A DNA stretch of 64,000 nt from NCBI RefSeq assembly GCF_041381155.1, contig NC_091143.1, positions 36,260,679 to 36,324,678 of the forward strand, written 5' to 3'. Position 1 is the first letter of the stretch, and each line of letters opens with the position of its first letter. This DNA is from Argopecten irradians (Eukaryota > Mollusca > Bivalvia > Pectinida > Pectinidae). A model generated the notes under the pieces. That model saw nothing but the letters and a program-made list of their open reading frames with translations. It was not told the origin of the DNA and searched no databases. Shown in pieces: positions 1-64,000 of this stretch. Both the position numbers and the translations under genes were made by a program.

Positions 1-348
1 CTTAAAGCTAATGATTCTAATGGCAATTATGGACATAGGTGAAATATAACAAAATTGTTCTAGTCATCTATTAACAATCTTTGTTCCATCACCTGTTCAT
101 ATTGGTCAGTCACGTGATAACACTATTCGGAAATATGATAAATATTTTTTTAAGTTATAAAAAACCGTTTTATAGAAGTAACATGTGAATCCCAGATCAT
201 GGTGTTTCCATCATTTTCACGTCACGATTCCGAGTGTGCGACAATTCTATGTATGGACAGGTGACTGTAATAAATTCATGACCACACTAGCTCTTCCTCC
301 AATCAGGATTCGACATTGTATCAGTTGTTATCAATTATATTATAATAT

Positions 349-3300
349 TCAAATTCTATTTTTCAAATATGATTTTAATATTTCCGATTCTCGTCTTTTC
401 TTGTACATAGCATACACAATGACACAGGTGATGGCCAATACGAATAGACATCCAGACACTGTACTAGCGATTAGAATTATCTCGTTATCTGAAAGACTAG
501 CATGGTCTCCCGAGTTGGCTGAATTAGAACCAGGTGTTTCTGTGGTAGATCTGGTAGGCTTTAAACTGGTAGATGTTACAGCGCCTGTTGTTTTAATCGG
601 TGTTGTGGTAGGTTTTGTTGCGATAGGTGTTGCTGTGGTTGCAGCAGGTGTTGTAGAAGTTGATGTGGTAGTAGTTGCGGTAGGTGTTGTAGCTGTTGTG
701 GTTGGCTTTGTTATGATTGCAGCAATTGTTGATGTTGATGTGGTAGCAGATGTTGTAGTTGATGTGGATGTTTTGCTTGTGGTAGGAGTTGTAGTTGTGA
801 TAGGTGCGGTGATTTTAATTGGTGTTATAGTAAGTGTTTTAATAGTTATGGAAGGTGTTGTTGTAGTTGTAGGTGTGGTTGGTGGATGTAGGTGTTGTTG
901 TGGTGTTGTTGTGGTAGATGTAGGTGTTGTTGTGGTTGATGTAGGTGTTGTTGTGGTTGATGTAGGTGTTGTTGTGGTTGATGTAGGTGTTGTTGTGGTT
1001 GATGTAGGTGTTGTTGTGGTTGATGTAGGTGTTGTTGTGGTTGATGTAGGTGTTGTTGTGGTTGATGTAGGTGTTGTTGTGGTTGATGTAGGTGTTGTTG
1101 TGGTTGATGTAGGTGTTGTTGTGGTAGATGTAGGTGTTGTTGTGGTTGATGTAGGTGTTGTTGTGGTTGATGTAGGTGTTGTTGTGGTTGATGTAGGTGT
1201 TGTTGTGGTTGATGTAGGTGTTGTTGTGGTTGATGTAGGTGTTGTTGTGGTTGATGTAGGTGTTGTTGTGGTTGATGTAGGTGTTGTTGTGGTTGATGAA
1301 GGTGTTGTTGTGGTTGATGTAGGTGTTGTTGTGGTTGATGTAGGTGTTGTTGTGGTTGATGTAGGTGTTGTTGTGGTTGATGTAGGTGTTGTTGTGGTTG
1401 ATGTAGGTGTTGTTGTAGTTGATGTGTGTTGGTTGTGTTGGTTGATGTAGGTGTGTGTGTGATGTAGGTGTTGTTGGATGTAGTGTGTTGTGTTGATGTA
1501 GGTGTGTTGTTGATGTAGGTGATGTGGTTTTTGGTGATGTAGGTGTTGTTGTGTTGATGTAGGTGTTGTTGTTGATGTAGGTGTTGTTTGGTGATGTAGT
1601 GTTGTTTGTGTGATGTAGTTGATGTGTGTGTGTGTGTGATGTGTGTTTGGTTGATGTAGGTGTTGTTGTGTTGATGTAGGTGTTTTTGTTGATGTAGGTG
1701 TTGTTGTGGTAGATGTAGGTGTTGTTTTGGTTGATGTAAGTGTTGTTGTAGTTGATGTAGGTGTTGTTGTGGTAGATGTAGGTGTTGTTTTTGGTTGATG
1801 TAGTGTTGTTGTGGTTGATGAGGTGTTGTGGTGGTAGATGTAGTGTGTTGTTGTTGGTTGATGTAGGTGTTGTTGTGGTTGATGTAGGTGTTGTTGTGGT
1901 TGATGTAGGTGTTGTTGTGGTTGATGTAGGTGTTGTTGTGGTTGATGTAGGTGTTGTTGTGGTTGATGTAGGTGTTGTTGTGGTTGATGTAGGTGTTGTT
2001 GTGGTTGATGTAGGTGTTGTTGTGGTTGATGTAGGTGTTGTTGTGGTTGATGTAGGTGTTGTTGTGGTTGATGTAGGTGTTGTTGTGGTTGATTTAGGTG
2101 TTGATGTTGATCTTGTAGTTGCCATTGGTGATGCTGTAGTAGGATGCATTGTCGTCGATGTAGAACTAGTGGTTGTAACAGTCGTTGAAGTTGTTGTTGA
2201 AGTGGTAGATGGTCTCAATACACTCCATATTTCAACATCATCTAATCCAATCAGACTGTTATAGGTCGATTTCGCTGTTGTAAACGATATCTGAAAAATC
2301 AAGAAAATCATAAATACAAGCTTTATGCATAGCTTAATTTATACTGCGACACATTTATTTTAAATATTTTCATATAATTCCCTTGTATTCTTTTATTGAG
2401 CCTCCATATTTTTGCAGGGACCTCCAGAGCCAGATTAGCTGCTCGCTGATTGGCTGATTGTTTTTAACCAGATGCGGGAAAAAAACATTTCAGCAGCGCC
2501 ATTTTGTCCCGCGGCTATGTGCATCATTTATCAAATGGCAATTGCAATTTATAGGTGGCTTTGATTTTAATGTAGAGCAACCATAAATATACCATATATG
2601 AGTATTGCTGAAGTAATCCATATCCCCTGCCGACCCCTACACGCTATAAATCTATTGTAGTAACAGTGATCTTTGTAATTGACCTTTTGACCCCAAATTT
2701 AATGCCGGGCTGTATTGCCTCGTAAGGTACCATTGTGTAAAGTCTCAATTAAGTCCATCAATTCATTCTCAAGTTATTGACTGGAAGCCAAAATTTCCCC
2801 AAAAATCAATTTTGGAACAATTACCTTTGAACTTTACCGTTTGACCCCAAATTCAACCCCAGGCTGTGTTACTTCATACAATATCATTGTATCAAACTTC
2901 ATCCATTTGTGTATGTTAGACATTAAATGTAAATGCAAAGTATAGAGGATGATATAATATCTATAAACAATAGACTTCATGAAGGTGATTTCTGTCGAGG
3001 GAAACGTAATGGATGTTTTTTTAAAAAGCCAATTTCCATTCTGAATTCGGGACAATGTGGTTGTCCAAGTCAGGTAAAATAGTTTTAATAAGGTGAAATT
3101 TTAACATTGTTTTTTTATTTTGTAAATTTACAGCCATTCATTCATATTAGGAAAATAAAACAGCTTTTTAACCTAGGTAGTGGTAAAAGCATCTTCGATA
3201 TTGATGAAATCACTGTCGTCATATCCACCTTTTGAATATGCCAAAGCAACATTGATTGCTCTGTATACGACTACAGAGAAGAGAGCAGGTGTAGTTTGGT

Positions 3301-6300
3301 CTTTTGATGCGCATCACAATAATCGAATGACGATACACTGTGTTTGACTATTTGGCTTGAAACTTTGAAGTTGGTCTGTGCTCTCTTTGTAATATCCAAA
3401 GGCAGTCGGTGCGGGCCTGTGATTGGTCAGCTTTCGTTTCTCCCGAACTGCCTTCGACTTATATAAAAAAAATATATTCCGGGGATATATTCCAAAGGTA
3501 TATAACGACAGTGATAATAATCCCTGTGGTATCGAGGATGTGGTAAACGATAATATTGCCGTCCTATAAGAAATACGTTTTCTGCATCCTACCATATAAT
3601 AAATCAAGCATATCTAACTTTACTCACCTGGAACGGAACGGAACTTCGGAATGCGATGACTGCGCGTTTCCATCCGCTTATTGATTCGTCCGTTGTGTTC
3701 CACAATGGTAAATTATCTGATTGGATGTTGGCTACTACGAGAAGATCTGAATGGCTGACGAAGTAAGAGAACTCAACACAAACATCCCCTTCCGGTACTG
3801 ACGTACTTAGACTGGCTGATAAAGGATCTTCATACAGTCCAGCACCAAACGTTTTAGCTGCATATGTCCCTGCATTAACAAAATGTTTTACATTAATGAC
3901 GTTTACTTTCCATTGATTTTAAATGAACCGGGATTTTTTTCCTTTCTTTTTTTTATTCTCGAAACTTTTGAAAATCAATTAGGAACGAAACATTTTTGTT
4001 TCTTGATTATTGTGAGTACCCTTGAAGTGTTGACCTGCTTTCAAAATATATTCAATATATCACAATACTGATAAAGATTGTACGAACTGAGTATCGTGAT
4101 TTAGGTTAAAATTGTTTCTGTAAACATACTTATTTTAGCGGTAGTTATTGTGACTTTTTTTGTTTTGTAAAATCGACATTTATCATTACGTCTGCATGGA
4201 TTCAAACTGCTACGTATTTGCATTGTTTTGTACAAAGGTCGTTTAATACTTACTGTTCGGTTCCGCATTGATGCTTCCGAATATAGTAATGGATGTTCCA
4301 GTATGCGTATCCCACGGGTGACGCACTGATTTAGATGTGTAGTTACAAAGATCTGAATCAAAATTGCAACTTCTTTCTGATAGCATTCTTCTATTTCCGT
4401 TTTGGCAAAAATCTTCAGCATTTAAGATGGCGGAAATGTTACTTCCGGTCGATAAGTCGACAATAGGTGTCACAGTGGATATTGTTGATGTTGGTAACGC
4501 GCTCGTTGTAGTTTTGGTTGGTGATGTGGTGGTGGTGACGGAGGTAGCTGCCGGCGATGTGGTTGTTGTTGTTGGCGAAGTGGTTGATGGTAAGGAGGTT
4601 GTTGTTTTGGTTGGAGATGTGGTCGAGGTTGTTGTTGTTGTTGTTGGCGGGGCGTTTGTTGTTGTTGGTGGTGAGGTGGTTGATGGTAAGGTGGTTTGTA
4701 TTTTGGTTGGAGATGTGGTCGAGGTGGTTATTGTTGTTGTTGGCGGGGCGTTTGTTGTTTGTGAGGTGGTTGATGGTAAGGTGGTTTTTGTTGGTATCGT
4801 GCCGAGAGTTGTTTTGGTTGATGTAACAACAGCAGAAGGTGTTGTCGATGAGGTGGTTATTGAAAAGCTAGTTTTTGATGAGACGATTGTAGATAAGATA
4901 GTTGATGATGAAGTGGAAGTAGCGGTAGTGACTGACATCGGTATTTTGGTTGATGAAGCGGGAGTTGTGATAGATGCTGATACTTTTGCTGTACTGGTTA
5001 ATGCCGAAGTTCTTGTCACGGGAACATGTGATACAGGAGGGATACTTGTAGCCTTAGTTCGTTCTGTAGTAGTCGTGGGTAGAGAAACTTTCCAAATTCT
5101 GACATCATCAATACCAATAGTGTTCTTGTAATTTGTTTTTGTAGACGTGAATGAAAGCTGTGAATATAATGCATTTGAATTAAAAGTGGACTTTAGTACA
5201 TGTATTTCACGTAAAACATTTACTGTCCTTTTTTCCTATCGAAATTATAAACAAAAGAACAAACTAGCCTTTAGTAAAACTCAAAATAAGTATTCGAAGT
5301 ACGTAAAGAAGACTGGAGAATGTTCGTTATGAGGATGGTCGTATTTGAAAAAGATATCTTACCTGGAAGTTAGCAGTACTCTTTATTCCAATCACGGCCG
5401 ATTTCCATATACCAGAATGCCCACCTGTTGAATCCCATACGTCCTCATTTTGGGATTGTGACGACACGACAACCCGGATGTTGGAATTACTGGTTGCCAG
5501 GTAATAAAGAAATTCTATGCATATTTCCCCTTCCGGTACATCTGTACTAAGGTCTGATATATCGTTAAATCGAAATTGTTTACTAGCGTAACTCCCTACA
5601 ACGAAATAAAAACAACAGTTTAGACAAAGACCAAAATTAAAACCAAATAAAATGGAAGCTCGACAAAAGAGGTAATGGTGCTGAATTCTTCAGATCTCTC
5701 TTCAATTTTAATATCAGATAATCAAAATTAAATTAATATCCGGATGCACTTATGATAAAAAAATTGTCATAATTTTATTCTACTAATGGTAAGGGTATTA
5801 TTCGTCATACTAATATAATATGACATAGATACCGATAATGAACTTCCTATTAAACAAAGAGCATATAGGCTTCCGATACATAAGCGCGAGGAGGTTGATA
5901 GGCAGGTTCGAGATATGATGTCAGAGGGGATCATAGAGCTGTCGGGTAGTCGGCTTCGCCCATAGTGTTAGTTCAAAAACGTGATGGGTCCATGCGATTT
6001 TGCATTGAGTACCGAAAATTGAACTTAGTAACTCGGAAGGACGCGTATTCTCTGCCGCGCAAAGACGATAGTTTGAACGCATTGAACGGGTCATCGTATT
6101 TCACAACACTAAATTTAGCCTCAGGCTATTGGCAATTAGGGTTGGCGGAGCAGGCGAAAGAGAAAATCGCGTTTACTATATATTGAATAGAAAAAAATAT
6201 CAATTAAGCTTTATTTAATCTTTACCAAATCAAAATGGTTGGACAAAATAACTACCACCTCCAAGATCATCTCAGAGATATTCTTGATAGTAAAAACAAA

Positions 6301-9300
6301 TTCAAATCAATTTTCAGCAGTCCTGCAACTGCCTTAAACACATGCGAATTTATAATAATTACTGTTTTAGGAACCAATTTTACTATATTTAGATATTCTC
6401 GATATATTAACGACATGCTCTTTCGGGAAAGTAACTTTGGGAAATTAATTTAATGTCGTTTGTGTTGTCAGAATTACTCTTTTTTCGATTTTAATACCGA
6501 TTACGATAACTTCTCTATTAGTTTTCATTTTAACAATTATTATATGATAATTCGATATTTTATTACAGTCAAGAGAGGCTGTAATTGTTACACAAAGTCA
6601 TAGTAGTCTCAAAATGCAGGAAATGATTTTGTATCCGTTATAATCTTAAAGTTTTATTTCATGTAATGTTTACCATCAAAAACCGTCATAAAACATACAA
6701 TGTGTGAATATGGATGCTTGCATATAATGGTTCAGACCCATAAAAGCACCAATATACTATTGACATAGTGGTAAATATTGTATGAAATATAACACGTTTT
6801 GAAAGAACCGCAAACACCTTGTTTCACAGTTTCGGATAATATTGAAAAATCGAGTTGCATCATTTGATCAACATCTACAATACCAGTATATATCGGAACA
6901 TCCCAATTAGTATCACGCGACTAAAATTGCAATACCAGTATATATCGGACCAGTCCGGAGATTTCCGAGTTATTTTAAAATCAATATTTAAATTTAAAAG
7001 ACTTTCTGATTACAAATTTATGAATTTATTTAAAAGTCATAGACTATTCAACTATATTAAGATGTAATATGTTGGTATCATGTTACCGTTCGGAGATGCT
7101 TCAATAGTTCCATATAATGATGACATTCTCCTCCCACTGACAACTTCCCAGGGGTGAGATTCTTGAGGATATGTGAAGTTACAGAATCCAGAATCAAATG
7201 TACAACTTTCTGGTAGCAGTGTTTTATGTATCGTTGTGCAAAAGTTGTCAGCATTGGTAATTTTCTCCAATGGTGTTCCGCTTATTTGTTGGAGGATGGC
7301 TGTTTGGAAAGATAATGTTGTTGTTGTAGGTGCAATAGTTGTCGGTTTGAATGCACGCCATAATTTTACTGAGTCAAAACCAACAGTTGCAAGCCCACTT
7401 ATTTTTGTCGTTTTGAATTGTAACTGAAACGAAAAAGTAAATACACATACAGAATTCATCATTAATATAGGATTTTAAATGAGTCTTCATTCATATTAGA
7501 TTTTACGGAAGTTTTAAAAGATTTCTTTTATCAGTCTTGGGTTTTACTACATTTTGTGTTGCATCCTTCATTTACATATAGTCTATAATATCTACAAATT
7601 ATAAGAAAAGAATTCATACCTGATATGGATCTGAGCTGTTGACGGCTAAAACGACAGTGTTCCACTTTCTATCAGACATTGAATATCCAGGTGAAGTCCA
7701 TAGTGTTGAGTTATCTGCCATAACCATAAGATTAAAATCATAAGTCTTTAGAAAGTAAATAAACTCCACACATACTAGTCCGCTTTCTATTTGTGGGGAT
7801 AGGAGGGCTGCCTCCTCGTCATAGCCCAGCTGATCAAAATTGGCCACAGCATAGGTTCCTGTAAATGTAAAAAAAGGCACAATGTTATTAGTAGTAAAAT
7901 ATGATAACAAAATATTTTCATTTAAGAAACATAGCTTTCCGAGGTAACAAAAAAAGCCGTGGGGTTAAAAGAGTTGAGTGATAGTTGGCATCAAAATTAA
8001 CCTCGAGGTCAAGGTCAGAGAGTATTGACTATTATTTTACGATTATGAATCAATCTAAAATCATCTTTATAGGGAATAAACTCAGAAGCATTTTAAAAAC
8101 CAACAACACAATACGAACCAGTAAAGACATTGTTCAATAGAAAGACGAAACAAAAAATAAATAAAAACAAGTATTGTGATATACAATGTACACATATGCA
8201 TAAAACAATTACCAGCTCTGCATCAAACAACCGATTCATCATTAAAGCCAATCTCAATCATAAGGGGGATTGTAGAAGGAGAATACTAAAAAAAGGAGCG
8301 ATTAGGTTTTACGCAGGCAATATTTCTTCACATGAATTTAAACGTGAAATTCACATGACATTCACGTGAAATTTCACGTAAAATTCATGGGAAGAAATAT
8401 TGGCTGTGTACCACGAGAAGGGGTTAAAAAAATCTGTCATTGAACAAGTAACGCGCTTATTTTCCACACAATTTCCCCAGAATTATACTGTTAAGTGCAT
8501 TAATTTCACAATGTCTGAATTTTGTGTTTCGAATATCGCGCTACATTTTTGGTACATTAATACTTTCATTGTGTATTAATTTTCGCTGGTGTTTTGAAAT
8601 CGTGGTTTGAAACAAATCACGAATATAACCTAATACTAATTCTTTACAGTATATTGACAGCAGAAAAGATAAGCTAAATAATATATATCTATATACGCTT
8701 AGACCAGGATATAAATTATGTTTTAAAAACCCATATGCTGGGTAATAGCATTTAAAACATAGAGAGCAAAATAATATTAGCAAGATTTTTTTTATTTGAA
8801 AAAATAGTACCATTGTGTGTATATCAACCGTTAATTACCATTTGGTGATGATTCGATTTTGTTGTAAGACAGAAATGTTTTGGGATATTTGCCGTCGTTT
8901 CTCAACCATACTCCTTCCGGTTGGTGACTATAGTTACAGAACTGTGTAGTATTACTAAAATCACATCCCTGGGGGAGCAAATCGGGGTTCTGTAATCCAC
9001 AGACATCATCCACGTTTGGTAATACATTGATACCCACAGCGAAAGGGCTACCTGGGAAACATTAAGGCAATATAGAGAAAATACCAAATATTTTCATGGA
9101 AGGCATAAGCCATGACACAGATATTTGAACTTTGAATCTTAAATCACTTTTATTATAAAAGATACGTGAAAATTCATTTACATTTACAATTTACAAAATC
9201 ATACAACAGTCTTTTCAATGATTATGTTTGGTAATTTATTAATTTCGTCTGCTACATGTGGTAAAAAGTCAAAGTGGTTAATCATTTTTAATTTAATGAA

Positions 9301-9602
9301 AAAATGTCCGATATAATTTATATATACATGAACAGACGAGATTATGACACATGAAATTCATCACCGAATAAAACTTTTAGTGACAGATATCAAAATTTTA
9401 ATTAAATAAAAAAAATGTAAATCTATGACTGTACGCGTAAATATGACAGTATTCCATGTAAGACGAAATTCTAAGCTTGTGATCGAACAAAAATCAATAA
9501 TCAATATTAACCCTACATTATATAGTATATTAATACATGTTATAATAACTTACCTTCAAGGAAAATTATGAATATTGGTATAAGAAATAATTCAATATCC
9601 AT
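349..9602 (-). CDS. MAM-domain, Thr-rich mucin-like single-pass membrane glycoprotein (8 exons)
   Basis: Exons on the minus strand are 9602-9554, 9051-8839, 7858-7620, 7423-7087, 5595-5363, 5157-4254, 3869-3628 and 2290-349 (TGA at 351-349). Every junction is GT-AG and the phases carry through (1,0,1,0,1,0). Exon 1 is a signal peptide (MDIELFLIPIFIIFLEG). Three MAM-type domains follow, at roughly residues 30-193, 230-383 and 605-763. Each shows the C...C-F-D...C-N-(Y/F) start, a middle exon with CVEF-Y and LW...W, and an end such as IGIDDVRIW. Linkers are Thr/Ser/Pro-rich, consistent with heavy O-glycosylation. After the repeat stalk comes one hydrophobic helix (ILIASTVSGCLFVLAITCVI) and a tail with KKRR. 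The likely role is cell-surface adhesion or a mucosal coat; this is inferred from architecture. The last exon is out of frame by one base in its repeat (1430-1860), so a continuous protein of about 1386 residues is assumed. The exact ligand is unknown. Confidence 0.85.
900..2100. repeat. 21-bp coding minisatellite (Thr-rich mucin stalk)
   Basis: Tandem 21-bp units encode TSTTTTP on the minus strand. Near-perfect blocks lie at 904-1430 and 1857-2090. Between them, 1430-1860 is degenerate with many unit-length changes. The left block is in the frame of the transmembrane C-terminus and the right block is in the frame of the MAM-bearing N-terminus; the two frames differ by one base. The 21-bp unit is stop-free in several frames on both strands, which creates long spurious reading frames. 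Confidence 0.95.
2400..3060. repeat. Dispersed-repeat-like intronic sequence with repeated GACCCCAAATT motifs
   Basis: Intron 7 of the MAM-mucin gene holds two related stretches (about 2675-2820 and 2825-2920) sharing a motif of the type TTTGACCCCAAATT followed by a CCxGGCTGT...CATTGT context. They look like copies of a dispersed element. No coding potential is visible. Confidence 0.4.
5828..6186 (+). pseudogene. Decayed Ty3/gypsy reverse-transcriptase fragment
   Basis: A plus-strand fragment lies antisense in intron 4 of the MAM-mucin gene (the intron between exons 4 and 5). It resembles the start of a Ty3/gypsy reverse-transcriptase domain: a primer-grip-side segment in one frame (about 5828-5945), then VQKRDGSMRF, YRKLN, LP and LASGYWQ motifs in another frame (5965-6186). 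The two parts are out of frame near 5945, and the copy stops before the catalytic YxDD block. No LTR, gag, RNase H or integrase is seen nearby. It is a dead retrotransposon relic. Confidence 0.8.
8325..8412. repeat. Palindromic ACGTGAAATT array with GGCTGTGTAC end
   Basis: A short cluster of TTCACGTGAAATT-type inverted half-sites in intron 2 of the MAM-mucin gene ends in GGGAAGAAATATTGGCTGTG. The same end motif closes the much longer CCTGAAATT array at 23560-24020, so both are copies of one family. Confidence 0.6.
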
Positions 9603-9675
9603 TATTATTTTGATATTTCTCTGGAAACCACGATAGACTTGGATGCTAGGCCGGTGATAGGAAATACCACATATA

Positions 9676-9683
9676 TATTTATA
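9676..9683 (-). promoter_or_regulatory. TATA box of the MAM-mucin gene
   Basis: The minus strand reads TATAAATA about 75 bases upstream of the ATG at 9602, inside an AT stretch and followed by a short leader without another ATG. The spacing fits a TATA-driven start near 9650 and supports exon 1 as the first coding exon. Confidence 0.55.
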
Positions 9684-9699
9684 CAGTTAAGTGGTGTCT

Positions 9700-11820
9700 G
9701 CCACTATCTCCTGTTTGGACAGTGGAGATATGTTCCGAAATGGTCCTATACCCAGATAGCGGTCACCTTATAATACTAGCCGCAGTGACGTCATCGCCTC
9801 ATCACACGCCCTGGCCTTACACCCATGTGATGGTATAGGGGAGTGTCCATCTCTCCACCAGTTCTCAATTTTAATAGAATTTTATCATACGTATTGGTTG
9901 TTACCCGAGTACCTGTGTCTGATAAATGCCTTTTGACCAAATCGTACCACACCTTTATCTCCCACTCACATTTTTTTTCTACTTATGAAATACTAAATAA
10001 AAATCGTTCGTCCTATTTAAATAATAATTAATTTAATATTTACCTCATACAAGTTTTATTTATTTCCATTTTCTTACTGAATGTAATTATCACTGAATGT
10101 TTCAGGTGTAAATTGATATTTTTTATCACGCTTAAAATTATAAGAAGAGTCGACACGCTTGAAATAAAAAAAATTTAAACGCTGATTCTAATTAAATTCA
10201 AACCCTAAAGTGAAATTACAACACCAACATTGATGATTATGCTGGGGTTTTGTTATGATTAGTTGATAATAGAAATATTGAAATGTTTCTCGCTTGGGTA
10301 TTAATAAAGCAGTATTTGAAATTGTCTGTAAAAATACGTATGAATTAATTCAGTATTAATGCCGTTAACATTGAGCACCCTCTTTTCGCTGATACAAGAT
10401 ATCGCAACTTTACCTGGCTGTTACCTAGCTATTGGGTACCAGTACAGCCAAACCACCTGCTTCATAAGACCCCTTTCTCTGGGTCCTAAAGGGTCAATTT
10501 TAACACAATCTGACTACTAATTGGCTGTAAAGATTATTATCCCCTGTGTCTTTACGAAGTGCTTTATATTGGGATATTTTTTCGATTTTTCTACACATTG
10601 CTTAGAATATAAACATGATTTTATCCGTGAACTTTGAGAAATTCCTGTAATCAGCTCACGAAAAAAATCCTTTCGCTAAAATCTGATTTATTGTTTTAAA
10701 TAAAAATCGAGTTATGTCTGACCTATGATACGGTAATTTATAATTAAGTAAAATCTGAGACGTTTGTTAAAATGACCTGTTACTATTTAAATAATTTCTT
10801 TTTTGGATAAAAATCTCCGAGGGAGCAAATAATTTAAGAGGACCAGTCCACTTTAACAACAAATCGACGTTAGACGAAACTCTGCTGGCTCTCTCCAAAA
10901 AGTGATTTGACTACCCTACAAGTACAGATCATGACAATCTCAATGCTCGTGTATATACTGTCAACCCTTTCTATAAATACCATCCAATACTTTTTTCACA
11001 TTAAAAATAAAATGTTCAATTTTGGCTTTTACGTCTTTTTTTACATTTTTTTTCAGGTGGGAGAACTATCTTATTACCCAGAATATGCTATTATAGAGAC
11101 TGTCATGATTTGGGCTTAATGTTATATATCATTTTTAGCAATTATTGTGATCTCCTAGTAGTTGCATGAGTCAGAGTATTTTAAGGTGACCACATCTGGG
11201 TATCCTTGGAAAATATATGCAATGGTAATATAATGGTAGACAAAGTGATCATGTATCTGTTGAAAAACGGGTATGTAAGAAACGATAATATTCTGATGTC
11301 GTTATCTGTCAAACTTGAAATAAGAATTGATAGATACAACTAATCAATTGTATACCTTAGATGATTAGTTTAATCGCTTGATAAGGGAAATTTTAATTTC
11401 GCATTTGCTGCGACTATTTCTTCACTAAAATCATTATGAAGGTAAAGAATGGAGTTCTCCACAAATCAGAAATCATTACGTAAAGATATGTAAATTATTC
11501 TAAATTTGTGATTAGCCTAAATCACATTTTGAATGGGTCCAGCTGACATTAAAAATTGCGAAAATGACTGGATAAGAAGTATGAGAGGGAAAAAAAGAAA
11601 AAAAAGCTTTAAATATCCTTAATGGTTGTGTCAGCAGACAATGAATCATTAGAAGAGTTTGTTTTAGAAACCGCCATTATCTGCCTTGTGAATTGTACTA
11701 TAGCCTTCATTATACGTAATGCGTGTCGTTGTCAACATATCTGGATACTTCAAATACCGCCTCACGTACTTAGCCAGGGGTATTTCGTAATATTTTGAAC
11801 TTTCGCTTGCATGGTTGGAG
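9700..11820. other. AT-rich spacer, nothing recognised
   Basis: This stretch lies upstream of the MAM-mucin promoter. It contains only short open frames of low-complexity, Ile/Phe/Tyr-rich composition without recognisable domains or splice-compatible extensions. I see no gene here. Confidence 0.5.
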
Positions 11821-11823
11821 ACA

Positions 11824-11905
11824 TCCTCGATAATCTAGGGGTTCCGATCACTTACTATCTCTACAGATCGTAGGTGATCGGAACCCCTGGAGTATCGAGG
11901 ATAGG
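11824..11905. repeat. Foldback (inverted repeat) element
   Basis: Arms of the form TCCTCGATAATCTAGGGGTT-CCGATCAC and its near reverse complement are separated by a short centre, giving a hairpin of about 80 bases. This is probably the termini of a small inverted-repeat transposon. Confidence 0.6.
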
Positions 11906-12214
11906 CTGGCGATACCACAATCAATTTACTAGAAAACAACTGGTATACATATATGTTTTAAGGAGTTAAATATTACTTTCAATTCGTTTAAAAATGACTA
12001 TTTTTAACATTAAGGTTCATTACCACTAGATTCTGGTTTGATTAATCCAACTATCGTTAGGTAGCGTAGAGTTTACTATACTTTGACTTTGAGATAAGAT
12101 AACCAATATGTAACTAGAGGGGCGAGGCTTGGGGTGCGCAACGCTGACGGACATTAGTATACCTTTGTTTCGATAGGCTACGTCACATTCCATCACACCA
12201 TGTGATCATCATAC

Positions 12215-12255
12215 ACAGGTATATAAATATATCGATCACGTGATACAATGAAGAC
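12215..12255 (+). promoter_or_regulatory. Possible promoter: TATA-like motif and CACGTG E-box
   Basis: The plus strand holds GGTATATAAATATATCGATC followed directly by ATCACGTGAT. No confident downstream coding exon was found on the plus strand; a possible donor GGTAACAC lies near 12320. It may be a promoter of an unrecognised or non-coding transcript, or chance in AT-rich DNA. Confidence 0.2.
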
Positions 12256-12939
12256 GACGTGCCATCAATGTTATGTGTGTTAGTTCATCAATATATTGGA
12301 CTTCTGTGATGCTGATCTACTGGTAACACTTGTAAACGTGAATATATCTATGCTGTAGTTGTAACTACAGTTATTGAGAAAGAATGCAGTCTGTCTTTTG
12401 TCGAGCAGGGAACATTCATTTTACTTAACGATCCATTTACAAATCCTTTTTGGAACATTCCTCCTTTTCTCTCTTGTGTTCTTTTCGGATTTCGGATGTT
12501 CACGCACTCATCAGCATGATTTTGCGCAGAAAATTACAAGTGATGTTTAAAGCATCAAAATGATGAAGAAAAAAATTAACAGAAAAAATAAACAATAACA
12601 TAATACATATTAATTAGAATTAAAACATATGTGTTTTTATTTATTTTTTAATTATTAACAACTCTACTAGATGGAATTATTTGGCCTCCGTTTGTAAACA
12701 GATTTGAATGGATATAATTTTCATTAATCCTTTGATTGGCATTTAACGACTTTGAAACTATCATTCTGGAAACTGACCCATGACCCAGTAAGATAAGGAC
12801 ACATAAATACCAATAACTACTGGACTTGCGTACCGCACACACCAACACAAACAAATACATTCCTGGTCATTAACTTTTTATGTCTATTATGATTTGACAG
12901 AGGAAGATGCAAATTGCTGGCTAGATAAGTATCATGATG

Positions 12940-13022
12940 TAACGGATTCGGCCATTGGACTATTATATATTAACATGATGTACATAACGAATTCGGCGAT
13001 TGGACTATTATACATTAGTGTG
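12940..13022. repeat. Tandem duplication of ~40 bp
   Basis: Two adjacent units share ACGRATTCGGCSATTGGACT-ATTATA with few differences. This is a short local duplication in the spacer. Confidence 0.6.
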
Positions 13023-13384
13023 AAGCCTAACAACAAATGGGGTTAAGGGGTATTCGGTAAAATACTGAATAAACAAAATATGAATACCTTATGAATCTGT
13101 AATCTATAGTAGATATGACTGAAAAGAAAATGATAAACAACTACTCAACACAAAAGCTTTCTTATCAGTTAAATGGCAGTAAGGCAAGCGTAATCCCAGT
13201 GATGACACACTATCATGTGGGAACAGTCAGGTTGGTCACGTGATCGTAAGTTATTCTGTATTTGTCGAGGTACATAGCGAATATCATAGTTGCCTGTCTT
13301 TAAATTAGAGTTAATATTAAGCTTGATTAGTTTAGCTTACTATTCTATTTTTAGTAAACTGTCGGTGTTTTAATAATGGAGTAC

Positions 13385-13470
13385 AAAGTTAAGGTGGTAG
13401 ATGGAAGCCAAGTTCCTGGAGAAAAAACCCAACTTCCCCTCATGGGGTTCGAACTCGCAAAAATAAATCC
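13385..13470. repeat. Decayed tRNA-derived SINE fragment
   Basis: The stretch carries GGAGAAAAAACCC and TCATGGGGTTCGAACTC, matching in order the GGAGAAAAACC...CATGGGATTCGAACCC signature of the better copies at 52262-52500 and 61290-61460. The GGTTCGAA core resembles a tRNA B box. Confidence 0.55.
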
Positions 13471-13604
13471 ACACGAAAATGTTCCAATTATAAGTTAAGT
13501 AAAACATAGAAGAATAGATCGCGAAATTAAGTTGTATCGCCACGGAAACAGTATATTAAGTCACCACAAGAATAATTTGGTTCACAATATATACACGGTC
13601 TATA

Positions 13605-13730
13605 TTTTGTTTCACCTGAGTTTCACGTGAGCCAGGAAAAGGGTGAAATAAATGAAAAACTCACATGAAAAATGTGCCGGTTTAAGTGAAATTCACAAAG
13701 TTTTTCACGCGAATGTCACGTGGTAATGCC
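13605..13730. repeat. Palindromic TTTCACGTGAA-type array
   Basis: Clustered inverted half-sites of the TTCACGTGAA / TTCACATGAAA type belong to the same general family as the arrays at 8325-8412 and 23560-24020. This copy is diverged. Confidence 0.5.
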
Positions 13731-13735
13731 GTGCA

Positions 13736-13787
13736 TGATGCGTAAGAGAAAAGAGATGCCGTGCATGATGCGTAAGAGAAGAAGAGA
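13736..13787. repeat. Tandem duplication containing GATGCCGTGCATGATGCGTA
   Basis: Two consecutive copies of a unit of roughly 30 bases share GATGCCGTGCATGATGCGTA and AGAGAA. No coding role is visible. Confidence 0.75.
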
Positions 13788-13892
13788 GGTTTTTTTCAAA
13801 CATTTTATTTTGTCACAAATATTCTTGAAGAATGTTTAAGCTCTGTTGCAGAAAGACAAACCAAATTACACATTAGTAGGTGCAATAACTAG

Positions 13893-14402
13893 CTGCCGTA
13901 TTGTAGCTCAAAAGACTTAAGAGAAAAAATGCTGTCGTCTTTAGAAATACAATTGTTGCCTATCACTGCTAGTGGAGCAAGGTAATGATTCTCAAACCAT
14001 TATTAAAACGTGTGTAAGCATTTATCATACTTGTTTTATATCTCTTACCTACTAGGCAATAAAACTGAACCGTATAAAATATTAAATCCTCAGTGAGACA
14101 TTTTTTTTACATATACATATGAAGGTCTTTCTGAAGGAAATTTATACGGCAAGTCTACAAATTGTGATTTTCACCTCTTGTAAGCGATACGGTAGATAAT
14201 AAGAATGGTAGTTATGTGTGTTTTGGACAAAAATAATATATAAATCACGTATACGCATAAAATAATTGGAAACCTACCAAAAAAGTTTCGAAAATTGTGC
14301 CCGATTGGTATTCTGAGCACAGCTCCACTAGAACACATAGGCACCATTTCGTACCCCGGTTGAAAGGTATAGTAGGCCGTGTACGTAAATTAGTTCTAAT
14401 GC
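13893..14402. repeat. Dispersed ~510-bp repeat (copy 1)
   Basis: This is collinear with 62192-62701 in the same orientation, from AGCTCAAAAGACTT through AAGGTCTTTCTGAAGG, GGAAACCTAC and ATAGTAGGCCG. The two copies are diverged but alignable by eye over the full length. The family is not identified and no open frame is conserved between copies. Confidence 0.75.
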
Positions 14403-14524
14403 AATATCATGGTACTGTTTACCAATTTTTTATGTGAAATAAATGTTGCGTATTGCCGCATCAAGAATGCGGGGAAATGTTTCGTCTCGAGATGGTTCCA
14501 ATCAGAGGTAAATAAGCTTTACAA

Positions 14525-14600
14525 TTTCATCAATGCCTCCACTCAGGATCGAACTCGTGACCTCTGGTTGACTAGCCTGACGCCCATCTGATCGAGCCTA
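14525..14600 (-). repeat. tRNA-like SINE head or tRNA pseudogene
   Basis: The minus strand reads like a degenerate tRNA: GGCTCGATCAGATGG resembles an A-box region and GAGTTCGATCC resembles a B box. The acceptor stem and a proper fold are not convincing, so a SINE-head remnant is preferred over a functional tRNA. Confidence 0.4.
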
Positions 14601-15177
14601 AATGGAGTAAAGAGAACTTCGGCTAGTGCTGAGAAAGAGAACTTCGGCTAGTATTGACCAGGGCCCAGCACCATAAAACTTTCTCAGACGGATTTTATTT
14701 TACTCAAGGCTATGTAAAATCATATATTTGAGCAAAAACTCTGTCTGAGAATGGTTTTATGTGGCCGAGCACAGAGTTACGTTATTGTATGAGTCTAAAA
14801 TGATCGCCTATCAAGTTGACTTCAGCTAATTTTATCAATACATAATTCAGGATAGCGAGATTATTGCACAACTCACAATGCATAAGCAGTAATACTTAGA
14901 ACTAATTCAGGAGACTTATCAGTACAAAATGGCAGTAAAAGCAAATAAATGTAACCAATTCAAGTCGAAAAATCAATATAGTAAGCGATTTATACAAAAT
15001 TGTACAAAACAAAACCCTTCAGCTTTGGCCACTCCAGAAATTTTATAATCTGCATTCACACCGTATTGATTATTCATTTTATAATGGAACTTAAAATGAA
15101 CTAGCATGTTGATCTGTTTTCACATCTATGGTTAATTCATATTTATTCTAAACACAGAAAACAAAAGGTAACGGTAA

Positions 15178-15430
15178 AAAAGTAATTAAAAAATGTATTG
15201 TTATAAATTATTAAAAAAAATGTATTGTTATAAATTATTAAAAAAATGTATTGTTATAAATTATTAAAAAAATGTATTGTTATAAATTATTAAAAAAATG
15301 TTATAAATTATAAAAATGTATGTTATAAATTATTAAAAAAATGTATTGTTATAAATTATTAAAAAATGTATGTTATAAATTATTTAAAAAATGATGTTAT
15401 AAATTATTAAATGTTTTTAAATTATTAAAG
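15178..15430. repeat. AT-rich minisatellite of ~26 bp
   Basis: Tandem units of the form AAAAAATGTATTGTTATAAA-TTATT, with later units shortened. About nine copies are visible, with no coding content. Confidence 0.9.
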
Positions 15431-15882
15431 AATGTATTGTTAGAAAACTGGAAGCCATCACGTGTTGTTGTTGAAATGAAATAATCTGTCTATTATATGT
15501 TTTTCTATGGATCTCAACAGATGTAGAATATATTGAACGGAATGTTCGAAATCGTTCTTTCCTTCTTCTGTTTGTTGTCCTCAGAGAATGTAGTCGTAAG
15601 GTTATGATATGAAGTCTACACCCTGTCGGTAGATTCAATATTTATATTTGACTAGATTCCTGACTAATTTGCCATCAGGAAGACATGTAGTAACTTAGGA
15701 TTGTTTTAATGAATGATTTTATTTTATTATATAGGTATATCACTAACAGGTATATACTACTGTTTTGTAAAGGAAATATTTTCACTCGAATCCTGTAAGT
15801 CTACAATATACTAGCTTATGTTCTGTCTCTACATTCCAGATATTGTAGAGATTTTCTAAACGATAAGTCATCATTAGAAGGT

Positions 15883-16146
15883 CTATATCCATATTAATTG
15901 TCCAGATTCAAGCCTGATATGGAATTCAATGTATATTAAATGAAATAATATGACTCAAATTCTTTCCCGTCTATATCCATACTAATTTTTGGGATTCCAG
16001 CCTGGTATGGAATTCAAGGTTTATTTAATGGAATAATATGACTCAAATTCTTTCCTGTCTATATCTATACTAATTGTCCGGATTCCAACCTGGAATAGAA
16101 TTCAGGGAATATTGGAGTGAATAATCTGACTCCGATTCCTCCCAAT
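15883..16146. repeat. Three 88-bp tandem units at the 3' end of the KY-like gene
   Basis: Units begin at 15883, 15971 and 16059, exactly 88 bases apart. They share CTATATC-ATA-TAATT, TGGAATTCA and GAATAATATGACTC blocks. The rightmost unit contains the stop codon and last ~25 codons of the KY-like gene on the minus strand; the other two lie in its 3' UTR. A minus-strand AATAAA occurs at 16025-16020. Confidence 0.85.
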
Positions 16147-19100
16147 CTGATCCGACATGACCGTAATCTTGACCTTCTTTTAAGTTGACCAATGTCACGA
16201 TTTCCTGGCAGAGGACTTTGGTCAGTTTAGACTGTCTGATGAATTTTAATGTTTGTAGAGTAATGTCCAGGTTCTTCCGTAAAATGCAATCATGTATGTC
16301 TGAAACATTGAAAAACCAAGAAACTTCAGCAATTTACGTAATGGTTAGTTTCGTATTGCATTTAGTAATTGATAATAATTGTTAGTGTTGTAATGAAGAG
16401 TTCCCTCAACTTTATAGACAGGATGTTACATCATTTCTGTATATAAATATTTATGACGTTTCCACACAAATATATGGCGTTATTCTCACAATTAAATTAC
16501 GTAACTATTTAATTTTTACACAGGAAATGTTTATAGATATAATCATGTTACATTCACATAGCTTGAATCTACTTATTTGCTTTAATATGTACAATAGCAG
16601 ATAATAACTGCTATAGGTATATGAGGCACACATGAATTCTGACAGCTTTCAAACTTTTTTTTTTATATTTCTATGGTATGATTATTATTACCTTTCCTTG
16701 CTTTAAGAATTTGACATTTGAGTCTTGCAAACTCAAGTTCCTCATCGTCTGGATCTATTCCTTCTTTAATACAATGCATGATTGCATTATCCATCCCATC
16801 CATGTCTTCCGCTTCCATGGCAACTTGGAGCTTCCGTCGCTGATGTCTTTGTCTAGGCGACTGTAAGAGAAACAATAATAAAATGATACTGTATAGTAGG
16901 TTATTCTCGCGGGATTAATAATATTATTACACTTATATACCATTTCAACCAAAGCTCGAAATTTTAAATCCACTAAAATTTAATTTTCTCGTTTTTTGGT
17001 CCAAATCGCGAATGACCCACGAAAATAACCGGTTATACGGTATTTCAGAAATTAAGCCAATTACATCGTGAACAAACTGAGCCTGCATCAAAAAAGTTTA
17101 AAGTAACTGATATCAATTAAACTATGGGTAAAGCGAGTTAGAAAATGATGCCAGGTCAGTCGTCAATATATCTTTGGTGCAAATGAACCAGTGACATCAG
17201 ATCAACTGTCGGTATATGTGAGTATGCAAATGAACCAGTGACATCAGGTCAACTGTGGGTATATGTGAGTCAGCAAAGGAACCAGTGACAAACGACTACA
17301 GGTCAATTAAACTTTCCAACAAAAACAACAGACAACACACAGAAAACCGATTGCAAATGAGTCATGTTCTAAAATACAACTGAATCAACAGCAAATCATT
17401 TTTTGTTAAAAACATATCTAAATAGCAAATACCTGGAGGTTTTGGGTACTCTGACGTGAATTAAGAAATTAAGAGTAAATGATAAATATCATTTTGTTAC
17501 CAAAATAAAAAACAAAAACAAAAACAAAAAAAGCAAAACAGCAAAAATAAGATTCCTACTGTAATGTAAGCGTACATGTACTTACCTGTTGCACAGGTGT
17601 GATGTATGACGTCAACAGGTAATGGCACACTGGTTGGTAACCGTTTCGTTTACGTTGTTCAAAGTTGCTCGCAGTCCATACCGTCAGGATGTACTCCCCG
17701 TCTTTTGGTACAGTGGCTGTGATGGTTATTTCTCTTTGCTTTCTGTTGATTTCACAAGAAACTTTCTCAGTTCTTGAACCAGCGAATCCAGAAGCGTAAA
17801 ATGTAGCCTTTACTTCTATCTTATCAGCGAAATTCCCGTCGACTAGAAATTTCGCTGTGAACACATCCCCTTTCCTTACGTAGACGTCGCCTTTGTGTCT
17901 TAATGGTATCACTAGTCCGACTTTTTCGGATGCAATGTTTGGTCCAATACCAATCGCTCCAGGGTCGATTCTGAGAGGAAGACAGTTTGGTTTCCGAGAT
18001 GAACACTTCAGAAGGAATTCACAGACCCGTACCAACGGGTTTTGATTAGGACCAGCAAATATTGCAAACTTGTACACGCCTTCCCTCGGTAGATGGATAT
18101 GAAATTTCCAGTTATTCCCAGATCGAAGCATTCGTACATGTTTTTGTATCGCTTGTGGATCTAAATATTCCCTGTCCGACTCACTCAGCAATGACATGTT
18201 ATTGCCGAAAGATAAATCATACCAAAGATAAAGCAGATTTGAGTTTTTTGCTTTGGCTTCGACTTCAATCAAAGCCTTCCCATTGTTTACTTCTAGAACA
18301 CAAGCATGTTTGGTGATAAGTTTGAGTCCCAAACCGAAAAATGGCGGCAGAAGATATGGTTGGTCTAGAAACTCCTTTCTGGATAATGGCTTCTTTTGTA
18401 GCTGCCACTGCGGGTCAAAAGGGAAACATAGGTACTTAAACTCCTCGGGGTCCGTCATTGTATAATATTCCGAGAATGCCAACTTGTTAAAATTTGACAG
18501 TTGCTGGGATTTCTCTGTAAACTTAAACCAATCGCTAGATTTGGCCCCGATATAGGACCTACACATCCAGATTGGGTGGATGACGTACCAGTGTTTCTCT
18601 ACGTAAACGGCGTTCCACAGGCAAGCTAGATCCGTCATATTGGTGTCCCCCGGCTGGTATCTTCCCAGTGCTTTACACATTCCTCCAATCTGAACACATG
18701 CTATCTCGGCTTTCCTGAAAAACATTATAATACGATCATTTTAACGTAAAACTGCTTTTAGACGATGAAACTTTAATTTTCTAAGAATGCTACCCATTCC
18801 TGACCCAAAGTACCGGTGCGTTAGGATACTATACATAATAAGCATGTAGTCGGTTTTATTAAATAAATATGATAGTAGATGTTAATATGGAATGAATATA
18901 AAACAAAAGAAATAAAACAATGAACTTTGACCTTTAATCTCATTACAAGAAGACAGCAGAATGTGAATGTAAACTTAAACAAAATACCGCTTATGCATTA
19001 TTCACTTTACTTAAGTTTATAGAAATTATACCGGCATATGATGGTGAAAACGGTGGAAAATGTTGTGCGCCTTTGTGCAAGAAGAGCCAGACATCCCTCA

Positions 19101-20716
19101 GGAGTGTCCTCGGTTCCTTCGAGGTGTTTGAATGTATTGAGCTTCTGACTACTCAGCCATCCAACAAGCGCTTGGACAACCAACATTTCGGGCTGCGCTG
19201 AAGCATCAACACCCATGACGAGGTATTCTATCAAGTCGTCAAAGCTTTCGTTGAAATAACGTGGAGTCTGCAATTCAAAGAAACTCGTGAAAGTAAAAGA
19301 TTATGAAATTTCTGTAATAAATAAGTGTGAATTTTATTAAGTATATAGTTATATGCCGAAAGTTATATCGATAGATAGTCCATCAGATGTCAGAACAAGT
19401 TAACTATCCCTCTAGAAATGAAGTGACATTTGACCTAAATAGTGACTCTGATTCAAATCTTTCAGTTAAGATCATTTTTGTGCTTTGTCAACAAAATAAT
19501 ATTCAGTGGAATTGAATTTATAATCATTTTAAAATTTTGAGAGAATTTGAAAAGATTTTTGGAAAGTTTCTAATCGTTTTGGGTTTTTTTTCCAATATAT
19601 TATGATAATAAATTATTGACCTTTTAATTGATTTTTGTCATACAATGATATTTGTATATTTAGGAGTATTCATAAACCAACAAGTATCGATAACTATACA
19701 AACTGAGTTACATTTAAACAATTGGGATCTCTATCTTCAAGACTAAATGGTAATTCTCATGAGTTCTGTTTCATATAACTGCTATGCTACATTGTATTCC
19801 TCGTTAACTGAAACAATTATGTTCCGTCAAATTTTCACCATTGCATTTTAAGATTTTCGGCTGTTCAATTCTTAAAAAAAACTGAAATCGAAACAATTTC
19901 ATAGATAAGCAAACAATGGCTAAGAATAAAGATATCTGATAAAAATAAGGCTAAGTGGACAGTTTTACCGATTGATTTATAAACGAAACAACGTGAAGAA
20001 AAATATTGAATCACATGACCTCATGAAAAAACATCTTGGAGAAATAAATATAAGAAATATAAGCTTACATGGCGTGCTCTGAATTCAATGTCGTTGGTGG
20101 TCAAACCAATGTTAGCTACATCCTCCAGGCCAGAGTCCGTATCCTGGGGTTTGGCCGGTCTTCGTTTCGACATATTTTGGACAGCGTCTGGCCACACTGG
20201 TGTCCAGTCCCCAAACCATTGGATATATGACTTCGATTTCTGACCTTTAGGATTAGGCTCTGGTTTGGGATAATGTCGCAGAGTTTTCATGATTTTCAAC
20301 TGGAATCGTAAACATTAAATCGTTTCTATATAAATGGTTTTCTCACACAAGCAACAAAATTTAAAATGTATATAAATGTTTGTCTAACACAAGCAAACAA
20401 CTTTTTTCATATTATTATTTACAATTTATCAAAATTTGGATTAAAAGAATCATTTACTGGAGTGATTCCAATGACTGAAAATAAATGCAGTACCTTCATT
20501 TATCAAAAACAAACATCATATATCCATTGTAAAAAGACAGTATGGAGCATAAGTAAAAACATCACTTACTTGATCTTCTCCTATATACTCTATCTCAAGC
20601 TGTGTTTCAGATGGAAAAGATGGCCTATCCTCAACTGTCGTCTGCTGTTGTTCCCGCTCCACCGGAAGGTTCACAGGGTCGGCAGCTGTCTTAGACATGC
20701 TGGCCCCACATCCCAT
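16070..20716 (-). CDS. Kyphoscoliosis-peptidase/hillarin-like transglutaminase-fold protein, probable pseudo-enzyme (6 coding exons)
   Basis: Exons are 20716-20570, 20299-20069, 19267-19032, 18714-17586, 16860-16692 and 16299-16070 (TAG at 16072-16070). All junctions are GT-AG and in phase, giving 713 residues. The N-terminus MGCGAS is a classic Gly2 myristoylation plus Cys3 palmitoylation motif, suggesting membrane anchoring. Residues ~150-260 match the transglutaminase-like core of the KY/hillarin family (ALVGWL..., CLWNAV, HWYVIHPIW), followed by the long family-specific C-terminal region and a charged helical tail. Known relatives act at muscle Z-discs or cytokinesis/cell-cortex structures. 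The usual Cys, His and Asp positions read R193, C236 and H251, so peptidase activity is unlikely. The last exon was found from its acceptor and phase, not from a long open frame. The family call is strong; the specific function is inferred. Confidence 0.85.
16905..17045. repeat. CGCGAA-type dispersed repeat fragment
   Basis: TTCTCGCGGGATTA, TCGCGAATGACCCACGAAAA and TACGGTATT motifs resemble sequence at 24600-24720, 27740-27910 and 28280-28470. It is a dispersed element in an intron of the KY-like gene. Confidence 0.45.
17135..17295. repeat. ~55-bp short tandem repeat, three units
   Basis: Three diverged units carry GTCAACTGTSGGTATATGTG and AACCAGTGACA, in the intron between KY-like coding exons 4 and 5. 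Confidence 0.7.
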
Positions 20717-21228
20717 TTTTATCTGAAAATCATTAAATCGTCAATTTTTATATGAAATTCAATGTAATATAAAACATTATCATTAATGCTGATATCAAAC
20801 TTCGACAAATTTAGTTCGTATATCGGGTTTACCTTTATAAATATGAATACATCTAAAGAAAATGCATCAGGATCTGTTAAGTATTTTATTTGCGTTTACT
20901 TAAGCATTATGCATATAAATATAACGTTTTTATTTTACAATATGATTTATCAAGATTATGCAAAGAAAATTAGTTAAAGTTTAGATAATATTCATTGATT
21001 TCAGATCGATGCTTATTGTGAATGAAATACAATGTAAAACAATTATATGAAGACGTTACATGTTTGTATATATAGAGATATGCACAGTACTGATCGTAGA
21101 TAGGTAAAAATACTACAATCGTTTAACAGTTACAACATAACGTTTTTAACAATGTGTTGGTTATTTTCTGTACCCTTGTCTTTATTGTTTAGATAAATAC
21201 AATATTTAGTAAACAATGTCTTACATAC

Positions 21229-21300
21229 CTGTATCAAGAAACAATAGATTTCCTCATCTTCATTGTCGGTCTATGTCCCAGATAATAGTAAACTCACTAC
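21229..21300 (-). other. Non-coding first exon (5' UTR) of the KY-like gene, with a uORF
   Basis: A donor (CAG|GTATGT) ends at 21229 on the minus strand, and an acceptor (TTTCAG|ATAAAA) lies at 20725-20723, just 6 bases before the ATG at 20716. This implies a spliced leader-type UTR. A 9-codon upstream frame (ATG at 21263, TGA at 21236-21234; MKMRKSIVS) sits wholly in this exon. The upstream boundary is approximate. Confidence 0.5.
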
Positions 21301-21699
21301 TCACACAACACTGTAACATCCTTATCGGACACTACATCATATTAACATTTCCTCAAACATTGTATCCGATACACTGTAGATAAACTTAATTTAGAAACCA
21401 AAGAAATTAAACATATGAAAATTGAATAGCAAACAGACAAGCTCTTCAATGACACTTGACAATATATCTCTGCACAAAGTTATGTTCAACACGTGGCCAA
21501 AGAACGCTAAGGAATGGGTATAACAAACAATCATCCTGGTGTATGATAGACCTAAGACAATGGAGACAATGGATGAACGGTTCCATAACGCCGGGTTGAC
21601 CAGTCATCGACAAACAATGGCGGTGTTGTCACGACCGCTGTCGAGACGTCGGTTTGTAGACTTCAGTACTTAGGTTAGCGTAAGGTTAGGGAGTTTAAG

Positions 21700-23555
21700 T
21701 TGTAAAAAGTAGGAGATTATTAAGTTGATAACTATATTCTTTTTTAAAATATTGATTTTTTATGGTGTAGTATGAATGGGTGAATACATATTAATTAATT
21801 AAATGAAAACATAACAATATTATTAAAAGAATATTATGTTGCAATATGAATGGATGAATACGTATTTATTAATTCAATGAAAAAAATAACTTGCTGGATT
21901 CAACATGGTCATTTACACAAGAATTAAATATAGAAGACTAAGTTATGAATTAATTTATATTCTATTTCAAATGTTATTCTTTTAAAGAATGGTCACCAAT
22001 GAAGAAATTAATTATGAAGGTTAGACTGTAGATCTGCCCGCTTTTTATTTTTCGTTTATAACTAAGGCATAAGTAAGAACTTCTAAACTGTCGAAGAATT
22101 AGAAGAAGTTTTATGTAAAAGTTTTGATATGTCGTAGTTTTTTACTTTTTACTTTTTTTGGCTTTATACCAAAAAATATTGCTCAAACGTGATATTTTCT
22201 ATTATATGTGCTTATATTAATACATGATAATGTTTTATTACTTACTTAACCACAGGTACTCGCGTCTTATGTCAGTATACTTAATATTCTTTATTTTTAG
22301 ATCAAGTGTACTGAAAAACGCCACGAGTGCCTGTGACCGGACATGTTATTTCGATACACCACTTAACCTTCTTTGTTAATTAACCTGCTAGTGTTAGATA
22401 GACCGGGATGGTATCTTTGTTCCCACCATTAAACGGACCATTAAATACCCGACACAAAACAAAGCATGTTTGTTGTCGGAAAATCACTGTTATTTTAATG
22501 TTTGTTATCGCGTTATTAGAACAATAGAAAAGCATGTCCTGGTGTCAGATCTATACAGTACATGACATGGGTAGATGTGTGGTATAAGATAGTGTGAATA
22601 CCAAACGTCTTAATAAATGCTCGAGAAATAGCAGATATGTGGATTCCATGTTATACTTCTCATTCATAAGTTCATACGTAAATTTTTTACCTTGGTGATC
22701 ACTAAATCATGACTTACAACACTATGTGATCATGGGGTTATACTATCCCGTATTTTATCTCTACGTATAAGAAACTGAAGCGATTTCTTTGTACCAAAAA
22801 ATGGACAAAACATGCAGCGCATAAATCTCGAGAGAAATCTCAACGTTTGCATACTTTCAATTAAATGAGGACAAACTGATACTGCTACATTGCAATGGTA
22901 AATTCCAATACATTCACAAAACCATATTTGCATCATATATGATCAAACGTATTATTATAGTGTATAGGGATAAGAGATAATCCGCATTCCTTATAACATT
23001 CACTTTGAAGTTCAAATTATTCCATTATATTAAGGGTTTCACCTAATTTGTACAGATATTTGAATATCATACAAATAGAATTGACATACATAGCGGACAC
23101 TGCTCTTTTGCAGTGGAGAATGGGCAGCACCAGTACCAGTACATTAACGATTTTTTTCTACTCTGTTGCCTTATACACAAATTAAATCAGGAGATCAATT
23201 GTCGTACTTAAAGATAAGAATAAAATGGTATTCATCTTTAATATCAAGATAAGAGTCGCAAAACTTACAAATACGCCTACTTCTTTCTATATTTGCATAA
23301 CGCCAAGATTCAATAAGTTATCTGCCGATAATCTTATTTATGTTAAAACAATACAAATTTCGTTACAGCATAAATCAAAACAAATTGTGAACCAAATGCT
23401 CTGTTATAAGACATCAGCTGATCCTTAATATCGTTTTGTTGTTATTCCCACTGTTACTTCTTTTTGCCCTAAACTGCTGTGTTTAACTCACGTTTGGGCA
23501 AATAACTTCGCATCTTTTTGCAATGATTTCCTCTTTATAATGAAACCCTGCTGAT
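21700..23555. other. AT-rich spacer, nothing recognised
   Basis: This lies between the divergent KY-like and lectin genes. Open frames are short and of biased composition; no domains, splice-compatible exons or structured RNA are apparent. Confidence 0.5.
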
Positions 23556-23559
23556 TTTT

Positions 23560-24020
23560 CAATGCATTTCAGTCAAAATCATTGACCTGAAATTGATTAG
23601 AATTTCAGTTAAAAAACTAACCTGAAATTCACCTGAAATTGACCAGAATTTCAGGTCAAGAAATCTTGACCAAGAATTCAGGTTAAGATATCTTGACCTG
23701 AATTTCATGTCAAGATTTCTTAGCCTGAATATCAGGTGAAGATATCTTGTCCTGAAATTCACCAGTATTTCGCATGAAATTTGACCAGAATTTCAGGTCA
23801 AGAAATCTTCACCTGAAATTGACCAGAATTTCTCTTGAAAGTCGACCTGAAATTCAGGTCAAGAAATCTTAACCTGAAATTGACCAGAAATTAACCAGAA
23901 TTTCAGGTCAAGAAATCTTGACCTGAATTTTACCTGAAATTAACCAGAATTTCTGGCCAATTTCAGGTGAATTTCAGGTCAAGATTTCCTGACCTGAAAT
24001 TCAGGTTGGGAAATATGGCT
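23560..24020. repeat. Palindromic CCTGAAATT/AATTTCAGG array
   Basis: About 460 bases are built almost entirely from ACCTGAAATT and its reverse complement, with perfect local palindromes around AAGAAATCTTGACC contexts. It ends in GGGAAATATGGCTGTGTACG, shared with the 8325-8412 copy. It has no coding value and could fold into many alternative hairpins. Confidence 0.9.
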
Positions 24021-24599
24021 GTGTACGAGCAACCACTTCTTTTCTTAATGACAATCGATATTGACTGGAGCAAAGAACAATTGGAAAAGCAATAGATCAC
24101 GGACAAGCAAAAAACTATATGTAAAACGATTAGATCATACACAATTTCGATGAAACAGTTTCATTGGTAAATGCAGGCTACAGTTTACTGGCTGTCAACA
24201 ACGAATTTCCAATTTATGTATCCATTTGTCTCTTGATGCATAAAAATTAACAATCTATTGTATAATTATTTGACATCCATGTATAGAGGGTATTTGTAAA
24301 GAGACTTTCATGTCAATAAATAAATTAACATGATTGTTTACATAGCCCTGGCTGCAGACACTCTTTTATAAAATATCTATATATATAGAGAAAAACAATA
24401 AGTCTCCTGACACAAAAAAAGTAATCGAGATGTCAACTCGAAACAAAAATATGATACAACAGTACACAAATCAATTACGGCATCATTTGAGAACATGGCT
24501 AAACATGAATAATAATCCCTAGTCTATCGTTACACATAGGTAACTAACTCAATTAATCATAAGCGAAACATAAAGTGACAGAGAAAAGCTGATGTTTGA

Positions 24600-24720
24600 A
24601 AAGAGACATGATTTCGCGTTTTCAAGTTAAACGACTTATTCACGATTTAATTTCGCGATTTTTCCTTTTAATCAAACGGCGATTCATTCTCGCGGATACT
24701 AATCGACCGCGGAAAACGTT
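24600..24720. repeat. CGCGAA-type dispersed repeat fragment
   Basis: TTTCGCGTTTTCAAG, ACGATTTAATTTCGCGATTT and ATTCTCGCGGATAC motifs are shared with other copies in the window (16905-17045, 27740-27910). Confidence 0.45.
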
Positions 24721-25144
24721 AAGTTTAACGTTATATGTGCCATAACTGGGAAAAATAACTTGACATTTTATTTTGTCTTCTGTAATCTATTTAAATCCAT
24801 CATGTTTGGTGAATTACGTTGTGGAAATTCTTGAAATGGACAAACATGTATGATGTCTTATCAGCTTAAGTTACAACACAGAACAACTGGTGCACTGTTA
24901 AATTCTTGTTTTATGTCTAATGTGTTTTACGATAGATACATACCTGTATAAATCACTTTACAATTACTATAATAACACTGGGAAAATGTGAAATGATATT
25001 GAATACCAAAATTTGGCTTCATGGTCTGAGTGTATGTACTCAGTTCATTGCACTGTACCTGTAAATTTATTGATTTCTACTTGTAAAACTGAAACTTATG
25101 CATTGTAAGTACTGTAATACACAAAACCTTTTGGCGGTAACATA

Positions 25145-25553
25145 TTAAAGGCCCATTACCTTTCCGGAGCAAAATATAAAGGTTTCTTAAAAAACATTAA
25201 TAACATCAGAAAATGCACACCGATGACCTAAAATAAGGTTACGACACCAAACGTATGCAAGATTTCCTGCGTAAATATATGAAAACAGTGGAGAGTCAAT
25301 TCGCTGTTTTGCCGTCTGGCGCAGTGATAGTCAACTACCGCGCGGTATTTAGGACGAAGGCGGGAAACATAATACGACCCGCGTTATGAAAATAAACATT
25401 TTATTTATTTTAATCAAATCGTTCAGAAGGTGATGATGAATGTAGTATTCACGGTAAGTTTATAATTCTTAAGACTCTACAAAATTATCGATCTTGTTTT
25501 ACATTCCCATTTTAAAAATTAAAAGCCGTTTCGGAAAGGTAGTGGGCCTTTAA
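25145..25553. mobile_element. TTAA-flanked MITE, family A copy 1
   Basis: The element is bounded by TTAA on both sides. The ends are AGGCCCATTACCTTTCC and GGAAAGGTAGTGGGCCT, forming an inverted repeat. Internal blocks (TTTTGCCGTCTGGCGCAGTG, CTACCGCGCGGTATTTAGGA) recur at 27917-28275 and, diverged, in 50686-51081. TTAA duplications suggest mobilisation by a piggyBac-type transposase; no transposase is encoded. Confidence 0.8.
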
Positions 25554-26154
25554 AAGCCCTTCTTGATTCGTGAGTATGAAAATTACGACTCATTTAACTT
25601 TAAAATCATACAATATTTACTTACAGTAATATCGATCAGATCATTTTCATTGAACATCAATTCTCTGTGTTGGTCTGATGGCTGTTGAAACTGATAAAAT
25701 TGCATATTAACAACGGAGATGAAACAATTATTAGATTGATACGAAAAGTGACGCACGGAGATGACTTCAATTGGCATTCACGGCATGTACACTCACCATA
25801 TACATTAATAATACAGATGAGTGAGGACGTCCTTATTTGTAGCAAAATAAATACCTGTCGATAGAATAAAACATCCTGCTATTATCAAAAGTGATGGCAT
25901 CAAAAATAGAGATTCATATTATATCAACAATACGAGAGATAAAGCATTTGTCATTAAACCTCTTCAGCAAAATCGATTATTGTAGGACAATAGTTTGGCT
26001 AGTTACAGGTATTATATTTACAAGTATGGAGTACATATATAGCGATGATAGTAACAAATATATGATAAAGAGTTGAAAGGGTAGACAATGCCCGTTTGTA
26101 ACAATTTACCAATGAAAACACGAAAATTCGACATCATAACTTGGATGAAGTAAT

Positions 26155-26160
26155 TATATA
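26155..26160 (+). promoter_or_regulatory. Candidate TATA element of the PAN-fibrinogen lectin gene
   Basis: TATATA lies 73 bases before the chosen ATG at 26233, a spacing similar to that of the TATA box in the MAM-mucin gene. The surrounding DNA is AT-rich, so chance is possible. Confidence 0.3.
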
Positions 26161-26232
26161 GGCGTTGAAGTGAACCATATACCTAAATGCAGTTCTAGTG
26201 ATATTCGAGATTTACCAGTCTTTAACGATGCG

Positions 26233-29200
26233 ATGGGTGCAATAGCTGACCTCGTTGTCATATTAGGAATGCTTTCTTTGGATGCCGAAGCCAACACCGA
26301 GTGTCAATTGTTTACCAGAATATTGCATGTAGGTCAACATGATTTCAGTTCATATAGACTAAGTTCTAACATTGGAATCCCTTACGCGATAAAATGTGCT
26401 GCTTATTGTAAAATGGAAGACTGCCTCTCCTTTTCATATGAAGAGGAAACTATGACGTGCGACACCTTTTCTAGACCTATTGGTGAGGAAGACAACGCAG
26501 GTGTGTCGACACCACCAGTTTACTACTCAAAAGTCACGGGTAAGACGATAGCTGTAATATTAATTGTTGCTCAAATGACTTCTAGACAGATAATGGTGTC
26601 GCCTCCTAGTAAAACAAATACTGAAAAACAACTTAATTCTGCATGCACTTTAACAGGCGATAAGAATTCGTGAAAATCATTGTAAACCTACTTTTTTCAG
26701 TACAGAGTTGATACAGTTTAACCATATTAATCTTAATTGCGAAATCATATCGCCGTGAAAAAAGGTTAGGTATGAACACGTAAACATAAGTCAACGAGAA
26801 AATAAGTTGGTTAACATTGCGAAAAAAGATGTTCTGTATTTGCATATTACAGAGTTATCTGTCCTTGAGGGTAGGTATTGATTCTGACGTCATTTGCTTG
26901 TGAGCGTAATGTCATACTTTTCGGAGAAAACAACGTAAGTCCCACTATGTAACCTTACCAAGCGCAATCTGCATTCATATAGTCTATGAACCGCAGCCGC
27001 TTATTATGACGTCATTATCATTGTAAAGTCATAATTGTCGTACAAGCGATCACAGAAAATGGTTGTTCAAATGGCTTTTTCATCCTTGACGATAACGAAA
27101 GATGCAGAATCCTTTGAGATTTAATCATAAAATTGAAACCAAATGTTAATACATTTATAAGTATTGAACGTCTTTCAATTGGTATTTATGGCCCAAAGGA
27201 ATACAAACTGAACATAGGCAAATCCAACATGAAGCGTTTGCGCGCTTCATCGAACTTGCCTTTATATAGTTGGCATTCATTTGGACTATGAATGCCAATA
27301 GAAAGGCGTTCAATGCTTACTTAAATGACGTAACAATCGATACCTACCCGCAAGAAAGCTAACTCGGTATTATCAAAAGACGGAATAACATAGCAGGACG
27401 TTTTAGTCGTGTCAACTGGGACATTATTATGACTGTGCATGATATGTGCATTGATGATGTATCAAGTTCGGATATTTTGTTGACACTATCGAATATGCCA
27501 TGTGTCCTACTTCGGAATCACAATGATGTTTTTAGGTAATTCCTATTTCATAATTTCTTTTTACAGAGTTAAACAGCTGTGGTAAACTTCCCATCGGATC
27601 TCCTTCTGGTATATACAGTATCACTTTGAAAAGTGGAGACGTCCAAACATTATTCTGCGATGTGGACACGGCTGGTGGACCATGGACTGTGAGTATAGGC
27701 CTTACTGTTATATGTTATCATCTTATTTCATTTTTTTTTATTTTCGCGCGTACAATAGTGTAAACCAACTTTCTTTCGTGTGCGTTTTTTTTCGCGAATA
27801 TCGCGACCCAAGTAAATTCGCGAAAGTTTGTCTCCGCGAATTACCATTAACATCATAGGTATTTCTGGATAGTTTTAAAATCCGCGAATATTATTATTCG
27901 CGAACCTGTTTTAAAAATGTAAAGGTTTCTTAAAAACATTAATAGCAAAAGAAAATACATATCGATGGTCCCAAATGTGGTAACACCACCAAACATAAAG
28001 ATATCATTCGTAATATATAACAGTGAAGATTCACTTCGCAGTTTTGCCGTCCGGTGCAGTGATATTCAATTACCGCGCGGTATTTAGGACGACGGCGGGA
28101 AATATAGACGACCAGCGTTATGAAAATAAACATTTTAATCATTCTATCTTTTTCCAGATGATGATGATGATAAGTGTAGTATTAAAGATACGTTAATAAC
28201 TTTCGTGACTCTACAAAATTATCGATCTCGTTTTACATTCCTATTTAAAAAAAAATAAAAGCCGTTTCGGAAAGGTGGTTTACAGTATTTCGCGTCATAG
28301 TTATTTTCATCATATTCGTGAATACATAAATTCGCTATTAAATGTTCTTACTGACATTTATGTTTTCATATTATACATTTTACACAATTATTAGCGAAAC
28401 ATTTCGCGTTCAAGCTCTAGCAAAATAACGCGAAAATGTGTGTCTCACGAATATAAAGTGATTAACAGTATAAGATGCAATTTAATTTATTTCATTCTGA
28501 TTGAATTATTTATCGGTAGGACTAAAACCGAGACATTTTCTTTGAATGTACTATAAAAACGAGGACAGCTTTGGTCTATACCTGTTTAAGTTTTAAAATT
28601 TATACATTCTTTGTAGAGAAGCTTGCATATTATATATTGGTAAATAAATTTCAACTGTAGTTGAAGATTTTTCAATATGTAGATATTTGTTTACTTAAAA
28701 CGGAGGTGCAATATCCTTAACGTATATACATGTCTGTTGAATGACGCTTTATTTCAACAGTTATAGCATAATATGAATTCCAATCCTCCAATCGGAACTA
28801 TCCTGGTATCGCTTACTGTGACATGGAAATCATATTCGTGTTTACTTTCTTTCGTGGTTTGAATATTTTTTCGCGGACAGAAATATCCATGGTTCTTTGT
28901 AACAATTTATGCTACTATTGTGTTGAACAATTTCGTTGTCTTTCATATTCATAATAGCAACCACGAATGCAACTAATATTATGTACATTTTGCAACAGCG
29001 ATTCCCATTACTCTAATGATAATCGTGATCTGCATTATGAGCCAATAAATGCAGCCTAGACTTGGTGTAGTAATATCTACATAAATGGATGTGACTCTTG
29101 TTTACTGACACCATGTTAGTCCGCGCGGGAAAATTGACATTGTAGTTGAATGAACCAGTATGGTTATGAAACTTATAAAAATATCTTTTAAATGTCTGGA

Positions 29201-31938
29201 TAAATGAAAGTAAATTGAAAAGCTATTGAAAAACATTTAGATTTTGTTTTCATTTCAATTTTTCATAGGGAATATTTTTATCATATTGAACTTGGGTGTT
29301 GAAGTTAAATGTCTGATGCGGGAAATTAAAATGTTCACTTGCATCTAAATTATGTTTGACTTTGAACTAGAAAGTAAAATGTAAATATAACAATAAAGGA
29401 TTGTTAGATTGCATTTATTGGAGATATAATTGCATTTATATCTCCAATAAATGCAATCTAACAATCCGTTAATTGTTAAATAAATACACTGCAGTATATA
29501 TTATGTAAACTGCAAAAAACGCCCAATATATGTATACTATGTAAAATATAAATAAGGAATGCTAGTCTCTCATTTCACGAAGGTTATACAAAAACGAACA
29601 CTCGGCAATGCTGACTTCTACCGTAACTGGTCGGACTACCAAAGTGGATTCGGGGATCTCAACGGAGACTTCTGGATAGGTAGGCAACAAATTACATTAC
29701 AAACTCTGTTCGATTTATATGTCGACAGACGTTTCAAACGGTTGGTTTGGGCAACTCTATCTATAATTAGAACGTCCTATTTGATCAGTGGTAAATTATT
29801 TTTTTTGTAGTGTGAATATCTATATAAACGTACTTTATCTTTATATTTGTAAAAATAAATGTTATGATTAATTTTCCTTGTACTTGTAATAAATTGAAAC
29901 TCATTCCATCTACATATAAAACATTGTTTATGAACCTATCTGTAAAGAGGACATTAACGAAAATTGACTGATTAGAAACTAATGAATAGATATTAATCTC
30001 CGTTAATCTTATAGGCAATGATGTCCTGTACCTCCTGACCAATACTCAGAGAACTTTACGTGTGGAGTTACAGGCCTGGGACGGCATCAGGGCGCATGCT
30101 CAGTATTCAACGTTTATTGTAGGAAACGAGAGTACAAATTACAAACTGACAGTGCAGGATTTCTCCGGAAACGTATCGTGTAAGTCTGAACTCGATGTTG
30201 TAAAAACAATTTTATGCGATTTTTCAAATGAACTACAATGTAGACCACATTACATTCAAAGCAACAAACTCATTACCTATTAAAAAAATATATCAATTAA
30301 AAATTCTTTAAACAATAAAATGTAGCCAAATGGGCCATAATGAAGCCAATCCAGGTGGATGATAAACATAATGACGTCAGTCAGTGGCGTTCATATTCTG
30401 ATAATCATACAGTTGTACAAGTGTATTCCAATCTGGTTAACCACAGGCGTCTGCATTTGGTTTTGGAAAAATTTAATAACCTACACCTACTATATGATAT
30501 AGTAGGGAAAAGCTATTTTATTTTTCCAAACCAGATGCAGACGCCTGTGGGTTAACATAGATAAAACGGAAAACTAAAAGCACATTGAAAATATGTTTCA
30601 GACGAATCGAAGTACACAAGGAAGTATGCTATGATTGTTATCGAATCTGATGTAAAATCTGATCTTTTTTTAAAATTCTTTCGGACGAGTCTCTTTTGTA
30701 TACTTAAGAAGTAAAGAAACTGATTTTGTTGTTGTTATTGAAAATGGGTAAAATTTGAAATATTTCAAATTTGGAATGAAATGAGACCTGTAATCAGTTT
30801 TTATAATTTTAGGCTTGTTTGAAATAGAACCATTGCACATAGAACAAAATGAACCAATTAAAGAAAGCTCCTTAAATGACTGGTAAAACAATAAAAAAAA
30901 CGCGATGAAATTTAGAAACGGTCTAAAATCGTGTTGAGTGACAAAATTAATTGGTTTACAGTTCAAGTTCTGTTAAATTCGATGCTTTGTATTACCATAA
31001 CGGGCAGACCTTCTCCACGTTTGACCACGACAGCAGGGACAATTCAATTTGATGCGTTTAGCTGTTTAAATTTGTCTTAAATGATTGGTAATACATTAAC
31101 CGAGAAATCGCCCACCAAAAGAATGATCTATGTCTGACAATGGAAAGCGGGATAATTTCTCTGCTTTTCAAACTTCTGATATCAAAATACAAGATGGCTG
31201 CCTGGTGGCCATCTTGCTGATGGATATGTCCCAAAATGCCATATGCATAACTAGGACCTATGTGGAGCCTAAACATATCGAATTTGAGAAAGATCCCTTC
31301 AGTACTTTCTGAGTAATAGCGGTAACAAACTTCAAATATAAAAGTCCAAGATGGCTGCCTGTCCGCCATATTGTTGACCAATCGGTCCTAAAATACAATA
31401 TACACAACTAGGATCCTTTAAGGAATCTAAATGTGAGACATGAGACAGCTTCCTGAAGTGCTTTTGACAAATAATAGTAACAAGAATTTACAAGAATTGT
31501 TAACTGACGGAAGGACGGACTGAGGACGGCCATGGACAATGGTGATTTGAATAGCCCACCATCTGATGATGGTGAACTGAACTTAAATGTGATGAAAATT
31601 AGAAACATTCAAAAATCTTGTTGTGTCACAACATTATAATTAGTTTTAACAAAATTTACACGAGTTTACAGTTTAAAGTTTCATTCACAGTTGATGCTAT
31701 GTCTTACCATAATGGTCAGCCCTTCACTACGTTTGACCGCGACAACGACAGCAGGGACGATTCAAACTGCGCTCACGTCCGCGCTGGGGCTTGGTGGTAC
31801 AAAAACTGCTGCAAATCCAACCTCAATGGTCGTTTCCAAGAGGACAATGGCGACTCCGCCTCATCCATGTTTTGGCGCGACTTTCCTTCCGGTCGTGTGC
31901 GCGCTCCATTAAATATGTCCAAGATGATGATTCGATAG
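26233..31938 (+). CDS. Secreted PAN/apple plus fibrinogen-related domain lectin (5 exons)
   Basis: Exons are 26233-26539, 27567-27688, 29583-29679, 30015-30179 and 31691-31938 (TAG). All are GT-AG and in phase (1,0,1,1), giving 312 residues. Residues 1-20 form a signal peptide (MGAIADLVVILGMLSLDAEA). Residues ~24-100 have the PAN/apple cysteine pattern (CAAYCKMEDCLSFSY...C). From C107 the fibrinogen-related domain runs to the end: SGIYSI, FCDVDTAGGPWT, WSDYQSGFGDLNGDFWIG, then the calcium-site DRDNDSRDD, NCA, GAWWYKNCC and SNLNG blocks. Bivalve fibrinogen-related proteins bind acetylated sugars and act as haemolymph pattern-recognition lectins; that role is inferred. The start codon is the first in-frame ATG preceding the signal sequence; an upstream GTG was ignored. 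Candidate poly(A) signals occur only near 32430. Confidence 0.9.
26852..27365. mobile_element. MITE with ~40-bp terminal inverted repeats (family C)
   Basis: The left end GAGTTATCTGTCCTTGAGGG and onward matches the reverse complement of the right end through GGGTAGGTAT and ACGTCATTT. The element is 514 bases long in intron 1 of the lectin gene and encodes nothing. It also contains an internal inverted pair around GGCATTCATTTGGACTATGA. Confidence 0.7.
27740..27916. repeat. CGCGAA-type dispersed repeat
   Basis: TTTCGCGCGTACAATAGTGT, TTCGCGAAAGTTTG, CCGCGAATTACCATTAAC and ATTCGCGAACC motifs. It continues after the inserted MITE (28280-28470: TTTCGCGTCATAG, AACGCGAAAATGTG), suggesting one element interrupted by another. 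Confidence 0.5.
27917..28275. mobile_element. MITE family A copy 2, lacking intact ends
   Basis: The interior is collinear with 25160-25540 (AAAGGTTTCTTAAAAA, TTGCCGTCCGGTGCAGTGAT, CCGCGCGGTATTTAGGACG, GCCGTTTCGGAAAGGT). The terminal AGGCCC and TTAA are missing on both sides. It is a decayed copy in intron 2 of the lectin gene. Confidence 0.75.
29398..29467. repeat. Perfect 31-bp palindrome with 8-base spacer
   Basis: Arms beginning GGATTGTTAGATTGCATTTA and ending as its exact reverse complement flank a short AT spacer. It lies 115 bases upstream of exon 3 of the lectin gene and could form a stable hairpin in the pre-mRNA near its acceptor. Confidence 0.85.
30434..30556. repeat. Foldback element
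   Basis: Arms GGTTAACCACAGGCGTCTGC... and its near reverse complement ...GCAGACGCCTGTGGGTTAAC bracket an AT-rich centre, in intron 4 of the lectin gene. Confidence 0.75.
30978..31052 (+). pseudogene. Decayed duplicate of lectin exon 5 (start of the fibrinogen C-lobe)
   Basis: The stretch matches the first ~70 bases of exon 5 (31691 onward): it encodes FDALYYHNGQTFSTFD in place of FDAMSYHNGQPFTTFD, then diverges and meets a stop before the disulphide and sugar-site motifs. Upstream intron sequence (GGTTTACAGTT) is also related. There is no intact acceptor directly before it. It is an exon duplicate that has decayed. Confidence 0.75.
31060..31605. repeat. Dispersed CAAGATGGCTGCC repeat (copy 1)
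   Basis: Internal ~140-bp units carry CAAGATGGCTGCCTGGTGGC, GATCCCTTCAGTACTTTCTG and ACGGACTGAGGACGG, ending CACCATCTGATGATGGTGAA. The same organisation recurs at 35146-35700 and, decayed, at 59195-59360. It lies in intron 4 of the lectin gene. Confidence 0.75.
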
Positions 31939-32450
31939 ACACAATCTCGGTACCTGTGAGCAATCGTGTTACTGCAGGTGTTGAATTCTCTACATTACGA
32001 TGGTATTTAATTCCAGATGATTTGAAGAGGTTAGTGTTGAAGACAGTCGTTACCTTTATCGATATATCCCTTTCTCTGATTGGTCATCAAACTTTACCAG
32101 TCCATTCCTGCTTGATTTGATTGTTTGTAGTTTAATGTTAATATTTAGGTTTAATTAACTTTACTAGCAAGTTACTCCTTCCTGTTTATCACATGCTTGA
32201 AACCGGAGCCAATCATTGCATTTGTCGTCGACAACTGCCCCATTGGCATATTTGCACAATATACACGTAATTTATCTACAAGCGGTACTACAAGCATGAT
32301 AGTGAAGTAATTTGTAGTAGACTGAAGAATAGCCTTGGAAAATATGTTGTGGTGAAAGTACCTTCTGGTTTTGAAGTCAGCACCTGTACCGTAATATGTC
32401 ATGCTATTGCATTGATTATAGAGTTTCTCAATAAAAACAATTAATTTAAT
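31939..32450. other. 3' UTR/spacer of the lectin gene
   Basis: No coding exon is seen. The first plus-strand AATAAA-like signals after the stop are near 32430 (CAATAAAAAC) and 32452 (AAATAAAG), so the 3' UTR may be about 500 bases long, or a non-canonical signal is used. Confidence 0.4.
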
Positions 32451-32457
32451 AATAAAT

Positions 32458-32640
32458 AAAGACTTTATAGCACCTGTGACCACAGGAGTTTGACGTTCTG
32501 TCCATAATATATAGTACAAAATATATATATATAAAAAATACCCCTATATACTATATAAAAACACGTATATAGGGGTATATTTTTATATATATTTGTACTA
32601 TATATTATTGACAGAACGTCAAACTCCTGTGCTGTGACAT
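32458..32640. repeat. Large AT-rich foldback element
   Basis: Outer arms ACAGGAGTTTGACGTTCTGT and reverse complement, then inner ATATAT and TATAGGGGTATA arms, form an almost continuous ~85-base stem between the convergent lectin and ELP1 genes. Confidence 0.8.
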
Positions 32641-33255
32641 AAGAAATAAAACAACTTAATGTTCAGATTCTGTGTACACTACAGCCGACACCAACTATCT
32701 GACAGAAACCTATGGTTTGTCGTCCACAGTTAGTTATTGTAGCAATACCATTAGGCAAAAAAAAATAATGTCTGTTTAAGGTTACATTGGCAAAATAAAT
32801 AGGGTTGGTAGGTCGGGGGATTTTTTTTTCTTCAGTGTCTTTCATTCTAAAATAATGGCAGGAACCAAAGTCTGAAATCGAAATCCCGACTTTTAATTTT
32901 TTTTCGCAGAAAAATGGAAAAAAAAATGAGGGTCGGTCGGGTAACAGACATATCATTTTTTTGGCCTTATCATGTTGGTGTGGATTTATAATTTATCAGG
33001 TTTAAAGGAGTTATATGCCATATTTGGAAGACTTGTTATGACTAATACGACATGTAAGACAGCCAGGGCACTGTTGATCTGATCAGGATCTTATTTCATG
33101 GGAAGGTCCTTAGTGCTGGGTTGTTCAGAGAAGGTATTGCCATGTCAATGAGCTTTGTCAGAATATAGAAATCAGATCACCATTCTTATACATGAATTGT
33201 TTAATTAATCGGCCATATTATTTTCAAATGTTCCCATTAATTTTAAAGAGACATA

Positions 33256-33261
33256 TTTATT
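33256..33261 (-). terminator. Candidate poly(A) signal of ELP1
   Basis: Minus-strand AATAAA lies about 150 bases beyond the ELP1 stop codon at 33414. It is the first canonical hexamer in a sensible position. Confidence 0.45.
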
Positions 33262-33413
33262 TACCTTCATTCTATACATTAAGACATCCTTAAGTACAGA
33301 TATCAAACATTAAATGTTTATAACCTCGATATTTCCCATTCAAGTCATGTCCTCCATTCACTTAGAATTGAATATTGCACTAGCTATATATTAGTTCCAT
33401 AGAGATAACAGAG

Positions 33414-36400
33414 TCAAGTCTTGGCAGAACCTGAGTCCAACACATGCAGTTTCCAGCTGACTTCCTTACGGAGATTTGGCGGTATACGAATAACTGGATC
33501 TGTAACATACATATATAAGGAGTAAGGGTCAAAGAAGTAATATCAACAGGATTTTCCAGATGACACGGGATCCACACGGTTCAAATTACTTCTTTGTCCC
33601 ATATATTAGGAGTAAGAGACAGAAATTGAAAGCAAAAGAAACTAGATACATTATATAATTGTAGTGCTGGACTGGACTGCTTCATTTGATATGTACTATA
33701 TGTACCAGAATTTGGAGGGTCCCTGATAGGAATACATGTTTCTCTCCTATGTAAAATATTTCATTTAACACCTTTTTAACTTTACAGACGTGTCAGGTTC
33801 AGTGCCAAGGAATGTCTGAAACCTTGACTTCCAGAGGTGAAGGGTTAGGAGGTTAAATATCAGAAAACCTTAACCTATATAAGACTTTTAATTAGCGTCC
33901 AACACTGGTTATTAAGTTATTTTGTATATTAAAGGTGACAAATGGTAATTTATATCTATTAAATACAGGAGAAGATGAATGAGTATTTTTTTCCTTCAGT
34001 AACAAAAGTTATTTACTTTGCATTATTGCTATCATTATTAAGTTTTAGCTTTCTATTTCATTTCAGAACAAAAGTAATTAATTGCATTTGGAAAAAACTC
34101 TATGGAATGTGGTACTGATAGTGCAGACGTTAAAAGCAAAACAAAGCTTAATTATGTCAACAAGCAAAAAACCAGATTATTACATATTTTGACATTTGAA
34201 TGTATCTTGTATATGTTTTTTAACAGGTGACTTACCTAGTTTTTCCTGAGAACTTGTCAGAGTTTGGCCGCGCTGAACTGCTTGTGCTATACTGTTGGCT
34301 GTAGTTAATGGTCCAAGTGTCTGTACAGTGATAGATGTTTTTAAATCATGATTAATTATCTCCATAGGAATTGAATTTCAAATGAAATAAATTTTCCAGA
34401 TTTTGGCAAATAAGTTTTGCCTTTAAGGAAATCATATATTTGCTTCAAACAAATTTATATTATTTGCTATAAAACTCCTCTATATAATGGACAATCGTTT
34501 ATAAAGGACAGACTTATGCCTCTCTACAAGTCCCTAGGCTGAAAACCTGCGAATTATAATCCCTATTGGGTATAATTTACTATTTAATTGACCTTGGTAT
34601 AAAGAACACCTGTCTATAAAGGATATTTTGCTATATTTACAGTTTGCACTGACATGGACTCAATTACCATGCTTTGTAGTATTATCATTTTCAGTGTATA
34701 ATGATAGTACAACACGTGCAGCGATTCTATTGTTACGAGAATAGTTGCTGGCGTAGCAATGCAGGGTCATGACCCCACTTTTGGTGGGAAAATATGAATG
34801 ACTCGATTCAAGAATAGATAATATTGATTTACGTGAAAAACTGTTAATATAAGGAATATATTTTTATTTTGTTGAGGTTATGAGGTAATAATGATATGGA
34901 GCCCGTGTAAATTTTATGTAACCCGGCCTGGCTTCGCCGGGGTTACATAATTTACACATGTTCCATTATCATTATACACTCATAACCTCAACAAAATAAA
35001 AGTCTATTCTTTAAATGTCCCTTTGGTGTCCTTTATAGACAGGTTTTACTGTACTACACTATATTCCCTTACACATTACTGTATAACAGGAAAGATTTGT
35101 GTAAAAATGTTCTTTTCGTGGTTGTCAATTAATCACCAATACAAACAAGAGATCCTGGAGGGATCTTTGCGCCCACCAAAGAACAATCTACGTCTGACAA
35201 TGGAAAGAGGATCTTTTCTCTGCTTTTCAAACTTTTACTACATATTACTATATATTAAATTTGAGACAGATTGATTCAGTACTCTCTGAGATATATAACA
35301 CTAACAAACTTCAATAATCAAAATTCAAGATGGCTTCCTGGTGGCCATCTTGTTGACCGATCAGTCCCAAAATGCAATACGCACAACAAGGGCCCTAGGG
35401 GAACCTACATATGAAATTTGAGAATGATCCCTTCAGTACTTTCTGATAAATAGCGATAACAAACTTTGAATATCAAAATCCAAGATGGCTTCCTGGTGGC
35501 CATCTTGTTGACCAATTGGTCCCAAAATGCAATATGCACAACTAGGGCCCTAGGAGAACCTACATATGAAATTTGAGAAAGATCCCTTCAGCACTTTCTG
35601 TGAAATAGCGATAACAAGAATTGTTAACGGACAGACGGACGACGACGGACCGGACAGAAGGATGGACCATGGACGAAAAGCGATTTAAAAAGTTCAAATT
35701 TTTAAAAGTTTGGAAGTTACAAACCATGAAAAAAAGTTTCCACAAACATTTCATGTTTTACAGTAAATAGACATCAAATAACTCTGATCAATATAAATAA
35801 TATAAGACTCACAGGCTGAAATTCTCTCTCCTCGTCTCCATCTCTCCAGATCTCTGGAATTCCTCTCTCTATCAGGGTAAGGAGCTGGTCGTACGTTCTC
35901 TGTAACTCTGCGGCCTGTTTGTCATGGTGAAACTGTAGCAGAGCTCTCAGTAATGCATTTGTCTCCTCTGTAAAATACAGATTATGGGGATATGAATTAT
36001 GCTTTTTACAGGAAGTTAATTCGCTTATAGCATATTTTTTTGAGGTTTGACTGAGGATGTCTATTATCTAAGAGAAATCTGCTGATAAAAACAAATCATG
36101 GAGTGGTGGCTCGTGTTTCATATGATGTACATAACAAGGCTTTACTGCATACCTAGTCATGTGATACAGTCACAAATCTAGAGAACACAAATAAACCAGT
36201 TGGGATCATCACAGATGAGAGATCAGTATTCACACATGACATGTACAACTAACAGTATTTCCCTCTATAAGCAAATGAATGATACTAAATTATCTATCAC
36301 GTGTGTGTGCTTGTTTGTTTGTTTGATTAATTAACGTCCTATTAACAGCTATGGTCATGTAAGGACAGCCTCCCATGTATGCGGTGTGTTGCGTGTATGT

Positions 36401-39400
36401 TGTGCGAGGTGCGTATTTTGGGAGACTGCGGTATATTCATGTTATGTCTTCTTGTATATGGCGATAAGAAAACAGCTACATGATTAATACTGTTATTACA
36501 AATACAACAACTCAATGTTGTTGGAAGTGATAACGTGAAATTAAGTTGCCATGGAAATAAGTTGATAAACCGTATAAAGACCTACCTCGCATATCATCTA
36601 TCATCTTAATTATCTTCGCCAGGGCAGCGATGAGAGCAAAGTCCTCATACTGACTTCCCTCCTTCAGCTTCCATTTTTTATGTTCCGCCTTACGCCTGTT
36701 CTTTGCTGATGATCTGCGCAAAAATTAAAGAGATACTCATCTGGTTAACAAACTCAACTCACCCTTATAATTTTAAAATGAAATGTTCCATCCATTGTTT
36801 TAGAAGATTATATGTTTGTCATTAGGGATGTATTCAGCTAGCAGTGTCATTCAAAGAGTGTCATTTCAAATCGGGTATAAAAAAATTGTTTGCAAACTTT
36901 TTAGCGGATTCTCACAAAAGTTTGCAAACAATTAAAAAAAAAAATAAAAAATAGTGACATATGCTTATAATTAATTTTATACTCTATTTGATGAAATGAA
37001 GTATGTTTAAATGTAACATATATAGTGGTTTTTCAAGGGATTCTTTTTTCCGAATCAATACGCAACGTCAATGTCTCTAATTGTTGACGCATCACTATAA
37101 CGTCGGGGTTTCGCGCGCCATTCTCGATTTTTTTTTTCCATAGTGGTATGCAAAAAAAACATTTGGCCAATCAGAAAGCCAGCTTTTTTTGTATGAAAAA
37201 CAAAGAAAAATTAATTATTTTAGATGAAATGAATCATTCTAAATAAAATAAAGAAACTATCAGTGATATTCCTAATAAAATGTTTATTCCTTCAACATTT
37301 TGAAAATAATAAAGTCATCATTTTTTTAACAATGAAATGAAAATTTACAAGTAAAGTCCAAACAAAGTTTTATATTGAATTTCTGCACTTCAGGCACAGG
37401 GGTTTACAATGAATAATTTCAATTCTATTTCATATTGATTTCAACTCTCTATTATTGTTATTTCCATTATAAATCATTACAAACCCCTGTGCTTTGGAAG
37501 AGTTGAGAGTAGTCTGTAATATTACATCTTCTTACCCTGAAGATCTACTGTATAGTGAAAAGCGTCCTGAGCGCCCAGACTCCGAGGAATATCGGGACGA
37601 CTGGATGCTCTCCCCTGTGGCACTACTAGTGTCGGAAAATAAATCTGCATCTGCCATGTTTCCGGTTCCTCCACTCTCTACAACAGCATGTCATTCACGA
37701 TGTCTTAACATACACACAGGGACTGCTAATATATTATTGGTACATGTGGTATATACATAGTACATACAGTCAAACCTGCCTGAGCAATCACCTCTGTATA
37801 AAGACCACCTGCTGAATAAAGACAACCTCTTTATAAAGACAACCTTCTGAAAAAGACTACTTTTCTAGAGTACCAAAAAAAAAATTCAACCTGTGTATAA
37901 TGTAAAGGCTACCTGACTATAAAGACATTTTTCCTTCTGTCTCTTGGATGGTCTTTATAGACAGGTTTTGCTGTGCTAAGGTTAAATATCCCAACATTAG
38001 TTATTATATAGGGTACACAGGCATATTGTCAGAATAAATGGAGCTTCTGATCAAACATTCAGGTGCAAGCTTTCGCAGGCAGTTTGACTGACACATGACA
38101 CATACCTCAACTGCCAGTCAGCTGCTTGTATAGTAGCCATGTATTATGCTCGCATGTGTACCTATATTCAATGTCGGTGCTAACATTATGGCATATACAG
38201 AAATACAAGTCTTGTGTAGTACCCGAGCAGATTGATAGACAGCAGGTGTACCATAAACATAAATACATTGAATATTTATTTTGCATGCCCTTATCTCTGC
38301 TCAGAAAATGCTTTTCTGTAAATTAAGAACCATTGATGAAACTTGAGCCTTTAATAATAAGCTCTGGATTATTCCTAGTCCTGATACCAAAAAAAGAGCC
38401 GACGCCTACCTAGAAATTCCCAGTCGGGCTTTCTCTTTGAAACTTGAGCCTCCTCTCTAACTATAGCTAGACGTTTCTTGTATTTTGTGAATTCTAGTTT
38501 GGAACTATCCAGTAGTTCCATCTGTTGACTGTAGTTTTCTGTGAGGGCACCCATCAGGTTTGTTTCAATAAAGTCTGTTCTGTTGTATTTGTACATCTGT
38601 TGGACATAAAAAAATGATTCATTGGTTAACAAAATATGTTACATTTTATATATACAGTAAAACCCCTATAACTCAAACGGCATTTGGAGGAATACAGGGT
38701 ATTTGACCCATCGAGGATGGTCATGATCGATTATCGATAGTCAAAATGTCCTGGTCTCAAAATATGACAAACAATGCATGTCAGAGACATTTTTAGCTCA
38801 CCTGGCCCGAAGGGCCGGTGAGCTTATGTCATGGCACCGCGTCCTTCGTCCATCGTCCGTCCGTCAACATTTCCTCTAAATCGCTACTAGTCATAAAGTT
38901 CTGCATGGAATGAAACCAAATTTGGCCACAAACATCCTTGAGGGAAGGGGAACAGAGTTTGTATAAATTTTGGCTCTGACCCCCAGGGGGCAGGAAGGGC
39001 GGGGCCCAATAGAAGAAATAGAGGAAAATCCTTTAAATCGTTACTAGTCATAGAGTTCTGCATAGAATGTAACCAAATTTGGCCAGAAACATCCTTGGGG
39101 GAAGGGGAACAGAACTTGTATAAATTTTGTCTCTGACCCCCAGGGGCAGGAGGGGCGGGGCCCAATAGAGGGAATAGAGGTAAATCCTTTAAATTGCTAC
39201 TTGTCATAGAGTTCTGCATAGAATGTAACCAAATTTGGCCAGAAACATCCTTGGGGGAAGGGGAACAGAACTTGTACAAATTTTGGCTCTGATCCCCCAG
39301 GGGCAGGAGGGGCGGGGCCCAATAGAGGGAATAGAGGTAAATCCTTTAAATCGCTACTTGTCATAGAGTTCTGCATGGTATGTAACCAAATTTGGCCAGA

Positions 39401-42400
39401 AGCATCCTTGTATAAATTTCGGCTCTGAAACCCTAGAGCAGAAAGAGTTGGGGCCAACAGGGAATTTAGAGGCAAATCTTTAAATTCCTTAAGAAAAGAA
39501 CAATGATCCTTTATTCAGAATATTACTTGGCATTACAAACCAGGTGAGTGATACAGGCCCTCTGGGCCTCCTGTTATTAGAGTGATTTTAAGCATTTTGA
39601 ATTTTTATGAAAGTGGTTTATAATAGCAATATCAAATTAAAATTAAAACTGCATAAAAATGAGTTTTTGAAAATTTCTCAAGGGCCAAATACCTGTTCAA
39701 TGAATACATTGTTTGATATTATGTCTTTGATAAAATGGGGATATAATTCTGTTCATGGAATAAAGGAGTATTCCACGAATAGCTGTTCGAGCTATCCAGG
39801 GTTTTGTTACATGAAATATAAAGGGACATGGTCTGGTCGTCAACTTTATAAAATGTACATAGTCCTGCAAGTGTCTGAAGTGTTACATTTGTTTGGTTCC
39901 AAAGATTTGGTACATCTAAAGTGTGGGTTCATTTGGATTGCAAGAATGTAAAATTTCAAATAAATTCCATCAATTTTATACAGATTTGAAATATTTCTTA
40001 AAATCAAACGAGAATGAAGTCAGTGAATTCTAGACTTACCAGTCTAAGAGCTTCCTCCCATAGACAACCATCTATAAGACAGACAATGGCCTCCTCTGTA
40101 TCCTGGTAACCATGGTAACAAAAAAAAAATAGAATAGTACTCAACACTGAATTTCAGAAATCCTATTGTGTCAGATAATCGAAATCGCTCACTTTGAAAA
40201 TTATTGAACAATCACATTAATTTTATGTGTGCTAAAAACTCCAATTTAGTTCACAATCTTACCTTTGCATATTGTTCCAAGACATGAGCAGCATCTTGGA
40301 ATTGTTTCTTCATCTTCAGTTGTTCTGAAAAATATTTAAATAAAAGTTACAATAAAAACATGTTTATAGCGAACACACTAACAAAAACTTCATGGTTTAA
40401 CAATAGTAAATTTCATTCCCCATCAATTTCTATGAGATGTTTGTAAAATGTATTTCTAACTACAGTAAAACCCCTCTCGAACCCGGATTCCTATTCGTCG
40501 AACTGGTCGTACGGTCCCGACCGTGTCCCTATATAATCTATGTAACAAAACCCCCTATTCCTCGAACTATTGACCTGGTCCCCTGCTGTTCGAGTTATAG
40601 GGGTTTTACTGTACATGTATATACGGGTCAAGGAAGTAATATCAATGGTTGTTTTCTAGATAACACTGGATCCTTATAAACACATGTTTGTAGGATACAA
40701 ATTACTTGAAGTTGTAAATATTGTGGCGATAGAGGATCTTTCATGAGTAGTTATGTGATATAAAATTAATCAAACAAGTTCAATAATTTGATATGCCACA
40801 AGCCTTTAGGCGAGTGGCATATTAGATTATTTAATGAGTTTAATAAATTTCATATCACATAGCCACGAGTGTAAGATTCTATTTATCACATAACTTTAAA
40901 TAAAAGAAATAAAAATAAAACTTTAGATTTCATCTCTAAATAAAATAGCAGAAATCCAGCTTGGATGTGATGTTTTCGTCTACTGAGACAATCATGCGAC
41001 ATTGTTTATTGATTATGATGTCAAAACTACCTTTGATGTCCAAATGATCTTTCATGAGTGCTTATGTGATATATAATTTATCAAACGAGTTCAATAATTT
41101 GATATGCTACGAGCCTTTATTTAATGAGTTTGATAAATTTCATATTACGTACCCAGGAGTGTAAGATTCTATTTCTTACATAACTATAAACAAGCAAATT
41201 TGTGGAATTTCCATCCCCCGCTTTCATGACATATTGTAGGTAAACATTATTGAGGTTAGGTTTTACCTTGGTTGAAATATGAAAAAATAAACTGAAGTCT
41301 TATTCGGAAGTAAGATGTTTAAAATAATGAAAGTGGCTATTAAACTTGGCTGAGCTCTTAAGGCATTTAACTTCGATACTAACTAATACTAACTTACAAG
41401 AAAATCGTTTTACATTTGTAACAATTATTGCACAGGGAATGGCAGAAAATGACATTTTTAGTACATCAAAGGGCCATACCTCCACTACATCATGTCGGCC
41501 AAAAGTGGCAATCGAACTTGGCCAAGCCCTTAAGGCATTTGACCTTGTTACCAAGTTTGAAGAAAATCGATTAATATTTATTAGAGTTATTGCAGAGAAA
41601 TGGCAGAAAATGACTTTTTTATATTAATTCAAAGGGCCATAACTGCTAAATAAGGTCCATCGCAAGTGGCGATCCAACTTGGTTGAGCCCTTAAGACATT
41701 TAACTTTGTTATCATATTTGAAGAAAATTGGTTAATATTTATTTATCTACTGAGACAATCATGTGACGTCATATTTTGATTATGACGTCAAAACTACCTG
41801 TGACGTCACAATTATAGTGTTATTACACATGTGTCTTACGATATTTTTGCCATGGCTGTATGACATAGCTGGACGGGCCAGTTATGTGATAAAAGAAGTA
41901 ATTCTAACAGTGTGGACAGAATATTGTTGAATTTTTGAGGCGATCTGCCCCTTTGTCAAGCCCCAAAACTATATGATTGTATACTTATAGCAAAGTAATT
42001 CCGCTGGTCGCCAGATGTTCATTATAACAGTGTACAAGTCTATGGTATGCTTAATCTATAGATTAATCTGTTTTTATCTGTATTATCATTTACAATCAAG
42101 TTGACAATAACGTTGTAGGTATTAAGAATAGAAACTGTACCTGCAAGTTTGCGAGCAACATCAGCCTCAGTGTCTGAGCTGTACTTGAGTCTTGCGGTCA
42201 TACAAAAGACTTGTCGCCACTGTAGACTTTCCTTGAATTCATTGAGGGCTATCTCCCACTCTTCTGCCTTGATATACATTATTCCTGCATCAACATGGCG
42301 TCCCTTCTCTGATAAATAGTCACCATATATCTTTGCAATACTCTGAAAAGAAATTCCAAAAATAAAATAATTGTTCGACTTGCACCTTTCTTATCTTCCC

Positions 42401-45400
42401 TACTCTTTATTTCCCCTGCCACTTCGCCATTTTATTTCTCTTTTCTGTTTTAAGATCTATCCATCCACCTTTTATTTTTTTAATTTTAAATGTATCATTC
42501 ATCTCCCTTGTTTTTTACTATATACCATAAACATAGCTGTTTATTTTTGTGAATAACAATATTTGTGACTTTGACTTAAAATGATAAGATCAAATTTGAG
42601 CTATTTCGAAATCTTAAAGATACTCCACCGCTGACAAATGGTATTTTTTCACTATTAAAAACAGGAGCAGACGATTTAGTATTTTTCTTCAGTTACAAAA
42701 GTTACTTACTTTACACCATAACCACCATTGAAAAGTTTGAACTTTTAACTTTATTTCAGGTTAAAAATATAAAAAACAATTAATTGCATCCCGAAAAAAT
42801 TCCGTACACTATATCCTATATGAAATGAATGTGCATGCACCAAAAGCAAAATAAATCATTTATATTATTTTTTGTGTTAATTAGACTATTATATACACGA
42901 TTAAACACCAATTATTGTTCAAATGATGAATATCATTTATGCTCTATCGGCGGTGGAGCATCTTTAAGGGTACATGTATATATAATTCATACATATCTCA
43001 GTATTTTAGGATCAAACTTTTGTGATCCTACCAATGTCCTATAAAACCACAAAAACAAATTAACCATGCAAAAATAATCGACTGTATGGTATATCTGTTT
43101 CTTTCTTGCCACTTAATCCCATACACAGTAAAATATGGTTATACTATATCTCTAGAGACCTTTGAAATTACTTTGTTACAAGCAGAGTTCGCTATACAAA
43201 TATTGCAAACATACAACAGGTTCCATGACAAGAATGAAATTTCTACGTTATAACCAAGAACCGGTTGTAAGCGTGGTCATTATAAATGTGTTTTTCTACA
43301 CTTCCTTGTGTCATAATCGGTTTTATCCACATGTCGCGTTTTTCAATTATCTCCCCTGTTTCCTATAAATAATTTCTAATACAGACAAAGTCTCCTACCT
43401 TGAACTCTACAGACGTCACTGGGAACAACTGAAGGGCCTCAGTGTAAAGTCTGTGTTTCTGTATCAGTGTCTTGCAAGTCTCAAAGTGCTCTGGTCCTAG
43501 GAAAATAAAAGTCAATGAATACATGGAAAGTATATCTGCCTAGTGGTAGACAAACTCTATACCTGTATATTCTTTTGTGCCAGAAGCTCACTAGCATTAA
43601 TTCCAGCAAAACAGACAAAAAAAAGTATTTAGCTACGATAAAAAAAAATATGAATGGTGCAAATCTGATAGAATATCACAAAGAAGAAAGTGTGCTATGG
43701 TTTCATTTTGCCTAGCGTCTTATCAACTTTCTTTTGCTTGTAATTTACTTTTGTAAATTTCACGGTATAAGTATATATATAAACAAAAGTTTAACTCAGT
43801 GAATTAATATCTTCATTATTTATATTCCAATCAAGTTTTAAATTCACAAATGTTAATCTATGTGGACTTGTTTTGAAATTAAAAGAAAGCTGATTTTCAG
43901 TAACTTGAAACAAGTCCAATTTGTGGAGAGCCAAACATGATCAGAAACTACAAATGTTTTAGGATTGTGATAGGAGAATGTCTGTATATGTACTAGTGAT
44001 ACACGTACCACATTTACTGATGTGTATCAAGGCCTTGCTGTAGCGCTTCAGGTGCTCGTCGATTGTATACAGTTGGAAGTGACCAGTCAGCTTACGGAGC
44101 TGGTTTAGGAAGGGAATATATTCCTTGGGATCCTACAGGATAAATAAGGTCAAGTGTCATATAAGGTATATAACTGTTAAAGCTGCGGTAACCTTATTTC
44201 TAATTTCACAGATAACAAATTACAAGCTAAATATAATTTGTATTGTAAACCACAAAATTAATTTTCCTGAAAAAAAATAATATTTCAAGTCAACATATTC
44301 ACAAATACATATTTCATATCCAAGGCTATTACTGACAATCATACATAGAATTATTTGCAAAACATTTCAATTCATGTGTCTTTCTCACAAAATTACAAAA
44401 TTTGTATCTCACGAAACTGATAAGGTTCATACTATAACACAACAGAATCTCCTTGTAACAGGATCATGATGTACACTACTCAGGACTTCATGGTACATAT
44501 CTCCTTATGTAGCCCTAGTTGTCCTTGTGTTCTAATAACCATATCTCTTTTTAACTTCTTTTTATTTCATACTAGCACAACATATTCTAAGAAATTCACG
44601 TCTCATTTCCTCGAACCGCTGTAAAAACAGATAAGTGAATTCGTGTCAATTCTATGAGAATGAAGGAGAATGAATCATATTTTAGTACATTTGTATAAAT
44701 ATCTAGTGTAGATTGTGGTAAAATATTAACACAGAGACAAAAATATGTGAATTTGTGGTAGTATTTGTAAAAGTGTTTTTCCCTACAAGGAACTTTCCCT
44801 ACACACTAACCTTCTGTGATTTTTCAGCGACCATCAGAACTAGGTCAAAGTCGTAGGTTCCCAAGGCGACATCAAACATTTCATTGACATCCACAAGGAA
44901 GACGAGGTATTTAAGGACTTCCTCTGCAGACATGGTCTGTTGGTCACCTGGATTAGCTATGGTTTAATGGAAATCAATAGTTAAATTATTATCAATTTTA
45001 ACAATTATCAGGATTTAGAGTTGAAAGAAGCATGGGAAGAGTAACTGAGAACTACCAACCACTGTAGCTGTTAAGAAATACCCTCACTTGGGCTGTGGAA
45101 TAGAATGTCAGTCATCTTTACCACTCAACTACCGTCATTGTGGTTCACAGTTTTATTCAGTGTCAGAGAATTAGTTATTTAAGCATTGAAGTCACTATTT
45201 TTTAATTTCATCGGGGTATGAAAGAAATTTTGTTTGCAAACTGTGTGAATCCGAGTTTATGCGTACGATTCCGTTGATTTTTCAAAGGGATTATTATTGT
45301 CAAATCATTATGCAACGTAAATGTTTCTATTGCGACGTCACGTTAACGTCATATTTCTGCGCCAATCCCGGATTTTTTTACTATAGTGGAATGCAAAAAT

Positions 45401-48400
45401 ATATAGGCAAATCAGAAAGCCACAATCAAAGAAAAATTTATTATTTAAAACTATAAAAAAAAAAAAACCCAGTGCAGATGATACTCGGGTGCAATTTTTA
45501 CCCCTGACAATGTGGTACTAATGCAAAATGTTAAGCTTACCTCTGAGATTTCTAACCATTAATAGGGCAGCCTCCAGCTCGGGTGTCGTCTTACGTACAT
45601 ATGACGTTAGTATGGACAGCAGGTATCTGGGAAACACAATTCAGAAGAATACAAACCATACTTCAAAACAGACATTCATAAATTCCAATATAGCATATTT
45701 GCATTTACAGCTTTAATTCCAAATACATTGTACCACAAATAGATTTCTATTAATCAATTGGATTCATTTTTGTTTATTTTCTATACATGAACAGTCAGAA
45801 TAATTTCATTAGCTGACCCTAGAGAAATTTGAACTCAACATCATGCACATAAACGATTTCTTCAGAGCTCTTGCTTCAAGGTGAGATTTTTATCTGAAGA
45901 ATCCTTAGATTCCATTTCTGTTTCAATCATTTTAAAGTAATATTTTATTCAATATCAACCATTTGGGCTTTTTCTGTGTCTTGCACATATGATGAATACA
46001 TGTATTTAAAGTTTATATGCACTCATCATTATAATCTCTCATCTGTTTACTTAGCTAAATCATCCACCCCTATAATTTCATAATGAACTAGTCCAGTTCA
46101 AGAATTGAAAGAGTTCAAATGCAACTTTAGGGGGAAAACTATTTAAGTTGTCAGAACATCAAACAACTAAAGAAGGTTACCATGACCATTGTTCACACTT
46201 ACTTCTTTTCGTTTAAAGTGACCAGCGCTTCTCTCACTATATCACAAACTTTGTCGACTTTACTGACTCGGTCAGTTGCGTCGTCCCCAACAGGGGCTGA
46301 CCGGTTGTAGGCGGCAGTGTACATAGTGACGGTACAATCCTCCTCTCTATTAACAAGAAATATTTGGTGTATAACGTGAACCTAATATTAGTTACAGTTT
46401 GTTAGTAATCTAATATGGAAAGATATTGGGTCTAAAAGTAATTTGTATTGGGTGAGGCGAAGAAGAATCTAATACATGATCAACATTACAAGATTCTTGT
46501 CTGTGGAGGGACAATGCTGTTAAACAAACAGATCAGTCATCATTATAAACAGGCTAATTTGGGTAATATAAGTCCCCTATCGTATGTAAATGATTAGGTT
46601 GTTTACCTCTTGCCTAAATGAACTTAGAGTATAGTGCTTTAGAGCCTCAAAAAATTTCAGATTGGGGAAAGAAAATATATGACATCTACGTACATTGGAA
46701 AGTGGCTCCAAATTCAAGAACTGATGAAACATGAAAAGTTACCTAAGATCTGTTAGGAAAAGGTTGATGTAGTCCACCACTGCGACTTGCTGAACAAAAT
46801 TTTGAACGTTGTCAAGGAAACTTTGAGGACAGTGGTCGTATATCAGGTTAAGATTCAGACGATGTTTCCTCATACACACAAAAGCTTTACCGAACTCCAA
46901 CCTGGAAAGGTTAAAGACCAAAACAAAATACATGTAAAACAAAATGTCATTAAATTAATATTTAACATGTTCGTCTATTTCTTTATTGTGAGTTTATCAT
47001 TTCATAAACCATAATATAGTTTTGTAGGATCTATTGGTATCTCACTGAACTATTTTTTTTATAAAATCAGGCCAAAGTTGTAACAGCACAGACTGGTCAA
47101 TTTCTCAGCACACATCAAACCATGTATCTCATAATTACATGTACAATCAAACCTGTCTAAAAAGACCACCCAGATGACAGAGGAAGAGTGGTCTTTATAG
47201 CCAGGTGGTCTTTATATCCAGGTGGTCTTTATATCCAGGTGGTCTTTATAGCCAGTTGGTCTCTATATCCAGGTGGTCTCTATAGCCAGGCGGTGTTCCT
47301 TATATCCAGGTGGTCTTTATAGCCAGGTGGTCTATAGCCATATAGCCAGGTGGTCCTTATATCCAGGTGGTCTTTATAGCCAGGTGGTCTTTATAGCCAG
47401 GTGGTCTTTATATCCAGGTGGTCTTTATAGCCAGGTGGTCTCTATAGCCAGGTGGTCTTTATAGCCAGGTGTTCCTTATATCCATGTGGTCTTTATAGCC
47501 AGGTGGTCTCTATAGCCAGGTGGTCTTTATAGCCAGGTGGTCTTTATATCCAGGTGGTCTCTATAGCCAAGTGTTCCTTATATCCAGGTGGTCTTTATAG
47601 CCAGATGGTCTCTATAGCCAGGTGGTCCTTATATCCAGGTGGTCTCTATAGCCAGGTGGTCTTTATAGCCAGGTGGTCTTTATATCCAGGTGGTCTTTAT
47701 ATCCAGGTGGTCCTTATATCCAGGTGGTCTCTATAGCCAGGTGTTCCTTATATCCAGGTGGTCTTTATAGCCAGGTGGTCTCTATAGCCAGGTGGTCCTT
47801 ATATCCAGGTGGTCTTTATAGCCAGGTGGTCTTTATAGCCAGGTGGTCTTTACATCCAGGTGGTCTTTACAGCCAGTTGGTCTCTATAGCCAGGTGGTCT
47901 CTATAGCCAAGTGTTCCTTATATCCAGGTGGTCTTTATAGCCAGATGGTCTCTATAGCCAGGTGGTCCTTATATCCAGGTGGTCTCTATAGCCAGGTTGT
48001 CTTTATAGCCAGGTGGTCTTTATATCCAGGTGGTCTTTATATCCAGGTGGTCCTTATATCCAGGTGGTCTCTATAGCCAGGTGGTCTCTATAGCCAGGTG
48101 GTCTCTATAGCCGCGTGTTCCTTATATCCAGGTGGTTTTTATAGCCAGGTGTTCCTTATATCCAGGTGGTCTTTATAGCCAGGTGGTCTTTATAGCCAGG
48201 TGATCTTTATAGCCAGGTGGTCTTCTAGTGAGGTCTACTCAACATGCACTGTCTATTGTTTAGAGATTATAGTGCTGTTATATCTTTAAAAAAAAATTAA
48301 GCATTCTAACCTTGTAAGTTCTGTTTATAACGACTTCCACTAATCATGAAATCCTTTTAATTACCTGTCTAAGTACTTTCTGACTGCAGACAACACTAAA

Positions 48401-51400
48401 GCACGAGGGTGTATCGTTTCTAGGTTACCACGCGGCATCTGTAGCACAAGCTTAGTGTCGTCGTGGACAACACACACAATTCTGGACCCTCTCTCCACAC
48501 GGCGTACACACTCTCATCAAACGGATGAGCCTTTCCATCTGACAGAGTTGGCAAAACTGTAAAATAAATCAAAGTTGGATTCTAATACCATTTAAATCTT
48601 GAACCTATCTCTGAGGATGATTCCTACATTTCAGTATTGGAGAAATTGTTATTCAATAATACAGCTGAATACTTGAACTTCTATAACAGTGTTCCAGCTA
48701 GGTCGGGTTAGCAGGGTGCGGCGCCCTGCCCTTAATTCCCAGCGCCCTTTTTTATTGAGACTATAAACTTTGTTAGAGTTATAATAACTCTAACAAAGTT
48801 TATAGTCTCAATAAAAATTTTCACCATGCAGCCAAACCTATCTCAGCGATCACCTCTGTATAAAGACTACTTTTTAAATATTAAGAACACATGATATAAA
48901 GACCTATTTTTCGTTGTCCATTGAGTAATCTTTATAGACAGTTTTGTCTGTATATTCAACTACACTTTTACACTGAATATATATTATGATAATTTTTGAA
49001 ATTGTTTTTGAAATTAAATGTGACATGTGTATACTGTAGTCGACAAAAAGTCTCACACAAATACAAGCAGGGATCAATCTAGGTTTTTGGGGAAACTACC
49101 CTTTTTCAAAATAGGGGAAAAGCTTGGTGAAATATAGGGGAATTTGATTCTTCTTATTTTGGTCCAACATTATATTCATTTTGACAAAAAAGTACTGTAA
49201 AACAACTATTTTTTTTTTTTTTAGATTTAGTAAAGCAAGATATTAAGCTCAATAATGAAAATTTTGAGTTTATCATAAAATATGCAGTAGCTGTCTGATA
49301 AACATGAAGAAATTTGCAAACGAAAGTCTAAATAGATAATGAAAAATAAGTCACAGGGGAAATTGTGTTACAAAAACGGTAACTTTTTAGCTTAAAATGG
49401 GGAATTTTTTAAATCTTCTGGGGAATTTTAGGCCAGAGGGGAATTCATTCCTTAAGGGGAAATTCACCGATAAACGGTAATACATCAGAGCTAGATTGAT
49501 CTGTGACAAGTATGAATACTGAAACATTTTAGCCTAAGTTTGACCTTTGACATTTGGTGACTGACCTTGAACCTTAGTCTGCCTGCTGATACAGCGACAT
49601 GTGTGAGTTAGCGTTGTCAGAAGGAGATATTCACTGTGGACAGCTAGGGAGGTGCAGTTTGATGCTACCTGTAGATTCACATAATAATTGGATTAATTCA
49701 TGTACCATGTGATACCTGATATCGTGCGAAACTATTGTTTCTATTGGTGATGGAATGACATTAAACAAGAGGCCCAGAGGGCCTGTATCGCTCACCTGGT
49801 TTGAAATGCCAAGTAATGTTCTGAATACAGGTTCGTTGTTTTTTTTCTGAAGGAATTTGAATATTTACCTCTAATTCCCCTTTTAGACCCCATCCCTCCT
49901 GCTCCCTGGAAGTTAGAGCCAAAATTTACACAAATTCTGTTCCCCTTCCCCCAAGAATGTTTGTGGCCAAATTTGGTTACAATCCATGCAGAAGTCTTGG
50001 ACAAGTAGCGATTTATAGGATTAACCTATAATTCCCATATTGGGCCCCGCCTCTCCAGCCCTCCTGGGGGTCAGAGACAAAATTTATACAAATTCTGTTC
50101 CCCTTCCTCCAATGATGTTTGTGGCCAAATTTAGTTACATTCCATGCAGAACTCTAGGACAAGTAGCGATATATAGGATTTACCTCAAATTCCACTATTG
50201 GGTCCCACCCCTCCTGCCCCCGGGGGGTCAGAACCAAAATTTATACAAGTTCTGTTCCCCTGCACCCATGGATGTGACGGATGGACGGACGGAAGGACGA
50301 CGGTCCGACGCCGCACCATGACATAAGCTCACCGGCCCTTCAGGCCAGGTGAGCTAATAATGTTACCTCACTCTAACGTCAGCTTTTTCATTCCGCTGTG
50401 ATCAATGGAATGTCGTTATGCGTCAAAATTGATAATGTCATCGACAATGCACGCCGTAGTTACGCGGCATGTATTGATGACATCACATTATTACATGAAA
50501 TATTATGACAGAAAGACCAGCAAAAAATATCCCAGAAATATCTTGACACATATCATAGAATACTCTTTGTTAGCCCACTGTAAGAATGTTCTTTTCTCAG
50601 TTTTTTCTAATGGGAAATATTTCATCACACATGTATAGGGGAACATGACAACCATATAAAATATAGCTATAAAAATCTTTTATCTTTAAAGGCTCACTAT
50701 CATTCCGAAACGGATTTTCATTTTTAAAATTGGAATGTAAAACAAGAATGATAATTTTGTAGAGACGGAAAAATTATTAGCTTATCATTAATATTTCACC
50801 TTCTGAACAATTCAATTTAATAATTAATTTAAATGTTAATTTTTATAACGCTGGTCGTATTATGTTTTCCGCCATCATCGTAATCACCAAGCATTAGTTG
50901 ACTATCACTGCCAGACGGCCAAACAGCGAAATGAATTTTCAATGTAAACATAGTTTCGCAGGAAATCTTGCATTTGTTTGGCATTGTAATCTCATCTTAG
51001 GCCATCAATATATATTTTCTCTATGTTACTAATGTTTTTAAGATTTTATTTTTTTGTTTTAGAAAGGTAGTGGGCCTTTAAAGTATAAGTTAGTAATTTT
51101 ATTTTATTATAAAATAAAAGTTACAAAGAAATTAGAAATCAAGGCAAAGGGGCTTTACAACACAGAAAATTAAAGAATCAGTCTCATTTCATTGTTTCTG
51201 CCCATATAATGATATATGCCTACCCACTTCTACACCCTAACCAGGAATACTTACCTCTGTATCGTTAACATACAGTCTGTACCTGTCTGTAAGTCCTATA
51301 ACAACTTCCTGTAAATCAAAGATCAGACAGCATATTTATCTATTGTTTAAAAAAGCCTATACCTGTCTGTAAGAACAACTTCCTGTAAATCATAAAAAGA

Positions 51401-54400
51401 TCATAAAAAATATTTATCTATTGTTCCATACAATTGGAAATAACATACAGCCTGTACCTGTCTGTAAGAACAACTTCCTGTAAATGAAAGAGCAGGAAGC
51501 ATATTTATCTATTGTTCCATACAATTGGAAATAACATACAGCCTGTACCTGTCTGTAAGAACAACTTCCTGTAAATCAAAGATCATAAAACATGTTTATC
51601 TATTGTTCCATACAATTGGAAATAACATACAGCCTGTACCTATCTGTAAGAACAACTTCCTGTAAATCAAAGATCATAAAACATATTTATCTATTGTTCC
51701 ATACAATTGGAAATAACATACAGCCTGTACCTGTCTGTAAGAACAACTTCCTGTAAATCAAAGATCATAAAACATATTTATCTATTGTTCCATACAATTG
51801 GAAATAACATTCAGCCTGTACCTGTCTGTAAGAACAACTTCCTGTAAATGAAAGAGCAGGAAGCATATTTATATTGTTCCTCTTTAAGATCAACTTCCTG
51901 TAAATCAAAGAGCAGGAAGCATATTTATCTATTGTTCCACACAATTAGAGATTCAAGCAATTTCTGCGCCAGATATTTCATACAAAAATTAACCCTTTGC
52001 CTTTCTGTATATTGATGATAGCGATATGTTTCGTGGTTGCATGAAATCTTAACTGTGCTAATGTATTGAAGATTGTGCTTGTGCTAAAATTAGATTGTGT
52101 AAAATAATTACATTCAAAATAATAATTACATTTACAATCATAATTACATTTACGATAATCATTATACTTACTGTGCAGAAATGAAGCCAGTCACATCAAA
52201 CTCTATGTGACAGTTGAAAAATGCAATCTTAGAGTGGTGACTTGATGAGCATGTATTCGTGAATATTTTGATTTGGTTTGATTAGTTTTAATGTCCTCTT
52301 AACAGTCAGGGTCATTTAAGAATGTACCAGGTTTAGATATAGGAAAGACAGAGTACCCGGAGAAAAACCAGAGTACCCGGAGAAAAACCATTGACCAGCA
52401 ATGTGGGCAACTGCCCCACATGGGATTCCAACTCACTTCCCAGAGGTGGGGGGCTTGTGGTAATATGTCGGAACATCTCAACCACTCGGCTGCTGCAGCT
52501 CAGATAAAGAATGGATGTTTCCTTTCATACAATTTTCCACCACATTATACCCATTTAGAATTTAAGACAATTGCTACTACAGAGATTATCATAAGGTGTT
52601 TACCTCCCCTCCAATATCACAGATACACATATAGGGACAGGGCATAGGAAAAGACAACTCTGCTCCTGACTTCGTCTCCCATGGCAACACAAGGTCACAA
52701 CCTGTAAACAATAACATTCATCATTTAAAATGTAATTTATGAGTTATAATCATATTTCTCTCAATGACTTTGCTTAAATTTGTCAAGTTATTCAAATTTC
52801 GAAGTATCAGTATGTAAACTTTATCATTTGGTAATTTAAAAATTTTGCCTGAAGCATACAGTGTATTAGAAAAGTTAACTTATATTTGCATTTAAATCAT
52901 TTTCAGTAACTGTACATCTGCTGAAAAGGTTTTAGAAATAGAAATTGAGCCTAAGATAATTAATAAGATGCTGTTTTGCAGGATACCTGAATCAAACTTG
53001 AGAAGTGAACCATTACACAGCTGTATGGCTACGGATCCAGTCTCAGCGTTCACAGCCATCTTGTATACAAAGCTCTCTATATCAATACTGGTCCTGTAAA
53101 TTAAACCATTGATTTTTTTCAAAACAAATTATTGTTTACAATGCATCTAGTCTCCTCTCTGGTCAAGTGTAAACTAGGAATGTCTGGAAGTCTTGAAGAA
53201 ATCCTCCCCCCCTATTCCCTCGACCCACCTTATTCTCCATCTATATACCATTGGACAGGGCACAACGGGACATATACAGCCATTGGAAATAAGATATTTA
53301 AAGAGCATAACAAATCTTAAATAAACAAATTCAATATCATGGAAAATCTCAACAAAGGACGAAAACAACTTTTAATTCTAAGGTAAGCCTGGTATGTTTT
53401 TTCAGAGAGCCAGATGGCTGAAATGAGAAAATTGGCTGAAAAATACAATAAAGCCAGTTATATTTATTTTCATAAATTTTTGGGAAATTGTAATTCTCAC
53501 AAACTTTGATTGCCAACATACAGTGTATTGAGAAACAGTTGATACATACCAAACCTAGGATGACTTACACTCTATAGCTGATCTGGAGTGGTCCTGATAG
53601 CCTACCAAACCTAGGACGACTTACAAATAGTTGATACTGGAATGGTCCTTAGCCTACCAAATAAGACGACATAAAAAATGAAACCCGCTAAAATTTGATT
53701 TCCTCCTTTTGACCCATGGAAATGACCAGTGCTACACAGTATTTCTCTAGCTAAGATCGACTTGAAGGATTTTTTGTCATACCTTTGACAGATCAGATAA
53801 ACAGGTGTGGAGAAACTTACTTGAGAGTCAGATGGGGTTTGTCACTGTCGAGATTGAGCTCAGCACAATGAAGCACAGAGTTCTGGGCATGACTCATATC
53901 TTGGGTACAGAACATCAAAAGGTCGGAGGTCATCCACACACAGTGCTGAATGGCTATAGGTACTTTCTGTCTTTCCAATGGTAAGCCTTCAATTCTTGTA
54001 AATGAATGAAATGGGGAAAATAAATCACCATCTTTTGTATGGAGTTCAAGGAAACCATTTGACATTTTTTATACTGTCAGTAAACCATGTTATTTTCACG
54101 TATACCATATTTTGTATCTTATTATTTTTTGACATATTCACGTTATATGCCGTAATGCATAAATTGAAATTGCGAATACACATACCTGTATTTGCAATCA
54201 AATGCTATTACTGGCATAGAAATTTATTTATGAAACATCTGAATTTGCATTCAAGTTCTTTCATTAAAATATTTGTAAATCTATATTTCACAAAAATAAT
54301 TTGTGGTTTACAGTAGGTAAAATGATAACATATAATGTGTATGAGAATAAAAGGACACAAAACGAATGAATAGCTGTAGCCAAAGTTTTGATATTTTGAT

Positions 54401-57400
54401 AAAATTAGAATTTAATGTAATATAGTAATATCTAAACTTAAAACTTGACTTTTGACAATAAAGCAGACAATATTGAAAGTTTGATTGTGATTTTATTTTA
54501 CACACTGAATCTAAAAATATACTTTCAGCATTAGTTTCATAAATGCAACTGGAATTTCTTTCATTTATCTTTCTTTTTTTTAAATAAATTAATATTTGCT
54601 ACTAAATATAACAAAGGCCTAACTAGGTTTTCTGTGGCTTAAATAAATTTTCTACCTAAGGTAATGGACGTCTATATATATGTACGTGTAGATTCAAGGC
54701 CTTGATCATGCATGAACATTGCTGTTTTGGGGACTTGATCACACCCATGCACATGTATTGCTTCTGTTACGTAACAGAAGTGGTTAAATTCACAAATCAA
54801 ATGCTTACATTTACGGCTAATTCATTGGAAAAATTATTGGCAAAACATATGCTTTTCCTACAGCTTTTCTGCCTTACATCACTTATACCAGGTACAAATT
54901 AGTACTCAAACAGAACTGAATTATACAGATCTCAACTCTGATAGTTTGAAATCACATTTTTATCCTGAAGCTTAATTTCGGATAATTTAGACTGATCCAT
55001 CAATATTTATTTAATTTTGTTTGAACAGAAGGTTTTAATTATACACATCCACACACACAACACGTATACTACACAGGGGAGCTAGGCCATCCTTATATTA
55101 GACCCAAAAAGCACCTAGGGCACTATGAAATTGAAATAAAATGAAGGGGCACTTAATATGAATCAATATAAAAAAAGAAATCAGATAGAGAAATCTACAA
55201 ACTGTTTTCAAAATCTCACTTTGTATTTGATTCAGCGTAAGTGAAATGGAGGCCACAAAAATGAAGAGGGATGCTTATAAGGACGAAGGCACTTATTGGG
55301 TCAAATACAGTATGTCTTCTTTCATATGAGACTTGAGGGTATACAGTATAACTTGTCTAAACCGGATGTGAATGGGACCATTCGATTTGTTCGGTTAATA
55401 CAGGTGTCCGGTTTATAGAGGATAGAACCTTATCACAATATGTTCACATGGAAATCATCAGAAGATTTTTTTTTATTACAGCACAAACATTTATTCTCAT
55501 ATATGTACATGGTAGAACACAGAATTCCATCCTACGTTTTCTTGGTTTCTGAGGTGTACATGTACGATCCATTTCTCTCGGTGTGCTACATTCAAATGAA
55601 CTCTCAGAAGTTATGTGTATGTTTTATTGTTAGAATTGACCGTGAAAAGTATTCACAAATACAATGTAACAAAACCGTCGAATGAAAAGTTGTCACTATC
55701 TAGCCCTTAGTATACTGGTACAGGTAAATCCCCTTCGGCGCCTCATGATCAGTCCCATGTTGTGAAAACATTGTTGCCGGTTTTCCCAAGTTGATTTTAC
55801 AAAGAAAGGTATAGTAACATTACCTAGACAGTTCTGGTTTTCAGAATATGCAGGTTCCGGATTATGCAGGTTTTGGGTACTATAGTTTATTAAGAAATTT
55901 GCCGGGACCAAACAAATTAATCGGTATAGACAAGTTTCCGGTTTATACAGGGTTCGGTTTAGACAAGTTATACTGTAGTTACAACTTAAAATTGAGACCA
56001 ATTATTAGACCAAGGGAACCCTGAAGTATATTTGTTACCCTTACCTGTAGATTCCTTTTAAATGAGGTGTTTGACAGCACAAGGTAAATCCTTCACCTAA
56101 TGAGGCATCAAACTTGACTGTGCTGTCCCTTGGTAAGTTCTTGTCCTCAGATTCTGGAGCTAGTAAGTATTAAGTATATAAAACAATTAGTTTGCCTTTG
56201 TGATGTCAACGCAATAAAATAATTCTAAACAACTGAATTCTTTCTTGAAAAAATAGGACAAAACAAATCAAACATTGCTCTGCCAAGTGGACAGGGAAAT
56301 CACAACCATCAAGAAAGATTTTGGTCGGCAGGACAAAACAAATCAAACATTGCTCTGCCAAGTGGACAGGGATATCCGCAACATCAAAAAAGATTTTGGT
56401 CGGTAGGACAAAACAAATCAAACATTGCTCTGCCAAGTGGACAGGGATATCCGCAACATCAAGAAAGATTTTGGTCGCCAGGACAAAACGAATCAAACAT
56501 TGCTCTGCCAAGTGGACAGGGATATCCGCAACATCAAAAAAGATTTTGGTCGCCAGGACAAAACAAATCAAACATTGCTCTGCCAAGTGGACAGGGATAT
56601 CCGCAACATCAAGAAAGATTTTGGTCGCCAGGACAAAACAAATCAAACATTGCTCTGCCAAGTAGACAGGGATATCCGCAACATCAAGAAAGATTTTGGT
56701 CGCCAGGACAAAACGAATCAAACATTGCTCTGCCAAGTGGACAGGGATATCCGCAACATCAAAAAAGATTTTGGTCGCCAGGACAAAACGAATCAAACAT
56801 TGCTCTGCCAAGTGGACAGGGATATCGCAACCATCAAGAAAGATTTTGGTCGGCAGGACAAAACAAATCAAACATTGCTCTGCCAAGTGGACAGGGATAT
56901 CGCAACCATCAAGAAAGATTTTGGTCGGTAGGACAAAACAAATCAAACATTGCTCTGCCAAGTGGACAGGGATATCGCAACCATCAAGAAAGATTTTGGT
57001 CGGCAGGACAAAACAAATCAAACATTGCTCTGCCAAGTGGACAGGGATATCGCAACCATCAAGAAAGATTTTGGTCGGCAGGAAAAACAAATCATACATT
57101 GCTCTGCCAAGTGGACAGGGATATCCCAACCATCAAGAAAGATTTTGGTTGGCAACCTTCTGCTTTCTATTATTTCATCACAGAGGCATATAAAAGGAAC
57201 GGTCACACTCATTTCTTGCACAATTTGATTTTAAGGATATTCATACAAACTACACTAACTAAATGTGTACACAGCCACTCGGCCATCCACCAATACCACG
57301 GCCAAGTCATTGGGGTTGCCTTGAATGCAGAAGGTTACATAGTTGACAGGGCACGGAAGTTGTAGATAGTAGGCCGACATCGGAGGGGGAGTCACCATAT

Positions 57401-60400
57401 CTCTCATAGGAGTCATCAAAACTCGGTCTGTAAAATAACAGATCAGCACATAGATCAATTTACACAAATATTATCCTATTCACCCCTATAGAAACATTAA
57501 GATTGCTCTAGTTCAAAGGCTGGACTAGTCCATTTTGAAATTTTAGGGCTGAATAAGTCAATATTAATACATGTGATTTTAAACACATTGAAATAATACT
57601 ATGAAAGTACTAACACTTTTTATTCAAAATCTTCTACAAAAAATGTATCTATGGATCATATATTAAAGATTTTGGAAACAAGCTAAAAAATCTATCCTGC
57701 ATATGGTTTGGAATACAAGTTCTTATTGGAATATTTGAACTGTACAAAACTTACACATGTGAGAACTCATTATTATTAAATAATGATGAAAGTATGACAT
57801 TACAGTGAACTCACTTAATTTGGAATCAGATATATTAAAACACTGCCTAATTTAAAATGGAACCCTGCAATCATTGTTTTTCCTTGGTTAGATTAAAATC
57901 TGGATAATTTAAAGAGATTTTCCATTCTCTGCAGCAGAGGAAAAGGTGGATTGTAAAACCTGAATAGTGAAGAGTTGCACTGTTACCTCCATCAATGACA
58001 GCTACTAAAGCTTGGTTGTCCTTGGATACGCCTGTACTAAAGTGGGTGGCCCAGGACCATGTATACTGTAGATATCTCCCTCCAGAACACATTATATGGA
58101 GACGATATGCATGTTCAGGGTCCCAAACAACTGATACAATGCTATCTTCTGCTGTGCCGTCAAAGTGGAGGCTTTGTTTCAGATACCAGTGGTAGTTGTT
58201 CATAGTCCAAAGTTGGACTGAAAGAGAATATACAGACATTACTTAAAGATGCTCCACCGCCGACAGAGCATAAATGATTTTCATCATTTGAACAATAATT
58301 GGTGTTTTATCGTGTATATATATGCCTAATTAACACAAAAAATAACACAAAATAATTTATGTCGCCTTTGGTGCGTGCGCAATCATTATTTCATTCTATA
58401 TAAGATACAGTGCCAAGGAATTTTTTCGGGATGCAATTAATTATTTTTTCTATTTTTAACTTGAAGTAAAATTAGAAGCTCAAACTTTTCAATGGTGGTA
58501 ATGGTGTAAAGTAAGTAATTTTTGTAACTGAAGAAAAATATTAAATCGTCTGTTCCTGTTTTTGATAGTGAAAAAATACCATTTGTCAGCGGTGGAGCAT
58601 CTTTAAATACATTAAAGTTATAAATTGGTTTACAATAAGAGTAAAATATTCTTTATGATATTCCTGATCCATTTATTTCATCTACTACAAACAACTTTAT
58701 ATGTGCATATATGTACTATACTTTCGATGTTAAAATACTATCTCAGGCTAATAATTCTAATCAAGTTTGACTCATTTCCCACGAAATACAATCACATAAT
58801 GCTGAAAAATTAGTTTTTCCTATGTAATTTGACCCCCTCTCTAAGGGAAAATCTAATACCCCAGGGCCATGAAATTCACAATTTTGTTTTTGTTAAAGGC
58901 ATTATGAGCCTTCTATCTATGAAGAGTATTTTGTTCTGCCACATCTACAAGTTGAGAAGAAGATATTTGAAATTTTAGCCAATTTGTCCTTTTTTGGCCC
59001 CTCCAACAGCCCTCCGGGAACTGAGGGCCATATAATCAATTGACCATATAAGGTTTGTGCAAAATTTCATTGAATTTGATTCAGCAGTTTTGGAGAAGAA
59101 GTCGAGAATGTAAATTGTCTACAGACACACGATGCACGACGATGAACAAAGAGCGATTAAAATAGGTCAATTGAGAGAATTCATCTCAGTTGATCTAAAA
59201 ATGGTTTAACTAGCTATTGACCAAGGAAAACCTACAAATGAAATATGAGAAATAGTTTCAGAAGAATAGTAGTAACAAAATTTGTTTATGGACGGACAGA
59301 TGGATAACAGACTCAGGACAAAAGGCAATTTGATTAGGCCACCATCTGACGATAGGCCAGAAGCAGTTGTATGATACTGACGCGATTGATTAACCATGAA
59401 GGGTATAACGAGTGTACCATATGTCCGAGGTGTGGTGTGACCCTCTGAATCTTTAACCAGGTCCTTCAGTCTCACCATCAGTACAGACGAGTCCAGATTC
59501 CAGCACATCTCTGTCACCTGTCACAAAATTACAAGTAAAAAAATCAAGATTCCAGCACATCTCTGTCACCTGTCACAAAATTACCACAAAATTAACAAGT
59601 AAAAAAATCAAGATTCCAGCACATCTCTGTCACCTGTCACAAAATTACATGTAAAAAAAATCAAGATTCCAGCACATCTCTGTCACCGGTCACAAAATAA
59701 CACGTTAAAAAAAATCAAAAATTAGTAATGACTGTAAGGCGTAAATACCCTGGCCTCCATACAACATGGGAATATGATGACACAGATATTGGGAAACACA
59801 CTATATATATAACCTCCTCTTCATAGTAGGGAAAAAGCAAAATATATTTATCTCGACAAAGTTAACTTGTATGGTCTGTGACGGTACTGTGGCTGTATTT
59901 TTCGCATAGAAAAAGTCTTTAAGTGTTCTACATATTTTTCTCCACCTCTCTAAGTTTTTTGTTGAGACTTTTGTGAAGTTCGTTTTCGTAAAGTTATTAA
60001 ACAATTAAGTTTAAATATTGATTTTTGACATGTACATGTATAAAATAGCTCGGAAGTCTCTGAACTGTTCCGATCTATTCCGATCTGTAAGGGAATTGCC
60101 GATGTTGGCCAAGTGTGACGACTCGCTAGGTCATGTGATGCAACTCTGCTTTTTAATATTATCCGAAAGTTTGAAACATGGCGGTGACTGTGACGGTTCT
60201 TTCAAAACGAGTAATAGTTCATGTGACATTTACCATCATGTCAATAGTATATTGGTTCTTTTATGGATCTGAACCATCATATATAAGTATCCATACTCAC
60301 ATGTTGTTTGTTTTATGACAGTTTGTGATGGTGAAAATTACAAGAAATACAACTTTAAAGAAGAAAATATAACAAGTTTTATTTGATATTGATCCCAACA

Positions 60401-63400
60401 AAGATACTGTATTATATTTTAGTCCAATGGAAATATCTGTGTGTCTTGATGAAGTGGATTGCCTGGAATGTGACAATCTTTTTAGTACACACAGTTAGAG
60501 ATACTTCTTTGTCTCATCTTTGTGACTGAACTCTTTCACCCCTGTAGACACATTAAGACTCTTCTAAATCAAAGACTAGACCAGTCCATTATGAAATTTA
60601 AGGGGTAAAGGAGTTAACTCAGTTACATCATATAACATTTTGATGCTTAATACAGTCCCTTTTCTTTCACTTTACAAATTAGTTTTTGTCATAAGTCCCT
60701 CCTATATCTGGGTTGTATACCTGTACATCGTTAACTCCAAAAGGAAGAGTGAATTCTCCGTGTCTCAGTCCATTCTTCTCAAAAAAGATCACTTCGTGTT
60801 TGTTAGGCCTTCTCATAGTGCTGGCAATCAGATTTCCAGACGGTCTGAAATATGACCATCAGAATAAAATCACAGACGCAATGTTAAGGGTTACCTTCAT
60901 AAATAAAACACTGAAGAACTAAGAAATCTAAAATTGTCACTATTAAGACACTCTCTATAAATCCTCAGAAAATCTTCTTTATTCAACAGCTAGAATTGCA
61001 ATAATACATCAGCATCAAACCATTATCATCTGCTCTTCTATAACTTTGGTTTTAATTAAAAATCGCAATAATAGCCAGGATCATCTAAGGACATGTGCAA
61101 TTGTTAAGCAAGAGAAGGAAATTTGGAGTACCCAGAGAAAAACCATACCAAGAGGTGGAGGGCTAGCGGTAAAATGTCTCTTCATCTTTACCAATCGGCT
61201 ACTGTTAATATATTTTCAAATGTGTCTTTCATCTAGCTTATAATTCCAATTTACAAATCCATATTTTTTCTGCAAAAATTTATATTATGAGGGGTTTGGG
61301 TTTGTTTAGTTTAACGTCCTATTAACAGCCAGAGTCATGTAAGGACGTGCCAGGTTTGTTGGTGGAGGAAAGCCAGAGTACCCGGAGAAAAACCACCGGT
61401 CAGCGGTCAGTACCTGGCAACTGCCCCACATGGGATTCGAACCCGCATCCCAGAGGTTATGAGGCACATTTGATTAAAGAAACAAAATTAACAAACCACT
61501 TCTGTAATATCTACTACAACCAAAATCTACAATTATTAGCTAGTAATTATATTTCATAATCAATATGCATCTATTACCTCCATGCTAGAGCTTGTTCCAC
61601 TCCGTCCACATTTTCACTGGTCGACTGGTGCTCACATTCTCTGTTCCAGACTCTTAGTTTCCGGGCACCTGGTAAACATATATTAAATTCAACGACTTAT
61701 TGTTGTTGATATCCAAAAGACAATTGCAAGAAGTCACAATGCATGGCAATATTCCCTGTACTCGCTGTAGTTATTTGGTGCTGATGTCCATGTTTCCATG
61801 GAAATAGAAAAAAAAACAATGAAAATAAAAGATCACAAATGTAGTAAAAGGCACAATTGGATCACTTGCTTAAAATATACAGAAAATTTTGTGGAGTTGA
61901 GTTGAACAACCCTATATAACTTTACCTGTATCTGGACTTATGGTGCTGACCACAAAAAGCTGACCATCGCCTCGCCAACTGACCCTTGGTAACCGGTCAT
62001 CCCATGGTAACGCTGGCTTTACCTCCTGTTAACATATTACATTGAAATATTTCTGAACTACATAGTATGTTTCTTTGTACCTGTATCCTTCTTTTGTTAT
62101 TCAGACAGCCTTGGTGCCAGAAAGAAGATATAACTGACACCCTTATGGATTAGTCTAAGATAGGAAATGACATAAGATTAGCTGCAAATATTTAGCTCAA
62201 AAGACTTTTTGACAGAAAATGGTGTCGTATTTAGAGCTACAATTGGTGCCTATTACTGCTAATGGAGCAAAGTAATGAATATGCAAACCATTATAAAACG
62301 TTCGTTTTTATTTTTATTGTACTTGTTTGATATCACTTACCTTCTAGGCAATAAAACTGAACCACATAAAATATCAAATTCTCATTGAGGCATTATTTTT
62401 TTTTTACATAATACATATGAAGGTCTTTCTGAAGGGAATTTATACGGCAAGTCCACAAATTGTGAGTTTGACGTCTTGTGAGCGGTACGGTAGATATTAA
62501 GAATGGTAGTTATGTTTGTTTTGGACAATCATATGTAAATGCATGTATACGCATGAAATAATTGGAAACCTACAAAAAAGTAAAGAAAACAATGCCCGCG
62601 TTTTCGGAGGCAGTACTCCACTACGACACATAGGGACCAATTCGTAACTGGCCAAAAGGTACATGTATAGTAGGCCGGGTACGTATATTCGTTCTAACAT
62701 CAGATATGCATCACAGAAATTGATAATGGGAATAATTCACGTACCACGTGATACTGATAACATTTGTGCAGGACTGGTGTTTCTATTGGTGATAGAATGA
62801 CGTTTAAAGGTGATGTCCCACGCTAACGTTATTTCAGCGGGAAGATTACAAAGAGTTACGTTCCATCACCACTGGAGATACAAGTCCTGCACAAACGTTA
62901 TCGGGTATCGTGTGGTAGGTGAATTAGTCCCATTCAAAGTAAAAAAAAAATCCATTTTAGGTCACAAAGCGCTTATGCGTAACAGAATATATGGTAAAAT
63001 TCGTTATTTTTATGACTATACCTGTAGTATGTAATTAATTTTTTCTTGACCAATCATAATGTCTATTTGGTCAGATATCGTAGTTTTTAGATCTGTCTGA
63101 ATTTCTGTATAGAAAAGCTTTATATCTTTAAGACATAAATGCTTTCGTCTACATAAGAAATCAAAATGGGACATGGGACTCTATATGATAGAACGGTGTG
63201 AAGCAAGACTGGACTGGAGGAAACGTAAGGAAATGGTGACACTACATACCTTCTCTTTTTAATGGGGAGAGCATAAAAAAGTAATGTTACACAGCACACA
63301 CTTCAAAATCTATACACTGTATAGCTGATGATGAAAATCAATTTTGGGTCAACATCAATTATTGTCCCATACTTCACAGGGACATCCCGCGGTTGCTAGG

Positions 63401-63884
63401 GAAAAGATAACTCTATCTTACACAGTGGGGTGTAAGACAGCTCACATGCGTTAGACAATAACGTGATGTCATCAATACATGCGGCGTACCTGCACCGCGC
63501 ATTGTAGATGACGTCATCAATTTTGACATAACAACGTTCCTGTGATAATGGCGCGATGAAAAAGCTAAAAACCAAGTGGAATCTCATAATTTTTTCTACT
63601 AAGTATGGGAGAAAAAGAATTAAACATGGGTCTGTGAAGTGGACAAGGATATCTCAACCCTCGTGAAAGATTTTGGCCGTCAACCCTCGCCAAGCCTCAG
63701 GTTGACATGCCAAAATCTTTCACGAGGGTCGAGATATCCTTGTCCACTTCACAGACCCATGTAAGATTCTATTACTCTACAACAAACACTTGACTCGCCT
63801 CAGATTTCTGTTTAGCTGCTTCCTTGCCAGCTGATCCGTGGAACTGTGTTTCTTTTTTACCCCATCCCACTGTCACAAACTGGG
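33414..63884 (-). CDS. ELP1: Elongator complex protein 1, C-terminal ~1204 residues (29 exons; 5' end beyond window)
   Basis: ELP1 is the scaffold of cytoplasmic Elongator, which modifies wobble uridine in tRNA. Exons (minus): 63884-63781, 62025-61926, 61668-61578, 60844-60721, 59517-59418, 58217-57987, 57427-57260, 56159-56045, 53994-53821, 53093-52987, 52701-52604, 51308-51255, 49668-49566, 48556-48365, 46901-46743, 46346-46203, 45626-45541, 44947-44811, 44132-44009, 43496-43399, 42342-42141, 40324-40263, 40102-40040, 38596-38410, 37677-37536, 36713-36586, 35967-35813, 34320-34236, 33499-33414. Phases agree at every junction except inside exon 48556-48365 (two extra bases). Signatures: [36 protein letters not shown] (tandem beta-propellers); [27 protein letters not shown] (helical solenoid); [10 protein letters not shown] basic tRNA-binding segment; C-terminal VSWKLHVLD. 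The first ~200 residues lie past base 64000. Confidence 0.95.
33930..34130. mobile_element. Decayed copy of MITE family B
   Basis: GACAAATGGTAATTTATAT, ACAGGAGAAGATGAATGAG, CAAAAGTTATTTACTTTGCA and AATTAATTGCATTTGGAAAA follow the same order as in 42614-42967. The ends are lost. Confidence 0.6.
34495..34640. repeat. Fragment of the CTATAAAGGAC/ACAGGTTTTACTGTA repeat family
   Basis: Motifs TATAATGGACAATCG, TATAAAGAACACCTGTCTAT resemble the elements at 37765-37980 and 48835-48960. The matching far end (TTTATAGACAGGTTTTACTG) is seen at 35033-35052, beyond the palindrome at 34865-35001. Confidence 0.45.
34865..35001. repeat. Long foldback element
   Basis: Arms GTTGAGGTTATGAGGTAATA... and ...TCATAACCTCAAC surround a central ACCCCGGCGAAGCC-type stem. 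The hairpin is about 137 bases and nearly perfect in the centre. Confidence 0.8.
35146..35700. repeat. Dispersed CAAGATGGCTTCC repeat (copy 2)
   Basis: It has the same internal ~140-bp units as 31060-31605 (TCAAGATGGCTTCCTGGTGG, GGCCATCTTGTTGACC, GATCCCTTCAGTACTTTCTG) and an ACGGAC-rich end. It lies immediately beside the ELP1 exon at 35813-35967. Confidence 0.8.
36315..36470. repeat. SINE-like repeat (TTAACGTCCTATTAACAGC type)
   Basis: It begins TTAACGTCCTATTAACAGCT and GGTCATGTAAGGACAG as in the copies at 52262 and 61290, then has a different tail with TGCGGTGTGTTGCGTGTATG and GGGAGACTGCGGTATATTC. It is a variant of the same family. Confidence 0.7.
36586..36713 (-). CDS. ELP1: ELP1 exon carrying the basic tRNA-binding segment
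   Basis: The exon encodes [13 protein letters not shown] followed by [17 protein letters not shown]. In characterised ELP1 proteins this conserved basic stretch near the C-terminal dimerisation region contacts tRNA. It is intact here. Confidence 0.85.
36860..37215. repeat. Dispersed repeat shared with 45205-45460
   Basis: GTTTGCAAACT, TTCAAGGGATTCTT, CGCAACGTCAATGTCTCTA, CATAGTGGTATGCAAAAA and CCAATCAGAAAGCCA occur in the same order as in 45205-45460. Both copies lie in ELP1 introns. The family is not identified. Confidence 0.7.
37765..37980. mobile_element. Inverted-repeat element (CAGTCAAACCTG...TTTATAGACAGGTTT)
   Basis: The left end ACAGTCAAACCTGCCT and right end CTTTATAGACAGGTTTTGCTGTG pair as inverted repeats. 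The interior contains several TATAAAGAC-ACC units. It belongs with 48835-48960 and the edge of the minisatellite at 47148. Confidence 0.65.
38797..39575. mobile_element. GGCCC-hairpin element with ~156-bp core repeats (pearl-like), copy 1
   Basis: The left end AGCTCACCTGGCCCGAAGGGCC forms a hairpin and the right end reads CAGGCCCTCTGGGCCTC. The core has four units of about 156 bases sharing AGTTCTGCATAGAATGTAAC and CCTTGGGGGAAGGGGAACAG. The organisation resembles the bivalve pearl/Helentron-type non-autonomous elements. Copy 2 is at 49768-50357 in inverse orientation. Confidence 0.75.
40461..40613. mobile_element. Short MITE with TACAGTAAAACCCCT ends
   Basis: 153 bases begin TACAGTAAAACCCCTCTCGA and end as the near reverse complement (TTCGAGTTATAGGGGTTTTA then CTGTA). 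It is intact and non-coding. A solo end of the same family lies at 38655-38700. Confidence 0.8.
40725..41180. repeat. Tandem or duplicated repeat, two units
   Basis: GATCTTTCATGAGTAGTTAT, ATTTGATATGCCAC, CCTTTA and GTGTAAGATTCTATTT occur at 40732-40880 and again at 41047-41175. Within each unit, inverted ATTTGATATG / CATATCACAT arms are present. Confidence 0.7.
41295..41760. repeat. ~165-bp tandem units of a dispersed repeat
   Basis: Three diverged units carry AAGTGGCTATTAAACTTGGC-type, TAAGGCATTTAAC and GGCAGAAAATGAC blocks (starting near 41330, 41500 and 41665). It is non-coding, in an ELP1 intron. Confidence 0.7.
42614..42967. mobile_element. TTAA-flanked MITE, family B copy 1
   Basis: TTAA then AGATACTCCACCGC at the left and GCGGTGGAGCATCT then TTAA at the right. 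The interior matches the reverse complement of 58243-58606. Ends and TTAA duplications suggest piggyBac-type mobilisation. Confidence 0.85.
45205..45460. repeat. Dispersed repeat shared with 36860-37215
   Basis: Blocks GTTTGCAAACT, TTTTTCAAAGGGATTATT, TGCAACGTAAATGTTTCTAT, TATAGTGGAATGCAAAAA and CAAATCAGAAAGCCAC are collinear with the other copy. Confidence 0.7.
47165..48235. repeat. 17-bp minisatellite GGTGGTCTTTATAGCCA
   Basis: About 60 tandem units are present, mainly alternating GGTGGTCTTTATAGCCA and GGTGGTCCTTATATCCA variants. Because 17 is not a multiple of three, any frame repeats every 51 bases, giving spurious periodic open frames. The array starts at an AATCAAACCTGTCT transposon end. 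It lies in an ELP1 intron. Confidence 0.95.
48365..48556 (-). CDS. ELP1: ELP1 exon with an apparent 2-base frameshift
   Basis: The exon enters in the frame [16 protein letters not shown] and must leave in the frame [18 protein letters not shown]...[13 protein letters not shown]. The two are joined only if GTGTGT at 48511-48506 (minus) were two bases shorter; as printed, the entry frame reaches a stop near the exon end. The exon end corresponds to the ...WLD|K junction of the vertebrate gene. It is either a sequencing/assembly error in a GT run or a true mutation. Confidence 0.8.
48755..48825. repeat. Foldback of ~30 bp arms
   Basis: TTTTTATTGAGACTATAAAC-TTTGTTAGAGTTAT is followed at once by its reverse complement, AATAACTCTAACAAAGTTTA-TAGTCTCAATAAAAA. 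It is a perfect or near-perfect palindrome. Confidence 0.85.
48835..48960. mobile_element. Inverted-repeat element of the AACCT...CTTTATAGACAG family
   Basis: GCCAAACCTATCTCAGCGAT, CACCTCTGTATAAAGAC and AATCTTTATAGACAGTTTTG follow the order seen in 37765-37980. Confidence 0.6.
49768..50357. mobile_element. GGCCC-hairpin pearl-like element, copy 2 (inverted), nested
   Basis: It begins AGAGGCCCAGAGGGCCTGTA and ends CACCGGCCCTTCAGGCCAGG-TGAGCT, with about three core units carrying GTTCCCCTTCC and GTTTGTGGCCAAATTT. It is the reverse complement of 38797-39575. It interrupts a second repeat whose halves lie at 49690-49765 and 50360-50480. Confidence 0.75.
50360..50480. repeat. Half of a dispersed repeat also seen at 63410-63570
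   Basis: TTTTTCATTCCGCTGTGATC, GTCAAAATTGATAATGTCAT and GGCATGTATTGATGACATCA read as the reverse complement of 63430-63560. The other half (GTGATACC...TTTCTATTGGTGATGGAATG) lies at 49690-49765. Confidence 0.65.
50686..51081. mobile_element. TTAA-flanked MITE, family A copy 3
   Basis: TTAA then AGGCTCACTATCATTCCG; ends GAAAGGTAGTGGGCCT then TTAA. The interior is inverted relative to the copies at 25145 and 27917, and its terminal repeats are diverged at the left. Confidence 0.8.
51355..51960 (-). repeat. ~92-bp array copying the 3' splice site and start of the 54-base ELP1 exon
   Basis: About seven units each contain, on the minus strand, TTTGATTTACAG then GAAGTTGTTCTTACAGACAG and GTACAGGCTGTATGTTA. 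This is the acceptor and first ~40 bases of the genuine exon at 51308-51255, less six bases (ATAGGA). The copies lack the exon's donor. They lie directly upstream of the real acceptor. Confidence 0.9.
52262..52500. repeat. tRNA-derived SINE copy
   Basis: Contains TTTTAATGTCCTCTTAACAG, GAGTACCCGGAGAAAAACCA (twice in tandem), AACTGCCCCACATGGGATTC and CTCAACCACTCGGCTGC. It matches 61290-61460. The minus strand carries a B-box-like segment. Confidence 0.75.
53540..53680. repeat. ~52-bp tandem repeat
   Basis: Units share CTACCAAACCTAGGACGACT-TAC and GGAGTGGTCCTGATAGCC in two and a half copies. On the minus strand each unit has a potential AG...GTAAGT pair 25-30 bases apart, but the enclosed bases do not fit between the flanking ELP1 exons. 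Confidence 0.65.
54070..54318. mobile_element. Inverted-repeat element with TACTGTAAACC-type ends
   Basis: The left end CTGTCAGTAAACCATGTTAT and right end AATTTGTGGTTTACAGTA pair imperfectly, about 245 bases apart. Non-coding. Confidence 0.5.
55342..55977. mobile_element. DNA-transposon remnant or MITE with perfect 23-bp terminal inverted repeats
   Basis: Ends TACAGTATAACTTGTCTAAA and the exact reverse complement (…TTTAGACAAGTTATACTGTA). It spans 636 bases; internal frames show no transposase. Sub-terminal CGGTTTATA motifs are also inverted. Confidence 0.85.
56256..57155. repeat. 75-bp satellite, 12 copies
   Basis: Exactly twelve 75-base units share ACATTGCTCTGCCAAGTGGA-CAGGGATAT and AAGAAAGATTTTGGTCG. 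Two subtypes differ at CCGCAACATC versus CGCAACCATC and cluster in blocks. Because 75 is a multiple of three and the unit lacks stops, long open frames exist on both strands; they are not genes. It lies in the ELP1 intron between exons 57427-57260 and 56159-56045. Confidence 0.95.
58243..58606. mobile_element. TTAA-flanked MITE, family B copy 2
   Basis: TTAA, AGATGCTCCACCGC at the left; GCGGTGGAGCATCT, TTAA at the right. The interior (TTGAACAATAATTGGTGTTT, GGGATGCAATTAATTA, GTCAGC) is inverted relative to 42614-42967. Confidence 0.9.
58860..59165. repeat. Dispersed repeat ending in ACGATGCACGACGATG
   Basis: GGCCATGAAATTCACAATTT, AGGCATTATGAGCC, GGCCCCTCCAACAGCCCTCC and CAGCAGTTTTGGAGAAGAAG are typical of a non-coding dispersed invertebrate repeat. 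Only one copy is in the window. Confidence 0.4.
59195..59360. repeat. Decayed copy of the CAAGATGGC repeat tail
   Basis: It carries ACAAATGAAATATGAGAAA, TAGTAGTAACAAAATTTG, ACGGACAGATGGAT and GGCCACCATCTGACGATAGG in the order of 31440-31580. Confidence 0.55.
59520..59715 (-). repeat. Array copying the 3' splice site and start of ELP1 exon 59517-59418
   Basis: Three extra copies upstream of the real acceptor each carry, on the minus strand, TTTTGTGACAGGTGACAGAG-ATGTGCTGGAATCT, i.e. acceptor plus ~25 exon bases, separated by TTGATTTTTTTAC spacers. Copies begin near 59547, 59611 and 59664. Confidence 0.9.
61055..61210. repeat. Decayed SINE copy
   Basis: CCAGGATCATCTAAGGACAT, GGAGTACCCAGAGAAAAACC and AGGTGGAGGGCTAGCGGTAA follow the order of the copies at 52262-52500 and 61290-61460. 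Confidence 0.65.
61290..61460. repeat. tRNA-derived SINE copy
   Basis: GTTTAACGTCCTATTAACAG, GTCATGTAAGGACGTGCCAG, GAGTACCCGGAGAAAAACCA, CAACTGCCCCACATGGGATT and CGAACCC. The minus strand begins with a GGGTTCGAATCCCATG B-box-like motif. This is the best copy in the window. Confidence 0.8.
62192..62701. repeat. Dispersed ~510-bp repeat (copy 2)
   Basis: Collinear with 13893-14402: AGCTCAAAAGACTTTTTGAC, CTAGGCAATAAAACTGAACC, ATGAAGGTCTTTCTGAAGG, GAGCGGTACGGTAGATATTA and TATAGTAGGCCGGGTACGTA. Confidence 0.75.
62725..62945. repeat. Inverted-repeat element with GTGATAC/GTATCG arms
   Basis: CACGTACCACGTGATACTGA, TTTGTGCAGGACTGGTG and TTGGTGATAGAATG face ...CCATCACCACTGGAGATACA, AGTCCTGCACAAA and TCGTGTGG on the other side. 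The left arm is related to 49690-49765. Confidence 0.6.
63410..63570. repeat. Dispersed repeat, inverse of 50360-50480
   Basis: AACGTGATGTCATCAATACA-TGCGGCG, GATGACGTCATCAATTTTGA and GCGATGAAAAAGCTAAAA are the reverse complement of the 50360-50480 stretch. Confidence 0.65.
63624..63762. repeat. Foldback element related to the 75-bp satellite
   Basis: Arms of about 60 bases (ACATGGGTCTGTGAAGTGGA..., AAGGATATCTC, CGTGAAAGATTTTGG) are inverted around CCTCGCCAAGCCTCAGG. The arm sequence GTGGACAaGGATATC...AAAGATTTTGG parallels the 75-bp satellite unit at 56256-57155. It lies 19 bases beyond ELP1 exon 63884-63781. Confidence 0.85.
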
Positions 63885-64000
63885 CTGTAAGTGAGAACAG
63901 AATTTGTAAACCTATGTGACAAACGTGGCACACTTTGTTCAGAAAAAATAAGTACAAATAATCCATAATCTATAGTCAATAGCTGATGTTTCAAAATGAG

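Follow-up and report, generated by a model that had tools for sequence, protein, structure and literature searches.

Tandem Copies of a 3' Splice Junction in an ELP1 Intron of Argopecten irradians: A Probable Minisatellite with Apparent Counterparts Elsewhere in the Genome

The 54-nt ELP1 Exon and Its Upstream Array

The window analysed here, i.e., the whole 64-kb stretch of Argopecten irradians DNA, contains no N and carries ELP1 on its minus strand. An earlier note on this DNA, made from the sequence alone, had assigned the 54-nt exon at 51308-51255 to ELP1, and the assignment is borne out by alignment of the exon peptide with Elongator complex protein 1 (PDB 8ptx) and by a spliced alignment to human ELP1 that places the exon in phase between the ELP1 exons at 52701-52604 and 49668. 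The intron that precedes it, only about 1.3 kb long in the ELP1 model, holds directly before the exon seven head-to-tail copies of the 3' splice site and exon start. At the gathering threshold, no Rfam match was found in positions 48000-64000. The exons below rest on the spliced alignment to human ELP1, together with the PDB sequence alignment for the 54-nt exon, and the units on unit alignment.

52604-52701, minus strand: ELP1 exon preceding the 54-nt exon
51898-51946, minus strand: intronic lead-in of unit 7 (AATTGTGTGGAACAATAG..TTTGATTTACAG), left limit approximate
51842-51897, minus strand: unit 7 (outermost), decoy acceptor before 51897, exonic copy only about 16 nt
51751-51841, minus strand: unit 6, decoy acceptor before 51841, 91 nt
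51660-51750, minus strand: unit 5, decoy acceptor before 51750, 91 nt
51569-51659, minus strand: unit 4, decoy acceptor before 51659, 91 nt
51478-51568, minus strand: unit 3, decoy acceptor before 51568, 91 nt
51383-51477, minus strand: unit 2, decoy acceptor before 51477, 95 nt (4-nt insertion)
51309-51382, minus strand: unit 1 (nearest), decoy acceptor before 51382, truncated exonic copy, then the 3' intron end of the real exon itself
51255-51308, minus strand: real ELP1 exon, 54 nt, phase 0/0, source of the array

The presence of an array of exon-junction copies, as claimed in the earlier note, is real, since TRF (51354-51880, period 91, 5.8 copies, 93% matches), direct-repeat detection and alignment agree on it; the proposed unit of about 92 bp is corrected to 91. 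The first exonic bases of the decoy acceptors are 51897, 51841, 51750, 51659, 51568, 51477 and 51382, no more than 3 nt away from the seven positions previously listed, and the spacings from the outermost decoy to the real exon are 56, 91, 91, 91, 91, 95 and 74. Aligning the units to the exon had been suggested as a check on whether the likeness is limited to the CAG. Indeed, a 70-nt stretch across the real acceptor (40 intronic and 30 exonic) finds seven further matches in the array at E values of 1e-14 to 4e-20, and the similarity thus extends far beyond the CAG. The array unit has at least eight matches in the 846-Mb genome, every one of them at the ELP1 locus, with the real exon counted in.

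The exonic stretch copied in full units measures 37 nt, near the 40 or so bases first described, and ATAGGA is missing from the exonic part of all seven units. The absence of the same six bases in every unit indicates that the copies derive from the exon via one founder. In particular, the missing bases correspond to two residues, including a glycine conserved in solved ELP1 (PDB 8ptx), where the positions matching the gap are filled. The description of the units as devoid of a donor holds for the donor of the exon itself, but within their exonic part the full units contain a GT, in most cases as CAG|GTACAG. The tract is present as TTTGATTTACAG in four of the seven units, TTTCATTTACAG in two and TTATGATTTACAG in one. 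Among units 3-5, which are almost identical, 0-1 of 43 positions differ in the intronic part and 0-1 of 31 in the exonic part. Units 7 and 1 are cut short, and homogenisation of the inner copies is partial, given that units 2 and 6 have another version of the tract in common. Units 2-6 mutually differ by 1-7 of 91 bases, and no selection was seen on these five units, with 2 of 37 exon-derived columns variable versus 7 of 54 other columns (Fisher p 0.30).

ELP1 holds a second array of this type, absent from the earlier note, at the exon starting at 59517. Its features were delimited by junction repeat matches, together with spliced alignment for the exon and TRF for the array.

59518-59721, minus strand: second array, built of 3' splice-site copies that each bring about 23-24 exonic nt (first exonic bases 59569, 59633 and 59686)
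59418-59517, minus strand: ELP1 exon with the second junction array, 3' end uncertain

In the copy at 59686 the acceptor AG is changed to CG.

Splice-Site Scores and Predicted Splicing Outcomes

By a simple score, the seven decoy acceptors reach 10.1, 11.5, 10.1, 10.1, 10.1, 11.5 and 7.8, and the real site 10.1. The term decoy, as used in the earlier note, is therefore apt as to score, with six of the seven equal to or above the real acceptor and the nearest one weaker, and no score difference would account for a skipping of the decoys. An AG|GT at +20 is found in six of the seven units with donor scores of 3.4-5.9, and the same GT is present in the real exon. It had been proposed that the units could be spliced as alternative 5' exon extensions; extension from any of the seven decoys is predicted to meet an in-frame early stop, which speaks against that proposal and makes a protein role unlikely. 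A single copy of the 20-nt pseudo-micro-exon delimited by the internal GT is likewise predicted to shift the frame and lead to a stop.

Splice-Junction Arrays in a 200-kb Genome Sample

Other genes of the genome seem to carry splice-junction arrays too. This comes from 200 kb of the same genome read by hand, a small, hand-picked survey in which acceptor-side cases may be missed: 21 candidate exons were chosen visually among the 70 ranked highest by codon usage (training 824 codons), and loci were also chosen from arrays with strong splice scores. Blast of these 21 exons, each against the locus it came from, did not pick up the duplicate at locus L019, which was found by TRF. The sample contains 39 tandem arrays of period 35-250 that cover 40,567 bp, i.e., one fifth of it; 13 of them have a period of 155-161 and probably represent one dispersed family rather than 13 births.

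Donor-side junction arrays are present in three sample loci (L016, L027 and L019, with weaker exon evidence for the last), and one donor-side array consists of about 60 units resembling 5' splice sites. In L016 the GT is kept in 43 of 44 in-register units, 18 of the 62 units being left out of the test after a register shift. When cells are pooled, the donor columns of L016 vary more than the rest (43/396 versus 78/1,364, p 0.0007); 29 of these 43 changes sit in one two-state column, and a per-column test gives p 0.87. Scaled to the genome, three donor-side arrays per 200 kb would amount to about 12,700, with a Poisson range of 2,600-37,000. Among the candidates set aside by eye, the arrays of L021 and L023 have strong GT scores and are repeats with no evident exon, and the 51-bp array of L031 starts at the donor of a WD gene, its copies being free of exonic bases. 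As a class, array units show no clear enrichment in strong splice sites across 56 arrays (donors 6 seen versus 4.3 expected, acceptors 12 versus 8.4).

How often chance alone would place arrays on exon edges can be estimated from the same sample. With all sampled arrays, 0.36-0.81 of the 46 ELP1 exon edges are expected to be captured and P(>=2) is 0.05-0.19, an estimate that is soft because the 13 arrays of period 155-161 are probably not separate births; once these are removed, 0.24-0.54 edges are expected and P(>=2) falls to 0.02-0.10. If only acceptor edges are counted (2 of 23), P is 0.014-0.063, or 0.007-0.030 after the same removal. Since one fifth of the sample is tandem array, chance capture by an active minisatellite process is sufficient, if not fully comfortable, as an explanation, and the low values for acceptor edges and after removal of the 155-161 family leave room for some favouring of splice junctions.

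Relation to Known Repeats at Splice Junctions

The ELP1 arrays match a known kind of structure, the 'mirages' first seen in amphioxus, and it is their recurrence in the genome that is of interest. As described in two papers (PMC3087553, PMC3902484), amphioxus mirages are head-to-tail units with a splice site and part of an exon, on the acceptor side in BflGb6 (3' intron end and 5' part of exon 2) and on the donor side in BflGb9; inner copies are homogenised and edge copies are not, many units hold cryptic AG/GT, and the genes are reported to splice normally. Similar repeats in PGBD5 have been grouped with them. In ELP1, tandem units likewise span the intron/exon boundary and include the splice site, with inner copies partially homogenised and edge copies left out, and in the genome as a whole both acceptor boundaries (two ELP1 exons) and donor boundaries (L016, L027 and, more weakly, L019) are involved. 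The differences lie in the animal, in the two arrays within one gene, in the 60 or so donor-like units elsewhere, and in a unit of 91 bp versus 150-160 bp in BflGb6 and 10-72 bp in Adh3.

Two further systems are related. Intron gain by tandem duplication (ATP2A1; potato RdRp) shares the tandem acceptor and exonic copy, the potato cryptic GT having been used as a donor (PMC4974935), but ELP1 has many copies rather than one. Internal tandem repeats of human segmentally duplicated genes are minisatellites at exon-intron boundaries as well, and PMC2812944 describes variation between paralogues with transcript support, whereas the ELP1 array occupies a single place. The scallop arrays are described here from genome sequence. 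In the open-licence literature searched, no tandem repeats or minisatellites at splice sites of molluscs or bivalves were found, and 'mirages' together with intron-exon boundaries returned only the amphioxus globin paper.

Proposed Origin and Alternative Explanations

The array is probably a tolerated minisatellite that arose when a segment spanning a 3' splice junction was duplicated in tandem. This founder segment of about the last 54 intron nt and the first exonic bases (37 copied nt) would have lost six bases and been duplicated, and slippage or unequal exchange could then have enlarged the array and partially homogenised it. The array may survive because duplication upstream of the innermost acceptor leaves one acceptor with the whole exon and a strong donor behind it, from which a normal mRNA could still be made. 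The extra acceptors would mostly be ignored or, if used, probably give early-stop transcripts. We infer the duplication mechanism, the tolerance of the spliceosome and the decay of mis-spliced RNA alike. Of the readings put forward in the earlier note, the capture of a splice junction by a minisatellite is supported, in view of the dense minisatellites in the sample, the capture at other exons and the lack of conservation bias in five units; the titration of splice factors, which the note also considered, finds no support in these data. The ELP1 array looks like a by-product of very active tandem-repeat birth.

The decoys could instead be regulated poison acceptors that divert part of the ELP1 transcripts to non-productive mRNA and so tune the ELP1 level, as the stop in every extension, the frameshift of the 20-nt pseudo-micro-exon and the scores of six of the seven decoys would permit. 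This is improbable, as the exon-derived part is no more conserved than the rest in five units and the same arrangement recurs at exons unrelated to this one and on the donor side, which speaks for a mutational habit and against gene-specific regulation. The AG|GT at +20, which scores 5.3-5.9 in five units and 3.4 in a sixth, raises the idea that the units are feedstock for new introns and exons, the cryptic donor of one unit pairing with the acceptor of the next so that a 20-nt micro-exon is spliced. A donor of this type, GCAG|GTACAG, also closes another ELP1 exon in the model, and the potato RdRp case (PMC4974935) used a duplicated acceptor and a cryptic exonic GT; but a single 20-nt piece would bring a frameshift and a stop, and the same GT lies within the real exon (score 5.9) inside a conserved reading frame, making this role very improbable.

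That the assembly collapsed or invented repeats is highly improbable: copy numbers of tandem arrays are generally error-prone, but here units 2-6 differ from one another by 1-7 of 91 bases, the array spans just about 0.65 kb in a window with no N, and the same structures appear at other places of the same assembly. Serial recursive splicing, in which the AG|GT sites of the units would act as ratchet points leaving no mRNA trace, is scarcely credible in an intron of only about 1.3 kb. Both ELP1 arrays do hold AG|GT sites that score fairly both as acceptor and as donor, accounting for 6 of 12 such sites on the 29.5-kb gene strand (Markov control mean 3.25, maximum 6 in 20 runs); yet half of the 12 thereby come from the arrays, 51 are counted on the opposite strand, and the density in random genome sequence is 5.8 per 29.5 kb. 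The sites are not convincingly beyond background, and the strongest, at 38801, sits in an apparent palindromic repeat tail.

Splice Junctions as Possible Sites of Array Birth

In each array many near-identical splice sites compete in cis and only one of the choices is correct, so that transcript reads from array genes would reveal how the first, last or best site wins. If arrays are as common as the small sample suggests, they would provide material for intron and exon birth at a scale that we did not find reported in the literature searched. A wider reading, which we hold to be doubtful, is that thousands of exon edges bear arrays of their own junctions, minisatellite birth being favoured or especially well tolerated there. 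It is based on the three donor-side arrays in 200 kb, the two acceptor-side arrays of ELP1 and the tight chance estimate obtained after removal of the 155-161-bp arrays; against it, the estimate from all arrays fits chance, and strong splice sites show no clear excess when array units are taken together. Were it true, the arrays, with as many as about 60 units resembling 5' splice sites in a row behind a single exon, would represent a natural large-scale experiment on how the spliceosome chooses among many equivalent sites, and would steadily supply new introns and exons.

The first ELP1 array and its source exon

Spliced alignment to a human ELP1 guide sequence places the gene on the minus strand of the window, where exon 52701-52604 is followed by the 54-nt exon 51308-51255 and then by the exon starting at 49668, with joins in phase 0. 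The peptide of the 54-nt exon aligns to Elongator complex protein 1 (PDB 8ptx; IGLTDR versus LGLTDR), and the Pfam ELP1 second propeller matches the exon that follows it (E 4e-7). The real acceptor of the 54-nt exon is preceded by seven acceptor copies.

51897, 51841, 51750, 51659, 51568, 51477, 51382 (minus strand): first exonic bases of the seven decoys, outermost inward

Their spacings, in the same order, are 56, 91, 91, 91, 91, 95 and 74, so that the tandem units of the earlier note stand while its period of about 92 bp becomes a regular 91. The exonic part of the full units amounts to 37 nt, namely GAAGTTGTT and then CTTACAG..., with six bases absent between the two; 54 other nt run up to the acceptor, and the exon end is absent. 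The proposal that the units derive from the exon, without the six bases and without its donor, was thus borne out. In particular, the same six bases are missing from all seven copies, and the two residues that they encode are present in the real exon, with both positions filled in solved ELP1 and the glycine identical, so the 54-nt exon is the source of the array and one founder copy lost the six bases. Counting from the innermost unit (unit 1), units 2-6 differ at 1-7 of 91 positions (mean 4.0%, the 4-nt insertion of unit 2 set aside), one version of the tract being common to units 2 and 6 and another to units 3-5; both end units of the array are truncated. The unit matches at least 8 places in the 846-Mb genome, all within the ELP1 array locus.

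Strength of the copied splice sites

Acceptors and donors were scored with approximate weight matrices of vertebrate type. On this scale the real acceptor reaches 10.1, against 10.1, 11.5, 10.1, 10.1, 10.1, 11.5 and 7.8 for the decoys, outermost inward; the ELP1 acceptor median is 6.4 (n=20). The earlier description of the units as decoy acceptors therefore holds by score for six of them, which equal or exceed the real site, but the nearest decoy is weaker. On the 29.5-kb gene strand, 51 AG sites score at least 7.8, seven in the array and eight at accepted exons. Loss of the six bases raises an internal acceptor from poor (1.9) to fair (6.7), and six of the seven units carry an internal AG|GT at +20 (donor score 3.4-5.9). 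Use of a decoy as an exon extension is predicted to bring in an in-frame stop in all seven cases, and use of a unit as a 20-nt micro-exon to shift the frame and then reach a stop.

A second array in ELP1

From an exon list of 51 entries, including spurious tiny exons, 23 exons were kept by length and homology, and their 23 acceptor and 23 donor edges were compared with the window at an E cut-off of 0.01. Several of these ends are not firmly placed (in doubt are the acceptors of the exons that begin at 62012, 48512 and 44956, and the donors of the exons that begin at 59517, 57427, 49668 and 38596), which makes the test approximate, and more so for donors. It gave one case besides the first array, at the exon starting at 59517.

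59418-59721 (minus strand): second splice-junction array with its exon, three junction copies with the first 23-24 exonic nt

All three copies lie upstream of the exon; those at 59569 and 59633 keep the AG, which the one at 59686 has lost. The remaining matches were weak (E 0.003): the donor edge of the first array's own exon showed a 19-nt echo of that array, and other acceptor edges gave two isolated short matches. Arrays are thus found at 2 of 23 acceptor edges and at none of the 23 donor edges. An ELP1 intron also holds a 75-bp array of 12 units (56255-57154, 96% matches), mostly open in one minus-strand frame, in which no exon edge was seen.

Junction arrays in other parts of the genome

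Twenty 10-kb pieces of the same genome (L010-L029; 200,000 bp) were read by hand. Within them, 40,567 of 200,000 bp (one fifth) belong to 39 arrays of period 35-250; periods of 155-161 account for 13 of the 39, occur in many pieces and are also present in the window (38872-39410, 49888-50275). Three of the 39 span an exon donor (piece-internal coordinates).

L016, 4735-7220 (minus strand): 40-bp units immediately downstream of an exon that has a match to the DTW domain
L027, 2246-2431 (plus strand): last 27 nt of a WD-gene exon plus donor, three times, period 53
L019, 168-241 (minus strand): 37-bp perfect tandem duplicate at the end of a coiled-coil ORF

The L016 exon, whose DTW match (E 1.9e-5) lies below Pfam's curated cut-off, ends in ...GACTCAAAG|GTAAGT, after which the array begins. 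Some 60 consecutive units give 61 donor-like sites scoring at least 5, the real one included, of which 44 score at least 11; spacings are exactly 40 in 58 of 60, and the copied exonic part is only about 9 nt, identical to the unit consensus. Upstream of the 53-nt exon of L027 lies a WD-repeat exon, and the two join in phase (...TVKIWDMRQPSSAQHTLEPYKNQ); the third copy carries two changes. The gene may resemble THOC6, and the best 60 of 641 PDB matches are to WD-repeat proteins in general. In L019, 27 exonic nt are duplicated together with the donor; the ORF gave no significant family match, and reading frame and splice signals mark the ORF end as a putative exon end. Three donor arrays per 200 kb would correspond, roughly and from a hand-read sample, to about 12,700 genome-wide (95% Poisson range 2,600-37,000).

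Origin of the arrays and known systems

At this array density, 0.36-0.81 captures would be expected for the 46 ELP1 edges (P of at least two, 0.05-0.19), or 0.24-0.54 with the 155-161-bp arrays excluded (P 0.02-0.10); for acceptor edges alone P is 0.007-0.063 across both versions. On these values, chance capture of splice junctions by minisatellites is sufficient but not comfortable. No constraint on the splice part of the units was seen in the first ELP1 array or in L016, and this, together with the density-based estimate, leads us to favour a mutational account. Minisatellites would arise in great number in this genome, and those straddling a splice junction would persist because the copy adjoining the full exon is intact; mis-splicing is probably rare, and mis-spliced RNA would decay.

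The amphioxus mirages, splice-junction minisatellites of globin genes (BflGb6, BflGb9) and Adh3, are described in PMC3087553 and PMC3902484 as having units across the intron/exon boundary, on both acceptor and donor sides, with partial inner homogenisation, truncated edge copies and cryptic splice signals within units. The present arrays agree with them in every feature compared. These papers state that splicing in the amphioxus cases is regular, and in potato RdRp, according to PMC4974935, such a duplication can turn into a new intron. A narrow search of the open-licence literature turned up no molluscan report of such arrays, nor any further paper outside amphioxus on mirages at intron-exon boundaries. 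The ELP1 array is real, explained and of a known kind; the recurrence of this kind in the genome is notable and deserves an annotated genome-wide count.

Other repeats

A long threonine/proline-rich minisatellite at 842-2338 (minus strand) may be coding, and we take the nearby ORFs to resemble MAM domains. At 38801 (minus strand), an AG|GT with strong acceptor and donor scores lies in an apparent palindromic repeat tail (AGCTCACCGGCCC..GGGCCAGGTGAGCT), and a tail much like it occurs in duplicate in L023 (7888-8037). In another piece, L031, a 51-bp array (5189-5497, plus strand) begins at a WD-gene exon donor, by eye without exonic bases, and a unit much like its own recurs at 6633-7000.
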